Positions 1 through 64,000 of a stretch of 64,000 bases of DNA are shown one piece after another. This stretch comes from Pseudomonas sp. SJZ079. GTDB taxonomy: Bacteria; Pseudomonadota; Gammaproteobacteria; Pseudomonadales; Pseudomonadaceae. A program made the translations under genes and the position numbers. How positions within the stretch are numbered: position 1 is the first letter of the stretch; the number at the start of each line of letters is the position of its first letter. A model generated the notes under the pieces. It was not told where the DNA came from. It saw only the letters and a program-made list of their open reading frames with translations, and searched no databases. The stretch lies in contig NZ_VIUH01000003.1 of NCBI RefSeq assembly GCF_007993865.1, positions 124,001-188,000 on the forward strand, read 5' to 3'.

Positions 1-133
1 CAACGGCCTCTTCGGTACGTGCACAGATCGCGACCCGCGCGCCTTCTGCGGCGAATGCCTGGGCAATGGCCCGACCAATACCGCGGGAAGCGCCGGTCAC
101 GATCACGCGCTTGCCACTGAGATCAATATTCAT
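1..133 (-). CDS. SDR-family oxidoreductase, N-terminal part only (cut by window edge)
   Basis: The reverse strand from the ATG at 131-133 reads a short-chain dehydrogenase N-terminus: a short beta strand followed by [12 protein letters not shown], the glycine-rich NAD(P)-binding motif at about residues 14-25, then a second strand ending in CARTEE. An AGGAGG ribosome-binding site lies just upstream of the ATG. The remaining roughly 200 residues, including the catalytic Tyr-Lys pair, are outside the window, so the substrate cannot be guessed. It is divergent from the DUF1302 gene and shares its 440-base upstream region, which contains a putative dit-regulon operator. Confidence 0.85.
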
Positions 134-575
134 GGGTCCTCCTGCTGGGTGAGGGTGGCAGAGCACTCGGCTCTGCGATCCCGCAGGCTTGGAAAGCGCC
201 AAGCGGGCTGAATGCTACGCTCATTAAAGCCCAAATCTTGCGACGACCAAAGCAAATATTGAACATATAGAGGTAATGTGTTTACTTTTGTTTCGGGTGG
301 TCGGAGCTCGGCAGCCAGCGTCTAGTCTGGTTCGTGCCCGGCTCAAAGCGCTTCCGTAGATGGTTTTGGTATGGGATGGGCGAATATTCTCAATAAAGAA
401 TCTAAATCTGGATATGGAATTAATGGTTCTTATCCGCTAAGGTGTCCTTCACGCAGAGTGGAACGTTTTTTTCGTTAGTGTGCAGGTAGCAAGCCATTCC
501 GTGAGAGGTCAAACACGCAATTGTTGTGTTTTTTCCTATCGTAAGTCGTTGAAAAACAAGAATAACGGAGCTTAG
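134..575. other. Divergent intergenic region upstream of the envelope transport operon
   Basis: There is no credible gene here. It holds the GAACA-N13-TGTTT operator at 261-283 and a second smaller inverted repeat, AAACAC (511-516) with GTGTTT (526-531), 45 bases before the DUF1302 start. The section around 240-290 is AT-rich relative to its surroundings, as expected of a regulated promoter. Confidence 0.6.
261..283. promoter_or_regulatory. Putative dit-regulon operator (site 1), GAACA-N13-TGTTT
   Basis: Imperfect inverted repeat with a 23-base footprint, flanked by T on the left and A on the right. It is nearly identical over 26 bases to the site at 48425-48447. It lies between the divergent SDR and the DUF1302 operon. 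The binding protein is unknown; DitK (TetR), DitR (IclR) and the TetR at 10256-10906 are candidates. Confidence 0.6.
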
Positions 576-2237
576 ATGAAAATGATTAGAACGCTTGGTC
601 AGATCTCGATGCCGCGTAGCGTACTGGCGCTTGCGATCATGAGCTGTGCAGGAGGCGCCACGGCGATGCAGGTCGATGTCGGCAACCCTGACATCCGCAT
701 GCGCTGGGACAATACCGTGCGCTATAACCTGGGCTGGCGCATGGAGGACCAGGACCAAAAGATCCTCAACAACCCGAATTTCGACGAGTCCGACGGTAAG
801 TTCGACAAGGGCGACATCGTCACCAATCGCCTGGATTTGTTGACCGAGTTCGATGTGTCCTACAAGAACGACTTTGGCGGGCGTGTCAGCGCTGCCGGCT
901 GGTACGACAATGCCTACGACGACACCTCGGTCAAGAGCAGCGTCCCGGGGCTGGCCACCAGCTACAACAACAATCGCTATAGCCGTGAGGTGGAGCGCTA
1001 CGTCAATGGCCCGTCGGGAGAGGTGCTCGATGCCTTTGTCTGGACCAACTTCAATATAGGCGCGGCCCCGGTAAACCTGAAAGTCGGCCGTCATGCACTG
1101 TTCTGGGGTGAGGGCTTGCTGATCGGTGCGCATGCGATGTCCTACTCGCAGGCACCTGTCGATGCGGTGAAGGCCGTGACCAGCCCGGGTATCGAGACCA
1201 AAGAAGTGTTTTTGCCGATCGGTCAGGTTTCGGCTAAGGCCCAGGTCACCGACAACCTGTCGCTCGCCGCGCAATACTTCTACGAGTGGGACAACACCCG
1301 TTTCCCATATGGCGGCACCTATTTTGGCGCCGCGGACCCGTTCTTCGAGGGTCCCGATCGCCTGCCGGCGGCCCCTGGCTTCAACCTCAACCATGCCACC
1401 TCCAAGCGCGGCCGCGATGGTCAGAACTGGGGCGTGATGGGCAAGCTGGACATCGAGGCCATCGAAGCCACAGTCGGCGCTTACTACCGTGAATTCGATG
1501 ACTACCAGGCGTGGCTGGCGCCGCAGGTCAATCTGGCGACTCGTGAGTACCGCCTGGTCTATCCACGCGACGTCAAACTCTATGGCCTGAGCATCTCCAC
1601 CGCCGTTGGTGCAGCCTCTGTTGGTGCCGACCTGTCCTACCGCAAGGGCGGGGCGCTCAATGCCACCGGCGTAAGCCTGGTGGATGATGAAGGCCCGCGT
1701 GGTGACACCATTCACTTCGTCGCTAACGCTATTTACGGCGTTCCGCGTAACTGGCTGGCCGACAACTCGACGGTGGTGGCCGAGTTCGCCTACAGCCATC
1801 TGGACAAGGTCACCTCCCACGAGGAGCTGTACAAGGGTGAAGGCTTCGCGGGTTGCCGGGATGTCCAAACAGGCGGTGCCGGCGACAAGTCCGATGGCTG
1901 CTCGACCAAGGACTACTACGCCGTTGCGGTGAACTACACCCCGCAATACGTAGAGATTCTGCCGTCCTGGACCTTGGATGTTCCGCTGACGGTCAACTAC
2001 GGCCTGAGTGGCAACGCCGCCAGTGCTGGTGGTGGCAGTGAAGGCGCGCTCTCCTGGTCGGTTGGCGCCAAGATGACCTACCGCCAACAGCATGAGTTCA
2101 GCCTGCGCTATGCCGATAGCTCCGCGCAGGAAAAGAACTCCAGAAACATCAACGGTGCGCGGATGGTCAACGGCAACGGCAACGTCGGGGGTACCGACCG
2201 CGGTTGGTTGGCCTTCACCTACAAGACCTCCTTTTAA
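576..2237 (+). CDS. DUF1302 family outer-membrane protein
   Basis: A 553-residue exported protein of the DUF1302 family. A signal peptide covers about residues 1-30 (basic start, hydrophobic core, ATA before the cut). The rest is rich in alternating aromatic and polar strands, and the chain ends in Phe, as in outer-membrane beta-barrels. The start is supported by an ACGGAG site. It is first in a run with DUF1329, a YCF48-like protein and an MMPL transporter, a set known to me from Pseudomonas clusters for hydrophobic substrates. A role in moving the diterpenoid or a derivative across the outer membrane is inferred. An operator of the dit type lies upstream. Confidence 0.85.
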   Translation: MKMIRTLGQISMPRSVLALAIMSCAGGATAMQVDVGNPDIRMRWDNTVRYNLGWRMEDQDQKILNNPNFDESDGKFDKGDIVTNRLDLLTEFDVSYKNDFGGRVSAAGWYDNAYDDTSVKSSVPGLATSYNNNRYSREVERYVNGPSGEVLDAFVWTNFNIGAAPVNLKVGRHALFWGEGLLIGAHAMSYSQAPVDAVKAVTSPGIETKEVFLPIGQVSAKAQVTDNLSLAAQYFYEWDNTRFPYGGTYFGAADPFFEGPDRLPAAPGFNLNHATSKRGRDGQNWGVMGKLDIEAIEATVGAYYREFDDYQAWLAPQVNLATREYRLVYPRDVKLYGLSISTAVGAASVGADLSYRKGGALNATGVSLVDDEGPRGDTIHFVANAIYGVPRNWLADNSTVVAEFAYSHLDKVTSHEELYKGEGFAGCRDVQTGGAGDKSDGCSTKDYYAVAVNYTPQYVEILPSWTLDVPLTVNYGLSGNAASAGGGSEGALSWSVGAKMTYRQQHEFSLRYADSSAQEKNSRNINGARMVNGNGNVGGTDRGWLAFTYKTSF

Positions 2238-2261
2238 TAATTCCAAGATCGGGGAACAGTC

Positions 2262-3626
2262 ATGAAACTCCAACTCGCACTTAGCATCGCCTTGAGTGGT
2301 TTGTCGGCGTGCGCACTGGCGGCAGTCAGTCCGCAAGAAGCGGCCGAACTGGGTAAGACCCTGACCCCCTGGGGCGCAATCCAGGCCGGTAATGCCGAAG
2401 GTACGATCCCTGCCTATGAGGGTGGCCTGCGTGAGGCCCCCGCAGGGTTTCAGCCAGACAGTGGTTTTTGGGTCGACCCCTACAAAAACGAAAAACCACT
2501 GTTTCGAATCAATTCGAAAAACCTCGATCAGTACGCAGACAAACTGAGCGAGGGCCAGAAAACCCTGCTGAAGAAGTATCCGGAATACTACCTGGATATC
2601 TATCCCAGCCACCGCACAGTGGCCTACCCGCAGAAGGTCGTCGACGCTACGGTGCGCAATGCCACTGGATGCAATATCCAGAAAGATGGCTTGGCGGTCG
2701 ATCCTGCCTGTCGTGGTGGTCTGCCATTCCCGATACCCACCACCGGTAACGAGGTGATCTGGAACCAGCAACTGCGCTACAAGATCGGTGGTGGCTTCTC
2801 GACGACCTCATCGTCCAACAGCTGGGTCATCGACACCAACGGCCAGGTCACCAAGAGCGCTGAGCAAGCGACCTTCGAGGAGATGCCGTATTACCAGGTC
2901 GATCAGGAAGATCGCGATCCGCTGATGTATGCAAGGGTCTTCTCGCTGAACATGTATCCGGCGCGGCGAGCTGGCGAAGTGATCGTGCTCGCCGACTACC
3001 TCGACCCGCTGGCTAAGCCGCGACGTGCCTGGAGCTACACCCCGGGTCAACGGCGGATCAAATTGGCGCCGGAGTTTGCCTTCGATACCCCGGTAGCCAG
3101 CCAAGGCGGCGTGACCTTGTTCGATGAGCTGCAGATGTTCTCCGGCAGCCAAGAGCGCTTCGACTACAAACTGGTGGGCCGCAAGGAGATGTACATCCCC
3201 TATAACGCCTACAAGTTCTACTTCGATTGCAAGCAGGACGAGCAGTTTGGTGCGAATCACGCCAACCCAGAGTGCGAGCGTTGGGAGCTGCACCGTGTAT
3301 GGGTCGTCGAAGCGACCCTCAAGCCTGGCAAACGCCACGTATACAGCAAGCGCACCTACTACCTCGACGAGGACACCTTCGGCGTAGGCTTGTATGACGC
3401 CTGGGACAAGAACAACGCCCTGTACCGCGCGATGTTCCTCAGCGGTGTACAGCTGTATGACAAGGACATCCCCTACAACGTGAAGAACGTCATCTATGAC
3501 TTCAACAAGGGTATGTACGCCCTGATCAACGACGGGTTGAAAGGCGGCTACAAGTTTGAAGCCACACCACGTTCCGAGCGCGAGATGAAGCCTGAGGCGA
3601 TCGTCTCCCGGGTAACCCAGCGCTAA
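2262..3626 (+). CDS. DUF1329 family periplasmic/outer-membrane-associated protein
   Basis: A 454-residue protein with a signal peptide (cleavage near residue 20, after ACALA) and the typical DUF1329 content: many Tyr/Trp residues, repeated YxxxY segments, and a conserved NMYPARRAGEVIVLADYL-type core. DUF1329 genes nearly always follow DUF1302 genes, as here, 24 bases apart. The lipoprotein-carrier-like fold usually assumed for the family suggests binding of a lipophilic ligand in the periplasm; that is family-level inference. A very long stem-loop follows the stop codon. Confidence 0.85.
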   Translation: MKLQLALSIALSGLSACALAAVSPQEAAELGKTLTPWGAIQAGNAEGTIPAYEGGLREAPAGFQPDSGFWVDPYKNEKPLFRINSKNLDQYADKLSEGQKTLLKKYPEYYLDIYPSHRTVAYPQKVVDATVRNATGCNIQKDGLAVDPACRGGLPFPIPTTGNEVIWNQQLRYKIGGGFSTTSSSNSWVIDTNGQVTKSAEQATFEEMPYYQVDQEDRDPLMYARVFSLNMYPARRAGEVIVLADYLDPLAKPRRAWSYTPGQRRIKLAPEFAFDTPVASQGGVTLFDELQMFSGSQERFDYKLVGRKEMYIPYNAYKFYFDCKQDEQFGANHANPECERWELHRVWVVEATLKPGKRHVYSKRTYYLDEDTFGVGLYDAWDKNNALYRAMFLSGVQLYDKDIPYNVKNVIYDFNKGMYALINDGLKGGYKFEATPRSEREMKPEAIVSRVTQR

Positions 3627-3631
3627 TGCGT

Positions 3632-3680
3632 TACGCCGGTAGGCGGCACGCGGCAATGGCGCGTGCCGCCTACCGGCGTA
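3632..3680. repeat. 21-bp perfect stem-loop between DUF1329 and YCF48-like genes
   Basis: Left arm 3632-3652, right arm 3660-3680, perfectly complementary over 21 bases with a 7-base loop. The stem is very GC-rich and begins six bases after the DUF1329 stop. No T-run follows on either strand, so it is not a classic intrinsic terminator. It may set the transcript ratio between upstream outer-membrane genes and the downstream transporter, or may be a REP-like repeat. Confidence 0.85.
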
Positions 3681-3761
3681 GCGTTCTACAAACAGTGGTG
3701 CGCGCCCGTTCGGTAACTCGCTGAGCGGGCCGCAACCTCTGCGTGGTTGAGGATAAAAATA

Positions 3762-4916
3762 ATGATTGGCCGCGATTCTGAAATGTTCCGCTTGTTGCGG
3801 GACTCCTTACTGCTATGTCGCTTGTCGTGCGGCTCGAGACTGCTCAGCGTTGCGTTGTTTTCCAGCGTGCTGGCGATCACTCCTGCCCACGCGGCATCGA
3901 CTGATGTGTTCGATCCGCTGCGCGAGCAGGCGCCGCAGTTCGATCTGCAACTGCCAGCACCGGTCATCGGTGTCACGCGTGCGGGTGATGACCTGATTAG
4001 CGTCGGCCCACGTGGGTTGATTCAACGATCTTCCGATTCTGGTAAGAGTTGGGTGCAGGTACCGAGCCCGGTTTCCAGCGACTTGGTGCAGGTACGCTTT
4101 CGTGATGCTCAGCATGGCTGGATCGTTGGCCATGACTCGGTATTGCTGCATAGCAGTGATGGTGGTCGCAGCTGGAAGGTGCAGCTGGACGGCCGCAGCC
4201 TGCTGACACTGCTGCGCGAGGTGTATGGCCGACGTGCCGACAACGGCGATCAGGCGGCGGAAGACATGCTCGGTGAAATCAGTATGGCCATGAGCACGGC
4301 AGCAAGTCCGGATGTGTTAGCCGCGCCGTTGCTGGATGTGCTGTTCGATGCTCGCGGCAACGGCTTTGTCGTTGGTGCTTTCGGAATGATCCTGCACAGC
4401 GCTGATGACGGTGCGACCTGGGAACCCTGGGTCGAGCGGACCGACAATACTCGGCGCATGCACCTGTATGCCCTTGCCGAGCATCAGGGTGAATTCTTCG
4501 TCAGTGGCGAACAGGGTGTGCTCATGCACCAGGACCAGTCTTCAGGTCGCTTCGTCATGCTGACAACCCCCTACACCGGCACCTTCTTTGGGGTGCGCGC
4601 TTTCAGCGACCTGCTGGTGGTGTATGGCCTGCGCGGCAATTTGTTCGTTAGCCGTAATCAGGGACAGGACTGGCAGAAAGTCAGAACCGGCCTGAAGACC
4701 AGCCTGGTCAGTTCGGTCGAGCACGATGGTCAGCTGATTCTGGTTAGCCAGAGTGGCGAGATGGTCGCCATGGACCGTAGCAGCCTGGCGGTGACTCCTC
4801 TACAAGCGGCGAAGGTCGGAGAGGTGTTTGCCGCGAGTGCAACAGCCAAGGCCGATGCGCTGGTTGTAACCCGTTTTTCCGGCGCTAAGGTCGTCGAGAT
4901 CGCCAAGGCAAAGTGA
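3762..4916 (+). CDS. YCF48/BNR-repeat beta-propeller protein, exported
   Basis: A 384-residue protein starting at ATG 3762; GAGG at 3749-3752 supports this over the in-frame TTG at 3747. A hydrophobic segment ending in TPAHA is a signal peptide. At least four Asp-box-like repeats are visible (SSDSGKSW, SSDGGRSW, SADDGATW, SRNQGQDW), typical of YCF48-like propellers. In Pseudomonas such genes often sit directly before MMPL/RND transporters, as here, so a periplasmic accessory role in the transporter complex is likely. Nothing suggests photosystem assembly in this setting. Confidence 0.82.
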   Translation: MIGRDSEMFRLLRDSLLLCRLSCGSRLLSVALFSSVLAITPAHAASTDVFDPLREQAPQFDLQLPAPVIGVTRAGDDLISVGPRGLIQRSSDSGKSWVQVPSPVSSDLVQVRFRDAQHGWIVGHDSVLLHSSDGGRSWKVQLDGRSLLTLLREVYGRRADNGDQAAEDMLGEISMAMSTAASPDVLAAPLLDVLFDARGNGFVVGAFGMILHSADDGATWEPWVERTDNTRRMHLYALAEHQGEFFVSGEQGVLMHQDQSSGRFVMLTTPYTGTFFGVRAFSDLLVVYGLRGNLFVSRNQGQDWQKVRTGLKTSLVSSVEHDGQLILVSQSGEMVAMDRSSLAVTPLQAAKVGEVFAASATAKADALVVTRFSGAKVVEIAKAK

Positions 4917-4950
4917 CTCGCTGGCACGATTCCTCAATGAGTGAGCAGAC

Positions 4951-7452
4951 ATGGTAGAGCAAAAGTACAACAGCGGAATGCCGGTGATTCCGAACCTGGC
5001 GGACTTTGACAAGTCGTCCGGTGGGCTTCTTGAGCGGATTATTTTCAGTAACCGCATGCTGGTGGTGATTGCCTGCCTGCTCGCCACGCTCGTGCTCGGC
5101 TTTTTTGCGACTCGGCTGGAGGTCAATGCCAGTTTCGAACGGATGATTCCCAGCGCCAGTCCTTACATCAAGAACTATCTGGCCTATAAGGACCAGCTAC
5201 CGGGTTTGGGCAACAGTATTCGGGTGGTGGTGGAGAACAAGCAGGGCGATATCTACGACCCTGAATATTTGCAGGCGCTGCAGCAGGTCAATGACACGCT
5301 CTACCTGATTCCCGGTATCGATCGCTCCTGGATGAAGTCGTTGTGGATGCCGATTGTGCGTTGGAAGGAAGTCACCGAGGTGGGGATCGATGGCGGCGCG
5401 GTGATGCCGACGGACTACGATGGCAGCGGCGACTCGATCAATGCCTTGCGGCGCAACATCAGCCGCGCCGGGATCATCGGTAGTCTGGTTGCCAATGATG
5501 CGACTTCGAGCATGATAGTCGCCCCCTTGCTCGACACTCATCCGCAGACCGGCCAGCCGCTGAACTACGGCGAGTTCTCCAGTCAGTTGGAAGAACAGAT
5601 TCGTGCCCTGCAAAGCGACAAGATCGGTATCCACATCGTCGGCTTCAGCAAGCTGGTGGGCGATCTGATCGACGGGCTGTATGCGGTAATGATGTTCTTC
5701 GGCATCTCGGTGGTGATCGCCGCACTGTTTGTCTACTTCTATACCCGTTGCCTGCGCAGCACCCTGTTGTTGGTCGGTATTGCCGTTGCGGGGGTGGTCT
5801 GGCTGTTGGGCCTGATGCAGTTACTCGGCTACGAGCTGGATCCGTACTCGATCCTGGTGCCGTTCCTGATCTTCGCTATCGGCCTGTCCCACGGCACGCA
5901 GAAGATGAACGGCATCCTCCAGGACATTGGCCGAGGTACGCATAAGTATGTTGCTGCCCGCTACACCTTCCGTCGTTTGTTCCTCACGGGCTTGACCGCG
6001 TTGCTGACCAACATCGTCGGCTTCGCCGTACTGGTGGTCATCGATATCCCGGTGATTCGTGATCTGGCCCTGACGACAAGCATCGGCGTAGCCGTGTTGA
6101 TCTTTACCAAGCTGCTACTGATCCCGGTCGCGCTGTCTTACATCGGCGTGAGCAAGAAGGCTGCGCTTATCGCGATCGAAAAGGATCGGGCCGGCGAACA
6201 GAACCGTAGCCTTCTGGGGCATGTCTGGCACGGACTTGATCGATTCACCGAGCGGCCTTGGGCCACCGCGGTGATTGCTCTGTCGGTGGTCGTGACGGTG
6301 ATTTGTAGCGTGGTGATGCTGGACCTCAAGGTCGGCGATCTCGACCCTGGTGCGCCGGAGCTGCGCCCCGATTCGCGCTACAACCGCGACAGTGCCTACA
6401 TCACCGAACATTACGGCCTCTCCAGTGACCAGTTCGTTGTCATCATGAAGACCAATCAGGACAGCTGCCGGCTTTACCAGTCGCTTCAAGCGATGGATAG
6501 CCTAGCCTGGCACCTGCAGCAGACCGAGGGGGTACAGGCGACCAGTTCGCTGGCCGAAACCGTGCGCTTCGTCACCTCGGGTATGGCCGAGGGTAGCCCT
6601 AAGTGGCTGACCATCAGTCGCGATCAGGCGATCACCAATTCGTCGGTGGACGCCGCAATGATTTCATCGCCCGGAATCACCAACCAACAATGTTCGGTCA
6701 CACCGCTGATCGCCTATCTAGCGGACCATAAGGCCGACACCTTGAACCGCGTGCTGCAGGTAGCCGAGAGTTTCGCCGCCCGGCACAACACTGCTGCGGA
6801 TGCCGAACAACCGATTGAGTTTCTCCTGGCCGCCGGCAATGCCGGAATCGAGGCCGCCACCAACATCGAGGTGGAGAAGGGCATCGTCACCATGTACCTC
6901 GCGGTGTATGGCGCCACAGCGCTGCTCTGCATGCTCACCTTTCGCAGCTGGCGTGCCACTGTGGTCGCGCTGATCCCGCTGATCATGACCACCATCATCT
7001 GTAAGGCGCTGATGGTCTGGCTGGGGATCGGCCTCAAGGTCGCGACCTTACCGGTAATCGCGGTGGGTGTCGGAGTCGGTGTGGACTATGCGCTCTATCT
7101 GCTCAGCGTGCAGCTCGCGGTCCAGGAACGTGGTGGCTCGCTGGCGATCGCCTACCGCCGTTCGCTCGACTTCACCGGGCGGGTTGTCGCCCTGATCGGC
7201 CTGACCATGGCCGCCGGTGTCATCACCTGGGCCTGGTCGCCAATCAAGTTCCAGGCCGACATGGGCATCCTGCTGACCTTCATGTTCCTGTGGAACATGC
7301 TCGGTGCGCTGGTGCTTATCCCCGCGCTGTCGCATTTCCTGCTGAATCCAGGAACCCGTGTAGATACGTCGGTGCCGACCACTGACGATGAGGTGCCGTG
7401 CTCGCTGGAGCAGGAACGGGCAGTGAATACCCAGGCGGTTACCGCACATTGA
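4951..7452 (+). CDS. MMPL/RND-family transporter
   Basis: An 833-residue inner-membrane protein. One transmembrane segment follows the short cytoplasmic N-terminus (about residues 30-50), then a large periplasmic loop, a cluster of about five helices (about 230-400), a second periplasmic loop and a second helix cluster (about 645-800). That two-fold layout is the RND/MMPL pattern, and a glycine-rich GVGVGVDYALYL stretch fits a sterol-sensing-like helix of the family. It is fourth in the DUF1302/DUF1329/YCF48 run. Direction of transport cannot be read from sequence; HpnN-like lipid export or import of hydrophobic acids are both possible. Confidence 0.85.
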   Translation: MVEQKYNSGMPVIPNLADFDKSSGGLLERIIFSNRMLVVIACLLATLVLGFFATRLEVNASFERMIPSASPYIKNYLAYKDQLPGLGNSIRVVVENKQGDIYDPEYLQALQQVNDTLYLIPGIDRSWMKSLWMPIVRWKEVTEVGIDGGAVMPTDYDGSGDSINALRRNISRAGIIGSLVANDATSSMIVAPLLDTHPQTGQPLNYGEFSSQLEEQIRALQSDKIGIHIVGFSKLVGDLIDGLYAVMMFFGISVVIAALFVYFYTRCLRSTLLLVGIAVAGVVWLLGLMQLLGYELDPYSILVPFLIFAIGLSHGTQKMNGILQDIGRGTHKYVAARYTFRRLFLTGLTALLTNIVGFAVLVVIDIPVIRDLALTTSIGVAVLIFTKLLLIPVALSYIGVSKKAALIAIEKDRAGEQNRSLLGHVWHGLDRFTERPWATAVIALSVVVTVICSVVMLDLKVGDLDPGAPELRPDSRYNRDSAYITEHYGLSSDQFVVIMKTNQDSCRLYQSLQAMDSLAWHLQQTEGVQATSSLAETVRFVTSGMAEGSPKWLTISRDQAITNSSVDAAMISSPGITNQQCSVTPLIAYLADHKADTLNRVLQVAESFAARHNTAADAEQPIEFLLAAGNAGIEAATNIEVEKGIVTMYLAVYGATALLCMLTFRSWRATVVALIPLIMTTIICKALMVWLGIGLKVATLPVIAVGVGVGVDYALYLLSVQLAVQERGGSLAIAYRRSLDFTGRVVALIGLTMAAGVITWAWSPIKFQADMGILLTFMFLWNMLGALVLIPALSHFLLNPGTRVDTSVPTTDDEVPCSLEQERAVNTQAVTAH

Positions 7453-7532
7453 TCAACCCGCGCTGTCGGCGGGGGATTAGCAGACTCAGCGGCCAGGCAA
7501 GTGCCCTGGCCAGTTATTGGAGGGAGAGTGTT

Positions 7533-8504
7533 GTGTTCGAATTATTGATGAGTGCCGACATGATGGTTCCGGATCCCGATGGGATGACGGAGAAGCTGGT
7601 GGACAAGCTCGGTATTTACAAACACGAGCGCTGGCGCCAGGCGTTCGACAACCATCCGTATATCGCGCACTTCCTGCGAGTACACAAATCGCTGGCTGTC
7701 GCGCCGACTCGGATCGAGCCGCAATGGCACTTGGATATGCCAAATCCGGGGGACCCGCTGTTCCATGACTTTCTCGAAAGCCTGAAGGACTTCCAGGGCC
7801 ATCATCGGCCGATGATTACCCACTCCATCGTTCTGGCGCTGCATGGCGACAAGTTCGACGCTCTGGTCGACAAGTTGATGCGCCGTCGCCTGCCGTTCCG
7901 CATGGCCCAGCGTACTCCGGAAATGCCGTTCGACCGTCTCTGGCTCGGTGCGACTCCGGAGCAGCCCTATTATCGGCCCACGGTCGATGGCGGCCTGTGC
8001 ATCGAGATCATGCCCACCGAACCGCTGCAGATGCCGGCGGAAACCTATGCCCTGCCGCCGGCCCAGCCGCGCGACCAGAAACCGGGCGACATGGTGCGGG
8101 TGACCGCGCGCGGCTTCCTGGTGCGCGACCTCGATGAAACCCTACGCGCGGTTTCCAGCAATCTCGATTGGGAGCCAAACGGTCCGGTAGAAAACATTCG
8201 CAGCGAAGGCTACCGCCGCGCGCGCATGGGCTTCACCGTTGCCAATAGCGCGACCTTGGATATCATCGAAGCAACCTACTGGAACACCGATGCCGGTCAC
8301 TACGTGAACAACTGGGGGCCTGGCCCTTACTACATCCGCATCGGGGTCAACGACCTGGCCGCCAAGGCCGAGGATCTGCGCGCCCGCGGCACGGCCTTCG
8401 AGTGGATCGAGTCATCCGAGGCGGTCGGCGGCAAGCCACTGATCAAGATCGACCCGAAGGAACTGGACGGCCAGGTCTTCGAGTTCGAGGAGTGTCCCGT
8501 ATGA
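7533..8504 (+). CDS. VOC-fold protein of unknown reaction
   Basis: A 323-residue protein. GTG 7533 is preferred as start because AGGGAG sits seven bases upstream; longer in-frame starts overlap the transporter gene. The C-terminal half (FLVRDLDETLRAV ... YIRIGVNDLAAKAEDLRARG ... FEFEE) has the beta-alpha-beta pattern of a vicinal-oxygen-chelate domain; the N-terminal half looks like a diverged copy. A clear His/His/Glu iron triad as in DitC is not evident, so extradiol activity is doubtful. The stop overlaps the next start (ATGA), so it is translationally coupled to the hydratase. Confidence 0.65.
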   Translation: MFELLMSADMMVPDPDGMTEKLVDKLGIYKHERWRQAFDNHPYIAHFLRVHKSLAVAPTRIEPQWHLDMPNPGDPLFHDFLESLKDFQGHHRPMITHSIVLALHGDKFDALVDKLMRRRLPFRMAQRTPEMPFDRLWLGATPEQPYYRPTVDGGLCIEIMPTEPLQMPAETYALPPAQPRDQKPGDMVRVTARGFLVRDLDETLRAVSSNLDWEPNGPVENIRSEGYRRARMGFTVANSATLDIIEATYWNTDAGHYVNNWGPGPYYIRIGVNDLAAKAEDLRARGTAFEWIESSEAVGGKPLIKIDPKELDGQVFEFEECPV

Positions 8505-9319
8505 GTGCCGATACCAGCCAGCAGTTGCCCTTGGTGATTAACCAGGCGGTGCGTGTTGAGCGCGATGCGGCGGTCGGCTGGGTTGTGCTGACTCGGCCGG
8601 GGCAGATCAATGCGATCAATGACCAGATTCGCCAGGGCGTGCCAGAGGCGCTGATGCTTTTGGACAAGGATCCGCAGGTGCGTGTCATCGTCATCCGGGG
8701 CGAAGGCGAGCGTGGCTTCTGCGCCGGCGCGGATATCAAGGAGCGGCGTGGCGTAGAGACCTCCCTGCAGGTGCGTCAACGGATGCAGCGGGTTCGCTGG
8801 ATCGAGTCGCTGGATCAGGTTGCCAAGCCAATCATTGCCGCGATCCACGGTTACTGTATGGGCGGTGGCCTGGAGCTGGCGCTGGCCTGCGATATCCGCT
8901 TCGCATCGCCGAACGCTATTTTCGCCCTGCCGGAAACCGGTCTTGGCTTGATCCCGGGGGGTGGTGGCACGCAGCGCCTTTCCCGGGTGGTGGCGCCCGG
9001 TCGCGCGCTGGATATGCTGCTCTCCGGCGACCGGATGAGTGCAGATGAGGCCAGGCAGATCGGTTTGATCAGTCGCTTGGCCAGCGACGCTGAAAGCCTG
9101 TTGAGCGAGGTGACTGAGTTCGCCCAACGCATCGCCAGCAAGCCGCCGATGGCCTCGTTGTATGTCAAGCGGGCCGCGCGCGCGGCGTTGGAACTGGACC
9201 TGAAGAGTGGTCTAGACCTCGAGCTGGACCTGTTCGCCTTGCTGGCCACCACCCAGGATGCGAAAGAGGCGGCCAGCGCCTTCAGTGAGAAACGTGCGCC
9301 GCGCTTCACCGGTGAATGA
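8501..9319 (+). CDS. Enoyl-CoA hydratase/isomerase family protein
   Basis: A 272-residue crotonase-fold enzyme. The two oxyanion-hole segments are present: GFCAGADIKE near residue 73 and a GYCMGGGLELALACDIRFAS-type region near residue 118. GLGLIPGGGGTQRL follows with the typical active-site region. Length is normal. The start at 8501 overlaps the VOC stop by four bases, whereas upstream in-frame starts lie inside that gene. It probably hydrates or isomerises a ring-derived acyl-CoA; the exact substrate is unknown. Confidence 0.88.
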   Translation: MSADTSQQLPLVINQAVRVERDAAVGWVVLTRPGQINAINDQIRQGVPEALMLLDKDPQVRVIVIRGEGERGFCAGADIKERRGVETSLQVRQRMQRVRWIESLDQVAKPIIAAIHGYCMGGGLELALACDIRFASPNAIFALPETGLGLIPGGGGTQRLSRVVAPGRALDMLLSGDRMSADEARQIGLISRLASDAESLLSEVTEFAQRIASKPPMASLYVKRAARAALELDLKSGLDLELDLFALLATTQDAKEAASAFSEKRAPRFTGE

Positions 9320-9358
9320 GGCATTTCCCCGCTTGAATGACAAGAAGAGAGAACCAGC

Positions 9359-10189
9359 ATGACAACAGGAAAACTGGATGGCCGAGTCGCCATCATCACC
9401 GGTTCGGGCGGCGGGCTGGGCGCTGAGTGCGCCCGCGTGCTGGCGTCTCATGGTGCGCAGATTGCGGTCGTCGATATCAATGGTGAAGCCGCACAGCAGG
9501 TCGCCGAGTCGATTGTGGCACAGGGTGGGCAGGCCATTGGCTTGACCACCGACGTATCCTCCGAAGAGTCGGTCGAGGCCATGGTGGCGGCGGTGGTCGA
9601 GCGTTTTGGTCGCATCGATATCCTGCACAACAATGCGGCTGTGCTGGACGTAGGGCAACGCCAGCGCGATCGCGATATCTGCAACCTGGACATGGCCGCC
9701 TGGGATCGGGCGATCGCCGTGAACCTGCGTGGGGCGGTGTTGTGCAGCAAATACAGCATTCCAGTGATGCTCAAGCAGGGTAAAGGCTCGGTGATCTTCG
9801 CCACTTCCGGACTTGGCGTGCAGGGCGATCTTTCCCTGACCGGCTATGCCACTTCGAAGGCGGCGCTGATCATGTTGCCGCGGCTGATCGCCGCCCAGTA
9901 CGGCAAGCAGGGCATCCGCGCCAATGCCGTACAGATCGGCTTGGCACCGGCGGAGAACGCCCATGATTCCATGCCCGCGCAATTGCTGGATATCCTGCGC
10001 GACAACCACATGACCCCGGAATTGGGGACGCCTCGCGAGATCGCCAACGTCGTGGCGTTCCTGGCGTGCGACGAGTCGTCGTTCGTGACCGGCACCACGC
10101 TGGTGGCGGACGGTGGCTTCAGCAGTCACACCCCTTCGTTGGTCGCGATGCGCGAATTCTTCCAGAAATCAGGCAAGGGTGGCATGTAG
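9359..10189 (+). CDS. SDR-family oxidoreductase
   Basis: A 276-residue classical SDR. The cofactor motif TGSGGGLG is at about residues 14-21, HNNAAV is the usual NNAG element, and the catalytic Tyr-Lys pair is in YATSK (about residue 162). The C-terminus carries VTGTTLVADGGFSSHT. An acidic VDIN after the second strand suggests NAD preference. It closes the run that starts with DUF1302, followed by a hairpin and a convergent TetR gene. Confidence 0.88.
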   Translation: MTTGKLDGRVAIITGSGGGLGAECARVLASHGAQIAVVDINGEAAQQVAESIVAQGGQAIGLTTDVSSEESVEAMVAAVVERFGRIDILHNNAAVLDVGQRQRDRDICNLDMAAWDRAIAVNLRGAVLCSKYSIPVMLKQGKGSVIFATSGLGVQGDLSLTGYATSKAALIMLPRLIAAQYGKQGIRANAVQIGLAPAENAHDSMPAQLLDILRDNHMTPELGTPREIANVVAFLACDESSFVTGTTLVADGGFSSHTPSLVAMREFFQKSGKGGM

Positions 10190-10216
10190 TTCGTTTGTGC
10201 TGGGTGTGGGCTGTGA

Positions 10217-10243
10217 GCCGGGTAAAGACGTTTTTTACCCGGC
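10217..10243. terminator. Hairpin between convergent SDR and TetR genes
   Basis: Arms GCCGGGTAAA (10217-10226) and TTTACCCGGC (10234-10243) are perfectly complementary with a 7-base loop. It sits between two convergent genes and could stop transcription from both sides, though there is no separate U-tract after the stem. Confidence 0.55.
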
Positions 10244-10255
10244 GACTTGAGGCGT

Positions 10256-10906
10256 TTACGCCGGATTGGGCACGAGGCTGATGCTCGACACAATGAAATC
10301 GACCGAGTACTGCCGCCACAGCTGCATACCCTGCTCAGAGCGCGTATCGACACCTACCAGCACCGACATGGAGTAGTGGTTGGTGAATCCGCCGGAGGTG
10401 AGCAGGGCGGCTGTTGCAAGAAACAGCCGTGGATCGGCCACGGCTTTGAACTCCCCGCATTGCGCGCCGCGCTTCAGAATGTTGTCGAATTTATCCGCGA
10501 GGGCAGGCGTCAGGTCGGCAAACATGTTGCGTGGCGTGTCATGGGCGTCATGATAGCGAATGCCTTCAAGGGCCAATGCGCCCAAAAACGGATCATCCCG
10601 GTATTGATCGAAGCAGTAGTTGAGTAATTCGCGCAGGGCAGCCGTCGGCGCTAAGTGTTCGACTTCAAGGGCGATGAGTTCGGCCATGATCCGCTGCGAG
10701 GACTCATCCAATACGGCACTGAACAGTCGCTCTTTCGAACCGTAATAATGATAAACGAGCTGTTTGGTAATTCCGGCTTCGCGGGCTATATCATCGATGC
10801 GTGCGCCGCTTAGGCCTTTTTTAGAAAACTCTTGGCGAGCGACTTCCAGCAAGCGGTTCAAGGTATTGCGTTTATTGGGTTCGGCTCGAACTGAGGAAGT
10901 ATTCAT
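10256..10906 (-). CDS. TetR/AcrR-family transcriptional regulator
   Basis: A 216-residue regulator using the ATG at 10904-10906. The N-terminal helix-turn-helix is clear: TLNRLLEVARQEFSKKG followed by IDDIAREAGITKQLVYHYYGSKERLF (about residues 15-60). The C-terminal ligand domain is diverged. It is divergent from the SDR at 11097; the shared 190-base gap holds ATACGC-type elements, including CCATACGC at 10926-10933 and its complement at 10986-10993, which may be its own operator. It could control the flanking genes or a wider set. Confidence 0.9.
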   Translation of the reverse strand: MNTSSVRAEPNKRNTLNRLLEVARQEFSKKGLSGARIDDIAREAGITKQLVYHYYGSKERLFSAVLDESSQRIMAELIALEVEHLAPTAALRELLNYCFDQYRDDPFLGALALEGIRYHDAHDTPRNMFADLTPALADKFDNILKRGAQCGEFKAVADPRLFLATAALLTSGGFTNHYSMSVLVGVDTRSEQGMQLWRQYSVDFIVSSISLVPNPA

Positions 10907-11096
10907 TTTATTGTTGTTCCGTGTGCCATACGCCGGCAGCGAGGTCGGCGCTTTATTGATACGCAGATTAACACGTCGACTCTTTGCGTATGGTTTTGCC
11001 ATGTCGCCGGATGAGCACAATACAGCAGCCGCCTTGGCTGCAATATCAAGTCGGCAAAGCGTCCCAAACAGCTAATAAACCAAGGGGAAGATTGCG

Positions 11097-11876
11097 ATGG
11101 AACTGCAAATTGCCGGCCGTAAGGCCATTGTCTGCGCGTCATCCCGTGGTCTGGGCAAAGCCTGTGCACTGGCCCTGGCGCAAGAAGGTTGCGAGGTGGT
11201 GATCAACGGCCGCGATGCCGGGCAATTGGCCCGGACCGCAGCCGAGATCATGGCCTTGAGCGGACGTCAGCCGCTCATGGTGGTTGCCGATGTCGGCTGC
11301 GAGGCCGGGCGTGCCGCTCTGTTGGCCGCCTGCCCGGAACCGGACATCCTGATCACTAACAATGGCGGGCCTGCTCCGGGGCGTATCGAGGAGTGGGACC
11401 ATGCCGCCTGGGTAGCGGCCGTGGAGGCCAACATGCTCTCGGCGATTCTGTTGATCCAGGCCGTGGTCAGCGGCATGCGCGCAAGGCGTTTCGGGCGGAT
11501 CGTCAATATCACCTCGGCCATGGTCAAGTCGCCGCGCCTGCCACTGGGTCTGTCCACCGCTGCACGGGCCGGGCTGACGGCCTTTTCCAAGGCGCTGGCC
11601 AACGAAGTCGTGCGTGACAACGTTACCCTGAATAACCTGCTGCCGGAGCGTATCGAAACCGATCGGTTGCAGTTTATGAGTGCGCAACTGGCCAAGCACA
11701 AGGGCTGCAGTCTGGAGGAGGCGCGTGCGGAAATGCTCCGGCCGATTCCGGCCCGGCGCTTCGGTACGGCCGAGGAGTTTGCCGCGGCCTGCGCGTTCTT
11801 CTGCTCGGCCCAAGCCGGCTATATCACCGGGCAGAACCTGCAGGTGGATGGCGGCAGCTATGCCGGGCTGATCTAG
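11097..11876 (+). CDS. Atypical SDR-family oxidoreductase (no canonical YxxxK)
   Basis: A 259-residue SDR-fold protein with an unusual cofactor loop (ASSRGLGKACALALAQEG) and the NNGGPAPG element instead of NNAG. Where YxxxK is expected it reads PLGLSTAARAGL, so the catalytic Tyr is absent and Lys is replaced by Arg. I know of an SDR branch with a comparable LSxxxR signature, so it is likely a functional divergent group rather than decay. The C-terminal ITGQNLQVDGGSY is typical. A good ribosome site (AGGGGAAG) precedes the start. Confidence 0.8.
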   Translation: MELQIAGRKAIVCASSRGLGKACALALAQEGCEVVINGRDAGQLARTAAEIMALSGRQPLMVVADVGCEAGRAALLAACPEPDILITNNGGPAPGRIEEWDHAAWVAAVEANMLSAILLIQAVVSGMRARRFGRIVNITSAMVKSPRLPLGLSTAARAGLTAFSKALANEVVRDNVTLNNLLPERIETDRLQFMSAQLAKHKGCSLEEARAEMLRPIPARRFGTAEEFAAACAFFCSAQAGYITGQNLQVDGGSYAGLI

Positions 11877-11903
11877 CTGCAGCCCAGGTTGCGCCGCTGT
11901 CGC

Positions 11904-12311
11904 TCATGCCTTACAACGGGCTTTCCAGTCGGGCGGGGCGGCTTCTGTCTCTGCGAAGTCCAACTCTACCTCGACCCCGTTGGGGTCGTTGCAGAACAGT
12001 TGCCAGGTGCGGGTTTCGCCCGGCGCGCGAATGATGCGAAAGGCGATGCCATGCTCATCCAGGCGTTCAAGGGTGGCTGCCAGGCCCGCAGCGCGAAAGG
12101 CCATGTGATCGAGAACCCCACGGCGCGGCTCGGGCATCCGTTCGACGGCAATCACATGCAGGACCGGGCGTGGTCCGACATACAGCCAGAAGCCCGCAAC
12201 CGGGAAGGGCGGACGCGGCCCTTCGCGTAAGCCGAGTATCTCGACATAGAAGTGACGAGTGTTTTGCAGCTGATCGGTGACGATGGTGAAGTGATCCATG
12301 CGCGTAATCAT
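11904..12311 (-). CDS. Small VOC/glyoxalase-family protein
   Basis: A 135-residue single-unit VOC protein. The start at ATG 12309-12311 is favoured by an AAGGAA site. It begins MDHFTIVTDQLQNTRHFYVEILGL, the standard VOC opening with a metal-ligand His near residue 7. A second His (HVIAV) and the C-terminal DPNGVEVELDFAE, with a metal-binding Glu, follow. Function within the pathway is unknown; isomerase, dioxygenase-like or lyase activity is possible. It converges with the SDR at 11097. Confidence 0.8.
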   Translation of the reverse strand: MITRMDHFTIVTDQLQNTRHFYVEILGLREGPRPPFPVAGFWLYVGPRPVLHVIAVERMPEPRRGVLDHMAFRAAGLAATLERLDEHGIAFRIIRAPGETRTWQLFCNDPNGVEVELDFAETEAAPPDWKARCKA

Positions 12312-12445
12312 GCTGTTTCCTTGAGTACCCCAATTCGGCATTTCGATAGTTTCGCCGGATCGACGGCGCAGATAGCCAGTGCACTTGCGTTGTCAGCCCC
12401 ATGCTACAAGTGGGTTTTCTCCCTACCAAGGTATCTGGCGGTTTT

Positions 12446-12466
12446 CGTTTGACTCAAGGTCAAACG
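12446..12466. promoter_or_regulatory. Inverted repeat CGTTTGAC-N5-GTCAAACG, putative operator
   Basis: Perfect 8-base arms (12446-12453 and 12459-12466) with a 5-base spacer. It lies 135 bases upstream of the VOC gene start and 104 bases upstream of the small ORF at 12570. It differs from the GAACA-N13-TGTTC sites, so a second regulator such as the TetR at 10256-10906 would be implied. Confidence 0.5.
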
Positions 12467-12569
12467 GATGCGCTGCTGCTCTGGCTGCTTATTCGTTAGG
12501 GTATTACTCGGCAATCACGGCGAACTGCGTTGCGATTTCTCGATAAGTCTAATAACGGAGATCGACCCA

Positions 12570-12647
12570 ATGAATCTTCAACCAACTGTCTCAAGTTATC
12601 TCGCGATCATCGCATCTATTGCGGCTGCCCTGGCCGAGGCTCAGTGA
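12570..12647 (+). CDS. Possible 25-aa hydrophobic small protein
   Basis: ATG 12570 is preceded by an AACGGAG site and encodes a 25-residue hydrophobic peptide ending LAIIASIAAALAEAQ. It could be a small membrane protein, or the signal-peptide remnant of a lost gene. The only support is the ribosome site and composition; no homologue is recognised. Confidence 0.25.
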   Translation: MNLQPTVSSYLAIIASIAAALAEAQ

Positions 12648-12992
12648 AATGCATGGTGGCCAGCAGACAGTGTCAACACCGCGTTGCAATAGTTCGGGCG
12701 TGCTGTGCTCGGTGTTAATGCCGTACGCGAATTACTGCACTGACTCTTTTCACGCTGAGCGGCCGTGGCCGGTCAGCGCATATAGCCAGTAGGGGACGGC
12801 TTGCCTGGTGACCTGACGCAGGCGACCCCTGCAATCGATTGAACACGACTGGTTCGTAGTCGCCGGATCGAGTGACGTGCGCTTTGTTCGAGTCGCCGTT
12901 AATCCGCGAATGGATGATCCGATAACGGACCAGACCATCGAAGTGCATCACAAGTTGGCTGGCGTCGTATCGACCGGCCATGGAGAGCAAAT

Positions 12993-14651
12993 ATGACGTT
13001 GAGTAATGCCGAGTTCGATGTCCTCATTGTCGGGGGCGGACACAATGGCCTGACAGCCGGGTGCTACCTGGCCGCTGAGGGCAACAAAGTGATGGTTCTG
13101 GAGGCGCTGGGCAAGGTCGGCGGCATGGCATCCTCCGGTTACCTGATCCCCGAGGCTCCCGAGCACCTGGTGCATCCTTGCGCATTGGACATGATGTCGA
13201 TGCGTGTGCATGCCCATGTGCCGCGCGAGCTGGAGCTGGATCGCCACGGTTTTCAGGCGGTCGAGTACTCGCCAGGTTATGTCTATCTGCACCCGGACGG
13301 CACCTCGGTGGTGTTTTGGCGTGACGCCAACAGAACCGCCGAGGAAATCCGCCGCTACAGCCCGCGCGATGCCGATGCCTACCTGGCGTTCGTCAAGGTG
13401 CTGGATGCCTTTGTCGACATGGCGCTGCCGATGATGCGGGCCGATCCGGCCAAGTTCAATCTGGGCACCAAACTCAAGGTTCTGGGAACCGTGTTGCGCA
13501 ATCGCAAGCTCAAGCCCGAATTGATGGCGTTGATGACCGGCTCGGCCTACCAGGCGGCGCTGGAGCGTTTCGAGCACCCGGTGACCATCTCCGCCATGTG
13601 CGCGCTGACCGGGCTGGCTGGGGTGATCACTGCGGATGGTAGCGGCATCTACTACGCCCTGGTGGCCTTCCTCCATCGCTTTGGCGTGGGCAGGGTGATC
13701 GGCGGCATGCAGAAGCTCAGCGATGCGCTGCGTTCGCGTTTCGAGGAGCTGGGCGGCGAGGTGATGACCTCGGCCTCGGTGAGCGAGATCGTCGCAGTGG
13801 ACGGCAAGGTACGCGGCGTGCGCCTGGCGGACGGCCAAGAGTTCCATGCCCGTGTGGTGGTCGCCAGCTGTCACCCCAAGGTGGCACTGGAGATGGTTAC
13901 GCCAGGTGCGATCGAGCAGCAACTGCTGACCCGAGTGGCGATGGCGCCGGCCAACGCCCATGGCGCCGGGCCGGTCAAGCTCGACCTGGCCCTGAACGGA
14001 CAGATCTCGGTGCCGCGTTTCGAGGCCATGCGCGGCGACGGTATCGACCTGCGCAAGGCCTGCCTGTTGATCGGCACCGCCGAGGCGGTGCTGGAGAACT
14101 TCGCCGCCAGTGCGCGCGGCGAGGTGCCACGCCTGCCGTACATCACCTTTGCTGCACCCAGCGCCGTCGACCCGTCGCAGGCGCCGAGCGGCCAGGATGT
14201 GCTGTACGTCTACCCGCCGGCCATGCCGGTCAATCCCGTCGAAGGCTGGGATGCGCTGCGCGAGCGGGTCGCCGCTCAGCTGATCAGCCAGGTCAGCGAT
14301 TACATAGAGGGCGTGCGTGAAGACACCATCATTGGCCACCGTCTCGAGGCCGCGCCGGATTTCACCGCGCGCTTGAATACGGTGAATGGCTGTGTCGTGC
14401 ACATCGATACGACCAGTCTGCGTTCCAGCAGCATGCGCCCGGCCCACGGTCTGGGCGGCGATACCCTGCCGGTCGAAGGCCTCTACTTAGGCAGTGCAGG
14501 TATCCATCCGGGTGGTGGCGTCAACGGCATGGCGGGGCGCCTGGCTGCCCAGCGGGTCAAGCGTTACCTGGGTAAGCATGCACGCGACCGTTCAGCGGCC
14601 CCGGCAGGATCCAGTCAGCAACCTGTTGGCCAGACCACGCCTGGGGCGTGA
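12993..14651 (+). CDS. Phytoene-desaturase-like (CrtI/PYROXD2-type) FAD oxidoreductase
   Basis: A 552-residue flavoprotein. The N-terminal dinucleotide motif VLIVGGGHNGLTAGCYLA (about residues 10-27) is followed by KVMVLEALGKVGG. The C-terminus has the second FAD segment GLYLGSAGIHPGGGVNGMAG. These ends and the length match CrtI-like amine-oxidase-fold dehydrogenases. It is next to a P450, so one inferred role is desaturation or aromatisation of the terpenoid skeleton; this is not demonstrable from sequence. A GGAGAG site precedes the ATG. Confidence 0.85.
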   Translation: MTLSNAEFDVLIVGGGHNGLTAGCYLAAEGNKVMVLEALGKVGGMASSGYLIPEAPEHLVHPCALDMMSMRVHAHVPRELELDRHGFQAVEYSPGYVYLHPDGTSVVFWRDANRTAEEIRRYSPRDADAYLAFVKVLDAFVDMALPMMRADPAKFNLGTKLKVLGTVLRNRKLKPELMALMTGSAYQAALERFEHPVTISAMCALTGLAGVITADGSGIYYALVAFLHRFGVGRVIGGMQKLSDALRSRFEELGGEVMTSASVSEIVAVDGKVRGVRLADGQEFHARVVVASCHPKVALEMVTPGAIEQQLLTRVAMAPANAHGAGPVKLDLALNGQISVPRFEAMRGDGIDLRKACLLIGTAEAVLENFAASARGEVPRLPYITFAAPSAVDPSQAPSGQDVLYVYPPAMPVNPVEGWDALRERVAAQLISQVSDYIEGVREDTIIGHRLEAAPDFTARLNTVNGCVVHIDTTSLRSSSMRPAHGLGGDTLPVEGLYLGSAGIHPGGGVNGMAGRLAAQRVKRYLGKHARDRSAAPAGSSQQPVGQTTPGA

Positions 14652-14754
14652 GTACGGCCGTCCAGTCATTGGTTCGTTGGGCCCCAGAGGGGGCCGGGCG
14701 GCCGGTCGTGCCGCTCGACACGGCAATGACAATGACCATTCAATAGAGTGAGAA

Positions 14755-16044
14755 ATGACCATGAGTACTACCCGTACCGAGACCACGATTGATCTCAAGA
14801 GTGCCTATGCCGCGGTGTCCAAAACCTACCTTGGCACGAGCCTGGACATTCATGCGGTGTGCCGGGAGCAGCGCCTGAAATCGCCGGTTTACCAAGGTGA
14901 TTTCATCACCCAGTTCGGTGTGCCGACCAATGCCGGCATCCAGCAGGGAACGCGGCCGACCTTCGCCCTGTTCAAGTACCAGGACGTGATGGCGGTGCTG
15001 CGCGACGGCAATACCTACACCAGTGGCTTTATCGCCGAGGGCCTGGGTGCCTTCTTCGACGGCCTGGTGATTCTGGCTATGGACGGCGAGCCGCACCGCA
15101 AGGTACGCGCCCTGCTGCAACCGGCGTTCATGCCAGAGAACGTGAATAAGTGGCGTGGGCAGATCGACGAGGTGATCCGCCAAGGCTTCCTGGAACCGCT
15201 GGTGCCGGAGAAGAAGGCCGACCTGATGCAGTTCGGCCTGGAGTTGCCGATCCGTATCATGTACGCGCTGATGGGCTTCCCCTCTGATGACCCGTCCAAG
15301 TACAAGCAGTACGCCGCCTGGGCGCTGGCGATGGTCGGCGGCAACCAGATCGATCCGGAGAAGATGGCCGAGGCCCGCCAGAACGCCGGCATCGCGGTAA
15401 AGGGGCTGTACGACGCCATCCAGGACGTCGTGGTACGCCGCCGCGCGGAAGGTAGCCAGGGCGACGATGTGGTCGGGCGTCTGTTGCGTGCCGAATATGA
15501 AGGACGGACGCTGGATGATCATGAGGTGATTACCTTCACCCGCTCGCTGCTGCCCGCCGCCGGTGAAACCACCACGCGCATGTTCAGTTCGGTGATGACC
15601 CTGCTGCTCACCACCCCGGGCCTGCTGGAGCGGGTCAGGGCCGATCGCTCGCTGATTGCCAAGCTGATGGATGAAACCGCGCGCTACGAACCGGTGGCCA
15701 CCTTCAAGGTGCGCGAGACCGCCAAGGATGTCGAATTCCACGGGGTGAAGATCCCCAAGGGCTCCTTCGTGCAGTGCATGGTGGTATCCGCCAACCGCGA
15801 CGAGGACGCCTTCGAGAACCCCGAGGTTTTCGACATCGACCGCAAGCTCAAGCCCGCCTTTGGCTTCGGTTTCGGCCCACACATGTGCATTGGCCAGTTT
15901 ATCGCCAAGGTCGAGATCAGCTGCTCGGTCAACGCCATCCTCGACCTGTTCCCCAACCTTCGCCTGGACCCGTCGCAACCGGCCCCGGTCATCGAGGGGG
16001 CGCAGTTGCGTGGTGCCGCATCGCTTCCGGTTATCTGGGACTGA
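14755..16044 (+). CDS. ditU: Cytochrome P450, CYP226-like, probable DitU
   Basis: A 429-residue soluble bacterial P450. The heme loop FGFGFGPHMCIGQF places the axial Cys at residue 378. The I-helix reads LLPAAGETTT, the canonical AGxxT, and the K-helix Glu-Arg pair is in DETARY. It closely resembles the P450 at 47070 throughout (shared FIAEGLG, YEPVATFKVR and SANRDEDAFEN blocks). In LB400 two CYP226 P450s, DitQ and DitU, serve dehydroabietic and abietic acid respectively; the 47-kb copy occupies the ditQ position, so this one is taken as DitU. The symbol is inferred. Confidence 0.85.
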   Translation: MTMSTTRTETTIDLKSAYAAVSKTYLGTSLDIHAVCREQRLKSPVYQGDFITQFGVPTNAGIQQGTRPTFALFKYQDVMAVLRDGNTYTSGFIAEGLGAFFDGLVILAMDGEPHRKVRALLQPAFMPENVNKWRGQIDEVIRQGFLEPLVPEKKADLMQFGLELPIRIMYALMGFPSDDPSKYKQYAAWALAMVGGNQIDPEKMAEARQNAGIAVKGLYDAIQDVVVRRRAEGSQGDDVVGRLLRAEYEGRTLDDHEVITFTRSLLPAAGETTTRMFSSVMTLLLTTPGLLERVRADRSLIAKLMDETARYEPVATFKVRETAKDVEFHGVKIPKGSFVQCMVVSANRDEDAFENPEVFDIDRKLKPAFGFGFGPHMCIGQFIAKVEISCSVNAILDLFPNLRLDPSQPAPVIEGAQLRGAASLPVIWD

Positions 16045-16104
16045 GCGTCGCTTCCCTCACCTGCCTTGCGTGACTTTCGACGATAACGACAAGAGACGAT
16101 TCCC

Positions 16105-17136
16105 ATGCGAACTTTCAAGACGATTCCCGAGCGCGGCGACTTTGGCTTTCAGCAACTGGTCGGCCCGCACCAGGTCAGCGGAGCCTCAATGGGTGGCAGC
16201 CGCGGCTTCTTCGGCCTGCAACTGAGTAAGTCCTCGCCGTTCGGCTCGGTACGTGACGAGGAGGGCAACATCTATTCGTTCGTGCGTTCGCTGTTGGCCC
16301 CGGGAGGCACGCCGAACCCGACCAAGTTCTTCTACCTGAACAACCATGTCGACGGCGTCAACCTGCGCATGGACCACGAGAAAATGGCCCGCCAGGCGCT
16401 GACCCCCATGCCGCTGCAGACCCTCGATGGCGACACGGTGCGCTGGACCAACCAGCCGGGGGAGGCCGGCAATGGCTGGGAGATCACCGCCAACAGCGAG
16501 CGTCTGACCTGGAAGGAGGACGGTCTGTTCCAACTGGAGGGCAGGCTGCTCGGCCCCGGTCTGCAGTGGTATCTGCCGGGGGTTGAGTGGGGCACGTTCT
16601 ACGTGTCGCAGCTGTGGGAACTCGCTGGCGTCTGCGAAGGCAAGCCGGTGAAGGGGGCGATGGCGCTCGACCAGTTCTACATGGCCGAGGGTGGTGCCAT
16701 CCACTTCAAGAAGGACCTGGTGGTCAACAACAACAAGCACGTCATCTGGTGGTCGTTCGTCACCGTGTACAAGGACGGCAGTTGGGATACCGGCTCCTTC
16801 ATGGTCGGCCATGACCACCTCGGCTATGCCATCTTCGCCAACGACAAGGGCGAAGTGCGCGTCACCACCGATATCGAAGGGCAGACCAAGCACAAGGACG
16901 GCAGCTACTTCCTGGAGTCGGCCAAAGTGGTGCTGGATGGCAAGGAAGAGTGGGAATTCCTGCCGGATGAAAAGGGCGAAATGATCGACTTCGTCGGCGG
17001 TTTCCCGATCACTGCGCAGCAGGAAGGACGTTGGCGCCGGGTCGGCGATACCCGCGAACCGTCGCACTGGCTGGGCTGGGGTGAGTCCGACCGGCGCAAC
17101 GGTTCGGCGCGTAACGTGCCGGGCCGGGATCTCTGA
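16105..17136 (+). CDS. Unrecognised 343-aa protein in P450 operon
   Basis: I cannot assign a family with confidence. The protein has no signal peptide or membrane segment. It is rich in Trp, Gly and beta-type alternation (WWSFVTVYKDGSWDTGSFMV; WEITANSERLTWKEDGLFQLEG), suggesting a beta-barrel such as a lipocalin- or AttH/CrtC-like hydratase fold. It sits 60 bases after the P450 and before an SDR, so it is probably enzymatic or ligand-binding in the same early steps. The CrtC-like idea is a guess worth testing by structure prediction. Confidence 0.7.
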   Translation: MRTFKTIPERGDFGFQQLVGPHQVSGASMGGSRGFFGLQLSKSSPFGSVRDEEGNIYSFVRSLLAPGGTPNPTKFFYLNNHVDGVNLRMDHEKMARQALTPMPLQTLDGDTVRWTNQPGEAGNGWEITANSERLTWKEDGLFQLEGRLLGPGLQWYLPGVEWGTFYVSQLWELAGVCEGKPVKGAMALDQFYMAEGGAIHFKKDLVVNNNKHVIWWSFVTVYKDGSWDTGSFMVGHDHLGYAIFANDKGEVRVTTDIEGQTKHKDGSYFLESAKVVLDGKEEWEFLPDEKGEMIDFVGGFPITAQQEGRWRRVGDTREPSHWLGWGESDRRNGSARNVPGRDL

Positions 17137-17231
17137 AGCGCAGCGAACCCGCTACGAAGTAACGACGATGTGCCTCCCGCTGGCCTGAGCGCCGCGGGGG
17201 CCTTTCTCACAAGAATAAGAGAGCACACGTG

Positions 17232-18020
17232 ATGAGATTCAAAGACAAGGTGGTGCTGATCACCGGTGCCGGGCGTGGCATGGGGCGTGCCATCGCCCTG
17301 GCCTATTCCCGTGAGGGCGCGCGGGTAGTGGTATCTGCCCGTACCGACAAACACGGCGAAGAAACCATCGCGCAGGTCGAGGCGCTTGGCGCACAGGCCT
17401 GTCTGGTGGGCGGCGATATCGCCGATCGTGCGGCGGTCCGATCCATGGTCAACGGTGCCATCGAAGCTTTTGGCGCACTGGATATCGTGGTGCATTGCGC
17501 CGCCGACACGGCTCATGGGCTGATCACCGAGATGGCGGATGAAACCTTCGATCACTTGGTGCGCAGCAACATCCAATCGCTGTTCTGGCTGGCCAAGGAC
17601 GCGGCACCGCACCTCTCCAAGGCGCAGGACAAGGGGCGGATCATTTTCATCTCCTCCGGCGAGGCTAATCGCAAGTACACACCGACATTGATTCCCTACG
17701 GCTCCAGCAAGGCGTTCATGAACGCCTTCGCCCGTGGTCTGGCGGTGGAGTTCGGTGCCTTGAATATTCTGGTTAATGTGATCGAACCGGGGCTGATTGG
17801 TACTGACCATATGCTCGAAACCCTGGGCGAGGAGCTGCCGCACCGGCTGGCCGAGCATTTCCCCGTGCCGCGTCTGGGGCAGTCGGCGGACATCGCCTCG
17901 GCTGCGCTGTTTCTGACTTCCAACGAGGCGTCCTACATCACCGGTACTTCGCTGCTGGTCGACGGCGGCGCCACCATGGTGACCCTGCCGAAGGTCGAAG
18001 AAATCCTCAAAGGGCATTGA
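17232..18020 (+). CDS. SDR-family oxidoreductase
   Basis: A 262-residue classical SDR. TGAGRGMG is at about residues 12-19, the NNAG element is replaced by HCAAD, and the catalytic pair is in YGSSK (about residue 157). The C-terminus is ITGTSLLVDGGATM. The start is either GTG 17229 or ATG 17232, since both are served by the same purine-rich site. It follows the P450 and the unknown protein, so oxidation of the P450 product alcohol to a ketone is an attractive role; this is inference. Confidence 0.87.
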   Translation: MRFKDKVVLITGAGRGMGRAIALAYSREGARVVVSARTDKHGEETIAQVEALGAQACLVGGDIADRAAVRSMVNGAIEAFGALDIVVHCAADTAHGLITEMADETFDHLVRSNIQSLFWLAKDAAPHLSKAQDKGRIIFISSGEANRKYTPTLIPYGSSKAFMNAFARGLAVEFGALNILVNVIEPGLIGTDHMLETLGEELPHRLAEHFPVPRLGQSADIASAALFLTSNEASYITGTSLLVDGGATMVTLPKVEEILKGH

Positions 18021-18071
18021 GCCCAGATCGCGCCGCCCGCTCGGCACGACGGGCGGCACCAGGAGTCCCGC

Positions 18072-19346
18072 ATGTCCGACACATCCGCTTCACGCCCCAA
18101 GGTCGCCATCGACACCGGCGAATTCCAGCACGGCTGGCGCGTCCTCTTGCTCGGACTCGCCGGCATCTGCACCAGCATTAGCGTGGGCCTGCTCTACAGT
18201 TTCGGTACCCTGGTGATTCCCCTCGAACATGCATTTGGCTGGAGTCGGGGCGACTTGCAGGCGTCGATCACTTTCCTGTTCGCCGGGGTTGCCATCTCCA
18301 CCCAGCTGGTCGGCCCGTTGTACCGCCGCTTCGGCCTACGGCGAGTGGCGATCATCTCGATCGTGCTGCAGGTGATCGGTTATGTGGCGATCACCTGGAT
18401 CGAGCACTCCATCGGCTGGCTGTACCTGGCGTACTTCGCGATGCCGCTGGTTTGCGCGGGGACTATCGCCATAACCTGGACGCAATTGGTCAACCTATGG
18501 TTCGAGCGCAACCGTGGCCTGGCTCTGGCAATCATTCTCTGCGGCACCGGACTGATGGCGCTGATGTTACCGCCACTGCTGGCGCTGCTGATCGCCGAGT
18601 TCGGCTGGCAGGCGGGCTTTTTTACCCTGGCGGCGATGCCGTTGCTGTTTACCTTGCCGATGGCGTTGTTGTGGATACGCTTGCCAGGCGAGGTCGAATC
18701 CGCCTCGCCGGCGAGAGGCGATGCGACAGTGCAGTTGAGCGGTTTCAGTTATCGCCAGGTGCTGCGCTCACCGGTGTACTGGAGTTTCAATATCGCGTTG
18801 ATCCTGTCGGTGTGCCTAACCGTCGGCATGGTCACCAACATCGTGCCGATGCTGCAGAGCAAGGGATTATCTGCCCAGGCGGCGAGCCAGATTTTCAGCA
18901 GTTTCGGCGTTTCCATCATCGCCGGACGTTTGCTGGTGGGCTATCTGCTGGATCACTACCCGCCGATCCTGGTCGCGGCCGTCAGCCTGGCGCTACCGGC
19001 CATCGGCTGTGCGATCTTTCTGTTCAGCGGCGCGCAAAGCGTGGCCCTACTGGTGCTCGCTACCCTGTGCATCGGCGCCAGCGCCGGTGCGGAGTTCGAC
19101 CTGGCAGCGTTTCTTATGGCACGTTATTTCGGTCTGCGCGACTACGCACGGATCTTCGGCCTGCACCTGGCGCTGGTCACTATCTTCGGCGGTCTGATGC
19201 CGGTGTTGTTTGGCCGCCTGTATGAAGCCTATCAGGGCTATTCGGCAGTACTGCTGTGCTGCCTGGCCTGCTCAATCATCGGACCTTTGACCTTGCTCTG
19301 GCTGCGGCCAGCAGCTGCGGTCGCGGTCCTAAAGCAACCTGCCTGA
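18072..19346 (+). CDS. MFS permease (monocarboxylate-transporter-like)
   Basis: A 424-residue, 12-helix major facilitator protein. A hydrophilic N-terminus is followed by helix 1 at about residue 25, and the typical loop (RRFGLRR) lies between helices 2 and 3. The ARYFGLRDYARIFG stretch near residue 350 is characteristic of the oxalate/formate-antiporter or monocarboxylate-transporter-like MFS group. It is paralogous to the protein at 22773-24050, which shares FGTLVxPLExAFGWS and QASITFLF blocks. Uptake of resin acids or an intermediate is likely. Confidence 0.88.
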   Translation: MSDTSASRPKVAIDTGEFQHGWRVLLLGLAGICTSISVGLLYSFGTLVIPLEHAFGWSRGDLQASITFLFAGVAISTQLVGPLYRRFGLRRVAIISIVLQVIGYVAITWIEHSIGWLYLAYFAMPLVCAGTIAITWTQLVNLWFERNRGLALAIILCGTGLMALMLPPLLALLIAEFGWQAGFFTLAAMPLLFTLPMALLWIRLPGEVESASPARGDATVQLSGFSYRQVLRSPVYWSFNIALILSVCLTVGMVTNIVPMLQSKGLSAQAASQIFSSFGVSIIAGRLLVGYLLDHYPPILVAAVSLALPAIGCAIFLFSGAQSVALLVLATLCIGASAGAEFDLAAFLMARYFGLRDYARIFGLHLALVTIFGGLMPVLFGRLYEAYQGYSAVLLCCLACSIIGPLTLLWLRPAAAVAVLKQPA

Positions 19347-19403
19347 GTGGTTGTGCGAAAGTCAGGCGGGCTTGGCCCGTCCATGAAAACCTAGGAGAAA
19401 TGA

Positions 19404-19754
19404 ATGAATGCGCAAGAAGCTATCGAGCAGTTCCTGCATGGCCAGATCGAGTGCTGGAACAACGGTGACAAAGAGGGATTCTTCGAGCACTACCGCCGGG
19501 TGTCGCCCGCTGGCCTGAGCATCGAATACGTCGGCCGGCCCTTGCCGACCGACCCCTGGCAGATCCTGCAAGGCATGTGGGAAAACCAGCAGCCGCATTT
19601 CCGCGTGGAGGTCAAGGAAACCATCATCAACGGTGAGGAAGCCGCCTGCCACCATCGCAACGCGCTGCGTGACGGCAGCGGTGGTATCGAGACCATCGAG
19701 CTGTACCGTTTCCAGGGTGGCAGGCTGTCGGTGCGCTATTTCATCAAGGCGTGA
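19404..19754 (+). CDS. NTF2-like (SnoaL-type) small protein
   Basis: A 116-residue protein of the nuclear-transport-factor-2-like fold: N-terminal helices (EAIEQFLHGQIECWNNGDKEGFFEHYR), then beta strands ending in IELYRFQGGRLSVRYFIKA. The group includes isomerases, hydratases and non-catalytic binders. A TAGGAG site precedes ATG 19404; an overlapping out-of-frame ATG at 19400 is ignored because its frame is not protein-like. It follows the permease by 57 bases and probably shares its transcript. Confidence 0.8.
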   Translation: MNAQEAIEQFLHGQIECWNNGDKEGFFEHYRRVSPAGLSIEYVGRPLPTDPWQILQGMWENQQPHFRVEVKETIINGEEAACHHRNALRDGSGGIETIELYRFQGGRLSVRYFIKA

Positions 19755-19903
19755 CAGGGCAAACTGGGGCGCGGTGATGGGCCGCGCTCGACTTGTTTGG
19801 CCGTCTGTGCCGCGCGGCCGTTCATGATGCTGTCGTGGCGCTCGATGCTCATCCCTGAGTAGCTCCTACCTTTCTAGGTGGTCGCTAAAGCGCTAGGGGC
19901 ACC

Positions 19904-21088
19904 TCAAGATCGGGCTGCTGGCTGACGCCAATGAAGGCTCAGCACCAGTACCCAGCCGATGGCCGATAGCAGGGCCGAGCAGAAGAACACCTGCGCCAGG
20001 CCGAAGCCGGAAACGACCAGTCCCATCACCGGCCCCGCCAGTCCTACCGCCAGATCGAAGAACAGCGAAAGCGTGCTCAGGGCCGAGTTGCGATTGGCCT
20101 CTGGTGTGCGCGCCAGGGTTTCCACCGCCAGCCCCGGATAGACCCAGGAAACACCCAGGCCGGTCAGTGCTGAACCGAGGATCGCCACCAGGGGCGAAGG
20201 TGCCAGCCACACGAGTAGCAGCCCGAAGGTCTGCACGGCCATGCAGATCGTGACCACCCGATAGCCGCCGAAGCGTGGCAGGGCACTGGGTGAGGCCAGT
20301 CTGGCGAAAATGAAAGCGACACCGAAAGCGCTCAGGCAGTAGGCCGCGTTTTCCCAGCCCAAGCTGTCGAAATACAGGGCGACGAAGGCGGTCAAACTGC
20401 CGAAGCCCGCCGAGCTGCAGGCAACGGCGAGACCGTTTGGCAGCACGGCCATGAACACGCTGCGAAATGGCAGCCGTACGCCTGGCAGCAAGGGCGCGGG
20501 GCGCCTAGTCTGGGCGAACAGCAAGGGCAGGAAGCCGAGCAGGGTGATGCCGATACCGATGCCGGCGAGGCCCAGGTGATCACGTACCAGCACGCCGAGC
20601 GGTGCGCCTATGGCGGTGCCGCCATAGGCGGCGATACCGTTCCAGGACATGACCTGCGCGGTGCGTAACGGGCCATGCAGGCCGATGGCCCAGGTGCAGC
20701 TGGGTGTGGAGATCAGGGCCGAAGAGATGCCCTGGAGGACTCGGCCGGCCATCAGAAGTGTCAGACCGACCCAGGGGGCCGCCGGCAGGACGATCGCCAG
20801 TGCGGTCAGCAGGCCGCTGACCGTAAGGATGGCCAGCCCCGTCATCACCGTGCGCTTGGCGCCGAAGCGGTCGGCAAGCTGTCCGGCCAGCGGACGTGAG
20901 AGCAGGGTTGTCAGGTATTGCAGGCCGATCACTAGCCCGGCCATCGTGGTGCCGAAGCCCAAGGTGTTCAGCACATGACCGGGCAGTACGGCCAGCGGCA
21001 ACCCGTTACCTACATATGAGGCGAAGTTGAAGCAGACGATCGACACGATTGACAGGCCGACTGGAAGGGATTTCGTACTGCCGTGCAT
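19904..21088 (-). CDS. MFS transporter (YfcJ/YhhS-like drug/metabolite efflux type)
   Basis: A 394-residue, 12-helix MFS protein. The motif A region (GQLADRFGAKRTVMTG, about residues 60-75) and the central RPAPLLPG loop are clear. It resembles the YfcJ/YhhS/arabinose-efflux-like group rather than the two monocarboxylate-type permeases nearby, so export of intermediates or toxic acids is at least as likely as uptake. It is the last gene of a minus-strand run starting at 24050. The plus-strand NTF2 gene converges on it with about 150 bases between, where I see no clear terminator. Confidence 0.85.
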   Translation of the reverse strand: MHGSTKSLPVGLSIVSIVCFNFASYVGNGLPLAVLPGHVLNTLGFGTTMAGLVIGLQYLTTLLSRPLAGQLADRFGAKRTVMTGLAILTVSGLLTALAIVLPAAPWVGLTLLMAGRVLQGISSALISTPSCTWAIGLHGPLRTAQVMSWNGIAAYGGTAIGAPLGVLVRDHLGLAGIGIGITLLGFLPLLFAQTRRPAPLLPGVRLPFRSVFMAVLPNGLAVACSSAGFGSLTAFVALYFDSLGWENAAYCLSAFGVAFIFARLASPSALPRFGGYRVVTICMAVQTFGLLLVWLAPSPLVAILGSALTGLGVSWVYPGLAVETLARTPEANRNSALSTLSLFFDLAVGLAGPVMGLVVSGFGLAQVFFCSALLSAIGWVLVLSLHWRQPAARS

Positions 21089-21157
21089 CCGTCGTCGCCT
21101 TGCGGATCGTGCGTGTGGCCTTGGCCGCGTCCGGTTACGGGCGCGGCAGTGGGGTGG

Positions 21158-22393
21158 TCAGTCGCGGTTGGCCGCTTCCCAGGCCTTGAGGTCGAAACCG
21201 GCTGCGGCCGCTTCGGTCGGGCTGAGCTGGGGCGGGCGCGAGAGGATCTTGCGTGCGGCCAGATGATCGCCGGGGCGATTGCACGACTCCACCGCAATCA
21301 ACTGGTCGCCGCGAAAACACAGTACCGAGAGCTGCGCGTTGTCCGGCGAACCGATGACCACGGTGCTGTCATACCCGCTAGAAAGGCCGGCGATCTGCAG
21401 TTTCATGTCGCCCTGATCGGTCCAGAACCATGGCAGCGCTCCATAGGGCGCCGGTTTGCCCATCAGTCGGGCCGCCACAGTGCGCGCCTGGTCCACGGCA
21501 TTCTGCACGGACTCGAGGCGAGTTAGCTGTTCGTCGTTCTGCAGGCATGGAAAACAGGCCACATCGCCGATCGCCGAGATATGCAGGTCGGAGGTGAGCA
21601 GGTTGGCGTCGACCTTGATGCCATTGGCGATGTCCAGGCCGGCCTCGCTGGCCAGTTGCACATTGGGGATCACGCCAATGCCGAAGACCACCAGGTCGGC
21701 GTCCAGCGTGCGCCCGTCGGAGGTTTCCACCCCCGTTACACGGCCATTGTCGCCGATTACCCGGGTCAGGCCCTGGCGGAAATCCAGGTGTACGCCCCAG
21801 CGACGGTGTGCCTGGCTGAACAAGTCGGACATCTCGCGACTGACCGCGCGGGCCATCGGCCGGTCGCCCAGCTCCAGGACATGCACCGCCGAGCCAAGCG
21901 CCGCCGCCACTGCGGCAAACTCCAGGCCGATGAAGCCGGCGCCAACTACCACCACATTGCGCGCCTGTTTGGCCAGCGGCGCCAGGGTGTCGGCATCGAT
22001 CTTGGTCTTGATGCCGAATACGCCTTCGAGTTCGGCGCCGGGTACCGGCAGGGGACGGTTGTGTGCGCCTGTGGCCAATACCAGATGATCGTAGGCCAAG
22101 GCTTCGCCGTCCTCGAGCAGGACTCGTCGGTTCTGGCGATCGATGGCGGTGACGCGGTCATGGCGCAGCTCGATGCGTTGCTCGGTATAGAAGTTTTCCG
22201 GGCGGAACAGCAGGTTGGTCGCGCCGATCTTGCCGAGCAGGTAGGCCTTGGACAGTGGCGGTCGCTGGTAGGGCAGACCGGGTTCGTCGCCAATCAGGCT
22301 GATGCGCCCTGCATAGCCGGCCTGGCGTAGTGAGGTGGCGACCTGAAAGCCAGCTTGGCCGGCACCGACAATGACTACCGAAGCGAGTGACAT
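21158..22393 (-). CDS. FAD/NAD ferredoxin reductase (putidaredoxin-reductase type)
   Basis: A 411-residue flavoprotein. The FAD motif VVIVGAGQAGFQVATSLR is at about residues 6-23 and the NAD motif VVVGAGFIGLEFAA near residue 148. LPYQRPPLSKAYL is the signature of ferredoxin reductases of oxygenase systems. AGGAGG precedes the ATG. It sits directly after a [2Fe-2S] ferredoxin gene, so the pair is likely the electron supply for the two P450s. It could also feed DitA3, as no other reductase gene is in the window. Confidence 0.9.
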   Translation of the reverse strand: MSLASVVIVGAGQAGFQVATSLRQAGYAGRISLIGDEPGLPYQRPPLSKAYLLGKIGATNLLFRPENFYTEQRIELRHDRVTAIDRQNRRVLLEDGEALAYDHLVLATGAHNRPLPVPGAELEGVFGIKTKIDADTLAPLAKQARNVVVVGAGFIGLEFAAVAAALGSAVHVLELGDRPMARAVSREMSDLFSQAHRRWGVHLDFRQGLTRVIGDNGRVTGVETSDGRTLDADLVVFGIGVIPNVQLASEAGLDIANGIKVDANLLTSDLHISAIGDVACFPCLQNDEQLTRLESVQNAVDQARTVAARLMGKPAPYGALPWFWTDQGDMKLQIAGLSSGYDSTVVIGSPDNAQLSVLCFRGDQLIAVESCNRPGDHLAARKILSRPPQLSPTEAAAAGFDLKAWEAANRD

Positions 22394-22439
22394 GGAGCCT
22401 CCTTCTAACTATTAGCGTGCCGTGAACAGGGTTCGGGAT

Positions 22440-22760
22440 TCAGAATTGTGATACGGGCAGGCGCAGCACCATGCCATCCAGCGCTTCGCTGATGATCAAC
22501 TGGCAGGTCAGGCGACTGTTGTCGTTGCGCTCGACTGCATACTCGAGCATGTCGGCCTCGGTGCTTTCGGCGGCGGGCAGGCTCGCCAGCCACTGGTCGT
22601 CGACATAGGCGTGGCAGGTCGCGCAGCTGCATGCGCCACCGCAATCGGCCTGGATACCGGGCACGGAAGCGAACATTGCCGCTTGCATGACCGATTGACC
22701 AATTTCTCCGGTCACCTGGTGTTCGGTGCCGTTATGTTCGATAAGGGTGAGAGTGGGCAT
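22440..22760 (-). CDS. [2Fe-2S] ferredoxin, putidaredoxin/adrenodoxin type
   Basis: A 106-residue ferredoxin. Cluster ligands are C40, C46 and C49 (in CGGACSCATCH) plus C86 (RLTCQL), the CX5CX2C...C spacing of P450-type ferredoxins. The MPTLTLIEHNGTEH start and normal length agree. The gene is 46 bases upstream of the reductase on the same strand. It most likely passes electrons to the CYP226-like P450s. Confidence 0.92.
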   Translation of the reverse strand: MPTLTLIEHNGTEHQVTGEIGQSVMQAAMFASVPGIQADCGGACSCATCHAYVDDQWLASLPAAESTEADMLEYAVERNDNSRLTCQLIISEALDGMVLRLPVSQF

Positions 22761-22772
22761 GGTCGGATTCCT

Positions 22773-24050
22773 TTAAGCGGTTGGGGCGGTGGCAGGAATG
22801 GGCTGCGCGGCGAAATGCGGGGCACGGCCGAGGGTCAGCAGGAGCAGAGGGCCAATCAAGCTGCAGGTCATGGAGTAAAGCAGCATCGAGGTGTAGGAAC
22901 CGGTGCGGCTAAGCATCAAGGCGAAGAGCAAAGGCGCAAGCGCCGAGGCCACAGTGTTCAGCCCCTGGTGCACGCCGAATAGCCGACCGTATTCGCGCAG
23001 ACCGAAGTAGCGGGCAACCAGGAAGGCGGCGATGTCAAATTCCGCGCCAGCGCCGAAGCCGATCATTACGGCTGCGAGCATCAGCAGGGTGAAGTCCGGC
23101 GTGCCGCTGAGGTAGATGAGGCAGCCGATGGCGGGCAAGGCCAGGCTGAGCGCGGCAACACCCGGCGGCCACAAACGGTCGAGCAAATAGCCGATGAGTA
23201 CGCGACCGAAAATCAGCGAAACGCCAAAGAAGCTGAAAATCAGGTTGGCGTCGCCGGCTGACAAGCCTCGGCTCTGCAGCATCGGTACGGTGCTGGTGAC
23301 CATGCCGACGATAGATGAGATGACCAATGCCAGCGCCAGGTTGCAGGTCCAGAACTTGCGCGAGTGCATGCCTTCTTTAAAGCCCATACCCGGCAGCCCC
23401 AGTAGTTCGTTGCCCGCGTGTTGCCGGGTGACAGCCTGGGCTCCCGGCAGCTTGAACCAGAGCAGCGTCAGTGGCAGTAACAGCAGCAGGTTAAGCAGCG
23501 CGAGAATTACAAAGGCGGCGCGCCAGTCCCATTGTTCGATGCCCCAGGACATCAGGCGCGGAATAGTGGCGGCGGTGATGCCAGTGCCCGAGAGACCGAT
23601 TGCCAGTGCCAGGCCGCGGTTGCGGTCGAACCATAGGCTGAGCAACTGGGTCCAGGTCACCGCCAGTGCGCCCATGCCGATGATCGGTAGCAGGGCAAAG
23701 GCCAGGTACATCGACCAGATCGAGCCTTGCAGTTGTGTAGTCGCCAGATAGCCCAGGGACAGCAGCACCAGCGAGATCAGGGTGACCCGCTTCATGCCAA
23801 AGCGCAGGTTGAACCAGCCGACCAACTGCAGGGAGACCACGGCGCCGCCGAAGAGGAAGGTGATGGAAGCCTGCAGTTCGCTCTTGCTCCAGCCGAAGGC
23901 CTGCTCCAGCGGCACGACCAGCGTGCCAAAACCATAGAGCAGCGCGGCATTAATGCTGATTGCCACGCCGACGACGGCAAGGATGAGCATTCGCCAGCCT
24001 TGCCGAAACTCGGTGGGATCAATAGCCGCTTCGTTTTTGTGGGGAGACAT
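22773..24050 (-). CDS. MFS permease (monocarboxylate-transporter-like), paralogue of 18-kb permease
   Basis: A 425-residue, 12-helix MFS protein. FRQGWRMLILAVVGV at helix 1 and FGTLVVPLEQAFGWSKSELQ are shared almost word for word with the permease at 18072-19346, as is ARYFGLREYGRLFG near residue 345. Two such genes flanking a ferredoxin/reductase pair suggests a duplication with different substrate or direction. It is first in the minus-strand run 24050-19904, with the ferredoxin 12 bases downstream. Confidence 0.88.
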   Translation of the reverse strand: MSPHKNEAAIDPTEFRQGWRMLILAVVGVAISINAALLYGFGTLVVPLEQAFGWSKSELQASITFLFGGAVVSLQLVGWFNLRFGMKRVTLISLVLLSLGYLATTQLQGSIWSMYLAFALLPIIGMGALAVTWTQLLSLWFDRNRGLALAIGLSGTGITAATIPRLMSWGIEQWDWRAAFVILALLNLLLLLPLTLLWFKLPGAQAVTRQHAGNELLGLPGMGFKEGMHSRKFWTCNLALALVISSIVGMVTSTVPMLQSRGLSAGDANLIFSFFGVSLIFGRVLIGYLLDRLWPPGVAALSLALPAIGCLIYLSGTPDFTLLMLAAVMIGFGAGAEFDIAAFLVARYFGLREYGRLFGVHQGLNTVASALAPLLFALMLSRTGSYTSMLLYSMTCSLIGPLLLLTLGRAPHFAAQPIPATAPTA

Positions 24051-24238
24051 CGGGCAGGCACCTTTTGTTGATCTTATCTTGCCAGGTAGTTCGGCGTTTT
24101 CTGCCGAATTTACGTGAATCCAGCTATCATTGTTCTGATCTAAGAATTGAATGCTGGATTTAGAATATGGCAGAGTGGATTATCTGTCTAGTCATGCCTG
24201 GCCGAACCACCTCATTACAACAACAAGTAGGTACAACG

Positions 24239-25894
24239 ATGCTCTCGCTCAGCCGCTTCTCTATTGGCGCCAAGCTGCTCATGCTGCCAGCCTTATTCGT
24301 GCTTTCCCTTCTGATTATCTCTGCGGTTGCTTATCAGGGGCTGGCCAGCCAGCAGGAGGTCATCGACGAAATGGAACAGTTGCGTGTCAAGCAATACAAG
24401 CAAGCGCTGGACATCTCTGCAGCGTCCCAGGCCGCCATGGCCAACGCCTATGCCATGGTGGTGCGGATTCTCGAGTCGAACGGTGAGGCGTCGAGCGAGG
24501 AGCTGCAGTCTTATCTCGAGGAGATGGACCTGAGCGTCGGGGAAATGCTCGCTGGGTTGAGCAAGAGTGCTGCGCAAGAGCGTCTGAGCGAGGATGAACG
24601 CGCGCGCTATCTCGCGTTGCAGGAGCAGGCCACGGTGGTGGGAGACGGGTTTGCCGAGCTGAAAACCATGGCCCTTAGCGATCCGATGCAGGCCGTGTCG
24701 ATGCTTGGCAATCTGCGTGCCGACTACAACAGCCTGCTCGGGCAATTCGGCCGTCTGTTGATCTTGCAGGAAAGCCTGACGACGCATGCTTTTAGCGAGG
24801 CGACTCGCGTGGTGCAAAACGTTACTCAGGTGCTGATCGTGACCCTGCTGGCGGCAGTCGGTTTGGCCTTGGTGGTCAGCTTGCTGTTGCGTGCGCATAT
24901 CATCCGTTCGATTCGCGCCATTGAGCAGGCCTCCATCAAGCTGCGCGATGGCGACCTGACCCAGCGTGTGCGAATTGTTGGGCACGATGAGATTGCCCGG
25001 ACCGCTCAGGCATTCAACGAGTTAATCGAGAGCTTCCAACTCGCCGTCCGCCAGGTGGCCGGTGTATCGGCCTCGGTGGGTTCATCGGCAGAGGAGCTGG
25101 TGATTACCTCGTCCCAGGTGTCTGAAAGTGCTACGAACCAGGCCAAGGCGGTTATCGGGGTATCAGCGACGGTCGAGCAGATGAGCGTGGGCGTCGCTTC
25201 TATCTCCGCCAATGCCGAGGAGCTGAGGTCGTCTGCGGAGGCCAGTCTGCGGGGAGCGGAAGCGGGGCACTCGGCCTTGAATCGCCTACTGACGGAGATT
25301 GAAAGCGTACGGCTCGCCTTTTCGGCCATTAGCGGCTCGGTGGGGGATTTCGTTGTCAGTACCTCCGCCATCACCGCCAGCATCAATCAGGTCAAGGAGC
25401 TATCGGCGCAAACTAATCTGCTGGCACTGAATGCGGCCATTGAGGCCGCGCGTGCTGGCGAGAGCGGCCGAGGCTTTAGCGTGGTGGCCGATGAGGTACG
25501 CAATCTGGCGCAGCGCTCTGCGACGGCCGCAAACTCGATCAACGAGTTGACGCTCAAGTTGGAAAGCCAGTCGGCAGTCGTAGAGAAGGCCTTGCACGCC
25601 GGCACAGTGGCCTTGGACGGCAGCGATAAGCTGTTGGGCGAATTGGAGAGTACTTTGCAGGAGTCCGCGCGCCTGGTCGGCAACTCGACCCGTGGTGTCG
25701 ACTCAATAGCTAGTGCCGTGCGCGAACAGAGCGAGGGCGGGCGGGATATCGCCTCGAACGTTGAGCATATCGCGCGCATGGCCGGAGAAGGCGATGCGAT
25801 CACGCAGCAGGTATCCAATGCGGTGGTTTCCCTGCGCGAGTTGTCCGAAGAGTTGAATCTGGCGGTGAGCCGGTTCCGCTTCGAGGCGTATTGA
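24239..25894 (+). CDS. Methyl-accepting chemotaxis protein
   Basis: A 551-residue chemoreceptor. Transmembrane 1 is at about residues 12-32, followed by a helical periplasmic domain of about 155 residues (four-helix-bundle type), transmembrane 2 at about 200-222, HAMP at about 225-275, and a signalling domain with the conserved hairpin tip [23 protein letters not shown] 24239 is preferred (GTAGGT six bases before; the hydrophobic helix follows correctly); upstream ATGs at 24167 and 24194 only add a non-typical tail. Between the permease/ferredoxin run and ditA3, it may sense the island's substrate. Confidence 0.92.
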
Positions 25895-26039
25895 CAGCCG
25901 CGGCACTGAGTCGGATGGGTCGTAGGGCATGCCGAATAACGCTCTGATGATGTATTCATTCAGCTCTAGCTAGCGTATCCGGACCGGCTCTCGGTGGATC
26001 GCTGGCGTGGGTCTGAGGCACATGGGTCGGTATTGATGT

Positions 26040-26062
26040 GATCAAAAATAATAAAAGTGTTC
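26040..26062. promoter_or_regulatory. Putative dit-regulon operator (site 2), GATCA-N13-TGTTC
   Basis: T-GATCA-N13-TGTTC-A, one mismatch in the left arm. First of two sites upstream of ditA3, 204 bases before its start. Confidence 0.5.
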
Positions 26063-26204
26063 ATGTTCTTATGTTTTTTTAGGTTTTTTGATCTTTTTGT
26101 CATCCTGTCGCTCCGGCCAAGGTGCGAATAACCCTCTTGTTTGTAGAGTAAATGCTGGGTGTTTGGCCGTTCATCGCGGCTTTACCTTGCTGGCGTCTAA
26201 ATAT

Positions 26205-26227
26205 TTACAAATGTATTAAAACTGTTC
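26205..26227. promoter_or_regulatory. Putative dit-regulon operator (site 3), TTACA-N13-TGTTC
   Basis: T-TTACA-N13-TGTTC-A, with two mismatches in the left arm and a perfect right arm. It lies close to the ditA3 ribosome site, where bound protein would block transcription. Confidence 0.5.
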
Positions 26228-26265
26228 ATTATTTATCTGTGCTGGTCCCTGATAAGGAGAACAAG

Positions 26266-26502
26266 ATGAGTTCCGAAAAAGCGCGATTCCAAGTGGTAGC
26301 CGACCGCAGCCGCTGTTGTGGTTACGGCTTGTGTGCCGCCATCTGCCCGAGTATCTACAAGCTGGATGCTGATGGTCTGGTTTACCTGGACGACAAGGTC
26401 GTTCCGCCCGAGCTTGAGGAAGAGGCGCGCGAAGGTGCAGCAGCCTGTCCTGCCGAGGCCATCTGGCTCGAAGACATCACTGCCGAAGGTAGCGACGCCT
26501 AA
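26266..26502 (+). CDS. ditA3: Ring-hydroxylating dioxygenase ferredoxin, [3Fe-4S] type
   Basis: A 78-residue ferredoxin with the start at 26266 after AAGGAGA. Cluster ligands are C17, C23 and C61 (CCGYGLC ... CPAEAI); Tyr20 replaces the fourth Cys of a [4Fe-4S] site, so a [3Fe-4S] cluster is expected. That is unusual for a Rieske oxygenase partner, but matches what I recall of DitA3. The oxygenase genes lie 9.2 kb downstream, again as recalled for the dit cluster. It opens the operon ditA3-B-C-D-E. Confidence 0.9.
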   Translation: MSSEKARFQVVADRSRCCGYGLCAAICPSIYKLDADGLVYLDDKVVPPELEEEAREGAAACPAEAIWLEDITAEGSDA

Positions 26503-26556
26503 GCTGCTGTTTACGAAGCTTCGGGCCGCAATCACAGACAAACGGTGGAGGGTGGG

Positions 26557-27318
26557 ATGACAGGTCGTTTAGAGGGTAAGGTCGCACTGATTACAGGCAC
26601 CGGCGGTGGTCAGGGCAGAGTGGCTGCACTGCGTTTCGCCCAAGAAGGCGCCATTGTTGTGGGCTGCGATTTCAATGCGCAGGCGAATGAGGAAACTGCC
26701 GCCTTGCTCCAGGCCGAAGGCCTGCGGTTGTATGGCTACGCCCCCGTTGATCTCGGCGATCATGAACAGGCCAAGGCATGGGTGGAGTCTGCCGCCGCAG
26801 AGCATGGGCGCATCGATATTCTCTACAACAACGCCTCGGCGGCGCGTTTCGGTGCAGTCAGCGAATTCAGCGTCGAGGATTGGCGCTACACCATGCGCAA
26901 TGAAATCGATCTGCTGTTCTACACCACTAAATATGCATGGAGTCACCTCGCCGAGCAGCAAGGGGTGATCATCAATGTGTCATCGACTGCCGCCTGGGGT
27001 GGCTCCAAGGTCGCCGGCATCGCCGCGCATGCCGCTGCCAAAGGGGCGGTAGTTTCCTTCACCCGTCAACTGGCTGTGGAGGGCGCGCCAGTCGGTATTC
27101 GCGCGGTCAGCCTAAGCCCAGGTTTCATCGCTACGCCAGGCACCGCCCCATTTCTCGAGAACCCCGTTGCCCGTGCGGCATTGCTTGACGGCGTACTCAT
27201 GGATCGCCCCGGCGAGCCAGAGGAAGTGGTAGCCATGGCCGTGTTCGTGGCTTCCAGCGAAGCCTCGTTCATTACGGGCTCCGATTTCGTCATCGACGGT
27301 GGCCTGCTGGCCGTCTAA
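26557..27318 (+). CDS. ditB: SDR-family dehydrogenase with His in place of catalytic Tyr
   Basis: A 253-residue SDR starting at ATG 26557, with GGAGGG upstream; the in-frame GTG 26545 overlaps that site. TGTGGGQG is the cofactor motif (about residues 12-19), NNASA replaces NNAG, and VSSTAAWGG holds the Ser. Where YxxxK is expected the sequence is HAAAK, so the general-acid Tyr is missing. Position between DitA3 and DitC suggests a diol dehydrogenase, but the altered residue makes that uncertain. The symbol is assigned by order. Confidence 0.85.
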   Translation: MTGRLEGKVALITGTGGGQGRVAALRFAQEGAIVVGCDFNAQANEETAALLQAEGLRLYGYAPVDLGDHEQAKAWVESAAAEHGRIDILYNNASAARFGAVSEFSVEDWRYTMRNEIDLLFYTTKYAWSHLAEQQGVIINVSSTAAWGGSKVAGIAAHAAAKGAVVSFTRQLAVEGAPVGIRAVSLSPGFIATPGTAPFLENPVARAALLDGVLMDRPGEPEEVVAMAVFVASSEASFITGSDFVIDGGLLAV

Positions 27319-27321
27319 TAG

Positions 27322-27346
27322 ATCCGGGCGGTGCTGCCGCCCGGAT
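27322..27346. repeat. Stem-loop between ditB and ditC
   Basis: Arms ATCCGGGCGG (27322-27331) and CCGCCCGGAT (27337-27346) with a 5-base loop, four bases after the ditB stop. There is no U-tract, so it may stabilise or partly attenuate the ditA3B segment rather than end the transcript. Confidence 0.6.
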
Positions 27347-27425
27347 GTGGCACATTCCTATCGTCCGCGCGGGCCTCAACTGGAGCTCGGGACGAATGAA
27401 ATCGAACAAGAACAGGTGAATAGTC

Positions 27426-28367
27426 ATGGACATCATTGGCATTGGCTACATGGGCTTCGAGACCGCGAACATCGAAGCCTGGCGCGAGTACGGCCCGCAG
27501 GTGATGGGTTTCGGTATTGGCCGCTCGCCCGAGAGTGATCCGGATTCGCTGTATTTCCGCATCGACGACCGTCGTCATCGCTTTGCCTTCCATCCGGGAA
27601 AGATCGACCGTATCGCCTACATCGGCTGGGAGGCGATCGGACGCATGGCGTTTGAGGACGCCCTGAAGAGGTTCAGTGCGGCTGGAGTCGAGTTCACCCG
27701 CGGTGACGCCGAATTGTGTGAGAAGCGCGGGGTACGCGAGCTGATTCGTTTCCGTGATCCGGTCGGCTATCAGCACGAGCTGTTCTATGCGCAGAAGTGG
27801 ACACCGCGCTCCTTTCAGCCGGGCCGTCCGCATGGTGGGTTTCTGGCCGACGAGCGCGGTGCCGGTCATGTGGTGTTGATCACCCCCGAGTACACGCCGG
27901 AGCTGGAGCACTTCCTCATTGAAGTCATGGGTTTCCGCTGGTACGGCGCCGGCGCGGGTAAGGGGCGTACGGGGTTCTTCCGCTCCAAGCTTAATAATCA
28001 CACTAGCCACGATATCGCCTATGGCCACGGGCCTGGTCGCATGGGTGTTCAGCATGTGGGCATAGTCGTCAACAGCATCCGCGATGTCGGCGAGACCTAC
28101 GACATTGTCAAGAAACGCGAGCTGCCGATGATGATGACGCTGGGGCAGCATTGCCAGGATCCGCATGTATCCTTCTACCACTTCAATCCGTCCGGCTTCG
28201 CGTTTGAGACCATTGCCGAGATCGAGCCCTGGCAGGGTGACCACTATGAGCTCAATCCCGAGGTGCTGAGTGTCTGGGGCCACGAGATGGTTGGGCCTAT
28301 CCTCGGGCCGAGCGTACGTACGCCTGAGGAAGTGCTGGACCCGGAATACCTGGCCCGCAAACGCTAA
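27426..28367 (+). CDS. ditC: Two-domain type I extradiol ring-cleavage dioxygenase
   Basis: A 313-residue VOC-superfamily extradiol dioxygenase. The iron ligands are visible as H148 (GAGHVV), H210 (GVQHVG) and E261 (AFETI), matching the His146/His210/Glu260 frame of BphC, with H195 and Y251 at the usual second-shell positions. In the dit pathway, as I recall it, this enzyme opens the diterpenoid catechol (7-oxo-11,12-dihydroxy product of the DitA route). It has its own 107-base leader after ditB and couples closely to ditD. Confidence 0.93.
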   Translation: MDIIGIGYMGFETANIEAWREYGPQVMGFGIGRSPESDPDSLYFRIDDRRHRFAFHPGKIDRIAYIGWEAIGRMAFEDALKRFSAAGVEFTRGDAELCEKRGVRELIRFRDPVGYQHELFYAQKWTPRSFQPGRPHGGFLADERGAGHVVLITPEYTPELEHFLIEVMGFRWYGAGAGKGRTGFFRSKLNNHTSHDIAYGHGPGRMGVQHVGIVVNSIRDVGETYDIVKKRELPMMMTLGQHCQDPHVSFYHFNPSGFAFETIAEIEPWQGDHYELNPEVLSVWGHEMVGPILGPSVRTPEEVLDPEYLARKR

Positions 28368-28369
28368 GC

Positions 28370-29254
28370 ATGCGCCTGGCTCGCGTTGAAGTTACTGGCG
28401 AGGCAGTCTGGGCTTTGCTGGAGTCGCCATCCGGTCCGCTGAGGCGCATTCGTGCGCCTTTTGCCGAGTGGGTGGCTGTGCTGGCTCAGCAGGGGATCGC
28501 GGCGCTGGATCTGGCCGAGGAGCGTATCGAACTGGCTCGCTGCCGCCTGCTGCCACCGCTGCAGCCAGGCGCCCGGGTGTTTGGCGTTGGCTTGAACTAC
28601 CTGAGTCACCTGCAGCGCCTGGGCAGCGCCGCGCCGGCGCACACCCTGGCATACCTGAAGGCGGATTCGGCCCTGCTCGGCCCACTGGACGAGATCCAGT
28701 ACCCGACGCTGACGGCCGAGCTGGATTACGAAGTCGAACTGGTGGCCATGGTCGCCCGGCCTTTGCTGGATGAACCGCAGGCGAGCAGTTGCCTGCTCGG
28801 GTATACAGTCGGCAACGATATCAGTGCGCGCGATGCCGGTCGGCAGATCGGGCGTCTGGATCTGCTCACGCAAAAGAGCATGGATCGCACCACGCCACTC
28901 GGGCCCTGGATCGTCACGCTCGATGAGCTGGGCGGCAGTGGGCAGCCGGAGCTGGAGATGAGCCTGAGCGTCAATGGTGAGCAACGCCAGCAGGACAATA
29001 CCCGCAACATGATCTTTCCCGTCGACGAGTTGCTCAATTACCTCGATGCGCGCATCGCGCTGCGCCCCGGTGATCTGCTGTTCACCGGCTCGAGCCATGG
29101 TGTAGGTCTGGAAAGCGGGCGCTTCCTGGAGCCCGGAGACTTGGTCGAGGCGCACATTCAAGGCATTGGCCAATTAAGCAACCGCGTCGGTGCCCCACGT
29201 CGCTTGCATCCGGCGCGGGAGGTCGGGCGGCTGGGGCTGCCCGCCGGCGCATGA
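28370..29254 (+). CDS. ditD: Fumarylacetoacetate-hydrolase-family protein
   Basis: A 294-residue FAH-fold enzyme. The core includes VFGVGLNYLSHL (about residue 68), DYEVELVAMVARP (about 121), YTVGNDISARD (about 145) and GDLLFTGSSHGVG (about 239), with the acidic metal ligands of the family. It starts two bases after the ditC stop. In extradiol pathways this family hydrolyses, tautomerises or decarboxylates ring-fission products, so it probably acts directly after DitC. The symbol is by order. Confidence 0.87.
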   Translation: MRLARVEVTGEAVWALLESPSGPLRRIRAPFAEWVAVLAQQGIAALDLAEERIELARCRLLPPLQPGARVFGVGLNYLSHLQRLGSAAPAHTLAYLKADSALLGPLDEIQYPTLTAELDYEVELVAMVARPLLDEPQASSCLLGYTVGNDISARDAGRQIGRLDLLTQKSMDRTTPLGPWIVTLDELGGSGQPELEMSLSVNGEQRQQDNTRNMIFPVDELLNYLDARIALRPGDLLFTGSSHGVGLESGRFLEPGDLVEAHIQGIGQLSNRVGAPRRLHPAREVGRLGLPAGA

Positions 29255-30879
29255 GCATGGACAGGCAAAGCGCCCCGGCGAGCGCAACGATGCCGGAGCA
29301 CGCCTCGTTCTGGGCGCCGTTGCGCCACAAACTGTTCGTCGGGCTGTGGCTCGCTTGTGCGGTGGCCAACATGGCGATCTGGATGCAGACGGTCGGCGCC
29401 GCCTGGATCATGACCCTGTTGTCGGCCTCGCCCTTGATGGTTTCGCTGGTGCAAACCGCGATCACCCTGCCGGTGTTCCTGTTCGGTCTGCCGGGCGGGG
29501 TGCTCGCCGATCGCATGGATCCGCGACGCCTGCTGCTGTTCACCCAGTCGGCTATGCTCGGTGCGGCCGCTGTGCTCTGTCTGCTGGCCTGGTTCGACCT
29601 GCTGCAAGCCTGGTCGCTGCTGCTGTTCACCTTTGTCCTAGGCACCGGTAGCGCGCTGGGCATGGCAGCCTGGATGATCACGCTGGTCGGCGTGATCCCG
29701 CGCGAGCAGGTACCGGCGGCGGTATCGCTCAGCGGCATCTCGATCAATGCCACCCGCGCCCTGGGTCCGGCCCTGGCCGGCGCGCTCATCGCCTGGTGGA
29801 ACAGCGCTTCGGTGTTCCTGGTCATCGCCCTGTGCATGGCCCTGGTGATCATCTTCATCATCTGGCGTCTTCCAGCCAAAGCCCGTGTGGACGGTCTGCC
29901 GCCGGAAACCCTGGTCGGCGGCATGCGCAGCGGCCTGCGCTATATCCGTCACTCGACGGTGTTGTCCAGTGCGCTCAAGCAGGTGTTCGTCTTCACCAGT
30001 TGTGCCAGCGCACTCTGGGCGCTGATGCCGCTGGTGGCCAAGAACGAACTGGGCATGGACGCAGGTGGTTACGGCCTGCTGATGGCCTTCATGGGCGCCG
30101 GCGCGGTGCTGGCCGCCCTCGGCCTGACCAGTGTTTATCGCCGTTTCCCTCTGCGTCGGCTTATAGTCGCCGGCGCTTTCGCGTTCGCAGCGGCAACCCT
30201 GGCGGCAGCGCTGTCGCACAGCCAGGTAGTGGTCTGCGCGATGCTGCTGTTCGCCGGCATGGGCTGGATGGCGGTGAACGCAACTATCTCCACCGTGGTG
30301 CAGACCTATGCGGCGAACTGGGTGCGCGCCCGTGTCGCCTCGGTGTACCTCTTGGTACTGATGGGCTCGATGGCCGTGGGCGGCATCCTGTGGGGCGCAC
30401 TGGCCCAGTATCTGGGTCTGGAAAACAGTCTGTTGCTGTCGGCGTCGAGCATCCTGTTGGGGCTACTGGTGACCCGTCGCGGAAAGATTGTCATGGGCCG
30501 AGAAGCGGATTTCGCCGACGCCCAGCAGACCGACAAGCTGGTGCTGACGGGCGAAGTGTCCCATGGCGATGGGCCGGTTTGCGTGGAGATCAGCTACCGG
30601 GTGGGCGATGACGAGCGTGATGACTTTTTGTGCATCGTCTACGCCGTCGGCCAGTCACGGCGGCGCAACGGCGCACAGAACTGGCGACTGTATCGTGACC
30701 TCGCCGAAACCGATCACTACGTCGAGCGCTTCATCGTCGAGTCCTGGCTTGACTATCTGCGTCAGCAGGAGCGAGTGACCCTGGCCGATGAGAGCCTTGA
30801 GCGTAGCTTGTCCAGGTATCGTTTAGAGTCTCCGGAGCCCAGGCGTTATATCTACCAGTCCCCGGCAGGCATATTTTGA
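29251..30879 (+). CDS. ditE: MFS permease of the EntS-like (MFS_3) group with C-terminal cytosolic domain
   Basis: A 542-residue protein. The first roughly 410 residues form a 12-helix MFS unit with the loop GVLADRMDPRRLLL (about residue 83). The last roughly 130 residues are soluble and end in LSRYRLESPEPRRYIYQSP; this tail is common in the MFS_3 group and resembles an antibiotic-monooxygenase-like fold. ATG 29251 overlaps the ditD stop by four bases. It is taken as the dit-cluster permease ditE by position. Import or export is not decidable from sequence. Confidence 0.87.
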   Translation: MSMDRQSAPASATMPEHASFWAPLRHKLFVGLWLACAVANMAIWMQTVGAAWIMTLLSASPLMVSLVQTAITLPVFLFGLPGGVLADRMDPRRLLLFTQSAMLGAAAVLCLLAWFDLLQAWSLLLFTFVLGTGSALGMAAWMITLVGVIPREQVPAAVSLSGISINATRALGPALAGALIAWWNSASVFLVIALCMALVIIFIIWRLPAKARVDGLPPETLVGGMRSGLRYIRHSTVLSSALKQVFVFTSCASALWALMPLVAKNELGMDAGGYGLLMAFMGAGAVLAALGLTSVYRRFPLRRLIVAGAFAFAAATLAAALSHSQVVVCAMLLFAGMGWMAVNATISTVVQTYAANWVRARVASVYLLVLMGSMAVGGILWGALAQYLGLENSLLLSASSILLGLLVTRRGKIVMGREADFADAQQTDKLVLTGEVSHGDGPVCVEISYRVGDDERDDFLCIVYAVGQSRRRNGAQNWRLYRDLAETDHYVERFIVESWLDYLRQQERVTLADESLERSLSRYRLESPEPRRYIYQSPAGIF

Positions 30880-30985
30880 GCGAGATAAGCTGCTCGACTT
30901 GAAATCTCCATACTAAATTTACCGCGCCGCATTGTTCTCGGTATAGAATTGCGTTTGGCTCCCGCTACGCAAATCGAGAAACCTC

Positions 30986-31780
30986 ATGGACAGCTCCGAC
31001 CTAATAGACCTCAATGACGCTCGCAAGGCTGCCGGTGCGGTGACTGTCAAACCGGTCGCCAATGCGATTCGCATCCTCCGCCACCTGAGTCAGGTCGGAA
31101 CGCCCGAGCGTTCAGTGGACATTGCCCGCCGGCTTTCGATCAACCCCAGCACCTGTTTCAACATCCTGCGCACATTGGTGTTGGAGGACGTGGTCGATTT
31201 CAACCCAATGTCGAAACGTTATTCGGCTGGTGCGGGGCTGGCCCGCTTGGTCGAGCAGCTGGTCAGCCAAGGCCAGCGGGTGCAACTGGCCAAGCCATTG
31301 CTACAGAATCTGGCTGGGCGGCAGCGGGTGACGGTCACCTTGTGGCGGCGGGTTGGACCAGATCGTATCGTCATCGTCAGTTCCGCCGCCAGTCCGGCGG
31401 ATGTGCGAATCGACATGGCTGAAGGGCAGCGACTGCCAATGCTAATGGGGGCCAGCGGCCGATTGTTCGCTACCCAGGTCGATTTGGATGATCCAGATAT
31501 CCAGAGTAATTTCGAGCGAATTCGTTGGGCGCGTCCATTGCCGCTTGAGACTTACCGCGAGGAAGTGCGTTTGGCGGCGAGCCGCGGATGGGCGCTGGAC
31601 GATGGTCATTTTTCCGTCGGTATCCTGGCCGTGGCCGCACCAGTCTATTCGCCCTCCGGCACCATCGACTTCACCGTATCAGCCGTAATGTTCCGCGGTC
31701 AGCGCAATGAAGATGGGATCAAGGAGCTAGGTGAAGCGCTTGTTGAGTTCTGCTCGGAGCTCGCGACCGTGCTGTTTTGA
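30986..31780 (+). CDS. ditR: IclR-family transcriptional regulator
   Basis: A 264-residue regulator with an N-terminal winged helix (ALSIAR-like segment RSVDIARRLSINPSTCFNIL, about residues 45-64) and a C-terminal IclR effector domain including MLMGASGRLFAT and LDDGHFSVGILAVAAPVYS. The dit cluster encodes an IclR-type regulator, DitR, reported to influence ditA expression; the position agrees. It has its own 106-base upstream gap, in which I see no copy of the 23-base operator. It converges on ditF. Confidence 0.9.
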   Translation: MDSSDLIDLNDARKAAGAVTVKPVANAIRILRHLSQVGTPERSVDIARRLSINPSTCFNILRTLVLEDVVDFNPMSKRYSAGAGLARLVEQLVSQGQRVQLAKPLLQNLAGRQRVTVTLWRRVGPDRIVIVSSAASPADVRIDMAEGQRLPMLMGASGRLFATQVDLDDPDIQSNFERIRWARPLPLETYREEVRLAASRGWALDDGHFSVGILAVAAPVYSPSGTIDFTVSAVMFRGQRNEDGIKELGEALVEFCSELATVLF

Positions 31781-31809
31781 TCGCGAGCGACGGGAGTAGA
31801 GACTGCTGC

Positions 31810-33003
31810 TCACTCCCTGACCAGCAGCAAACTACCACCCAGCGGCCCACCGCCTGCGGCGACCGCGGCGACCCGATGTTCGGCAGTCTGTCTTCCCTCG
31901 GCGCGCCCCCACAGCTGCAGGCATGCTTCGTGAACATAGCCCAGGCCGTGGGTGCGCCCGGCGGATAGTTGGCCGCCATTGGTGTTGATCGGCAGGTCGC
32001 CGTCCAGGGCAATTCGCTGTCCCCCTTCGACGAAGGCGCCGCTCTGACCCACAGGGCACAGCCCCAGCGCCTCCAGCCAGATCATGGTGAGAATCGAGAA
32101 CCCGTCATACAACTGGGCCGAATCGACGTCGCTGGGCGTGTAGTCGGTGCGTGCCCACATCATCCGGCCAACATCGAACGCCGCCATCTCGGTTAGCGAT
32201 ATCTGATCCCATGACCAGGGCTGGTTGAGCGCCGCGCCGATTGCCTCGATGCGAATCGGCGGATGACGTGTGTCCCGCGCGGCATCCCGGCGCGACAGGA
32301 CAATCGCGGTCGAGGCGTCGCAGTGCACGTCGCAATCGAACATCCGCAACGGTGTGGAAATCATCCGCGACTGCATGTAGTCGTCCATCGACATCGGTGT
32401 GCGGTAGATGGCCTTGGGATTACGTTGGGCGTTCTGCCGGCAGGTCAGGGCAATCTGGGCGAGTTGCTCCGGTTGCGTGCCATATTCATGAAAATGCCGT
32501 TGTGCATACAGGGCCATCAGGTTGATGCCGGACAGCACATTGAACGGCGTGAACCATTGCCAGGAATAGCTGCTGTCACGCCCTTGAGTCTTATTGCTGA
32601 GTGCGCCGGCCTGCTTGTTATGTACGCGTGCCGACGCCTCGGTAATGGTGCGGAACACCAGCACGTGGTTGCACAGTCCTGCGGCAATGGCCATGGCGCC
32701 ATTGATCAGCCCCGCAAGTGGGCCAGGACCTTCGTAGCCGCCGCCAAACCAGTTGACGTTCAACCCTAGGGCGCTCTTCAGGGCGCTGGGGCCGACCGGC
32801 GAAAAGGGATCGCCATTATTGTTATCGCCTGGCCAACAGGCCACGCCATCGATGTCGCTACGTTCGAGTCCGGCATCGGCGATGGCTTCCAGGCAGGCGT
32901 CGACGGTCAGGCGCATGGCCGATTTCGACGACGGGCGGCCCACTTCGGACTGTCCTATGCCGGTGATGGCGACCTCTTTCTCGTAGCGATGATCGAACAT
33001 CAT
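31810..33003 (-). CDS. ditF: Thiolase-fold protein lacking catalytic Cys, likely Ltp2-like aldolase
   Basis: A 397-residue SCP-x-type thiolase-fold protein. The segment where thiolases carry the nucleophilic Cys reads GYEGPGPLAGLINGAMAIA, without Cys, and the usual GHP box is replaced by GGQLSAGRTHGLGYVHEA. A Tyr lies in SAQLYDGFS. The same changes typify the Ltp2 group, which performs retro-aldol cleavage with a DUF35 partner in steroid side-chain degradation. The adjacent DUF35 gene overlaps its start by four bases, which supports a DitF-DUF35 complex with aldolase rather than thiolase activity. Confidence 0.85.
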   Translation of the reverse strand: MMFDHRYEKEVAITGIGQSEVGRPSSKSAMRLTVDACLEAIADAGLERSDIDGVACWPGDNNNGDPFSPVGPSALKSALGLNVNWFGGGYEGPGPLAGLINGAMAIAAGLCNHVLVFRTITEASARVHNKQAGALSNKTQGRDSSYSWQWFTPFNVLSGINLMALYAQRHFHEYGTQPEQLAQIALTCRQNAQRNPKAIYRTPMSMDDYMQSRMISTPLRMFDCDVHCDASTAIVLSRRDAARDTRHPPIRIEAIGAALNQPWSWDQISLTEMAAFDVGRMMWARTDYTPSDVDSAQLYDGFSILTMIWLEALGLCPVGQSGAFVEGGQRIALDGDLPINTNGGQLSAGRTHGLGYVHEACLQLWGRAEGRQTAEHRVAAVAAGGGPLGGSLLLVRE

Positions 33004-33398
33004 TGATCCCTTTCGAACAGTGGGAGCCAGACGTCCTCGACGTGGAGGAAGCTGACCCGTACCGGCATGTCTATGCGAACCGCGAGTGGGTCCATGCCTA
33101 CGACGTTACTGATGAAGCGAAGACCCGGCTGCTCGGCCAACTCGACAATCGCGACGACGTAAGGGACTTCGAGTTCGGCGATCCATGGCTGGTAGTTGAG
33201 CGTGTAGCTGAGCACCTTGCCCTTGCCGGAGACCGCGCGCGGCTCGACTTCCAGGCTCGCGCAATGCGGGCAGATCGGTCCCGGCGGATGGAAAAAATGC
33301 TCGCAGCCAAGGCAGCGGTGCATCAATAGTTCACCGTGCTCGCCACCTTGCCAGAAGGCGCGGTTGTCGGCGTTTAGGGCAGGCAATTTTCTAGGCAT
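33000..33398 (-). CDS. Zn-ribbon/OB-fold (DUF35) protein, partner of DitF
   Basis: A 132-residue protein. The rubredoxin-like zinc ribbon uses C29, C32, C43 and C46 (CLGC ... CPHC), followed by an OB-fold (SGKGKVLSYTLNYQPW ... VPYVVAIVEL). This is the usual two-part DUF35 layout of subunits that accompany thiolase-like aldolases and hydratases acting on CoA esters. Its stop overlaps the DitF start (ATGA), implying coupled synthesis. It is divergent from ditG, with a putative operator between. Confidence 0.9.
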   Translation of the reverse strand: MPRKLPALNADNRAFWQGGEHGELLMHRCLGCEHFFHPPGPICPHCASLEVEPRAVSGKGKVLSYTLNYQPWIAELEVPYVVAIVELAEQPGLRFISNVVGMDPLAVRIDMPVRVSFLHVEDVWLPLFERDQ

Positions 33399-33445
33399 CA
33401 GGCATTCCTGAGGAGGCGACGACTCATGGGATTACGTTAGCATTT

Positions 33446-33468
33446 GTACATATTTTTGAAAAGTGTCA
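33446..33468. promoter_or_regulatory. Putative dit-regulon operator (site 4), GTACA-N13-TGTCA
   Basis: T-GTACA-N13-TGTCA between the divergent DUF35/ditF and ditG operons. The ACA-N13-TGT core is kept; the outer bases of the right arm differ. The flank resembles the site before ditA1 (AAAAGTGTC in both). Confidence 0.45.
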
Positions 33469-33537
33469 TATTTTGTGCCTCCGTTCGGCTAGGCCTGGCC
33501 ATGGCCGCCCCGTAAACAAAACAAGAGGAACTTCACT

Positions 33538-34239
33538 ATGTCCCAGTCTTTGCAGGACAAGATTGTCATCATAACCGGCGGCTTCGGCGTCTTGGGCAGC
33601 AGCCTCGGCCAGCTGTTGCTGGAGCGTGGTGCGCGTGTCGCATTGCTCGACCGCGCCGATGCCCCCGCAGCGTTGCGCGACGTGCAGAACCTGCTGCCTT
33701 TGGGAGGCGTCGACCTGACGTCCGCGGACTCGGCCAAGGAGGCGCTGGCTCGCGTGGCCGAGCATTTCGGCCGCATCGATGGCCTGGTCAACGTGGCGGG
33801 CGGTTTTGCCTGGGAAACCCTGGAAGACGGCAGCCTGGAAACCTGGGACCGCCTGTACCAGATGAACTTGCGCACAGCCGTGGTCAGTTGCCAGGCGGCA
33901 CTGCCCCATCTGCTGGAAGCGTCAGCGGGCCGTATCGTCAATATCGGCGCGCTGGCCTCGCTGAAAGCCGTTCAGGGCATGGGCGCCTATGCTGCATCCA
34001 AGGCCGGGGTCGCGCGTTTGACCGAGGCGCTGGCCGAGGAGCTAAAGGATCGCGGTATTACAGTCAATGCGGTGCTGCCGAGCATTATCGACACGCCCAC
34101 CAACCGGGCGGACATGCCGGATGCCGACGCCAGTCGCTGGGTCTCGCCGGCAGCGCTGGCCGGGGTGATCGCCTTCCTCCTGTCGGATGACGCCGCAGTG
34201 GTGACGGGCGCCTGTCTGCCGGTGGCCGGGCGGGTATGA
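33538..34239 (+). CDS. ditG: SDR-family oxidoreductase
   Basis: A short 233-residue SDR. TGGFGVLG is the cofactor loop (about residues 14-21), NVAGGF replaces NNAG, and YAASK carries the catalytic pair (about residue 151). The C-terminus (GACLPVAGRV) is brief. A GAGGAA site precedes the start. It is first in a run with ditH and possibly ditA1A2. A role in oxidising a hydroxyl of the terpenoid or of a ring-fission product is inferred from context; the symbol is by order. Confidence 0.87.
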   Translation: MSQSLQDKIVIITGGFGVLGSSLGQLLLERGARVALLDRADAPAALRDVQNLLPLGGVDLTSADSAKEALARVAEHFGRIDGLVNVAGGFAWETLEDGSLETWDRLYQMNLRTAVVSCQAALPHLLEASAGRIVNIGALASLKAVQGMGAYAASKAGVARLTEALAEELKDRGITVNAVLPSIIDTPTNRADMPDADASRWVSPAALAGVIAFLLSDDAAVVTGACLPVAGRV

Positions 34240-34282
34240 ACAGCTTAGCCCGCGGGATTACTTCGATGGGAGCGGATAACCA

Positions 34283-35260
34283 ATGAGACTCGTGACCTTT
34301 ACCGATGGCGCGGGCTTCGAGCGTGCGGGCGCCTTGCTCGAGAACGATCAAGCTGTGCTCGATCTGCAGCAGGCCTACCGCACGTTGCAGGGGCGTGATA
34401 GCGCGCAGCTTGCCAGTGTGCTGGCGTTGGTCGAGGCCGGGGAGCCGGCGCTCGAACTGGCCCGCTCGTTGCTGGCGCAAGCGCCTGCAGACGCGGTTTT
34501 GCAGCGCTCCGCCGTGAAGTTGCGGGCGCCGATCCAGCCGCCACCGCAAATGCGCGACTGCTCCTGCTTCGAGTTGCATCTGCGGCAAAGCTTCGCTGCG
34601 GCGCGCCGGGCGCGAGCACTGCGTACACCGGATCCGGAAGCCACCTTGCGGGAAATGAACACCCGTGCCGACGATCGCGTTATTGAGACCTTCAACCGTC
34701 AGCCCATCTATTACAAATGCAACCGTTTCGCGGTCATCGGCATCGATGACGAATTCCAGTGGCCGAGTTTCAGCAAGGCGATGGACTACGAGTTGGAGTT
34801 CGGTTGCTACATTGGCAAGCGCGGCAAGGACATCAGTCGCGAGGATGCTCGCTCGCACATCGTCGGCTACACCATCTTCAACGACATGAGCGCACGGGAT
34901 GCCCAGGCCAAGGAGATGCCCGGCATGCTCGGTCCGGCCAAGAGTAAGGACTTCGACACCGGCAACATCATGGGGCCCTGCCTGGTGACGGCCGACGAAC
35001 TCGGCGATCCCTACGACCTGAATATGGTTGCGCGGGTCAATGGCGAGGAGTGGGGGCGCGGCAATACCCGGGACATGCGCTGGCGCTTCGAGGACGTCAT
35101 CGCTCATGTGTCGCGCTCGGAGACGCTGTACCCCGGCGAGTTTCTCGGCTCGGGTACGGTGGGCAACGGTTGCGGCCTGGAGCAGTTGCGTTACCTCAAG
35201 CCAGGCGATCTGGTTGAGCTGGAGGTCGATGGCATCGGTGTGTTGCGCACCCGCGTCTAG
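34283..35260 (+). CDS. ditH: Fumarylacetoacetate-hydrolase-family protein
   Basis: A 325-residue FAH-family enzyme, longer than DitD and DitM. MRLVTFTDGAGFERAGALL opens an N-terminal domain; the catalytic core contains DYELEFGCYIGKRG (about residue 170), YTIFNDMSARDAQ (about 196) and a late GEFLGSGTVGNGCG (about 286). Compared with DitD, the LGTG/LFTG element is GSGT, as in the fumarylacetoacetase-like branch. It probably hydrolyses a diketo product after ring opening. The symbol is by order. Confidence 0.87.
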   Translation: MRLVTFTDGAGFERAGALLENDQAVLDLQQAYRTLQGRDSAQLASVLALVEAGEPALELARSLLAQAPADAVLQRSAVKLRAPIQPPPQMRDCSCFELHLRQSFAAARRARALRTPDPEATLREMNTRADDRVIETFNRQPIYYKCNRFAVIGIDDEFQWPSFSKAMDYELEFGCYIGKRGKDISREDARSHIVGYTIFNDMSARDAQAKEMPGMLGPAKSKDFDTGNIMGPCLVTADELGDPYDLNMVARVNGEEWGRGNTRDMRWRFEDVIAHVSRSETLYPGEFLGSGTVGNGCGLEQLRYLKPGDLVELEVDGIGVLRTRV

Positions 35261-35387
35261 CGTCCTGCTCATGTTGTGTTCGGATGCACGCGGCCTGCCC
35301 GGTCACGCTCGAGGTTTATCGAGCAGGGCGGGTGGGCCCACGAGAGTGGTATCGCGAGTGGTCATCTCAATGCAAAACACTTTTACT

Positions 35388-35410
35388 ATACATTTTTGTA
35401 AAAAGTGTCT
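35388..35410. promoter_or_regulatory. Putative dit-regulon operator (site 5), ATACA-N13-TGTCT
   Basis: T-ATACA-N13-TGTCT, 52 bases before ditA1. The ACA-N13-TGT core is kept. It overlaps a larger inverted repeat, ACACTTTT (35377-35384) with AAAAGTGT (35401-35408), which may be a second or alternative binding site. Confidence 0.45.
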
Positions 35411-35461
35411 TATATTTGGTCGTGGATTCATTCGCCATCGCGCCCTTAACAGGAGGCAGTC

Positions 35462-36862
35462 ATGCTAACAACAACAAGCCCTGTGTTGTCCGACGGAACC
35501 AAGGTTTCGGATTTGATCTATCCCTCGACTCGAGAAGTGCAGATGCGTGTGCTGTCGGATCGAGAAATCTACGAGCTGGAGATGGAAAAAATCTTCGGTA
35601 AGATCTGGGTCCTGCTCGGGCACGAATCGGAGATCCCCAACTCGGGCGATTTCATGGTGCGCGATATGGGGTCGGATTCAGTGATTGCCGCTCGCGGCAA
35701 GGACGGCGAAGTTTTCGTGTCGCTTAACGTCTGTCCGCACCGTGGCATGCGCATCAGTACTGCTGATTGCGGCAATACGCAGATCCACAAGTGCATTTAT
35801 CACGGTTGGGCATTTCGTCCCAACGGTGACTTCATCGGTTCACCGATCGAGCGTGAGTGCATGCATGGCAAGATGACGGCCAAAGAAGATCTGGGCCTGA
35901 AGAAGGCACGGGTGACGCTCTACGGTGGTCTGATATTCGCCACCTGGAACATTGAAGGGCCATCCTTCGAGGAGTTCCTTGGCGATGCCAAGTGGTACTA
36001 CGACATGCTGTTCTGCCGTAGCGACAAAGGCATGGAGGTGCTGGGGCCGCCACAGCGCTTCATCGTCAATGCCAACTGGAAGACCGCTGGCGAACAGTCT
36101 GCAGCAGATGGATTCCATACCCTGACCTTGCACCGCTGGTTGGGTGAGGTCGGCAACTATGCCAAGAAAGGCGAGGGCGAGGGTGAAGGGACTGACCTGA
36201 GTCCGGAAATGATCGGCGTTGAAATCAGCTCGCCGCATGGTCATGCGCTACGCTGCATCGATCTGGCGCGCAAGATCAAGCGTCTCACCGGGCTCGATCC
36301 CGCTGAACTCTCAGTCCAGGAAAAGCTCGATGCGTTGCCGCCAGCCGGCATGACCCGCGACATGGTCGAGCAATTGGCACGCAATCTGACCGAGGATCAG
36401 CTGCAGGTACTGACCACCATGCCACCGCAGGTTGGTGGCATGTTCCCGAACATTCTCTTCGGATTCGTCTACATTCCTCAGCCTGACGGCACCGTCGTCG
36501 GCTCCATGACCCTGCACGCCTATGTGCCGCACGGGCCCGATAAGCTCGAGTTCGTCAACTGGATCTTCGCCGAGAAGGACGCGCCGGCCGAGCTGCGTGA
36601 AAAGATGCTCAAGCAGACCATTCAGTTGTTCGGCACCTCGGGCATGGTCGAGCAGGACGACTCCGATACCTGGCCGCACATGACGCTGTCCGCCAAAGGC
36701 GCTATGGGCCGCAAGAGCACCCTGAAATACCAGGCGTGCTTTGAAACCGGCGCACCCGAGGGCTGGCCAGGACCGGGCATCGTCAATGAAGGCTTCACCA
36801 AGGATGATACCCAGTGGCACTGGTGGTTGTATTGGCATGAGCTGATGACTGCGCAGGATTGA
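35462..36862 (+). CDS. ditA1: Rieske ring-hydroxylating dioxygenase, large (alpha) subunit
   Basis: A 466-residue oxygenase subunit. The Rieske cluster ligands are C91/H93 (CPHRGM) and C111/H114 (CIYHGW). The mononuclear iron site is in ADGFHTLTLH (H219, H224), with the electron-bridging D216. AGGAGG precedes the ATG. In the dit system, DitA dihydroxylates 7-oxodehydroabietic acid; here order, partner genes and the distant [3Fe-4S] ferredoxin agree with that. It has its own promoter region with two overlapping inverted repeats. Confidence 0.95.
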   Translation: MLTTTSPVLSDGTKVSDLIYPSTREVQMRVLSDREIYELEMEKIFGKIWVLLGHESEIPNSGDFMVRDMGSDSVIAARGKDGEVFVSLNVCPHRGMRISTADCGNTQIHKCIYHGWAFRPNGDFIGSPIERECMHGKMTAKEDLGLKKARVTLYGGLIFATWNIEGPSFEEFLGDAKWYYDMLFCRSDKGMEVLGPPQRFIVNANWKTAGEQSAADGFHTLTLHRWLGEVGNYAKKGEGEGEGTDLSPEMIGVEISSPHGHALRCIDLARKIKRLTGLDPAELSVQEKLDALPPAGMTRDMVEQLARNLTEDQLQVLTTMPPQVGGMFPNILFGFVYIPQPDGTVVGSMTLHAYVPHGPDKLEFVNWIFAEKDAPAELREKMLKQTIQLFGTSGMVEQDDSDTWPHMTLSAKGAMGRKSTLKYQACFETGAPEGWPGPGIVNEGFTKDDTQWHWWLYWHELMTAQD

Positions 36863-36915
36863 CCTGCACGTCCTCTCACCTCTCGATCACAGCAATAAGT
36901 TTCAGGGAGTTACCC

Positions 36916-37491
36916 ATGGCTCAAGTACAAGAACGCGGTGCCGAGCAGATTCAGCCGGGCTCGCCGGTTGGCATCAAGCGTGTTCCGATCGGTTCGGATC
37001 TCTACAACCAGGTGCTGACTTTCCTCTACGAGGAAGCCACATTGCTCGATCAGATTCGTCTCCAGGAATGGGGCGAGCTGCTTGCCACTGACTTGGTCTA
37101 CACCGTGCCACTGCGGCACACCCGCCTGCAGGCCGAGCAGTCGGCCAGTATCGTGCGCACTGTGCAGCATTACCACGACGACTACCGCTCGATCATGGGG
37201 CGCATCCTGCGCCTGTCTGGCAAGAGCGCTTGGGCCGAGGATCCGCCCTCGCGCACGCGTCGTCTGGTCACCAACGTCTTCGTCGAGGAGACGGAAAACG
37301 CCAATGAGTTCGTCGCCACCAGCTACCTGCTGCTGACCCGCAACCGCTTCAAGGACCATCACGTCGATATCGTCAGTGGCGAGCGTCGCGATGTGTTGCG
37401 TCTAGGTGAGGACGGTTTCAAGTTGGCGCGCCGCGAGGTCATCCTGGATCAGGCCGTGCTGGGCACACCTAACCTGGCGGTTTTCCTCTAA
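36916..37491 (+). CDS. ditA2: Ring-hydroxylating dioxygenase, small (beta) subunit
   Basis: A 191-residue beta subunit of the NTF2-like/cystatin fold typical of Rieske oxygenases: EEATLLDQIRLQEWGELLATDLVYTVPLR near the N-terminus, then HDDYRSIMGRILRL and a C-terminal REVILDQAVLGTPNLAVFL. ATG 36916 is chosen because CAGGGAG precedes it and the longer frame begins inside ditA1. It gives structural support to the alpha trimer. The DUF2889 gene converges on it. Confidence 0.94.
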   Translation: MAQVQERGAEQIQPGSPVGIKRVPIGSDLYNQVLTFLYEEATLLDQIRLQEWGELLATDLVYTVPLRHTRLQAEQSASIVRTVQHYHDDYRSIMGRILRLSGKSAWAEDPPSRTRRLVTNVFVEETENANEFVATSYLLLTRNRFKDHHVDIVSGERRDVLRLGEDGFKLARREVILDQAVLGTPNLAVFL

Positions 37492-37527
37492 CAGGCGCCT
37501 GATCTTCGAGCCCTGCCGGAACCGCCG

Positions 37528-38289
37528 TCAGGCGGAACCGGTACGGCTCGGGGTTATTTGGCCGAGCCAGTCTTGGTCGTCGGCGCACAGGGCCGATTGC
37601 GCTGCGCTGAAATCCCAGGTCGAACCTATCATTCTCGAGGCAAGCACGGCCCGCTCCGGCTGTTGGCTGTAGCACAGACCAGTGCTCGCAGCATGCGCCT
37701 GGGCGTCGAGATTGTGTGCCCTGCCCAGGGAAATCAACGTACAGCGTCGCAACAACAGTGCCGCTTCCGCTTCTTCGTTGGACAGGTTATGCAGCGCCCA
37801 CCGTGCCATGCCCTCGCGCAGGTTGACGCCGGCGAAGGGCGTAGGTGCCTGGATGATTGAGCCCTGTACCTCCCACACCAGTCGTTCCTGGCCATCACAG
37901 AGTAATGTTGCCCTGGTGTGTTCGTTGACTCGCTGGGGAACCTGTATGTCGTAACGGCGTCGAGTCGTTTGGCGTGCAGCATTGGCAATCGCCAGACCGG
38001 CCAGGTCGAGCAGGTGGGTACATTGGTGTTGTGCATCGACCTGGCGTGTCACCGAATGGGCAATGCGGCCGAGGGGCATACCGAGTAGTTGCTGCAACTG
38101 CTCGGTAGCCTGTGGGCAGGCGGAATAGGGATAGCGCAGGGCTTCGCCGCCGATGGCGGTCAACACCCCCAGATCGTGACGTGCCCAGACGCGGAAATGA
38201 TGGAAGTCGTCTTCCAGAGTGGCGCGCACTTCACCTGCTGCCTGCTGCTGCGCTGAAGCGATGTCCACTCGACGGCGAAAGGTGCTCAT
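37528..38289 (-). CDS. DUF2889-family protein
   Basis: A 253-residue soluble protein of the DUF2889 family: it opens MSTFRRRVDIA, continues with RATLEDDFHHFRVWARHD, and has the conserved CPQATEQLQQLLGMPLG segment with Cys and Gln near residue 58. The family is of unknown biochemistry and recurs in aromatic and terpenoid catabolic clusters. It is transcribed away from ditI, sharing an operator-bearing gap, and converges on ditA2. An AAGGATAA site supports the start. Confidence 0.82.
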   Translation of the reverse strand: MSTFRRRVDIASAQQQAAGEVRATLEDDFHHFRVWARHDLGVLTAIGGEALRYPYSACPQATEQLQQLLGMPLGRIAHSVTRQVDAQHQCTHLLDLAGLAIANAARQTTRRRYDIQVPQRVNEHTRATLLCDGQERLVWEVQGSIIQAPTPFAGVNLREGMARWALHNLSNEEAEAALLLRRCTLISLGRAHNLDAQAHAASTGLCYSQQPERAVLASRMIGSTWDFSAAQSALCADDQDWLGQITPSRTGSA

Positions 38290-38348
38290 AGCTAATTATC
38301 CTTACAGTTGTTCTAGCCGTGCTTGGGTCGTTGGATTAGGATGTATCT

Positions 38349-38371
38349 GAACACTATAATCAAAAATGTTC
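38349..38371. promoter_or_regulatory. Putative dit-regulon operator (site 6), GAACA-N13-TGTTC
   Basis: Perfect 5-base arms flanked by T and A, between the divergent DUF2889 and ditI genes. It ends 25 bases before the ditI start. Confidence 0.65.
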
Positions 38372-38396
38372 ATCTAAAACAAAAAAGGAGTTCCCC

Positions 38397-39197
38397 ATGG
38401 GGCTGCTGCAAGAACAGGTGGCGTTGATCACGGGCGCGGGCGGAGGCATTGGCCGGGGTGTGGCCCTCAGCTTCGCCAAGGCGGGGGCGGCCGTTGTGGT
38501 TGCCGAACTTGATGTAGACAGCGGTAAGGCCGTCGCCGAGGAGCTACAGGCCCTTGGCGCGCGGGCACTCTTCATCAAGACCGACGTGTCCAGTAAGAGT
38601 GATATCGAAGCGGCGATCCAGTTGGCTGTCGCACAGTTTGGTGGCTTGGATATTCTGGTCAACAATGCCTTCGCACCCACCCCGAACGTGCTGCTCGAGG
38701 AGAAGACCGATGCGATGCTCGCGCAAACCCTCGACTCGACCGTATGGGCGGCCTGGTGGTCGATGAAGGCCGCGCTGCCGCATATGCAGGCGCGTGGTGG
38801 TGGCAAGATCATCAATTTCTATTCGATCGACACCGAGATCGGCGCCTGGCTGCATGGTGACTACAACACCGCGAAGGCGGCGATTGTCGGCCTGACGCGC
38901 AGTGCAGCTTCGGAGTGGGGGCGTTTCAACATTCGGGTGAACGCTATCGCGCCAACAGCCATGGGCGCGACCTTCCATAAGCTGGCGGAGGAGAACCCTG
39001 GTTTTGCCGAAAAATCTGCTTCGATGCGGCCGCTAGGGCGTTGCGGCGAGCCGGAAGAGGATATCGGGCCGGTGGTGGTGTTTCTGGCTTCGGAAATGTC
39101 GCGGTTCGTCACCGGCGAGACCATTCATGTCGACGGCGGCCTGCACCTGCCGGGTTACAACTCGCGGCCGGCCGGTGTGCCTATCCGGGAATATTGA
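38397..39197 (+). CDS. ditI: SDR-family oxidoreductase
   Basis: A 266-residue classical SDR. TGAGGGIG is at about residues 13-20, NNAFAP replaces NNAG, and YNTAK (about residue 155) is the catalytic pair. The C-terminus VTGETIHVDGGLHLPGYN matches 3-ketoacyl/steroid-dehydrogenase-like SDRs. An ideal AAGGAG site lies eight bases before the ATG. The symbol is by order. It stands alone between an operator and three hairpins, so it is probably monocistronic. Confidence 0.88.
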   Translation: MGLLQEQVALITGAGGGIGRGVALSFAKAGAAVVVAELDVDSGKAVAEELQALGARALFIKTDVSSKSDIEAAIQLAVAQFGGLDILVNNAFAPTPNVLLEEKTDAMLAQTLDSTVWAAWWSMKAALPHMQARGGGKIINFYSIDTEIGAWLHGDYNTAKAAIVGLTRSAASEWGRFNIRVNAIAPTAMGATFHKLAEENPGFAEKSASMRPLGRCGEPEEDIGPVVVFLASEMSRFVTGETIHVDGGLHLPGYNSRPAGVPIREY

Positions 39198-39203
39198 GGC
39201 ATA

Positions 39204-39223
39204 GGCGCAACTTCAGTTGCGCC
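39204..39223. terminator. Hairpin after ditI
   Basis: Arms GGCGCAACT (39204-39212) and AGTTGCGCC (39215-39223) with a 2-base gap, directly after the ditI stop. First of three stem-loops in the 279-base gap between convergent ditI and ditJ. Confidence 0.5.
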
Positions 39224-39238
39224 TTGAACAGGTTCATC

Positions 39239-39266
39239 CACGCCAACGCTAGTCGTTGGCGTGTTT
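39239..39266. terminator. Probable terminator hairpin between ditI and ditJ
   Basis: Arms CACGCCAACG (39239-39248) and CGTTGGCGTG (39254-39263), then a short TTT. A reasonable intrinsic terminator for ditI. Confidence 0.55.
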
Positions 39267-39413
39267 GCCGGTGAACGTCGCCGCTGTGTGTTCGGCGAGT
39301 AGCCTGACAGATCGCTGTAGTTCAATTCCGTATCTGCTTTCACTGTTGCGTTTCTGGCAGATGCGGTTGCTCGGCCAACTCCTTTGGCGTTCTTGCACAT
39401 TAGTGCCCACGAG

Positions 39414-39448
39414 CATGCCCCCTCTCTCGTTCAAGAGAGAGGGGCATG
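39414..39448. terminator. Hairpin downstream of ditJ
   Basis: A 14-bp stem with one bulged C (arms 39414-39428 and 39435-39448), 29 bases past the ditJ stop on the minus strand. It likely ends or protects the ditJ transcript. Confidence 0.5.
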
Positions 39449-39476
39449 GATACGTGTGGCGCGCGGAGCGTCGCCG

Positions 39477-41108
39477 TCAGCGTTTCGAGACCTTGATGTC
39501 GGTGTCTTCGAGGTCCCAGGTGCCGGCTGTTTTTCCCTCGTCGCGCAACTGGTATTTCAGCACCCGGCCTTGCGGGTTCTTCGGCAGGCTGCTGCGGAAC
39601 TCGATGTAACGCGGCAGGGCGTAATAGGGCACCGAGTCGGTCGCCCAGCGAAATAGCTCTTCCGCTTCGAGTTGTGCGCCTTCGTGCAGTACCGCGGTCA
39701 CCTTGACGTCGTCCTCGCCCTTGTCGGAAGGCACGGCATGCACGGCGACTTCCGCTAACGCGGGATGCACGGCGAACGCGGCTTCCATCTCGAAACTGGA
39801 GATGTTTTCACCGCGGCGGCGCAAGTAGTCCTTTTTGCGATCGACGAAGTAGAAGAAGCCCTCGTCGTCGAACTTGCCGATGTCGCCGGTGTGCAGCCAC
39901 ATGTTGCGCATCAGTTTCAAGGTGTCTGCCGGGCGTTGCCAGTAGCCCTGGAACATGATGTCCGGGCGTAACGGCCGCACCACGATTTCGCCCGCGGTAT
40001 TGGCCGGGACTTCCACATCATTGTCGTCAACGATGCGCACATCGAAGTCGGCTATGCGTTTGCCGGAGGAACCTGGCGCGGCGTATTCGCCGGCTGCCAA
40101 CGAGGTGATCACGCAGGCCTCGGTGAGGCCGTAGCCGTTGCCGCCGACCAGGCGCGTACCAAAGCGTTCACGCCAGACTTTCTTGGTTTCCTCGGTGTAA
40201 GGGTTACCGCGTGCCGTGTGGATCTGGCCGAAACAGCGCTTCATGGCATCGTTGTCCGGCGCCTGAGCCAGTAGGCCGCCCATGCCGCCGAGGATCGAGG
40301 CGATGGTTGCGCCGGAGCGTTCCACTTCTTGCCAGAAGTTGGACACCGAGAAGCGCGGGAGGATGGCGGCACGCGCGCCAACTAGGATGCTGGCGATGAT
40401 GCTGACGCAGAGGGCGTTCATGTGGAACAACGGCAGCGGCGTGATGGTGACGTCGTTCTCGTTGGCCGGGCCTGCGCGCAGTTGCAGGCGGGCCAGGTTG
40501 CACATGAAGTTGTAGCTGATCATGCAGCCTTTCGACGGACCCGTGGTGCCCGAGGTGTAGATCAGACAGGCCAGGTCGGACGGCTCGGGCTTTGTGGCGA
40601 GCGGTGTGTCGTCATGACCGCGATGCTTTGCCAGTGGTGCGATCGGAATGCTGCAGGCGGGCGGTGTGTCGAGTTCGCCGCGGTAGAGAATCTGCTTCAC
40701 CGCGGTGAGCTGGTCGGCCAGGGGGGTCATGCGCGCCAGGTAAGCCGCTTCGCAAATGATCAGGGCCGTCCCTGTATCGGCTATCTGGTGGCGCAGGAAC
40801 TCGCCTTTGAGGGCAGTGTTGATAGGCACGCTGACTGCGCACAGCTTGTTGATCGCCAGCCAGCAGACGACCGCATCGATGTTGTTGTCCAGCATGGTCA
40901 AAACGGTTTCGCCGGCCTGGACGCCCAGAGCGGCCAGGGCGTTGGCCATTCTGGTTGAAAGTGAGTCAATTTCTGAGTAAGTGTGTAATTCTCCGCTGAA
41001 ATCAAGCAGGATTTTGTCTGGATGGCGTGCTACCGCTCGTTCGAGTGCTGCGATGACAGTGTCTCTTTCGCCCACTGCCCAAGTGTCTGGATGACCAGTA
41101 CCGCTCAT
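39477..41108 (-). CDS. ditJ: AMP-forming acyl-CoA synthetase (CoA ligase)
   Basis: A 543-residue ANL-superfamily enzyme. The P-loop LIYTSGTTGPSKGCM is at about residues 154-168, the adenylate motif GNGYGLTE near 300, and the hinge/C-terminal region has GDIGKFDDEGFFYFVDRKKD and the conserved late Lys before LRDEGK. ATG 41106-41108 is preferred because AAGGAG sits upstream; the longer frame lacks a site. It would activate the resin-acid carboxylate or a ring-fission acid as a CoA thioester. Divergent from ditK; symbol by order. Confidence 0.92.
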   Translation of the reverse strand: MSGTGHPDTWAVGERDTVIAALERAVARHPDKILLDFSGELHTYSEIDSLSTRMANALAALGVQAGETVLTMLDNNIDAVVCWLAINKLCAVSVPINTALKGEFLRHQIADTGTALIICEAAYLARMTPLADQLTAVKQILYRGELDTPPACSIPIAPLAKHRGHDDTPLATKPEPSDLACLIYTSGTTGPSKGCMISYNFMCNLARLQLRAGPANENDVTITPLPLFHMNALCVSIIASILVGARAAILPRFSVSNFWQEVERSGATIASILGGMGGLLAQAPDNDAMKRCFGQIHTARGNPYTEETKKVWRERFGTRLVGGNGYGLTEACVITSLAAGEYAAPGSSGKRIADFDVRIVDDNDVEVPANTAGEIVVRPLRPDIMFQGYWQRPADTLKLMRNMWLHTGDIGKFDDEGFFYFVDRKKDYLRRRGENISSFEMEAAFAVHPALAEVAVHAVPSDKGEDDVKVTAVLHEGAQLEAEELFRWATDSVPYYALPRYIEFRSSLPKNPQGRVLKYQLRDEGKTAGTWDLEDTDIKVSKR

Positions 41109-41287
41109 GACTTTTCTCCTTTGGAGGCTGCCCAGCCATTGGGAAGCTGCTTTTATTTTGAAGAGAGAATGCGATTCTAAATTCAAATTTACAAAATGTC
41201 TTCCTTAAAGAGTTGAACAAAAACAGGCAGTCCTGCCTAGGTCCTATGGTAATGTCACTTTTTTCAGCTTAATGAGTATGTTTATCC

Positions 41288-42019
41288 ATGCCCAAGCTCG
41301 CCATCCAGCCCGATCAAGTCGCGCCACCCAAGCCCAGGAAGAAGAAAGGCAGTGCCGCAGAGAAACCAGCAGCAGTGGTCAAAAGGACTTTGCCCAAGAG
41401 CGCGGGATTATCGACCAATGGTGCCCCGGTAAAGCCCAACCGGCGCTCCGAGGAAACCATCGCCAATATTCTGGTGGCGACCGAGGAAGTGGTATTGCGC
41501 TCTGGCGCGGACCGCATTTCGATCCTCGACGTCTGTCAGGTCGCGGGCGTTTCGCGTGGAACCTTCTACCGCTATTTCTCTTCCCAGGAAGACCTGCTAG
41601 ATACCTTTTCCCGGCACAAGCGCGACAGCTTTCACAGTTCGCTGACGCTGGCCTTGGGTGACCTGACGGACCCCGATGCGCGCTTGAATGCGCTGATTAC
41701 CTACCTGGACGACTATCTGGAGCAAAGCCGGGCGAGACGCCTGCTGGTGGTGGCTCCAGATTATGCGCTGGGCTTCTTTCGACGGATCTTCCACGACTCA
41801 ATCGTGCGCTTTCAGGATCTGCTGGACATCGTGTTCGACGAGTGGGATTCCCGACTCGGCGTCAGGCTCGACCGTGAGCTGATCTGCGAAATGATCATCC
41901 GTTACGTGCTGAGTGAGATTCTTGTGCCGGAAAGCGCCGGTCGTCGCCTGTTGCCGGTTCGCGTGAGAAAGCTGGTGACAGCTTTGGCCATAGGGTCGAC
42001 TTCGCGTAACCGTCGCTGA
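41288..42019 (+). CDS. ditK: TetR-family transcriptional regulator
   Basis: A 243-residue TetR regulator. A basic, Pro/Lys-rich N-terminal extension of about 50 residues precedes the helix-turn-helix ISILDVCQVAGVSRGTFYRYFSSQEDLL (about residues 77-104). The C-terminal domain is helical. It is divergent from the CoA ligase; their 179-base gap is AT-rich but has no clear copy of the GAACA-N13-TGTTC site. It is one of three candidates for the protein binding those sites. The start codon has a weak ribosome site, so the extension is not certain. Confidence 0.88.
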   Translation: MPKLAIQPDQVAPPKPRKKKGSAAEKPAAVVKRTLPKSAGLSTNGAPVKPNRRSEETIANILVATEEVVLRSGADRISILDVCQVAGVSRGTFYRYFSSQEDLLDTFSRHKRDSFHSSLTLALGDLTDPDARLNALITYLDDYLEQSRARRLLVVAPDYALGFFRRIFHDSIVRFQDLLDIVFDEWDSRLGVRLDRELICEMIIRYVLSEILVPESAGRRLLPVRVRKLVTALAIGSTSRNRR

Positions 42020-42369
42020 TCTTCCCGCGCCTTTGCCCCTGCCTGGACTTTTAGCCGCTGCCCTCAGCAATTGAGGGCGACGCGGCGTTCTGGTTGCTGC
42101 TTCCTCCGCTAAACCCCTGAGTTGGTATCTGCCCTGCTTCGCGCGGCCGCTTGCCTGTGGCCGATGTCAGGCAGGGTTCTGTCGTGGGTTCTCTGTGCGT
42201 GATTGAAAATAAATTGAACAGATTTTTGATTTATGATCATTTTAAACTTATGCTCTGAGTTGACTGCGGGTTCTGTGCGTTTTCCTCCAAGGCGGTTTTA
42301 GACCGTTGGATCGTGCTGAAAGCCCCGCGCCACACAACCACAAAAGTGCCAACCTCGAGGTACCGGAAT
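42020..42369. other. Intergenic promoter region of the ditL-P operon
   Basis: About 350 bases without a gene. The section 42201-42255 is very AT-rich and carries an operator at 42216-42238. A GAGGT site lies just before the ditL start. Confidence 0.6.
42216..42238. promoter_or_regulatory. Putative dit-regulon operator (site 7), GAACA-N13-TGATC
   Basis: T-GAACA-N13-TGATC-A: perfect left arm and one mismatch in the right arm. It lies 132 bases before ditL. Confidence 0.55.
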
Positions 42370-43446
42370 ATGCTCATCGACCTCCACGCTCACGCCCCTC
42401 ATCCCGATTACTATGACCAGCATCCCTATTGGGGGCCGGCCTTTGAGGCCCAGCCCGATGGCGACATCAAGTTGCGTGTGGGGGACTGGATCCTGTCGCT
42501 GGGCGCACCAGAGCGTAAGAAGGCGCTGCGCGAGGCGCATGCGCGCGGCGAGACGTTGAACGTTGAAGAGTACATGGCCAAGTGGCGTGACCCGAGCAAC
42601 CGCCTCGCCGCGATGGATGCCGCTGGCCAGGACGCTCAGGTTCTGTCGGTTCCGAGTCACTGTTACATGTACTGGACCGAGGCCGAGTTTGCCGTTCCCT
42701 TCGCCCGCAAGGTCAATGACGTGCTGGCCGACTATTGCTCGGCTGCGCCCAATCGCCTGATGTTCTGGGCGCATGCGCCGCTGAACGTGCCACTTGAGGC
42801 GGCCAAGGAAATCCGCCGCGCCGTTACCGAACTGGGGGCCAAGGGCCTGGTTGCCGGAGGCTCCAATTTTGGCGGCCTAGAATACGACTCGCCTGAGTTG
42901 GATCCGGTATGGCAGGCGCTGTGCGATCTTGACGTGCCGATCTTCGTGCACGGCTACAACCAGTCCGTGACCTGGGGTAAAGAGGCCAACACCGACCGTT
43001 ATGAAACAACCGCTATCGTCGGTATGAACTACGACGAAACCAAGTGCCTGTGGTACCTGATCAACGGTGGCGTGCTGGATCGATTCCCCAATCTGAAGAT
43101 CTACATCACCCACGGAGGCGGCTTCGTTCCCTACCAGTTGGGGCGTATGGCTCAGACCAACCCGAATCTGGATGTTTACCACAACAAAAAGCCCTTCCTG
43201 GACTATCTGCCCAACTTCTACTTTGATGTGGAGTTGCATGAGCTGCCGATGCGTCAGGCCATGGTCGATGTGATCGGCGCCGACCGGGTGCTTTATGGCT
43301 CCAACTTCGGTGGCAGCGATGCGGTTCGGCATGACCTCACCGAAGGGCTGCGCCTGTCGGATGAAGATCTGCAGAAGATCCGCTGGAAGAACGCCTGCGA
43401 GCTGTTGCGCCTCGACCCGGCAAAAGTGGGCAAGGTGGGTGTCTGA
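42370..43446 (+). CDS. ditL: Amidohydrolase-2 (ACMSD-like TIM-barrel) family protein
   Basis: A 358-residue metal-dependent hydrolase/decarboxylase starting at ATG 42370. The first strand ends in DLHAHA, giving the HxH metal pair (H6, H8). A mid-chain VHGYNQS supplies His, ITHGGGFVPYQLGR a further His, and YGSNFGGSD the final Asp. This is the amidohydrolase-related family that includes 2-amino-3-carboxymuconate semialdehyde decarboxylase; decarboxylation or C-C hydrolysis is plausible. Paralogous to the protein at 56137. First of the ditL-M-N-O-P run; symbol by position. Confidence 0.87.
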   Translation: MLIDLHAHAPHPDYYDQHPYWGPAFEAQPDGDIKLRVGDWILSLGAPERKKALREAHARGETLNVEEYMAKWRDPSNRLAAMDAAGQDAQVLSVPSHCYMYWTEAEFAVPFARKVNDVLADYCSAAPNRLMFWAHAPLNVPLEAAKEIRRAVTELGAKGLVAGGSNFGGLEYDSPELDPVWQALCDLDVPIFVHGYNQSVTWGKEANTDRYETTAIVGMNYDETKCLWYLINGGVLDRFPNLKIYITHGGGFVPYQLGRMAQTNPNLDVYHNKKPFLDYLPNFYFDVELHELPMRQAMVDVIGADRVLYGSNFGGSDAVRHDLTEGLRLSDEDLQKIRWKNACELLRLDPAKVGKVGV

Positions 43447-44300
43447 TGAAACTTGCTCGTTGTTCCTACCACGAAACAGGCGCGTTCTGGGCGGTGGTCG
43501 ATCCGGGGCGAGATGAAGTACATCCGATTGAGGGCGAGTTCTCTACCTGGGCGCCCGCGGTTGCCAGGGGGGCCGGGATCAGTGCGTTGCGGTTTTCCGG
43601 GATGACGCTGCCCTTGTCCAAGGTGCACCTGCTGCCACCGATAGAGCCGGTGAACCGGGTCGTGGTGGCGGGCGCCAACTATGCCAAACATCTGGCCGAA
43701 GATTTCGGTCTCGCCTCGCCGGCGCAGCCAGTGGCCTTCCTCAAGGCCTATGGTGCGCTGATCGGTGCGCATGATCCGATCCGCTATCCGCCCCTGACCG
43801 AAGAGCTCGATCACGAAGTGGAACTGGTAGCTGTGATTGGCGATGCCGAGATCGACCTGGAGGACCCCCTGGGCTGTGTGCTCGGCTATACCGTCGGCAA
43901 CGACGTCAGTGCCCGTGACCTGCAGCGCAGCGGTCCGGCAGGTATCGGCATGGACCTGTTCGCGGCCAAGAGCCAGGACCGTAGCACTGGCGTCGGCCCC
44001 TGGGTCGTCACCAAGGACGAGTTCCCTGAGGGGTCACCCAAGGTGCGCCTGACCCTCAAGGTCAACGGTGAGACTCGTCAAGATGGCTCGACCGCCGAGA
44101 TGACCTGGGATGTCGGTCAGTTGATTAGTTTCGTCCAGCAGCGTTCCAGCTTTGCCTGTGGCGACATTCTTTTCACCGGCTCACCCGCCGGCGTAGGGAT
44201 GGGCACCGGTTTGTTCCTCAAGCCCGGGGATGTGGTTGAAGCGACGATTGAGGGCATCGGTACGTTACGCAATGTTGTGAGCGAAAAGTCCCGCGTCTAA
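43446..44300 (+). CDS. ditM: Fumarylacetoacetate-hydrolase-family protein
   Basis: A 284-residue FAH-fold enzyme related to DitD. It has NYAKHLAEDFG (about residue 77), DHEVELVAVIGDAEID (about 120), YTVGNDVSARDLQ (about 149) and GDILFTGSPAGVGMG (about 239). The ATG shares its first base with the ditL stop. A third FAH-type enzyme in one pathway suggests either successive diketone or oxo-acid steps, or parallel use for different substrates. Symbol by position. Confidence 0.87.
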   Translation: MKLARCSYHETGAFWAVVDPGRDEVHPIEGEFSTWAPAVARGAGISALRFSGMTLPLSKVHLLPPIEPVNRVVVAGANYAKHLAEDFGLASPAQPVAFLKAYGALIGAHDPIRYPPLTEELDHEVELVAVIGDAEIDLEDPLGCVLGYTVGNDVSARDLQRSGPAGIGMDLFAAKSQDRSTGVGPWVVTKDEFPEGSPKVRLTLKVNGETRQDGSTAEMTWDVGQLISFVQQRSSFACGDILFTGSPAGVGMGTGLFLKPGDVVEATIEGIGTLRNVVSEKSRV

Positions 44301-44312
44301 TCGAGAGCGAAT

Positions 44313-45218
44313 ATGAGCATGAATAAAGAAGAGAAAGTCGTAGTCGTTGGTGCTGGGCTTATGGGCACCGGCATCGCCCATGGGTTCGCCAGTTCCGGTT
44401 ACCCCACCTTGCTGGTGGACACTAATGCCGACTCGCTGACCCGCGCCAAGGACAGCATCGAAAGCATCCTCAGTGCTGGGGTCAAGCTCGGCAAAGTCTC
44501 CGAGGAGTCTGCGCAAGCATCCTTGGCGCGCCTGATTATCTGCCGTGATCTGAGCGAGGCCGCAACAGGTGCGCATTGGCTGGTCGAGACCGTCTCCGAA
44601 CAGTTGGCGGTGAAGAAGGCCGTGGTGACACAAGCGGAGCCGCTACTGGCTCCGGACGCGATCATTGCCACCAATACCTCGGCGTTGAGTGTGACCGAGA
44701 TCGCCGCTGCAGTGCCCAATCCCGATCGGGTCATCGGTATGCACTTCTTCAACCCGGTGCACAAGATGAAGCTCATCGAACTGGTGCGTGGCCTGGCCAC
44801 CAGCGACGAAACCGTGGCGCGCACCCGCGCGTTGTGCGACGCCATGGGCAAGACCTCGATCATCGTCAACGAGTCCCCTGGTCTGACCACCAGCCGCATG
44901 TCTGCACTGTTGGGCAACGAAGCTATGTACATGCTGCAGGAAGGCACCGCCAGTGCGGAGGATATCGATACCGCCCTGCGCCTGGGCTTCAACCACCCGA
45001 TGGGGCCGTTGGAACTGGGCGACCTGACGGGGTGGGATACCCGTCTGTCGGTACTGAAGTATCTGCATCAAGCGCTGGGCGAGAAATTTCGCCCCTGTCC
45101 GCTGATCATCAAGATGGTCGCGGCCGGTCGCCTGGGGCGCAAGACCGGGAGCGGCGTCTATCGCTATGAAGAGGGCAAGCAGGTGCCGAACTCCGGCCTC
45201 AAGGCGAGTGCCCTATGA
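44313..45218 (+). CDS. ditN: 3-hydroxyacyl-CoA dehydrogenase
   Basis: A 301-residue enzyme of the HAD family. The NAD motif VVVGAGLMGTGIAHGFA is at about residues 11-27, NTSALSVTEIA near residue 128, and the catalytic region GMHFFNPVHKMKLIELV (His about 145) with NHPMGPLELGDLTGWD in the C-terminal domain. It oxidises a 3-hydroxyacyl-CoA to the ketone for cleavage by the adjacent thiolase, whose start overlaps its stop. Confidence 0.92.
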   Translation: MSMNKEEKVVVVGAGLMGTGIAHGFASSGYPTLLVDTNADSLTRAKDSIESILSAGVKLGKVSEESAQASLARLIICRDLSEAATGAHWLVETVSEQLAVKKAVVTQAEPLLAPDAIIATNTSALSVTEIAAAVPNPDRVIGMHFFNPVHKMKLIELVRGLATSDETVARTRALCDAMGKTSIIVNESPGLTTSRMSALLGNEAMYMLQEGTASAEDIDTALRLGFNHPMGPLELGDLTGWDTRLSVLKYLHQALGEKFRPCPLIIKMVAAGRLGRKTGSGVYRYEEGKQVPNSGLKASAL

Positions 45219-46387
45219 GCGACATCGTGATCGTTGATGCCGTGCGTACGCCTGTCGGTCGTTTCCGTGGCAGCCTTGCCGGGGTGCGTGCAGATCACCT
45301 GGGGGCTCTGGTGCTCAAGGCATTGCTGGAGCGCACCGGCCTCTCGTCCGCGCAGGTCGATGACGTCATCTTCGGCTGCGTGACGCAGATCGGCGAACAG
45401 TCCGCCAACATCGCGCGCACCGCGTTGCTGGGGGCCGGCTGGCCGGTGAGTATCCCGGGCATGACCCTGGACCGCAAATGCGGTTCAGGCGAGGCAGCCG
45501 TGCATGCGGCAGTCGGCGCGATTGCCGCCGGCGCCGCCGATATTATCATCGCCGGCGGCGCGGAAAACATGAGCCGCGTACCCATGGGCAGTAACCGCGA
45601 GATCCATGGCGAAGCCTTCGGCTGGATGGCGGCCGAGCGCTATGAGCTGACCAGCCAGGGTGAGGCCGCCGAGCGGGTGGTGGACAAATGGTCGCTGAGC
45701 CGCGATGCACTGGATGATTATGCGTTCGCCAGCCATAGCCGCGCGGCACATGCCGCCGATGCCGGGTATTTCGATAATGAACTGGTGGCGGTACCGGTCG
45801 CGGAACTGCGCGAGCATTCGCTCACCGAGCCCACCAGCACGCTGCAAGCGGACGAGACCATTCGCCGCGACACCTCGCGGGAAAAACTGGCGACCCTGAA
45901 AACCAGCTTCCGCCCGGAAGCCGGCCGGATCACCGCCGGCAACTCCTCGCAGATTTCCGATGGCGCGGCTGCGCTGCTGTTGATGTCCGCAGATACCGCC
46001 AAGCGTCTGGGGCTGAAGGCCCGCGCGCGCATCCGTGCCTTCGCCACCGTCGGCGTGGATCCGACCTTGATGTTGACCGGTCCGATCGATGCCACCAGGA
46101 AGGTGCTGGATAAAGCAGGGCTGACGCTCGATGACATTGACCTGTTCGAAATCAACGAAGCCTTTGCCTCCGTACCGCTGGCCTGGATGCACGAGACCGG
46201 GGTTGCGCATGACCGGCTCAACGTCAACGGCGGGGCTATCGCCCTCGGTCATCCGCTCGGCGCCAGTGGTGCACGGTTGATGACCACCCTGTTGAACGAA
46301 CTGGAACGGCGGGGCGGGCGCTATGGTCTACAGGCCATCTGCTGTGCAGGTGGCCTCGGTACTGCGACCATCATTGAGCGGATCTGA
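45215..46387 (+). CDS. ditO: Acetyl-CoA acyltransferase (3-ketoacyl-CoA thiolase)
   Basis: A 390-residue classical thiolase. The nucleophile Cys89 is in LDRKCGSG, the acid/base His in NGGAIALGHPLGASG (about residue 348), and the second Cys in ICCAGGLG near residue 377. All catalytic residues are intact, in contrast to DitF. ATG 45215 overlaps the ditN stop by four bases. It performs the thiolytic step of side-chain or opened-ring degradation. Confidence 0.93.
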   Translation: MSDIVIVDAVRTPVGRFRGSLAGVRADHLGALVLKALLERTGLSSAQVDDVIFGCVTQIGEQSANIARTALLGAGWPVSIPGMTLDRKCGSGEAAVHAAVGAIAAGAADIIIAGGAENMSRVPMGSNREIHGEAFGWMAAERYELTSQGEAAERVVDKWSLSRDALDDYAFASHSRAAHAADAGYFDNELVAVPVAELREHSLTEPTSTLQADETIRRDTSREKLATLKTSFRPEAGRITAGNSSQISDGAAALLLMSADTAKRLGLKARARIRAFATVGVDPTLMLTGPIDATRKVLDKAGLTLDDIDLFEINEAFASVPLAWMHETGVAHDRLNVNGGAIALGHPLGASGARLMTTLLNELERRGGRYGLQAICCAGGLGTATIIERI

Positions 46388-46389
46388 GC

Positions 46390-46893
46390 ATGTCGCGGAT
46401 AGCCATGCTCGGCTTGGAGCAGATGCCGGTCGAGCTGCGCGAGGCGATAGCGCGAGGGCAGGACAGTCGCATGCTCAGTTCGCCCAAACCTGTTCAGGTC
46501 TGGGCGCACCGTCCGCAGGTGGCACTGGCATGGTTGGCCCTGATGGAAAGCTTTCACCACGACAGTCTCCTTGAAGAACGCTTGCGTGAATTGCTGCGAT
46601 TGAAGATCGCCAGCATTACCACTTGCCAGGCTTGCCAGTTGGCGCGCAAGTCCGATCAGGTCAGCGAAGAAGATATCGCCTGCCTGTCCAGCGACAACGA
46701 GCGCTTCAATCCCGCCGAGCAGGTGGCCTTGCGCTTCGCCGAGCTGTTCGCCAGCGACTATATGGCGATCGGCGATGAGCATTATGCGCAACTGGCGCAG
46801 TACTTCACCTCGGCCCAGGTGGTGGAGCTGAACATGTATTGCGCACTGATGCTTGCCGGTGGGCGCATGACCTACGTCCAGCAGGCTTACTGA
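46390..46893 (+). CDS. ditP: Carboxymuconolactone-decarboxylase/AhpD-like family protein
   Basis: A 167-residue helical protein of the CMD/AhpD family. A CxxC redox-type pair appears in TTCQACQLAR (about residues 77-86), with LRLKIASIT before and an AEQVALRFAEL helix after. The CxxC favours an AhpD-like peroxidase or unknown oxidoreductase over true lactone decarboxylation. It starts two bases after ditO and is last before the ditQ promoter. Symbol by position. Confidence 0.8.
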   Translation: MSRIAMLGLEQMPVELREAIARGQDSRMLSSPKPVQVWAHRPQVALAWLALMESFHHDSLLEERLRELLRLKIASITTCQACQLARKSDQVSEEDIACLSSDNERFNPAEQVALRFAELFASDYMAIGDEHYAQLAQYFTSAQVVELNMYCALMLAGGRMTYVQQAY

Positions 46894-46956
46894 CGGCTGC
46901 GCAGGTGGTTAGGGTGTCTAAATTGCCGATGGCGCGCCTTGGCTTTCAATACATTT

Positions 46957-46979
46957 AGGCAAATTGTAAAAAACCGTTC
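46957..46979. promoter_or_regulatory. Weak dit-regulon operator candidate (site 10), AGGCA-N13-CGTTC
   Basis: T-AGGCA-N13-CGTTC-A keeps the outer T/A and the CA...GTTC pattern, but both arms have mismatches. It lies 91 bases before ditQ. Listed only because spacing and location fit. Confidence 0.25.
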
Positions 46980-47069
46980 AACTGGTGATGGGTTGAGCCT
47001 AAGATGACTAGCAATGAGCCGCTCTCTATGGGCCCCGTCATGGCTATGCACAACAAGAAGGAGACGAAC

Positions 47070-48344
47070 ATGTCCGAGCAAGAACAGAGCAACCTAGAGC
47101 AGGTCTTCGCCAATGTGGCGAGCAATTATCGCGGCGCCGATATCGACCTGCATGCCGTGTATCGCGACATGCGTCAAAACTCTCCTGTCTTGGAAGAGAA
47201 TTTCATGGCGCGCCTGGGAGTGCCCTCGATCGCCGGGCTCGACGTGAATCGCCCGACCTTCACCCTGTTCAAATACGATGACGTGATGGCGGTCATGCGC
47301 GATCACGTCAACTTCACCAACGGCTTCATCGCCGAGGGCCTGGGTTCCTTCTTCGACGGTTTGATCCTCACGGCGATGGACGGTGAGGCGCATAAGAACA
47401 TCCGGAATCTGCTGCAGCCGGTGTTCATGCCGGAGACGGTCAATCGCTGGAAAGAAACCAGGATCGATCGCGTCATCCGCGAGGAATACCTCAAACCCAT
47501 GGTGGCGAGTAAAGGCGCCGACATCATGGAGTTCGCCCTGCATTTCCCGATCCGCGTGATCTACGCATTGATCGGCTTTCCCGAGGACCGTCCAGAGGAC
47601 ATCCAACAGTACGCTGCTTGGGCGCTGGCGATTCTGGCGGGTCCGCAGGTCGATCCGGAAAAGGCCGCTGCCGCGCGCTCTGCCGCCATGGAGGCGGCCA
47701 AGGCCCTGTATGACGTGGTCAAGGTGGTGGTAGCACAGCGCCGTGAGGAGGGCGCAACGGGCGATGACTTGATCAGCCGGTTGATCCGCGCCGAATACGA
47801 GGGTCGCTCGCTGGATGACCACGAGATCGCCACCTTCGTCCGCTCGCTGCTACCGGCCGCGAGCGAGACCACCACCCGTACCTTTGGCACCCTGATGACC
47901 CTTCTGCTCGAGCGGCCGGAGTTGCTCGAACGCGTCCGCCAGGACCGCAGCCTGGTGGCCAAGGCGATCGATGAATCCGTGCGTTACGAGCCCGTCGCGA
48001 CCTTCAAGGTGCGTCAGGCGGACAAGGACATGGTGATTCGTGGTGTGAGCATTCCCAAGGGCGCGATGGTGTCGTGCATCGTGAGCTCGGCGAACCGCGA
48101 CGAAGACGCCTTTGAAAACGCCGATGTGTTCGATATCGACCGGCGCGCGCGGCCATCCTTCGGCTTCGGCTTCGGTACGCACATGTGTATCGGCCAGTTT
48201 GTTGCCAAGACGGAAATCAACTGTGCGCTCAATGCCATCCTCGACCTGATGCCCAACATCCGCCTGGACCCTTCCAAGCCCGCGCCGGAGATCATCGGTG
48301 CCCAGTTGCGTGGCCCGCACAATGTCCATGTGATCTGGGATTAA
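47070..48344 (+). CDS. ditQ: Cytochrome P450, CYP226-like, probable DitQ
   Basis: A 424-residue P450 starting at ATG 47070, which has AAGGAG upstream; the longer frame has none. The heme loop FGFGFGTHMCIGQF has Cys373. The I-helix reads LLPAASETTT, so the conserved Gly of AGxxT is Ser, unlike the paralogue at 14755. DitQ (CYP226A1) of BKME-9 is recalled to be needed for dehydroabietic acid use, probably at C7. It probably takes electrons from the ferredoxin pair at 21-22.8 kb, since none lies nearby. Confidence 0.9.
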   Translation: MSEQEQSNLEQVFANVASNYRGADIDLHAVYRDMRQNSPVLEENFMARLGVPSIAGLDVNRPTFTLFKYDDVMAVMRDHVNFTNGFIAEGLGSFFDGLILTAMDGEAHKNIRNLLQPVFMPETVNRWKETRIDRVIREEYLKPMVASKGADIMEFALHFPIRVIYALIGFPEDRPEDIQQYAAWALAILAGPQVDPEKAAAARSAAMEAAKALYDVVKVVVAQRREEGATGDDLISRLIRAEYEGRSLDDHEIATFVRSLLPAASETTTRTFGTLMTLLLERPELLERVRQDRSLVAKAIDESVRYEPVATFKVRQADKDMVIRGVSIPKGAMVSCIVSSANRDEDAFENADVFDIDRRARPSFGFGFGTHMCIGQFVAKTEINCALNAILDLMPNIRLDPSKPAPEIIGAQLRGPHNVHVIWD

Positions 48345-48424
48345 TCCGTTTGCGGGAGGGGGCTTGCCATCGCGACGTGCGGGGCGCCCGTCGGTTGGTG
48401 GTCCTGGATGATTTGTTAATTATT

Positions 48425-48447
48425 TGAACATATATAGAAAATGTGTT
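48425..48447. promoter_or_regulatory. Putative dit-regulon operator (site 8), GAACA-N13-TGTTT
   Basis: T-GAACA-N13-TGTTT-A. Near-copy of site 1 at 261-283. It lies 68 bases before the amidohydrolase start. Confidence 0.6.
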
Positions 48448-48515
48448 TAATTAATCGTCACTGTGCTCTATGATCGTTAGCACAATCCAGAACCCGTAAG
48501 CGAAGGGGAAAAACA

Positions 48516-49823
48516 ATGAAGGTTGAAGATCTGATTCTCGTCAGCGTCGATGATCACGCGATTGAGCCGCCAAATGCCTTTGCCCGCCATATGCCGGCGC
48601 GCTTCAAAGGGCGCGAGCCGCATGTGGTCAAGCGAGACGAACGCGACGTCTGGGTGTTCGAGGAACAGGCCACCGGTTACATGGGCCTCAACTCCGTGGT
48701 TGGTCGCCCGAAAGAGGAATACGGCATGGAGCCGCTGGGCTACGATCAGATGCGTCGGGGTACCTGGAACATCATGGACCGCGTCGACGACATGAACGCC
48801 AACGGCGTACTCGGCTCGCTGTGCTTCCCGACCTTCCCCGGCTTCGCTGGCCAACGCTTTCAAAACCACCCGGACCGTGCCGTGTCCCTGGCGGCGATCC
48901 AGGCTTACAACGACTGGCACCTGCATGACTGGTGCAACGCCGCACCGGGTCGTTTTATCCCCTTGATGCTGGTGCCCTGGTGGGACATGCAGGCCGCTGC
49001 TGCAGAAGTCGAGCGCCTGGCAAAGCAAGGCGTACACGCAGTGTCGCTGTCTGATAACCCGGCGATTCATGGCTATCCCTCGATTCACAGTGATTATTGG
49101 GATCCATTGTGGAAAGCTTGTTCGGACAACAACGTCGTGATCTGCTGCCACATTGGCACCGGCGTGAAGGCGAACCATGCCTCAGATCTGTCGCCGATTG
49201 ACGCTTGGATCACCTCCATGCCGATTTCCATTGCTAACTCTGCGGCCGACTGGATCTGGGCGCCGATGTGGAAAAAGTTCCCTAATCTGCGCATGGCATT
49301 GTCCGAGGGCAGTATCGGTTGGATTCCTTATCTGTTGGAGCGAGCGGACTTCACTCACCGTCACCACAACGCCTGGACCAACTCCAACTTCGGTGGGCAG
49401 ATGCCGAGCGATATCTTCAAGAAGCATTTCGTCACCTGCTTCATCGAAGATAACTTCGGTTTGCAAAACCTGAAGTTCATGAACGAAGACATGGTCACCT
49501 GGGAAAGCGACTACCCGCACTCCGACTGCACTTGGCCGAATTCGCCAGAATCCGCCTGGGAAGGGTTGCAGCACCTGTCCAAGGAAACCATCGACAAAGT
49601 TACTCACCTCAACGCCATGCGTGAGTTCTCCTTCGATCCGTTCTCCATCCATGGTCGCGAGAACTGCACCGTTGCCGCACTGCGGGCCAAGGCGACGCAC
49701 GTCAGCATCGAGCCAGCACTTGGTCTCGGCGGTGCCGACCATGGGCGCAATGACGGCAAGCCGGTCACTTCGGGCGACATCAACGCGATGTTCGAGAAGG
49801 CTGACGCCGGTACTGCGCTTTAA
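48516..49823 (+). CDS. Amidohydrolase-2 family protein
   Basis: A 435-residue TIM-barrel metal hydrolase of the branch that opens with SVDDHAIEPPNAF (metal ligands Asp/His near residues 13-15). Further typical segments are FPTFPGFAGQRF, CCHIGTG (about residue 209), RMALSEGSIGWIPYLLER and ESDYPHSDCTWP, with the late Asp ligand. Such enzymes recur in steroid and terpenoid clusters, where the reaction is usually unproven. A strong AAGGGGAAA-type site precedes the ATG. It heads the run with the acyl-CoA dehydrogenases. Confidence 0.87.
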   Translation: MKVEDLILVSVDDHAIEPPNAFARHMPARFKGREPHVVKRDERDVWVFEEQATGYMGLNSVVGRPKEEYGMEPLGYDQMRRGTWNIMDRVDDMNANGVLGSLCFPTFPGFAGQRFQNHPDRAVSLAAIQAYNDWHLHDWCNAAPGRFIPLMLVPWWDMQAAAAEVERLAKQGVHAVSLSDNPAIHGYPSIHSDYWDPLWKACSDNNVVICCHIGTGVKANHASDLSPIDAWITSMPISIANSAADWIWAPMWKKFPNLRMALSEGSIGWIPYLLERADFTHRHHNAWTNSNFGGQMPSDIFKKHFVTCFIEDNFGLQNLKFMNEDMVTWESDYPHSDCTWPNSPESAWEGLQHLSKETIDKVTHLNAMREFSFDPFSIHGRENCTVAALRAKATHVSIEPALGLGGADHGRNDGKPVTSGDINAMFEKADAGTAL

Positions 49824-49930
49824 GGTCTAGCGAAGCCCCCTCCCGCTGTACCGCGGGGGAGGGCAGACAGCCTCGACTTGCCTGGTTGCCGCATGGCGCC
49901 CGGGCCTCGTGCCCAGTTTAGAGAGCACAC

Positions 49931-51079
49931 ATGTCTATCACTCAGTTCACTTACAGCAGAATCCCCGCCGAGGCAGAGTCACTTCGCCACGAGGTGCGGG
50001 AGTTCCTTCAGAACAATCTCGGCGACTACCCGACAACCGCCAGGGCGCAGTCCTGGATGGGTTTCGATGCGGCCTTCAGCCGCAAGCTCGGTGCCCGCGG
50101 CTGGGTCGGCATGGCGCTGCCCAAGCAATACGGCGGTGCCGCGGCAGGGCCGTTTGCCCGCTACGTGATCATCGAGGAGCTGCTGGCCGCGGGTGCACCG
50201 GTATCGGCGCATTGGATAGCAGATCGGCAGAGCGGTCCGTTGATCAACCGCTTTGGCACCGAGGCGCAGCGAGAGCGCTATTTGCCACCGATCTGCCGTG
50301 GCGAGAGCTACTTCTGTATCGGCATGAGCGAACCGAACTCCGGTTCCGACCTGGCCTCGATCAAGACCACGGCCACTCGTAACGATGGCGGTTGGCTGCT
50401 CAACGGGCAGAAGGTATGGACCACCAATGCCCAGCATGCGCAGTTCATGATTGCCCTGGTGCGTACCGGCGAAAAACAGGCCGCACGCCACGAGGGCATG
50501 TCGCAGTTCATCGTCGACCTGGGCCTGCCGGGAATCACCATCCGGCCAATTCGCGACCTGGCTGGCGGCGAGCATTTCAATGAAGTGTTCTTCGACAATG
50601 TCCAGCTCGATGCCGCGGCATTGATCGGTACCGAAGGCAAGGGCTGGGATCAGGTAACGGCGGAGCTGGCCTTCGAGCGCAGCGGTCCGGAGCGCTTCCT
50701 CAGTTGCATCGAGCTGCTCAAGACGCTGATCAGCGCTGTGGGTCGCCATCCCGATGCCCTGCAGAGCCGTGAAATCGGCCGTCTCAGTGCCAAGCTGTTG
50801 ACCCTGCGCAACATGTCGCTGTCGGTGACTGCACAGTTGGCAGCGGGCGAACACCCGGCTTGGGCCGCCTCCTGCGTGAAGGATTTGGGCAACCTGTTCG
50901 AACAGGAGATTCCCGAGGTCGCGCAGCTACTGCTGGAGGCCGAGCCTCGTCAGGCGGGCGGCAGCGAGCACGCCCAAGTCCTTGCCTACCTGACTCAGAT
51001 GGCACCGTCTTTCTCACTGCGCGGAGGCACCCGCGAAATCCTGCGCGGCATCATCGCGCGCGGAATGGGGTTGCGATAA
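49931..51079 (+). CDS. Acyl-CoA dehydrogenase family protein (subunit 1 of likely heteromer)
   Basis: A 382-residue flavoprotein. The middle-domain signature CIGMSEPNSGSDLASIKT is at about residue 122, WTTNAQHA near 160, and the C-terminal segment LRGGTREILRGIIARGMGL near 360. With the next gene, two bases later and lacking parts of these motifs, it resembles the alpha2beta2 FadE pairs of steroid degradation. It should introduce an alpha-beta double bond in a cyclic or branched acyl-CoA. Confidence 0.9.
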   Translation: MSITQFTYSRIPAEAESLRHEVREFLQNNLGDYPTTARAQSWMGFDAAFSRKLGARGWVGMALPKQYGGAAAGPFARYVIIEELLAAGAPVSAHWIADRQSGPLINRFGTEAQRERYLPPICRGESYFCIGMSEPNSGSDLASIKTTATRNDGGWLLNGQKVWTTNAQHAQFMIALVRTGEKQAARHEGMSQFIVDLGLPGITIRPIRDLAGGEHFNEVFFDNVQLDAAALIGTEGKGWDQVTAELAFERSGPERFLSCIELLKTLISAVGRHPDALQSREIGRLSAKLLTLRNMSLSVTAQLAAGEHPAWAASCVKDLGNLFEQEIPEVAQLLLEAEPRQAGGSEHAQVLAYLTQMAPSFSLRGGTREILRGIIARGMGLR

Positions 51080-51081
51080 TT

Positions 51082-52155
51082 ATGCGAGAACTATTCGAAT
51101 CGACCATCGAGCGTCTGCTCGCTGACCTGGCCACACCGGAATACGTGCTCGGCTGCGAAGGCGGCGAGTGGCCGGCCGAACTTTGGGCGGCTGTCGAAGA
51201 GTCCGGCTTCACGCTGGCGGCCGTGCCGGAATCCCTGGGCGGTGCCGAGGCCGGTTGGGCCGACCTCTACGTGTTGGCCCGCGCGGCGGGCCGCTTTGCC
51301 GCACCGATCCCACTGGGTGAAGCCCTATTGGGCAACTGGCTGCTCGGCAAGGCCGGCCTCGAGGCGCAGACCGGCATTCTTAGCTTCGCCGCTGAGGCCA
51401 ACCTGAGCCTGCGCGATGGTGCAGTGGTTGGCGCGCTGCATGACGTGCCTTGGGGCCGGCATGCGCAAACCCTGGTGGCCATCGCCGATCGCAACAGCGC
51501 GACACCGAGCGTGGTGCTGTTGTCCACCGCCAGTGCTGCCAGCCAGACGTTGAGCCTCAATGTGGCCGGTGAGCCGCGCGACAGTCTGCACTTCACGGGT
51601 GCCCAGGTGCTGGCCTGTGCGCCTTTGCCCGCGTCGCTGCCGACTGACGTGTTGCAGTTGGGTGGCGCCCTGCTGCGTTCGGCGCAGATCGCCGGTGCGC
51701 TGCATGCCCTGTTGGACATGACCTCGGGATACGCCAGCGAGCGTACCCAGTTCGGTCGCCCGATCGGGGCCTTCCAGGCGATTCAGCAGCAGTTAGCGGT
51801 ATTCGCCGAACAAGCCGCAGCGGCGGGTATTGCCGCGGAAGCCGCCTTCACCGAGTCGGATACGGTTTTTGCCACCTTTACCATCGCCGCAGCCAAGGTC
51901 AGTACCGCGGAAGCCGCCAGCGTTGGCGCTGGCATCGCGCACTCGGTGCACGGCGCCATCGGTTTCACCCAGGAGTACTCGCTGCACCTGTTGTCGCGGC
52001 GGCTGTGGGCTTGGCGCAGTGAGTTCGGTTCGGCGAGCCTGTGGAGTCAGCGCATCGGGCAAATGGTCTGCGGGGTGGGTGGCGAGGGCTACTGGCCGCT
52101 GTTGACCGGCCACGCGAGTCAACAGTTATGTACTCTTGAGAGGAAATCGGCATGA
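51082..52155 (+). CDS. Acyl-CoA dehydrogenase-like protein (subunit 2 of likely heteromer)
   Basis: A 357-residue member starting at ATG 51082; the longer frame overlaps the upstream gene. The N-terminal helical part (WAAVEESGFTLAAVPESLGGAEAG) and SERTQFGRPIGAFQAIQQQLA near residue 216 are conserved, but the substrate/FAD middle-domain motif (SEPxxGSD) is missing and the C-terminal motif is degenerate (VGGEGYW). That asymmetry is typical of one partner in heteromeric acyl-CoA dehydrogenases. The stop overlaps the hydratase start. Confidence 0.87.
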   Translation: MRELFESTIERLLADLATPEYVLGCEGGEWPAELWAAVEESGFTLAAVPESLGGAEAGWADLYVLARAAGRFAAPIPLGEALLGNWLLGKAGLEAQTGILSFAAEANLSLRDGAVVGALHDVPWGRHAQTLVAIADRNSATPSVVLLSTASAASQTLSLNVAGEPRDSLHFTGAQVLACAPLPASLPTDVLQLGGALLRSAQIAGALHALLDMTSGYASERTQFGRPIGAFQAIQQQLAVFAEQAAAAGIAAEAAFTESDTVFATFTIAAAKVSTAEAASVGAGIAHSVHGAIGFTQEYSLHLLSRRLWAWRSEFGSASLWSQRIGQMVCGVGGEGYWPLLTGHASQQLCTLERKSA

Positions 52156-52952
52156 GTCCCTTCCTGCAGATCGAGCGCGATGGCGGCATCGTCACCGTAC
52201 GCATGAACCACCCGGAAACTCGCAACGCGCTGACTTCACCGGAACAGATCCAGGAGTTCGTTGACCTCTGTGCCGAACTGCGCCGCGATCATTCGGTGAG
52301 AGTGATGGTGCTCACTGGCAACGGTAGCGCCTTTTGTGCCGGTGGCAACGTCAAGGACATGCGCGAGCGCGGCGGAATCTTCGCCGGCTCGCCGTATGAA
52401 TTGCGCAACAACTACCGCGACGGCATCCAGCGCATCCCGCTGGCGCTGTACGAGCTGGATATCCCGGTCATCGCCGCCGTCAACGGCCCGGCAATCGGCG
52501 CCGGTCTGGACTTGGCCTGTATGTGCGACATCCGCTTGGCTTCCAGTTCGGCGTTGTTTGCAGAAAGTTTCGTGCGCCTGGGGATCGTTCCCGGCGACGG
52601 TGGTGCCTGGCTGTTGCCGCGCATCATCGGTATTCCCAAGGCCAGCCTGATGGCCTTCACTGGCGACACCATTGACGCCGCCAAGGCGCTGGACTGGGGG
52701 TTGGTGGAGCAGGTCTGTACTCATGAGACCCTGCAGGCCGAGGCGCACGCGCTGGCCCAGCGTATCGCCAGCAACCCCGGGCACGCCCTGCGTCTGTGCA
52801 AACGCCTGCTGCGCGAAGGCCAGCACATGCGTCTGGATTCGCTGCTGGAGCTGTCTGCCGCCTATCAGTCGCTGGCCCATCACACGGAAGACCACCATGA
52901 GGCCGTCGTCGCCTTCATGGACAAGCGCAAGCCTGACTACCAGGACCGTTGA
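52152..52952 (+). CDS. Enoyl-CoA hydratase/isomerase family protein
   Basis: A 266-residue crotonase-fold enzyme. Oxyanion-hole elements GSAFCAGGNVKDM (about residue 59) and AVNGPAIGAGLDLACMCDIRLAS (about 111) are present, as is GIVPGDGGAWLLPRIIG. It differs from the hydratase at 8501 in the second Glu region (GDGGAW against GGGGTQ). ATGA overlap couples it to the dehydrogenase pair, so it likely hydrates their product. Confidence 0.9.
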   Translation: MSPFLQIERDGGIVTVRMNHPETRNALTSPEQIQEFVDLCAELRRDHSVRVMVLTGNGSAFCAGGNVKDMRERGGIFAGSPYELRNNYRDGIQRIPLALYELDIPVIAAVNGPAIGAGLDLACMCDIRLASSSALFAESFVRLGIVPGDGGAWLLPRIIGIPKASLMAFTGDTIDAAKALDWGLVEQVCTHETLQAEAHALAQRIASNPGHALRLCKRLLREGQHMRLDSLLELSAAYQSLAHHTEDHHEAVVAFMDKRKPDYQDR

Positions 52953-52981
52953 GACCACCAACCGAATTTGGAGTGATAGTT

Positions 52982-54106
52982 ATGCGTGCCGTTTTCCGAG
53001 AAGACCACAATATGTTCCGCGAAATGGCGCGGCGTTTCGTAGATCGCGAAATCGTTCCGCACCTACATGAATGGGAAAAAAATGGCATCGTGCCCAAGGA
53101 GGTCTGGCTCAAGGCCGGTGAACTTGGACTCCTGTGTTCGACCGTGCCAGAGGAGTATGGTGGCTCAGGCGGCGATTTCGGTCACTCGGCGGTAATGATT
53201 GAGGAGCTGGCCAGGGCTAACGCCACCGCAGTGGGTTTCACCACGCATTCGGAGATCGTCGCGCCCTACATCGTGGCCTACGGCAGTGAGGAGCAAAAGC
53301 TCAAGTGGCTGCCGCGCATGGTCAGCGGCGAGCTGATCGGGGTGATCGCCATGAGTGAGCCGGGCATCGGCAGCGATCTGCGATCCATGCGCACCCTGGC
53401 CCGCCGTGATGGCGACGACTACATCATCTCTGGACAGAAGACCTTCATCACCAACGGTGGCAACGCCGGGCTGATGGTCACCGCTACCAAGCTCGATCCG
53501 GCGGCCAAGGAGCTGACGCTGATCTGTATCGAGGAGGATCGCAAAGGTTTTTCCAAGGGCCGCCTGCTGGAGAAGATCGGCTTGAAGGGCCAGGACACCG
53601 CCGAGCTGTTCTTTGACGAAGTGCGGGTGCCGGCCAGCAATCGACTGGGCGAGGAAGGTCAGGGCTTCAAGTACCTCACTCACCAGTTGGCCTGGGAGCG
53701 CCTGATCATCGCCATTCGCGCGGCGCAGTCGATCCATACCCTGCTTGAAGAAACCATCGAATACACCCGTGAGCGCAAGGTGTTCGGCAAGCCGGTGCTG
53801 GACTTCCAGAACACCCGCTTCAAGCTCGCCGAGGCCAAGGCGCAGGCGACCATGCTGCGCGTGTTCGTCGACGATTGCCTGGCCAAAGTGATGCGCGGCG
53901 AGCTGGCGGCAGACACCGCGGCCATGGCCAAGCTGCTCGGCTCGGAGATGCAGGGCAAGCTACTCGACGAGTTCCTCCAATTGCATGGTGGCTATGGTTT
54001 CATGAGCGAGTACAAGATCAGCCGTGCCTGGGTAGACGCGCGGGTTGCCCGCATCTATGGCGGGACCTCGGAAATCATGAAGGAAATCATCGGCCGCACC
54101 CTTTAA
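52982..54106 (+). CDS. Acyl-CoA dehydrogenase (FadE-type)
   Basis: A 374-residue, full-motif acyl-CoA dehydrogenase. ISGQKTFITNGGNAG (about residue 149), MSEPGIGSDLRSM (about 123), RKVFGKPVLDFQNTRFKLAE (about 262) and the C-terminal YGGTSEIMKEIIGRTL are present, the last being the usual acyl-CoA dehydrogenase end. ATG 52982 is taken; an in-frame GTG further up overlaps the hydratase. It is probably a homomeric enzyme for a different chain or step than the upstream pair. Confidence 0.9.
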   Translation: MRAVFREDHNMFREMARRFVDREIVPHLHEWEKNGIVPKEVWLKAGELGLLCSTVPEEYGGSGGDFGHSAVMIEELARANATAVGFTTHSEIVAPYIVAYGSEEQKLKWLPRMVSGELIGVIAMSEPGIGSDLRSMRTLARRDGDDYIISGQKTFITNGGNAGLMVTATKLDPAAKELTLICIEEDRKGFSKGRLLEKIGLKGQDTAELFFDEVRVPASNRLGEEGQGFKYLTHQLAWERLIIAIRAAQSIHTLLEETIEYTRERKVFGKPVLDFQNTRFKLAEAKAQATMLRVFVDDCLAKVMRGELAADTAAMAKLLGSEMQGKLLDEFLQLHGGYGFMSEYKISRAWVDARVARIYGGTSEIMKEIIGRTL

Positions 54107-54165
54107 ACCACTATTCGCCGATCCTGAAGCAACTCCACAGGCAAGGTGAGCATTTTGGGACAGTT

Positions 54166-55032
54166 ATGTCGCTTATCTTTCGCAATGCTTTGCTGCTGCT
54201 ACTGGGGTTGTTTTCTCTGCCGCAGGCCTTCGCCCAAGATGCGCCTGCAGAGCGCTACACGGCTGAGGCCGAACGGGCGAACCGGCTGTTGAGCAAGGCC
54301 GTGGCGTTTTATCAGGAGAAGGGCGATGCGGCGTTGGCCGTGTTCAGCCGGCAGGGCGAGTTCATCGACGGCGAACTGTACGTCTATGTGCTGGATACCG
54401 CTGGGGTGATGCTGGCCAGCGGTGGGCCTTCGGTGAATCTGGTCGGGCGCAATATCAGTAGCGCATTGAACAAAGAACTCAACGCGGCTTTCCAGGAGGC
54501 GTTGAGCCTGCCTGACAGCGGTGCGGTGCACCGCGCGGAATACCGCTGGCTGAACTGGAATGACGGTAAAGTCGAACGCAAGCACGTGTTCTTTCGGCGT
54601 GTTGGCGAGCGCATCTTTGCGGTTGGTTACTACATGCCGCGTGCCACTCCAGAAGAAGCGGTGGTCCTGCTGGAGCGGGCTGCGGCTGCCGTGGCCGCTA
54701 ATCCCAAGGAAACCTTCACGCGCATCAACAGCCTGGATGCGGATTTCATTCGCGACGATCTTTATGTGTTCGTAGCCGATCTGCGCACGGAGCGCTATGT
54801 CGCGCATGGCTACAACCTGAGACTGGTTGGCACCGACTTCCGTGCGGTGCAGTCGGTCGATCATGCGCCTATCGGCGAGCAGATGCTCGAGATCGTCAAC
54901 GGCAAAGGAGAGGGCGATCTCACTTACCTGTGGCGCAATCCGGTGACGGGGCGCAGCGAGACAAAGCACACCTTGATCCGTAAGGTCGGCGACTATGCGA
55001 TTGCGGTGGGGTACTACCAGAAGCCGCTCTGA
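54166..55032 (+). CDS. Periplasmic protein with two Cache-like domains
   Basis: A 288-residue secreted protein: signal peptide about residues 1-23 (LPQAFAQ), then two similar units. The first contains FSRQGEFIDGELYVYVLDTAGVMLASGG and GYYMP, the second INSLDADFIRDDLYVFVADLRTERYVAHG and GYYQKPL. This is the small-Cache (sCache_2) sensor fold, usually found in chemoreceptors and kinases, here free of any membrane or output domain. It may be a soluble binding protein that presents a ligand to a receptor such as the one at 24239. The start at 54166 is chosen for the signal peptide. Confidence 0.8.
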   Translation: MSLIFRNALLLLLGLFSLPQAFAQDAPAERYTAEAERANRLLSKAVAFYQEKGDAALAVFSRQGEFIDGELYVYVLDTAGVMLASGGPSVNLVGRNISSALNKELNAAFQEALSLPDSGAVHRAEYRWLNWNDGKVERKHVFFRRVGERIFAVGYYMPRATPEEAVVLLERAAAAVAANPKETFTRINSLDADFIRDDLYVFVADLRTERYVAHGYNLRLVGTDFRAVQSVDHAPIGEQMLEIVNGKGEGDLTYLWRNPVTGRSETKHTLIRKVGDYAIAVGYYQKPL

Positions 55033-55168
55033 GTTTGGCTGAGTCGCGGGTCGCATCTGCCCGATTCCCTGTGCGGGCGCAATGAACGCACTCCACTACT
55101 GGTCGCCGTTCAGGCTGGCATAGAACTCAGGTTGCGCGGGCAACGCCTGTCGAGGTTTAAGCCGTCCC

Positions 55169-56059
55169 ATGATCTATATTCTGCCTGTGCTGGCCGCGCT
55201 TATCTGGGCCGGCAGCACCGTGGTCAATCGCCTTGCGGTCGGCGCTATCGAGCCGGCGGCCATTTCCTTCTACCGCTGGTTACTGGCCTTTATGCTGCTC
55301 AGCCCCTGGTTGCTACCTGGGGTTTGGCGGCAACGGCAGTTGATCGCTCGGCATTTCTGGCAGCTGTTCATCCTTGGTGTGCTGGGCATGGCACTGTACC
55401 AGTCGCTGGCCTATTTCGCGGCGCATACGGTTTCAGCGATGTCGATGGGTTTGATTCTGGGAACCATGCCGCTGTTGACCATTTTTCTGGCCATCCCGCT
55501 GTTGCGTACCCGGCCCACCCCAGGCATCTGCTTGGGCGGGCTGCTTTCATTCGTGGGCTTGGCGCTGCTGATCAGCGCAGGGCAACACAGCCGATTGTGG
55601 ACCGAGGGGATGGGCCGGGGCGAGCTGATGATGCTGACGGCCTCGGTCTCCTATGCCTTGTATTGCCTGCTGCTGAAACGCTGGCAATTGCCGGTTTCTA
55701 CTTGGGTATCACTCTATGTGCAGATCTTCTGTGGCCTGATGGTGCTGATTCCGTCATTCCTGCTCGCGCCTTCGGTGCAACTCACCGCGCAGAACATTCC
55801 CTTGGTGGTCTATGCAGGGCTTTTCGCATCGGGGCTGGCGCCGGGATTATGGAATCACGCACTGGGCATTCTTGGCGCGCAGAGGATCGCCGTGTTCATG
55901 AACCTGGTGCCGCTGCTCACCGCCGTGCTCGCGGTGGTCATGCTGGACGAGGCCCTGCACGGTTACCACGCCATCGGTGGCGGGCTGATCCTGTTCGGTA
56001 TTGCGCTGGCGCAGGGAAGGCTCAAGCCTGCCGCCGAGCTACTGCCGCGGGGTGACTGA
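55169..56059 (+). CDS. EamA/DMT-family transporter
   Basis: A 296-residue membrane protein with about ten helices in two EamA repeats. The first repeat opens MIYILPVLAALIWAGSTVVNRLA, and the second ends with MNLVPLLTAVLAVVMLDEALHG, the typical final EamA helix pair. The family exports metabolites such as amino acids or nucleotides, and substrates are rarely predictable. It lies between the Cache protein and a convergent amidohydrolase; no operator copy is seen upstream, so it may not belong to the catabolic regulon. Confidence 0.88.
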   Translation: MIYILPVLAALIWAGSTVVNRLAVGAIEPAAISFYRWLLAFMLLSPWLLPGVWRQRQLIARHFWQLFILGVLGMALYQSLAYFAAHTVSAMSMGLILGTMPLLTIFLAIPLLRTRPTPGICLGGLLSFVGLALLISAGQHSRLWTEGMGRGELMMLTASVSYALYCLLLKRWQLPVSTWVSLYVQIFCGLMVLIPSFLLAPSVQLTAQNIPLVVYAGLFASGLAPGLWNHALGILGAQRIAVFMNLVPLLTAVLAVVMLDEALHGYHAIGGGLILFGIALAQGRLKPAAELLPRGD

Positions 56060-56136
56060 CCTGGCGCCTATCCGCCGACCAATTGCCCTGACAGCTGAGG
56101 TGTGGCGCAGTCTGCACGGAGCTTCAGCAGGTGTGC

Positions 56137-57156
56137 TCAGAGAGAGCCGGGCACATCCAACTTGAGCAGCTGGATGGCATTGCCGCTGCGGATTTTTTCA
56201 CGCTCGCTGTCGTCGAGGCCCAGGCCTGCAGTGAGATCGCCATGGTCGTAGGCACCGCCGAAATTAGTACCGTAGACCAGCCTGTCGACCCCGACCACCT
56301 CCGCAACGCCGCGGCGCAGGCCAGGCGCATGGACATCGAGATCGAAATAGAAGTTGGCCATGTAATCCATGAGCGGCTTCTGGTTACGGGTATCCGGCGC
56401 CATGGCGCGGTTCAGCTCGCTAAGGCGGCCCAGTTGGAACACCGCCATGCCGCCGGCATGGGTAATGTAGGCCTTGAGGTTGGGGAAGGTGTCCAGCGCG
56501 CCACCACAGATCAGGTACCAGAAGAACAGGGTTTCATCGACACAATCGCCGACGATGGAGGTTGTCTCGAACTTGTCGTCGGTATGCTTTTCGCCCCAGT
56601 ACATCGACTGATTGAAGCCATGCACCATGATAGGCACGTCCAGTTGGGCGATCTTTTCCCAAACCGGGAACAGGCGTTCGTCATGCGTCTCGATGCCGTT
56701 GAAATTAGTCCCGCCGACGCACACGCCCTTGGCGCCCAGTTGGGTAACGGCTCGCTCGATTTCCAGGACCGCGGCAGCCGGCTCGGCCAGGTTGGCATGG
56801 CACCAGAAGTCAAAGTGCGCCGGATCCTGACGGCAATAGGCGGACATTTCATCGTTGCAGATCCGCGCGTATTCGCTGCCGAACTCGTCAGCCCAGTACA
56901 TGAAGGCATGCGAGGGGGCCGACAACACCAGTCTGTCCACTCCGCGCTCGGCCATCAGCTTGCGCCGGCTCTCGTGGGTCATGCGTGCCAGTAGGTTGGC
57001 TTCGGCCTCTTCATCGTTGGCGGCCTTAGACGGTTGCTTGGTGCCAAGGGAGAAGTGGCCGACGGTGAAACCGCTGGTCTTCATGAACGGCCCCCAGAAC
57101 GCGTGGCGGTTGAGCATGCCCTTGGTCACAAGGTGGGCGTGTATGTCGATCAGCAT
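56137..57156 (-). CDS. Amidohydrolase-2 (ACMSD-like) family protein
   Basis: A 339-residue TIM-barrel enzyme related to DitL (MLIDIHAHL with HxH at residues 6 and 8; VHGFNQSMYWGEKHT; ITHAGGMAVFQLGRL; YGTNFGGAYDHGD). AAGGAG supports the start. Its promoter faces the SDR at 57385 across a gap with the best operator in the window. It is presumably a decarboxylase or C-C hydrolase acting on a related intermediate. Confidence 0.88.
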   Translation of the reverse strand: MLIDIHAHLVTKGMLNRHAFWGPFMKTSGFTVGHFSLGTKQPSKAANDEEAEANLLARMTHESRRKLMAERGVDRLVLSAPSHAFMYWADEFGSEYARICNDEMSAYCRQDPAHFDFWCHANLAEPAAAVLEIERAVTQLGAKGVCVGGTNFNGIETHDERLFPVWEKIAQLDVPIMVHGFNQSMYWGEKHTDDKFETTSIVGDCVDETLFFWYLICGGALDTFPNLKAYITHAGGMAVFQLGRLSELNRAMAPDTRNQKPLMDYMANFYFDLDVHAPGLRRGVAEVVGVDRLVYGTNFGGAYDHGDLTAGLGLDDSEREKIRSGNAIQLLKLDVPGSL

Positions 57157-57261
57157 CGGTGGACTCCTTTATCTAGGTGATCTGCAACGCAGCGACATAC
57201 ACGTCCGGCCTGTGTTTGGCCTGGAGCCGCTCCGATAGGATGCTTGGACTATAAATTATAT

Positions 57262-57284
57262 GAACAAAAATTGTAAATTTGTTC
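57262..57284. promoter_or_regulatory. Putative dit-regulon operator (site 9), best copy, 14-bp perfect arms
   Basis: GAACA-N13-TGTTC embedded in a larger perfect inverted repeat: left arm 57255-57268, right arm 57278-57291, 14 bases each, spacer 9. It lies between the divergent amidohydrolase (56137-57156) and the SDR (57385-58224), 57 kb from site 1. Confidence 0.75.
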
Positions 57285-57384
57285 ATATAATCTTTGGGTG
57301 GTAGGCGGCGAGCGGCACTGGGGACGTTTGGTCGTCTGATACGCCTCACTATTCCGGCCACTGGCCTGAACCCGGAGAACAACA

Positions 57385-58224
57385 ATGATCAAGACATGGT
57401 TCATCACTGGCGCGTCGCGCGGCATCGGTGCGGAAATCGCCAAGGCTGCGCTGGCTGCCGGCGACAATGTGGTCGCCTCTGGCCGCGATCTGGCCCGGCT
57501 CGAAACCCTGTTTGACTCCTATGGCGAGCGGGTGCTGTCGGTGCAATTGGATGTTGCTCAGGAGGAGCAGGCGGCCTTGGCGGTGGAGGCCGCTCTGCGC
57601 CGTTTTGGACGCATCGATGTCGCCGTCAATAATGCCGGTTATGGCCAGTTGGGACCCTTCGAGGAAAACGACGTGAAGGCTGTCGAGCGGCAGTTCGCCA
57701 CTAACGTCTTTGGCGTGTTCCATGTCTGCCGTGCGGTATTGCCCGCGATGCGCGGACAACGGTCCGGGCACATCTTCAACATTTCCTCGATCGCCGGTGT
57801 GGCTGGCATGGGCGGTGCCGCGCTGTATTGTTCGGCCAAGTTCGCGGTTGAGGGCTTCTCCGAGGCGCTGGCCCAGGAAGTGGCGCAGTTCGGCATCCAC
57901 CTGACAATTGTCGAGCCTGGCGCCTTCCGTACCGATTTCCTCGACGGCAGCTCCGCGACGTTGGGTGACAAAGGCCTGCAGGATTACATCGAATTCAGCA
58001 AGAAGATCAAAGCATCCTCTGCAGCCAACAACCATCAACAACTCGGCGATCCGGCCAAACTTGGGGCGATGCTGGTGCGGTTAGCCGCCGAAGAGAAACC
58101 ACCACTGCGCTATCTGGCGGGTTCCGATGCCCTACAGGTCGTGACAGGCAAGCTAGCGGCAATGAGTCGGGAGATCGAACAGTGGCGTGATCGGTCGCTA
58201 TTGACCGATGGAGGCTTCAGTTGA
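57385..58224 (+). CDS. SDR-family oxidoreductase
   Basis: A 279-residue SDR of the longer classical type, close to 17-beta-hydroxysteroid-dehydrogenase-like oxidoreductases. TGASRGIG is at about residues 7-14, NNAGYGQLGPFEE near 87, SSIAG near 135 and YCSAK (about residue 151) the catalytic pair. The extended C-terminus (PALRYLAGSDAL-like segment) is usual in this subgroup. It is controlled from the same operator-bearing gap as the amidohydrolase. Confidence 0.88.
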   Translation: MIKTWFITGASRGIGAEIAKAALAAGDNVVASGRDLARLETLFDSYGERVLSVQLDVAQEEQAALAVEAALRRFGRIDVAVNNAGYGQLGPFEENDVKAVERQFATNVFGVFHVCRAVLPAMRGQRSGHIFNISSIAGVAGMGGAALYCSAKFAVEGFSEALAQEVAQFGIHLTIVEPGAFRTDFLDGSSATLGDKGLQDYIEFSKKIKASSAANNHQQLGDPAKLGAMLVRLAAEEKPPLRYLAGSDALQVVTGKLAAMSREIEQWRDRSLLTDGGFS

Positions 58225-58321
58225 GGCCCAGCTCAGTTCCGCACATTAGCTGCAAGCGTGGGTAAGGATTGAGTTATCGGTCATGGGCTAGCGTGGACAT
58301 AGCCTGAACAAGGAGAGCGTT

Positions 58322-59095
58322 TTGGAACGTGATAACTGCAAAAAAAGCCGTCTGCTGAACTACCTGTTAATACTGATGCTACTGGCCTGTACCAGAGGAG
58401 AAGCGTTGGCCGCGCCGGACCGTCAGGAGCTTCAGGAAATGCGCACACTGGCGACGATGGCGACGGTCAACGTGCTGCTCTACTACAACCTCAACGGCAT
58501 TCCCTATGAGGCGGAGAATGCTGAAGCCTTTACCCGTAACCTGAATCAACTGCGCGAGTTATCCGTACAGGCTGGCGAGGTTGCGATCACCGAACAGATC
58601 CGTCAACTCGACAATGCGGTTGCTGACCTGAAGAATTTGCCGCAGAGCACCAGCGGAGTGCGCTCTGTATGGCCCGCCTATACACGTTGGTTGCCGGGCG
58701 TCATCGAGGCGCATTTCCGCTTGGATAAATCGCTCACCGAACGCTACAACGCGACGCCCGAGGTGGCGCAGACGCAGAGCGGGTTGCATGGACTCAGTCA
58801 CGATATCGGGCGGATGCTGCTGTCCTACCAAATGGCGTCCTTTCCGAATTTTGGGGGCGATATCTGGATTCTCGACGAGCGGGCGATTACCGCCTTGGAT
58901 GCTACCATAGAACAGCGATTTGCCGAACTGATAGTGCAGGACAGTACATTTGTACAGGCGCTGAAGGCCCCACTTCGAGACTATCGCTTCGTTCGCAAGC
59001 GTTTGCTCAACCCTGTTGGACACTGGGCACCGAACGCTGTGTCGCGCTATCTGACGCAAGCTATGCGTACCGTGGATAGCCAATACGAGCCCTGA
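58322..59095 (+). CDS. Exported protein of unknown function
   Basis: A 257-residue protein with TTG start 58322, supported by AAGGAGAG nine bases upstream. The N-terminus is basic then hydrophobic (LLNYLLILMLLAC), with a possible lipobox Cys23, or signal-peptidase I cleavage after ALA at residue 30. The mature part is mostly helical (QELQEMRTLATMATVNVLLYYNLNG; LRELSVQAGEVAITEQIRQL). It looks like a ligand-binding helical bundle. I recognise no family. It is the last gene before mobile DNA. Confidence 0.65.
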   Translation: MERDNCKKSRLLNYLLILMLLACTRGEALAAPDRQELQEMRTLATMATVNVLLYYNLNGIPYEAENAEAFTRNLNQLRELSVQAGEVAITEQIRQLDNAVADLKNLPQSTSGVRSVWPAYTRWLPGVIEAHFRLDKSLTERYNATPEVAQTQSGLHGLSHDIGRMLLSYQMASFPNFGGDIWILDERAITALDATIEQRFAELIVQDSTFVQALKAPLRDYRFVRKRLLNPVGHWAPNAVSRYLTQAMRTVDSQYEP

Positions 59096-59244
59096 GTAGT
59101 AACGACCCTGGGTGAGTAGCTTTCCCATCGTGGGTGGCAATTTGGAGGCATGCCCCAGTGATATCTGCTGAGCGACGGCGAGAGATCATGCAGGTTAGGA
59201 GTGATTATCTTGATCTGCTGCGCACAGGGAGTGGGGTTTAGCAG

Positions 59245-59364
59245 ATGCCGCGCTCGCTGCGACACTCGTTCGCAAGCCACTTCATCCAGAACGGTGGGAA
59301 CTTCCTCACCCTGCAAAAGATCCTAGGTCATTCCAGCTTGGCCGTGACCATGCGGTATGCGTAA
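59245..59364 (+). pseudogene. Tyrosine recombinase/integrase C-terminal fragment
   Basis: An isolated 39-codon stretch encodes the C-terminal catalytic box of a phage-type integrase: LRHSFASHFIQNGG then LQKILGHSSLAVTMRYA. The stop right after RYA and the absence of the N-terminal two thirds mark it as a remnant. It probably records an earlier insertion at this boundary between the catabolic island and mobile DNA. Confidence 0.75.
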
Positions 59365-59410
59365 CAGTTGTCAGATGTCACAGAAAGCCCGTGAACACAC
59401 AGAGTCTGTG

Positions 59411-59874
59411 TCAGGCCAACGGGTTGCGTGTCACCTCTTGCAGGGTGGACATGAAGTCCCCCATAAGTTGATAAGCCAATCGACAACTGTAAGGTCTGAG
59501 TTTCTGCGGGAGCTCGGCTAACAGCGCTGTACGTCCGATTTTGACGTTGATTTGCTCATGTACTGCTCGGCGAGCGCGTACAGCACCGCCTGCTTGTGCG
59601 GGACGATTGGTACAGGCTGCCAACCGATACACCGGGAGGTTGAACTGCTGTGCCATCATCTGGGGGCGCACATGACACTCACCGACGCTACCATCGCACT
59701 GCTCCTTGCCGCTCGGATACATGGAACCGACGCAGCTGTTAGAGCAACAGCAAAGCGCTGTGCGAAACCTCTGCCACGCAGTAAGCGCGACCTGCTTCAT
59801 CTGGTGGTTGAGAGCAAAAGTCCGTTAGCTCTGGTCGACTTCTTGGCCCAGGGGTTGGAGCTATAATCCGACAT
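59411..59874 (-). pseudogene. Frameshifted TetR-family regulator remnant
   Basis: On the minus strand, 59607-59636 reads PGVSVGSLYQ and, after a one-base shift, 59557-59601 reads PHKQAVLYALAEQYM; together these are the recognition helix and following helix of a TetR repressor (normally GVSVGSLYQYFPxKxA). The rest is open only in pieces in three frames. At least one frameshift sits inside the DNA-binding helix, so it cannot be functional. Confidence 0.65.
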
Positions 59875-59977
59875 GATACGGGCAGTTTTTCCACTGCTGT
59901 GTCCTTCCTATGTATCTTCTCCAGCCTATTCGTCACAGATGAACCCTTGCCCTTAAGCTGTTATGGCGAGGGTGTGG

Positions 59978-60580
59978 CTACCGACCTACGCCATGCTCAA
60001 TTTGCCCAATCAAAGTAACGACTTGCTGGTAGTTGCCTGCCGATATCGCGCTGGCGAGTGGGGATTGGGATAGCGCGCTGTTGGTGTTTGTAAGCCATCG
60101 AGCAGCTGCGGCTGCGTCAAGATCAAAGAGATGCAGGGCTGCCGCAATAACGTCAGCGAATTGTGATGGCGATTCTGTGGGGGCAGCGACTGTTGTTGCT
60201 GGTTGGCCTAGCTCTACTGCATGGGAGGGGCACCTTGTACGCAGCCATTTATTTCGCTCTAGCGTCTGACCAGGTTTTCCACATACATCACAGATGGATT
60301 GCGACAAGTATTCTGCCAGGTCAATCAGGCGGCCGATGTAGTCATCGCCACCTCTGTAATAAAAGCGGAGCGTGCCGAATTTTTCTTTGACCTGCGCTGC
60401 TACTAACGGAGCGCAGTGTTGCTCCTGCTGGTGCTTCTGAATGAGCGTGCAAGTTGCATCGAGCAACTCGAACCAGCCGTTTCTGCACTCGAGGCCAAAA
60501 TAGGGTGCGGTCTCATTTCCACAGGATGGAAAAATTTCGGGATAGTGAGTGCAGAAGTGATTTTCAAAGATTTGATCCAT
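59978..60580 (-). CDS. Zinc-knuckle domain fused to DUF2384-like (Xre/MbcA/ParS) antitoxin domain
   Basis: A 200-residue protein from ATG 60578-60580. The N-terminal part has the pattern of an uncharacterised domain found in Pseudomonas hypotheticals (GLECRNGWFELLDATC; VKEKFGTLRFYYRGGDD) and a zinc-knuckle-like CDVC (97/100) with CPSH (117/120). The C-terminal residues 145-200 (LHLFDLDAAAAARWLTNTNS, then SPLASAI and LIGQIEHGV) match the DUF2384 toxin-binding domain of RES-Xre-type antitoxins. No RES toxin gene is adjacent. Confidence 0.7.
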   Translation of the reverse strand: MDQIFENHFCTHYPEIFPSCGNETAPYFGLECRNGWFELLDATCTLIQKHQQEQHCAPLVAAQVKEKFGTLRFYYRGGDDYIGRLIDLAEYLSQSICDVCGKPGQTLERNKWLRTRCPSHAVELGQPATTVAAPTESPSQFADVIAAALHLFDLDAAAAARWLTNTNSALSQSPLASAISAGNYQQVVTLIGQIEHGVGR

Positions 60581-61068
60581 GATTTTCAGTCCCAGGTGTC
60601 TTAATGGGGTAACGGTTTCGACTTCTAGGGTCGGAAAGCCGCTGCCCAAACAGGAATCTGCTTTCCGATTGCGGTACGCAAGAGCCCATTTCGGCTAGAC
60701 GAGCGCAGTTCGGCTTCGCTGATCCGAAATCGGAAACGCGAGGCCGCAAACGGAATCTAGTGATCCAAATTTGGAAAGAAAAGGCCGAATTGGGCGGGAC
60801 TCTAGTTATGAGTAATTGACCGTTCGTCGGCAAAAATCACTGGTAATACCAACTTTCCATCCATAACGACCGAGTTTCCTCGGCGACGTCTTTGTCGGAT
60901 TTTCCTGTGAGATACTTTTTATCGAAGGGCGAATTTGCGAGCAAAGGCGTTGTACGTCACTTCGTTTCTCCCAACGCGGCTCGCTTTTTCTGCGCTTCGC
61001 TTGAAAAAGAAAAGACGTATTTAATACGTCAATAGCATTGACATAAAAATAATAACAAGGTGCTCATT
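60581..61068. other. Likely oriT/leader region of the mobilisation module
   Basis: No gene. It is full of small palindromes and related repeats, including CCGAAATCGG- and CCAAATTTGG-type elements and CGGAAAGC with GCTTTCCG near 60637-60670. A CCGAG-N4-CTCGG hairpin lies near 60870. Location directly upstream of mobC and the relaxase is where oriT normally sits. I could not identify a nic consensus by eye. Confidence 0.45.
61014..61030. promoter_or_regulatory. 17-bp palindrome upstream of mobC
   Basis: GACGTATT-T-AATACGTC, perfect 8-base arms, ending 38 bases before the mobC ATG. A TTGACA hexamer follows at 61038-61043. It is probably an operator for MobC autoregulation or part of oriT. Confidence 0.6.
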
Positions 61069-61374
61069 ATGGACAGAAAAACAGCGAGGCTGTGCCTCCG
61101 AATAACTCCCAGCGACAAGCAATTGATCTTCGCCAAAGCGAGCGATCTCCAACTCAGCGTTGCCGATTGGCTGGTCAGGGCGGCTCTAGATCGTGAAATC
61201 ATCCCGCCGCGATCCGTTTGGGATGCTGAATCGATCAGCCAGTTGTCCCGTATTGGCAACAACCTCAATCAGCTGGCTTATTGGGCTAATAGCGGAATGC
61301 TGGTGGACGACTCCGCCTTGCGTGAAATCGCAGCCGAGCTGCGCTTTCTACGAGGCTTGTCTGATGATCTTTAA
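61069..61374 (+). CDS. mobC: MobC-like relaxosome accessory protein
   Basis: A 101-residue protein starting at ATG 61069, with AAGG eight bases upstream. It has a ribbon-helix-helix-like N-terminus (RLCLRITPSDKQLIFAKASDLQLSVADWLVRAAL) and the MobC signature LSRIGNNLNQLAYWANSG (about residues 64-81). MobC proteins bind oriT and assist relaxase nicking. The stop lies inside the start of the relaxase gene (11-base overlap), so the two are coupled. Confidence 0.88.
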   Translation: MDRKTARLCLRITPSDKQLIFAKASDLQLSVADWLVRAALDREIIPPRSVWDAESISQLSRIGNNLNQLAYWANSGMLVDDSALREIAAELRFLRGLSDDL

Positions 61375-63706
61375 GGTTCGCAAGCATCGCTCGAAGCGGC
61401 ATTTGCGTAATCTGATCAGGTACTTGCTGTCCCGGCAAGGAAAGTCGAACGAGCGCGTTCTGCGACATGAGTCACTGAATGCGCTACCGATGCTGCCAGG
61501 CGAAAGCCCAATCAGCTATGCAAAGCAATGGTCTGAACGGCTATGGAATTTCACTGCTCAGGAGCGTCGTGGGAAGAAGCCACCGCAGGACTATTTCGTC
61601 CATTCGGTAATGAGTTTTTTCCCGGGTAATGATGAGCACGCTGCTGATCAGCTAACCGCAGAGCAAGCTATTGCTCTGGCTAAAGAGGCCATGGCAGAGG
61701 TTGCCCCTGGCGAGCGTCAGGTACTTTATGTGGTGCATGGTGACAAAGCACACCTGCATGTGCATATCGCATTTTCTGTTGTCGAGCAGGGTGGGCGGAT
61801 CTGGAACCCAAGGATAGATTTTCGGCGATGGGAGTCGGCCGCCGCTCGCTTAGAAGTCAAATATGGTTTGTACCAAGTGACGGTGGGTCGGCCCGGCGGA
61901 GTACCTGCCAGAAAAAAATCGCCGACCAGTAATGAGTTGAACATGGCCATTCGTACGGGAATGCCGTCTGACCGCATGTTGTTGCAGCAGTTGCTTGATG
62001 TTGCATTAGCAGGCAAGCCGTCTTTTCCCACTTTTATGCATCGCTTGGTGAGTGCAGGTGTTACGCCTATCCCCAATATCGCCAGTACAGGCCGAGTGTC
62101 GGGCATCTCTTTTCGAATAGGAGATGGTTTGCCCATGAAAGGGAGTGATCTCGGCAAAGCTTATTCGTGGGGGGCTCTTTCCAAACAGCTCAACTTTGCC
62201 GCATCGCAGCACCTTCACCTGCTTCGTCCATTTGTCGAGGAGAAGCCACTCGTAGACGGAGCGGTTCAGTTTGACGAGTCAGTTGAAACCCCAGCACTAC
62301 CTCTATCGGAGCCGTTACCGAAAATTCGTCGGTTTATTGCGAAACCGCGTGGTGACCAGCGCATTGACTGGGTCTGGCGAAACAAGCCGACGCGAACCGC
62401 ATTTGTCGAGGCACCCAAGATGTGCGTGGCAAGATCGGCCCATTCAGCTGTGTATGAAGCGATGGCAGAGCGATCCCTGCAGCGCGGCTTGAAGCGTGTC
62501 GGCGTAACAGGATCAGAGGCGTTTCGGAGAAGGATGTGGTTTGAGTTGTCGCTTCGCGGAATCTCGGCGGTGGGCTATGAGCCAACAGAGGCAGATAGAA
62601 ATCGATTGGAATGGTGGATAAATGAGCAAGTTAAAACTGGCCGAGGAAATGAGCCAGCAGCAAGTGCAACACCTAACGGAGGAGCTGTCACTGGCATTGG
62701 CGGTGAAGCTGGACGCGATGCGGCAAGCGAAAGTGTCAACGAGCGAAGAGTTGGCCGAGACGATGTATCCCCTGCTCCAGGCAATGACCTCGCTGGCGCT
62801 GGAAAATCAGGTGCTGATGAAGGAGATGCGTTCGATGATGCGGGAAGAACTCAGCAAAATGCGAGCAGAGATGGGCGAGCTGCATACCTTGATGACAGAG
62901 CTCAAAAGCCTGTCTTTAGCGCCGAGGTCGGGCCAGGGGGACTGAGTTTGGACGTGCCCCCCACTCCGACCTTGCTCCGTGTCTCTCGTTTGGGCCAGGC
63001 CGCTTTACTGCGACAGGGTGTCCAGTCGGTGCAGAGCATCGAAGAATGGCGGCAGCTAATGGATATGCTGTGGGCATTGAATCGCCGTTTTACCCGGTGG
63101 AGTATCGTTTTCGGTATGCCAGGCAAAGCTCCGCTAGGGGAGCTGACGTACCACGCCCAGGTTGCGCCGAGTTGGCCAAATTTGCAGATTCTCAACAGTC
63201 AGGGGTGCAACGTTGATTTGCAGCTGACATCTCCGGACAGTTGGCTACACCTGGACGGGGTAACTGCCCTGGACTTCGAAAGGCTTGCCGCGCAGGGCGT
63301 CACACCAACCATTCAGTTCACCTCAGGCGGTATTACGCAGGTGTTCGTGCATGTGAATTATGGCTGTGAGAGTCGTCAGGTTATGGACAGTCTGGCGAAG
63401 CAGATACAGGTTGGGCTCGACGCGAGTGTTCGGGCGCATATCGGCAGTGTGTCGTTTCCCATACCGGGATTTGACTGTTGGTCTGATGAGCAGCTTCGAG
63501 TTTGCAGAGGTATCAGCTTCGACAGCAATTCAATGGGGACGCAGCTTTCGAATCAGTTGAGGCACTTGAAGGGGGAAGTGGATAGATCGAGAGTTCTGGG
63601 GGCTGTACCGGCACTGATTTTGGAAGCGATGACCGGGGGTGGTGCGGAATCGCTGAAGGAAAAGCGGACGGTCCGCGGGGAACCGCCCCGTCCAAGTGAA
63701 TATTGA
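61364..63706 (+). CDS. MobA/VirD2-type relaxase
   Basis: A 780-residue relaxase from ATG 61364. The HUH metal motif HLHVH is at residues 130-134 (preceded by VVHGDKA), with a candidate catalytic Tyr in the N-terminus (Y20, LIRYLLS). The first roughly 220 residues are the relaxase domain; the rest is a long C-terminal region of unknown function containing a nested MobB-like gene in another frame. It should nick oriT and pilot DNA during conjugal mobilisation. No type IV secretion genes are in the window, so the element is probably mobilisable or continues beyond the edge. Confidence 0.87.
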   Translation: MIFKVRKHRSKRHLRNLIRYLLSRQGKSNERVLRHESLNALPMLPGESPISYAKQWSERLWNFTAQERRGKKPPQDYFVHSVMSFFPGNDEHAADQLTAEQAIALAKEAMAEVAPGERQVLYVVHGDKAHLHVHIAFSVVEQGGRIWNPRIDFRRWESAAARLEVKYGLYQVTVGRPGGVPARKKSPTSNELNMAIRTGMPSDRMLLQQLLDVALAGKPSFPTFMHRLVSAGVTPIPNIASTGRVSGISFRIGDGLPMKGSDLGKAYSWGALSKQLNFAASQHLHLLRPFVEEKPLVDGAVQFDESVETPALPLSEPLPKIRRFIAKPRGDQRIDWVWRNKPTRTAFVEAPKMCVARSAHSAVYEAMAERSLQRGLKRVGVTGSEAFRRRMWFELSLRGISAVGYEPTEADRNRLEWWINEQVKTGRGNEPAASATPNGGAVTGIGGEAGRDAASESVNERRVGRDDVSPAPGNDLAGAGKSGADEGDAFDDAGRTQQNASRDGRAAYLDDRAQKPVFSAEVGPGGLSLDVPPTPTLLRVSRLGQAALLRQGVQSVQSIEEWRQLMDMLWALNRRFTRWSIVFGMPGKAPLGELTYHAQVAPSWPNLQILNSQGCNVDLQLTSPDSWLHLDGVTALDFERLAAQGVTPTIQFTSGGITQVFVHVNYGCESRQVMDSLAKQIQVGLDASVRAHIGSVSFPIPGFDCWSDEQLRVCRGISFDSNSMGTQLSNQLRHLKGEVDRSRVLGAVPALILEAMTGGGAESLKEKRTVRGEPPRPSEY
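62622..62945 (+). CDS. MobB-like coiled-coil protein nested inside the relaxase gene
   Basis: A 107-residue frame wholly inside the relaxase gene in a different phase. It has a GGTGG site before ATG 62622 and a strongly helical, heptad-rich product (LAEEMSQQQVQHLTEELSLA; MKEMRSMMREELSKMRAEMG). mobB genes nested in mobA are known from RSF1010-type plasmids, where MobB stabilises the relaxosome. The match here is one of arrangement and coiled-coil character, not proven homology. Confidence 0.6.
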   Translation: MSKLKLAEEMSQQQVQHLTEELSLALAVKLDAMRQAKVSTSEELAETMYPLLQAMTSLALENQVLMKEMRSMMREELSKMRAEMGELHTLMTELKSLSLAPRSGQGD

Positions 63707-63720
63707 ACGAGGCGGGTTGA

Positions 63721-64000
63721 TCAACGGCGCCGTGGATCGGGGGCTCGGCGTTTCTCTTTATGGCAGTGCGGCTTACGCTGCTGGAGTTTCTGATAGTTTT
63801 CCCATGAGATATGAGAGAGGTCGACATCGAAATTTACCTTCGCGATTGTCTCCTGCCGTCGAGGTAGCGAAAGCTCTTCGCCATAATTTGTGGTCGTGTC
63901 ATCGTTAGTGCCGTGACCCACCAGCATCTTGATCATCAGCTCTTGCGCGCCAACCCCGTTGCGCAGGGTGTTAACGAACGTGTGGCGGAAGCTATAAAGA
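63721..64000 (-). CDS. Tyrosine recombinase/integrase, C-terminal part (continues past window)
   Basis: Reading leftwards from the right edge: SFRHTFVNTLRNG (Arg-His of the catalytic box), LMIKMLVGHGTNDDTTTNYGEE (second His and nucleophilic Tyr), then SLPRRQETIAKVNFDVDLSHI and a basic tail to the TGA at 63721-63723. It is intact as far as visible, unlike the fragment at 59245. It converges on the relaxase gene with 14 bases between and is presumably the integrase of this mobilisable element. Confidence 0.85.
   Translation of the reverse strand, partial: LYSFRHTFVNTLRNGVGAQELMIKMLVGHGTNDDTTTNYGEELSLPRRQETIAKVNFDVDLSHISWENYQKLQQRKPHCHKEKRRAPDPRRR

Follow-up and report, generated by a model that had tools for sequence, protein, structure and literature searches.

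DitF and its DUF35 partner in the resin-acid gene cluster of Pseudomonas sp. SJZ079: a Cys-free thiolase-fold protein predicted to be a retro-aldolase

Introduction

The closest described systems to the protein pair studied here are two aldolases that lack the nucleophilic Cys of thiolases and work with a DUF35 partner, namely the steroid side-chain aldolase Ltp2-ChsH2(DUF35) of Thermomonospora curvata (6ok1), which has a thiolase fold, and the bile-acid aldolase Sal-Shy(DUF35) of Comamonas testosteroni (9myr). Another Cys-less protein of high fold similarity, 4u4e from Sphaerobacter thermophilus, is described as a 'putative thiolase', and we know of no function assigned to it. Benzoylsuccinyl-CoA thiolase BbsAB (7pxp) and the archaeal acetoacetyl-CoA thiolase (6esq) share the fold, but both have the nucleophile Cys and the His of the GHP box; the archaeal complex contains a DUF35 chain (6esq_E) related to the DUF35 protein of the present locus, which also gives a weak match to the BbsA model. 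According to PMC12329534, the catalytic base is Tyr294 in Ltp2 and the essential Tyr302 in Sal, the acid is Tyr344 in Ltp2 and Cys304 in Sal, and the activity of the Sal variants Y302F and C304A/S was below detection.

Before 2026, as set out in PMC13063091, the resin-acid pathway was known no further than the ring-C dihydrodiol, and the new metabolites reported there stand without assigned enzymes. In the same source, ditF insertion mutants lost growth on several resin acids, including dehydroabietic, abietic and palustric acids. A partial literature search, with most subscription papers outside it, found no published proposal of an aldolase role for DitF.

Results and Discussion

Pairing of ditF with a DUF35 gene

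The window, that is, the whole stretch of 64,000 nucleotides of Pseudomonas sp. SJZ079 analysed here, contains the following two genes:

31810..33003, minus strand: ditF, encoding a Cys-less thiolase-fold protein of 397 aa (ORF, Pfam, sequence and fold comparison)
33000..33398, minus strand: DUF35 partner gene, encoding 132 aa with a C4 zinc ribbon and an OB fold (ORF, Pfam)

The dit names used for the genes of the window follow common usage or the preliminary description of this DNA. DitF (Pfam domain Thiolase_C_1) is 98% identical to DitF of P. borbori, and a whole-genome search with it returned only itself at E ≤ 0.001; likewise, the DUF35 gene (Pfam domains zf-ChsH2 and OB_ChsH2_C) was the sole match when the genome was searched with OB_ChsH2_C. 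The pair is flanked by an IclR-type gene (ditR, plus strand) on one side and by the divergent ditG and ditH on the other, and the intergenic stretch beside the DUF35 gene (33380-33545 searched) showed only short and imperfect inverted repeats. As described before, the end of the DUF35 gene overlaps the start of ditF, by 4 nt (ATGA), and the motif AAAGGG stands immediately 5' of the DitF start, within the DUF35 gene. The preliminary description went further and called the two 'fused by overlap', but they are two separate overlapping ORFs here, and as a protein of its own the DUF35 partner differs from the Ltp2-ChsH2 system. True fusions, single proteins of the DUF35::DitF type, were found in three more distant relatives:

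Streptomyces sp. NBC_00080: DUF35::DitF-type fusion, 561 aa
Rhodococcus oxybenzonivorans: DUF35::DitF-type fusion, 537 aa
Rhodococcus sp. BH4: DUF35::DitF-type fusion, 551 aa

The search for relatives of DitF in genomes gave 125, of which 80 were kept. A DUF35 gene lies directly upstream on the same strand in all 80 of these loci, the identical 4-nt overlap with ditF is present in 58 of them (by the start calls of this analysis), and the four zinc Cys of DUF35 are found in 79, the exception being L031, where the gene is cut by the contig end. Comparison of the loci thus provides strong evidence that DitF and the DUF35 protein function as one unit, and we treat them as a predicted pair.

Active-site residues of DitF

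The alignment comprised 81 DitF proteins, one from the window and the others from the 80 loci, with 73 distinct sequences among them. It also held seven solved proteins and 69 relatives drawn from 299 sampled genomes of the phylum, in which 80 places outside the window had been found (69 of them used); 12 rows (eight relatives and four solved proteins) are thiolases of the HD type. The positions of interest in DitF, all placed by this alignment, are:

32719..32736, minus strand: Y90-E-G-P-G-P95, the former nucleophile loop, with G92 at the position of the thiolase Cys
32329..32331, minus strand: Asp225, a member of the set D225/G301/R350
32098..32109, minus strand: Y299-D-G-F302, the motif that is HDxF in thiolases, YDHF in Ltp2 and YDCY in Sal
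31945..31959, minus strand: G349-R-T-H-G353, the former GHP box

The nucleophile column holds Cys in 12/12 HD-type thiolases and Gly92 in 81/81 DitF, while the GHP-box column holds His in the same 12 and Arg350 in every DitF, so that the preliminary description was right on both the Cys-less nucleophile segment and the altered GHP box. The HDxF motif is replaced by YDGF in all 81. Tyr, equivalent to Y299, also stands for the H of HDxF in each of the 64 rows that are neither DitF nor HD-type thiolases, whose nucleophile column has 63 Gly, one Gln and no Cys. That DitF is a genuine thiolase, as its relatives are named in database records, might be read from the thiolase fold, the Thiolase_C_1 domain and the product name 'thiolase family protein' given to close relatives in plasmid records. 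However, the nucleophile Cys and the GHP His are missing from 81/81 DitF, the HDxF motif is replaced and a complete thiolase is encoded elsewhere in the cluster (45215-46387), so that this identity is extremely improbable and is ruled out on sequence. The earlier claim that the usual annotation as a thiolase is probably wrong therefore holds for the missing residues and for the naming of the relatives, but the dit cluster papers call DitF 'sterol carrier-like' (PMC12628601, PMC13063091). This older name and the absence of the known donor residues would fit a non-catalytic acyl-CoA/sterol carrier or scaffold, which we regard as improbable because the active-site loop positions are invariant in the 81 copies. 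The lack of resin-acid growth of ditF mutants (PMC13063091) also speaks against it, yet loss of a required carrier would give the same phenotype.

Among the Cys-less proteins, DitF resembles Ltp2 in the Tyr base within YDxF and in the His at position 352 (His346 in Ltp2), but it has Asp225 where Ltp2 has Cys. Arg350 aligns with Tyr344 of Ltp2 and with Gln352 of Sal, and the phmmer alignment with 6ok1_A places Y299 on Tyr294, R350 on Tyr344 and H352 on His346 (numbers counted along the alignment). Thus, the donor Tyr344 of Ltp2 is replaced by Arg350, and the donor Cys304 of Sal by Gly301, which also occupies the position of His296 (in YDHF) of Ltp2. Sal further differs in the type of its zinc site, given as C3H1 in PMC12329534, and 4u4e has YDSF and, unlike DitF, keeps the GHP-type His. 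Judged from these alignments, DitF retains the base Tyr of Ltp2 and Sal without either known proton donor. Because of the replacements of Tyr344 and Cys304, the activity of Ltp2 does not carry over directly to DitF, and an Ltp2 mechanism taken over unchanged is ruled out, both known acids being missing.

A clade beside Ltp2 that carries the same residue set

Asp225, Gly301 and Arg350 occur together in all 81 DitF proteins. A tblastn search of plasmid records gave 106 with DitF relatives, 17 of which were fetched; 15 of these carry the whole set (14 with YDGF, one with YDGI), and the other two lack all three residues. The 15 come from Sphingomonas, Sphingobium, Sphingopyxis, Caulobacter, Massilia, Mycobacterium, Streptomyces and Rhodococcus. 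None of the other 78 proteins (76 aligned ones and the two plasmid relatives) has any member of the set. The view that Gly301 and Arg350 are private to DitF is therefore ruled out, since plasmid relatives at 42-53% identity carry them together with Asp225. His352 is present in 95 of the 96 proteins with the set and is Asn in R. oxybenzonivorans. DUF35 is adjacent or fused in 14 of the 15 plasmid relatives, being fused in three of them; the lone exception is M. branderi, in which it was not found within the 2 kb looked at.

A first tree joined 13 DitF proteins on a single long branch, and Ltp2 shares the starred clade (98/96) to which this branch belongs. In a second tree of 68 rows, from which the trait columns had been removed, all 23 set-bearing rows formed one starred clade (100/99). 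The wider starred clade around it (98/96) also contains Ltp2, the YENF group and YD[AC]F proteins, and its nine rows without the set uniformly show Y-x-H in place of the R-x-H of DitF. Sal and 4u4e fall into clades other than that of DitF and Ltp2. The proteins with the D225/G301/R350 set are thus, on these trees, a well-supported clade beside Ltp2 that extends into the Actinobacteria, and DitF, being Cys-less, with a motif of the form YDx[FY] and with DUF35 adjacent or fused, is by these features a member of the Ltp2/Sal group.

Two charged residues are new in DitF, Glu91 in the former nucleophile loop (81/81 DitF, 0/76 other aligned proteins) and Arg350 at the former His position. They could also serve another chemistry, in which the C-C bond is cleaved by Cys-free retro-Claisen hydrolysis or by decarboxylation of a beta-ketoacyl-CoA, and in which Glu91 and Arg350 would activate water or hold the enolate. 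TbSLP, a relative that lacks the thiolase Cys residues, decarboxylates malonyl-CoA slowly, as quoted in PMC12329534, but Sal did not decarboxylate this substrate. Moreover, Glu91 is present in 11 of the 15 set-bearing plasmid relatives but is M, N, D or S in the other four, and the nearest solved relative of DitF by sequence is an aldolase. We therefore hold this alternative to be possible but doubtful, and prefer retro-aldol cleavage.

Solved relatives and predicted fold

Among solved structures, the best sequence matches to DitF and to the DUF35 protein are two chains of one and the same entry, 6ok1 (E 7e-55 and 2e-26, respectively). AlphaFold2 was run five times on 29 DitF sequences and gave mean pLDDT values of 73.8, 65.8, 40.2, 37.5 and 34.2; the best run (pTM 0.81) is a moderate model, with pLDDT below 50 at residues 1-5, 60-66, 123-157, 213-227 (including Asp225) and 343-351 (including Arg350). 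VIA-align of this model placed 6ok1 first (Z 43.1, rmsd 3.4, 368 aligned), followed by 9myr (Sal-DUF35, Z 41.6), 4u4e (41.1), 6esq_A (40.7) and 7yvy_B (40.1), with classical thiolases near 30. The structural comparison with Ltp2-DUF35 proposed earlier thus bears out the kinship, 6ok1 being best by both sequence and VIA-align Z and Sal-Shy(DUF35) next by Z. However, the Cys thiolase 6esq_A scores only 0.4 below 4u4e and 2.4 below 6ok1, and Foldseek puts 4u4e and 6ok1 level; because of this, the fold backs membership of the group but gives by itself no verdict on the chemistry.

The surrounding dit cluster

Further genes of the window that bear on the function of the pair are:

33538..34239, plus strand: ditG, SDR, divergent from DUF35-ditF (domain and homologue search)
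34283..35260, plus strand: ditH, FAH family (domain and NCBIfam search)
39477..41186, minus strand: ditJ, acyl-CoA ligase that may form the C18-CoA ester (domain search)
44313..46387, plus strand: 3-hydroxyacyl-CoA dehydrogenase and the complete thiolase (Thiolase_N and Thiolase_C; domain search)
49931..54106, plus strand: three acyl-CoA dehydrogenases and an enoyl-CoA hydratase (domain and homologue search)

The best-scoring named relatives of DitH are 2,4-diketo-3-deoxyrhamnonate hydrolases, with all scores under the NCBIfam cut-offs, which makes them a hint of family only. Homologues of the cluster genes were sought by tblastn (at least 40% identity) in the stretches fetched around the 80 DitF loci, several of which are cut by contig ends, and were found for DitH in 76, DitA1 in 69, DitG in 67 and DitC in 56. 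In 12 DitF genomes picked for diversity, a close DitJ (59% or more) was present in all 12, while close DitA1, DitC and dit-type P450 were present in 11 each, the exception being the Caulobacter MAG G302 (best matches 36%, 31% and 27% identity, respectively). In G302, a region of some 26 kb on a contig of 663 kb holds DitF, DUF35, DitJ, DitH, an amidohydrolase, a hydroxyacyl-CoA dehydrogenase and a thiolase, as well as homologues of the three acyl-CoA dehydrogenases and of two enoyl-CoA hydratases of the window, and ring-C genes are absent from the 60 kb read there. Homologues of the genes at 49931..54106 also lie near DitF in Sphingomonas G304 and on the Caulobacter FWC26 plasmid.

The ring-C genes adjoin DitF in most loci (DitA1 in 69/80 and DitC in 56/80 of the fetched stretches), which could mean that DitF is a retro-aldolase acting on the ring-C cleavage product instead of a ring-A C18-CoA. 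We think this unlikely in view of G302, where DitF, DUF35, DitJ, DitH and beta-oxidation genes occur without close DitA1, DitC or P450, though in one MAG only. The argument that DitF is separable from the ring-C genes is itself weakened, as it comes from this single MAG, whose completeness is not established, and is countered by the FWC26 plasmid, on which DitA1 (61%) and a P450 (49%) lie in the same region as DitF (70%).

A search with the single MaoC model PF01575 gave four matches in the genome and none on the contig of the window. A MaoC-partner model of the Shy or ChsH1-H2 type was accordingly set aside, and the beta-hydroxyl group of a retro-aldolase substrate must arise elsewhere, for example from a P450, two genes for which lie in the window (14755 and 47004), or from a crotonase. 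The preliminary reading of the pair as a probable aldolase like Ltp2-DUF35 is thus upheld in that DitF is Cys-less, paired with DUF35 and in the Ltp2 clade, but not as a direct transfer of the Ltp2 activity, given Arg350 for Tyr344, Gly301 for Cys304 and the lack of a PF01575 match on the contig.

Proposed function and substrate

Considering the residues, the partner and the clade, we assume that DitF-DUF35 is a Cys-free, thiolase-fold C-C lyase of CoA thioesters, most likely a DUF35-dependent retro-aldolase of a third catalytic type, to which we give a probability of about 0.6. The DUF35 chain would complete DitF, as ChsH2(DUF35) does for Ltp2; Tyr299 would abstract the proton of the beta-hydroxyl, after which the alpha-beta carbon bond would split; the thioester enolate would be stabilised by Arg350, perhaps positioned by Asp225; and His352 or Glu91 may donate the proton, in the role of Tyr344 in Ltp2 and Cys304 in Sal.

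The substrate is less sure. In abietane carbon numbering, the resin acid carboxyl C18 sits on the quaternary C4 of ring A, and because C4 is quaternary, ordinary beta-oxidation of a C18-CoA ester would be blocked. The isopropyl side chain lacks a carboxyl group that could be esterified with CoA, and on chemical reasoning its removal by DitF is unlikely, so that C18 would be the more sensible thioester target. The preliminary description had considered removal of a side chain or of a ring-carbon unit, and the side-chain part of this is weak. In the Ltp2 substrate, a tertiary hydroxyl of the ring neighbours an alpha-methyl acyl-CoA group, and with a beta-hydroxyl at C5 a C4-C5 retro-aldol cleavage would be possible in the same way. 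We therefore propose as substrate the C18-CoA thioester of a 5-hydroxy resin acid, with the ester made by DitJ and the 5-hydroxyl introduced by a P450 or a crotonase. Cleavage would leave ring A open, with a 5-ketone and a 2-methylacyl-CoA tail; the tail would then be usable by the beta-oxidation enzymes of the cluster, and the 5-ketone, with a 7-oxo group, would make a 5,7-beta-diketone that fits an FAH-type substrate for DitH.

PMC13063091 describes 5-hydroxy-dehydroabietic acid as appearing transiently in P. abietaniphila, whose cultures later accumulate 5-hydroxy-7-oxo and further 5-hydroxy compounds; compounds 6-8, which are 5-hydroxylated, accumulate and persist. The parts of that paper considered here do not tie the 5-hydroxy metabolites to DitF. 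The persisting compounds 6-8 could equally be read as dead ends. In its fullest form, which we offer tentatively and with far less confidence than the retro-aldolase reading itself, the proposal makes DitF-DUF35 the possible type member of a third catalytic class among the thiolase-fold aldolases, marked by a Tyr base, Asp225-Arg350 and RxH for YxH and present in Proteobacteria and Actinobacteria. DitF-DUF35 would then open ring A by C4-C5 cleavage of a 5-hydroxy-C18-CoA diterpenoid, leave both halves in one molecule and pass the 5,7-beta-diketone to DitH for the opening of ring B.

A retro-aldolase reading of DitF means that a beta-hydroxyacyl-CoA should be sought as substrate and a ketone as product, instead of thiolysis. 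On this reading, DUF35-dependent aldolases would likely act on diterpenoids as well as on steroids, using a different set of catalytic residues, and the 'thiolase family proteins' that form a clade in Rhodococcus, Mycobacterium, Streptomyces and sphingomonads are probably mis-named. If true, the ring-A reading would provide the entry step that bypasses the quaternary C4 in the unsolved lower pathway of abietane degradation.

P450 genes of the window and neighbouring genes

The missing C5-hydroxylase, the proposed source of the 5-hydroxyl group on the putative resin-acid substrate of DitF, may be one of the two P450s encoded in the window. The two P450 genes and the genes beside the first of them are:

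12993-14651, CrtO/CrtI-like FAD oxidoreductase, directly before a P450 gene
14755-16044, P450
16105-17136, 343-aa protein, between P450 and SDR genes
47004-48344, P450

Among 12 DitF genomes chosen for diversity, eight hold two copies at least 58% identical to the 47004-48344 protein and three hold one copy (53–55% identity), while the Caulobacter MAG G302 has distant matches only (at most 33%). The best NCBIfam model for the oxidoreductase is beta-carotene ketolase CrtO, with a score far under the cut-off; the enzyme would catalyse a putative redox step. At E 0.001, neither Pfam nor NCBIfam gives a hit to the 343-aa protein.

Amidohydrolases near DitF

At several loci, the DitF-type gene is adjoined by an amidohydrolase-family gene, directly or with one gene between, and the product of DitF or DitH may be the substrate of this neighbour. 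Amidohydrolase-family genes in the window and in plasmid regions with DitF relatives (L handles):

Window 48516-49823
L164:16272-17621
L168:13957-15234
L174:181-1338
L178:50-1240

The window protein is 54% identical to that of Sphingomonas paeninsulae (L164) and 74% to that of G302; the window holds three Amidohydro_2 (PF04909) genes. Besides the DitF-type pair, region L164 (26776-27186 and 29848-31092) has a second DUF35 gene, close to genes of the AtuA family (acyclic terpene utilization).

Fusions, further variants and mobility

Natural DUF35::DitF-type fusions, annotated solely as 'OB-fold domain-containing protein', occur on Streptomyces and Rhodococcus plasmids:

L167:11503-13188
L173:7542-9155
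L178:1524-3179

The phylum-wide relatives (L083-L151) include further Cys-less groups with Tyr for the His of HDxF, differing in the third motif residue (YDAF, YDSF, YDCF, YDDF, YDDY and YENF), most with a DUF35 neighbour; these motifs point to several putative catalytic variants. Plasmids also carry DitF relatives, one such plasmid (Caulobacter FWC26) being typed as conjugative. Considering the MobA/VirD2-like relaxase (PF03432) encoded at the window's end (61193-63706), the dit cluster may lie on, or adjoin, a mobile element.
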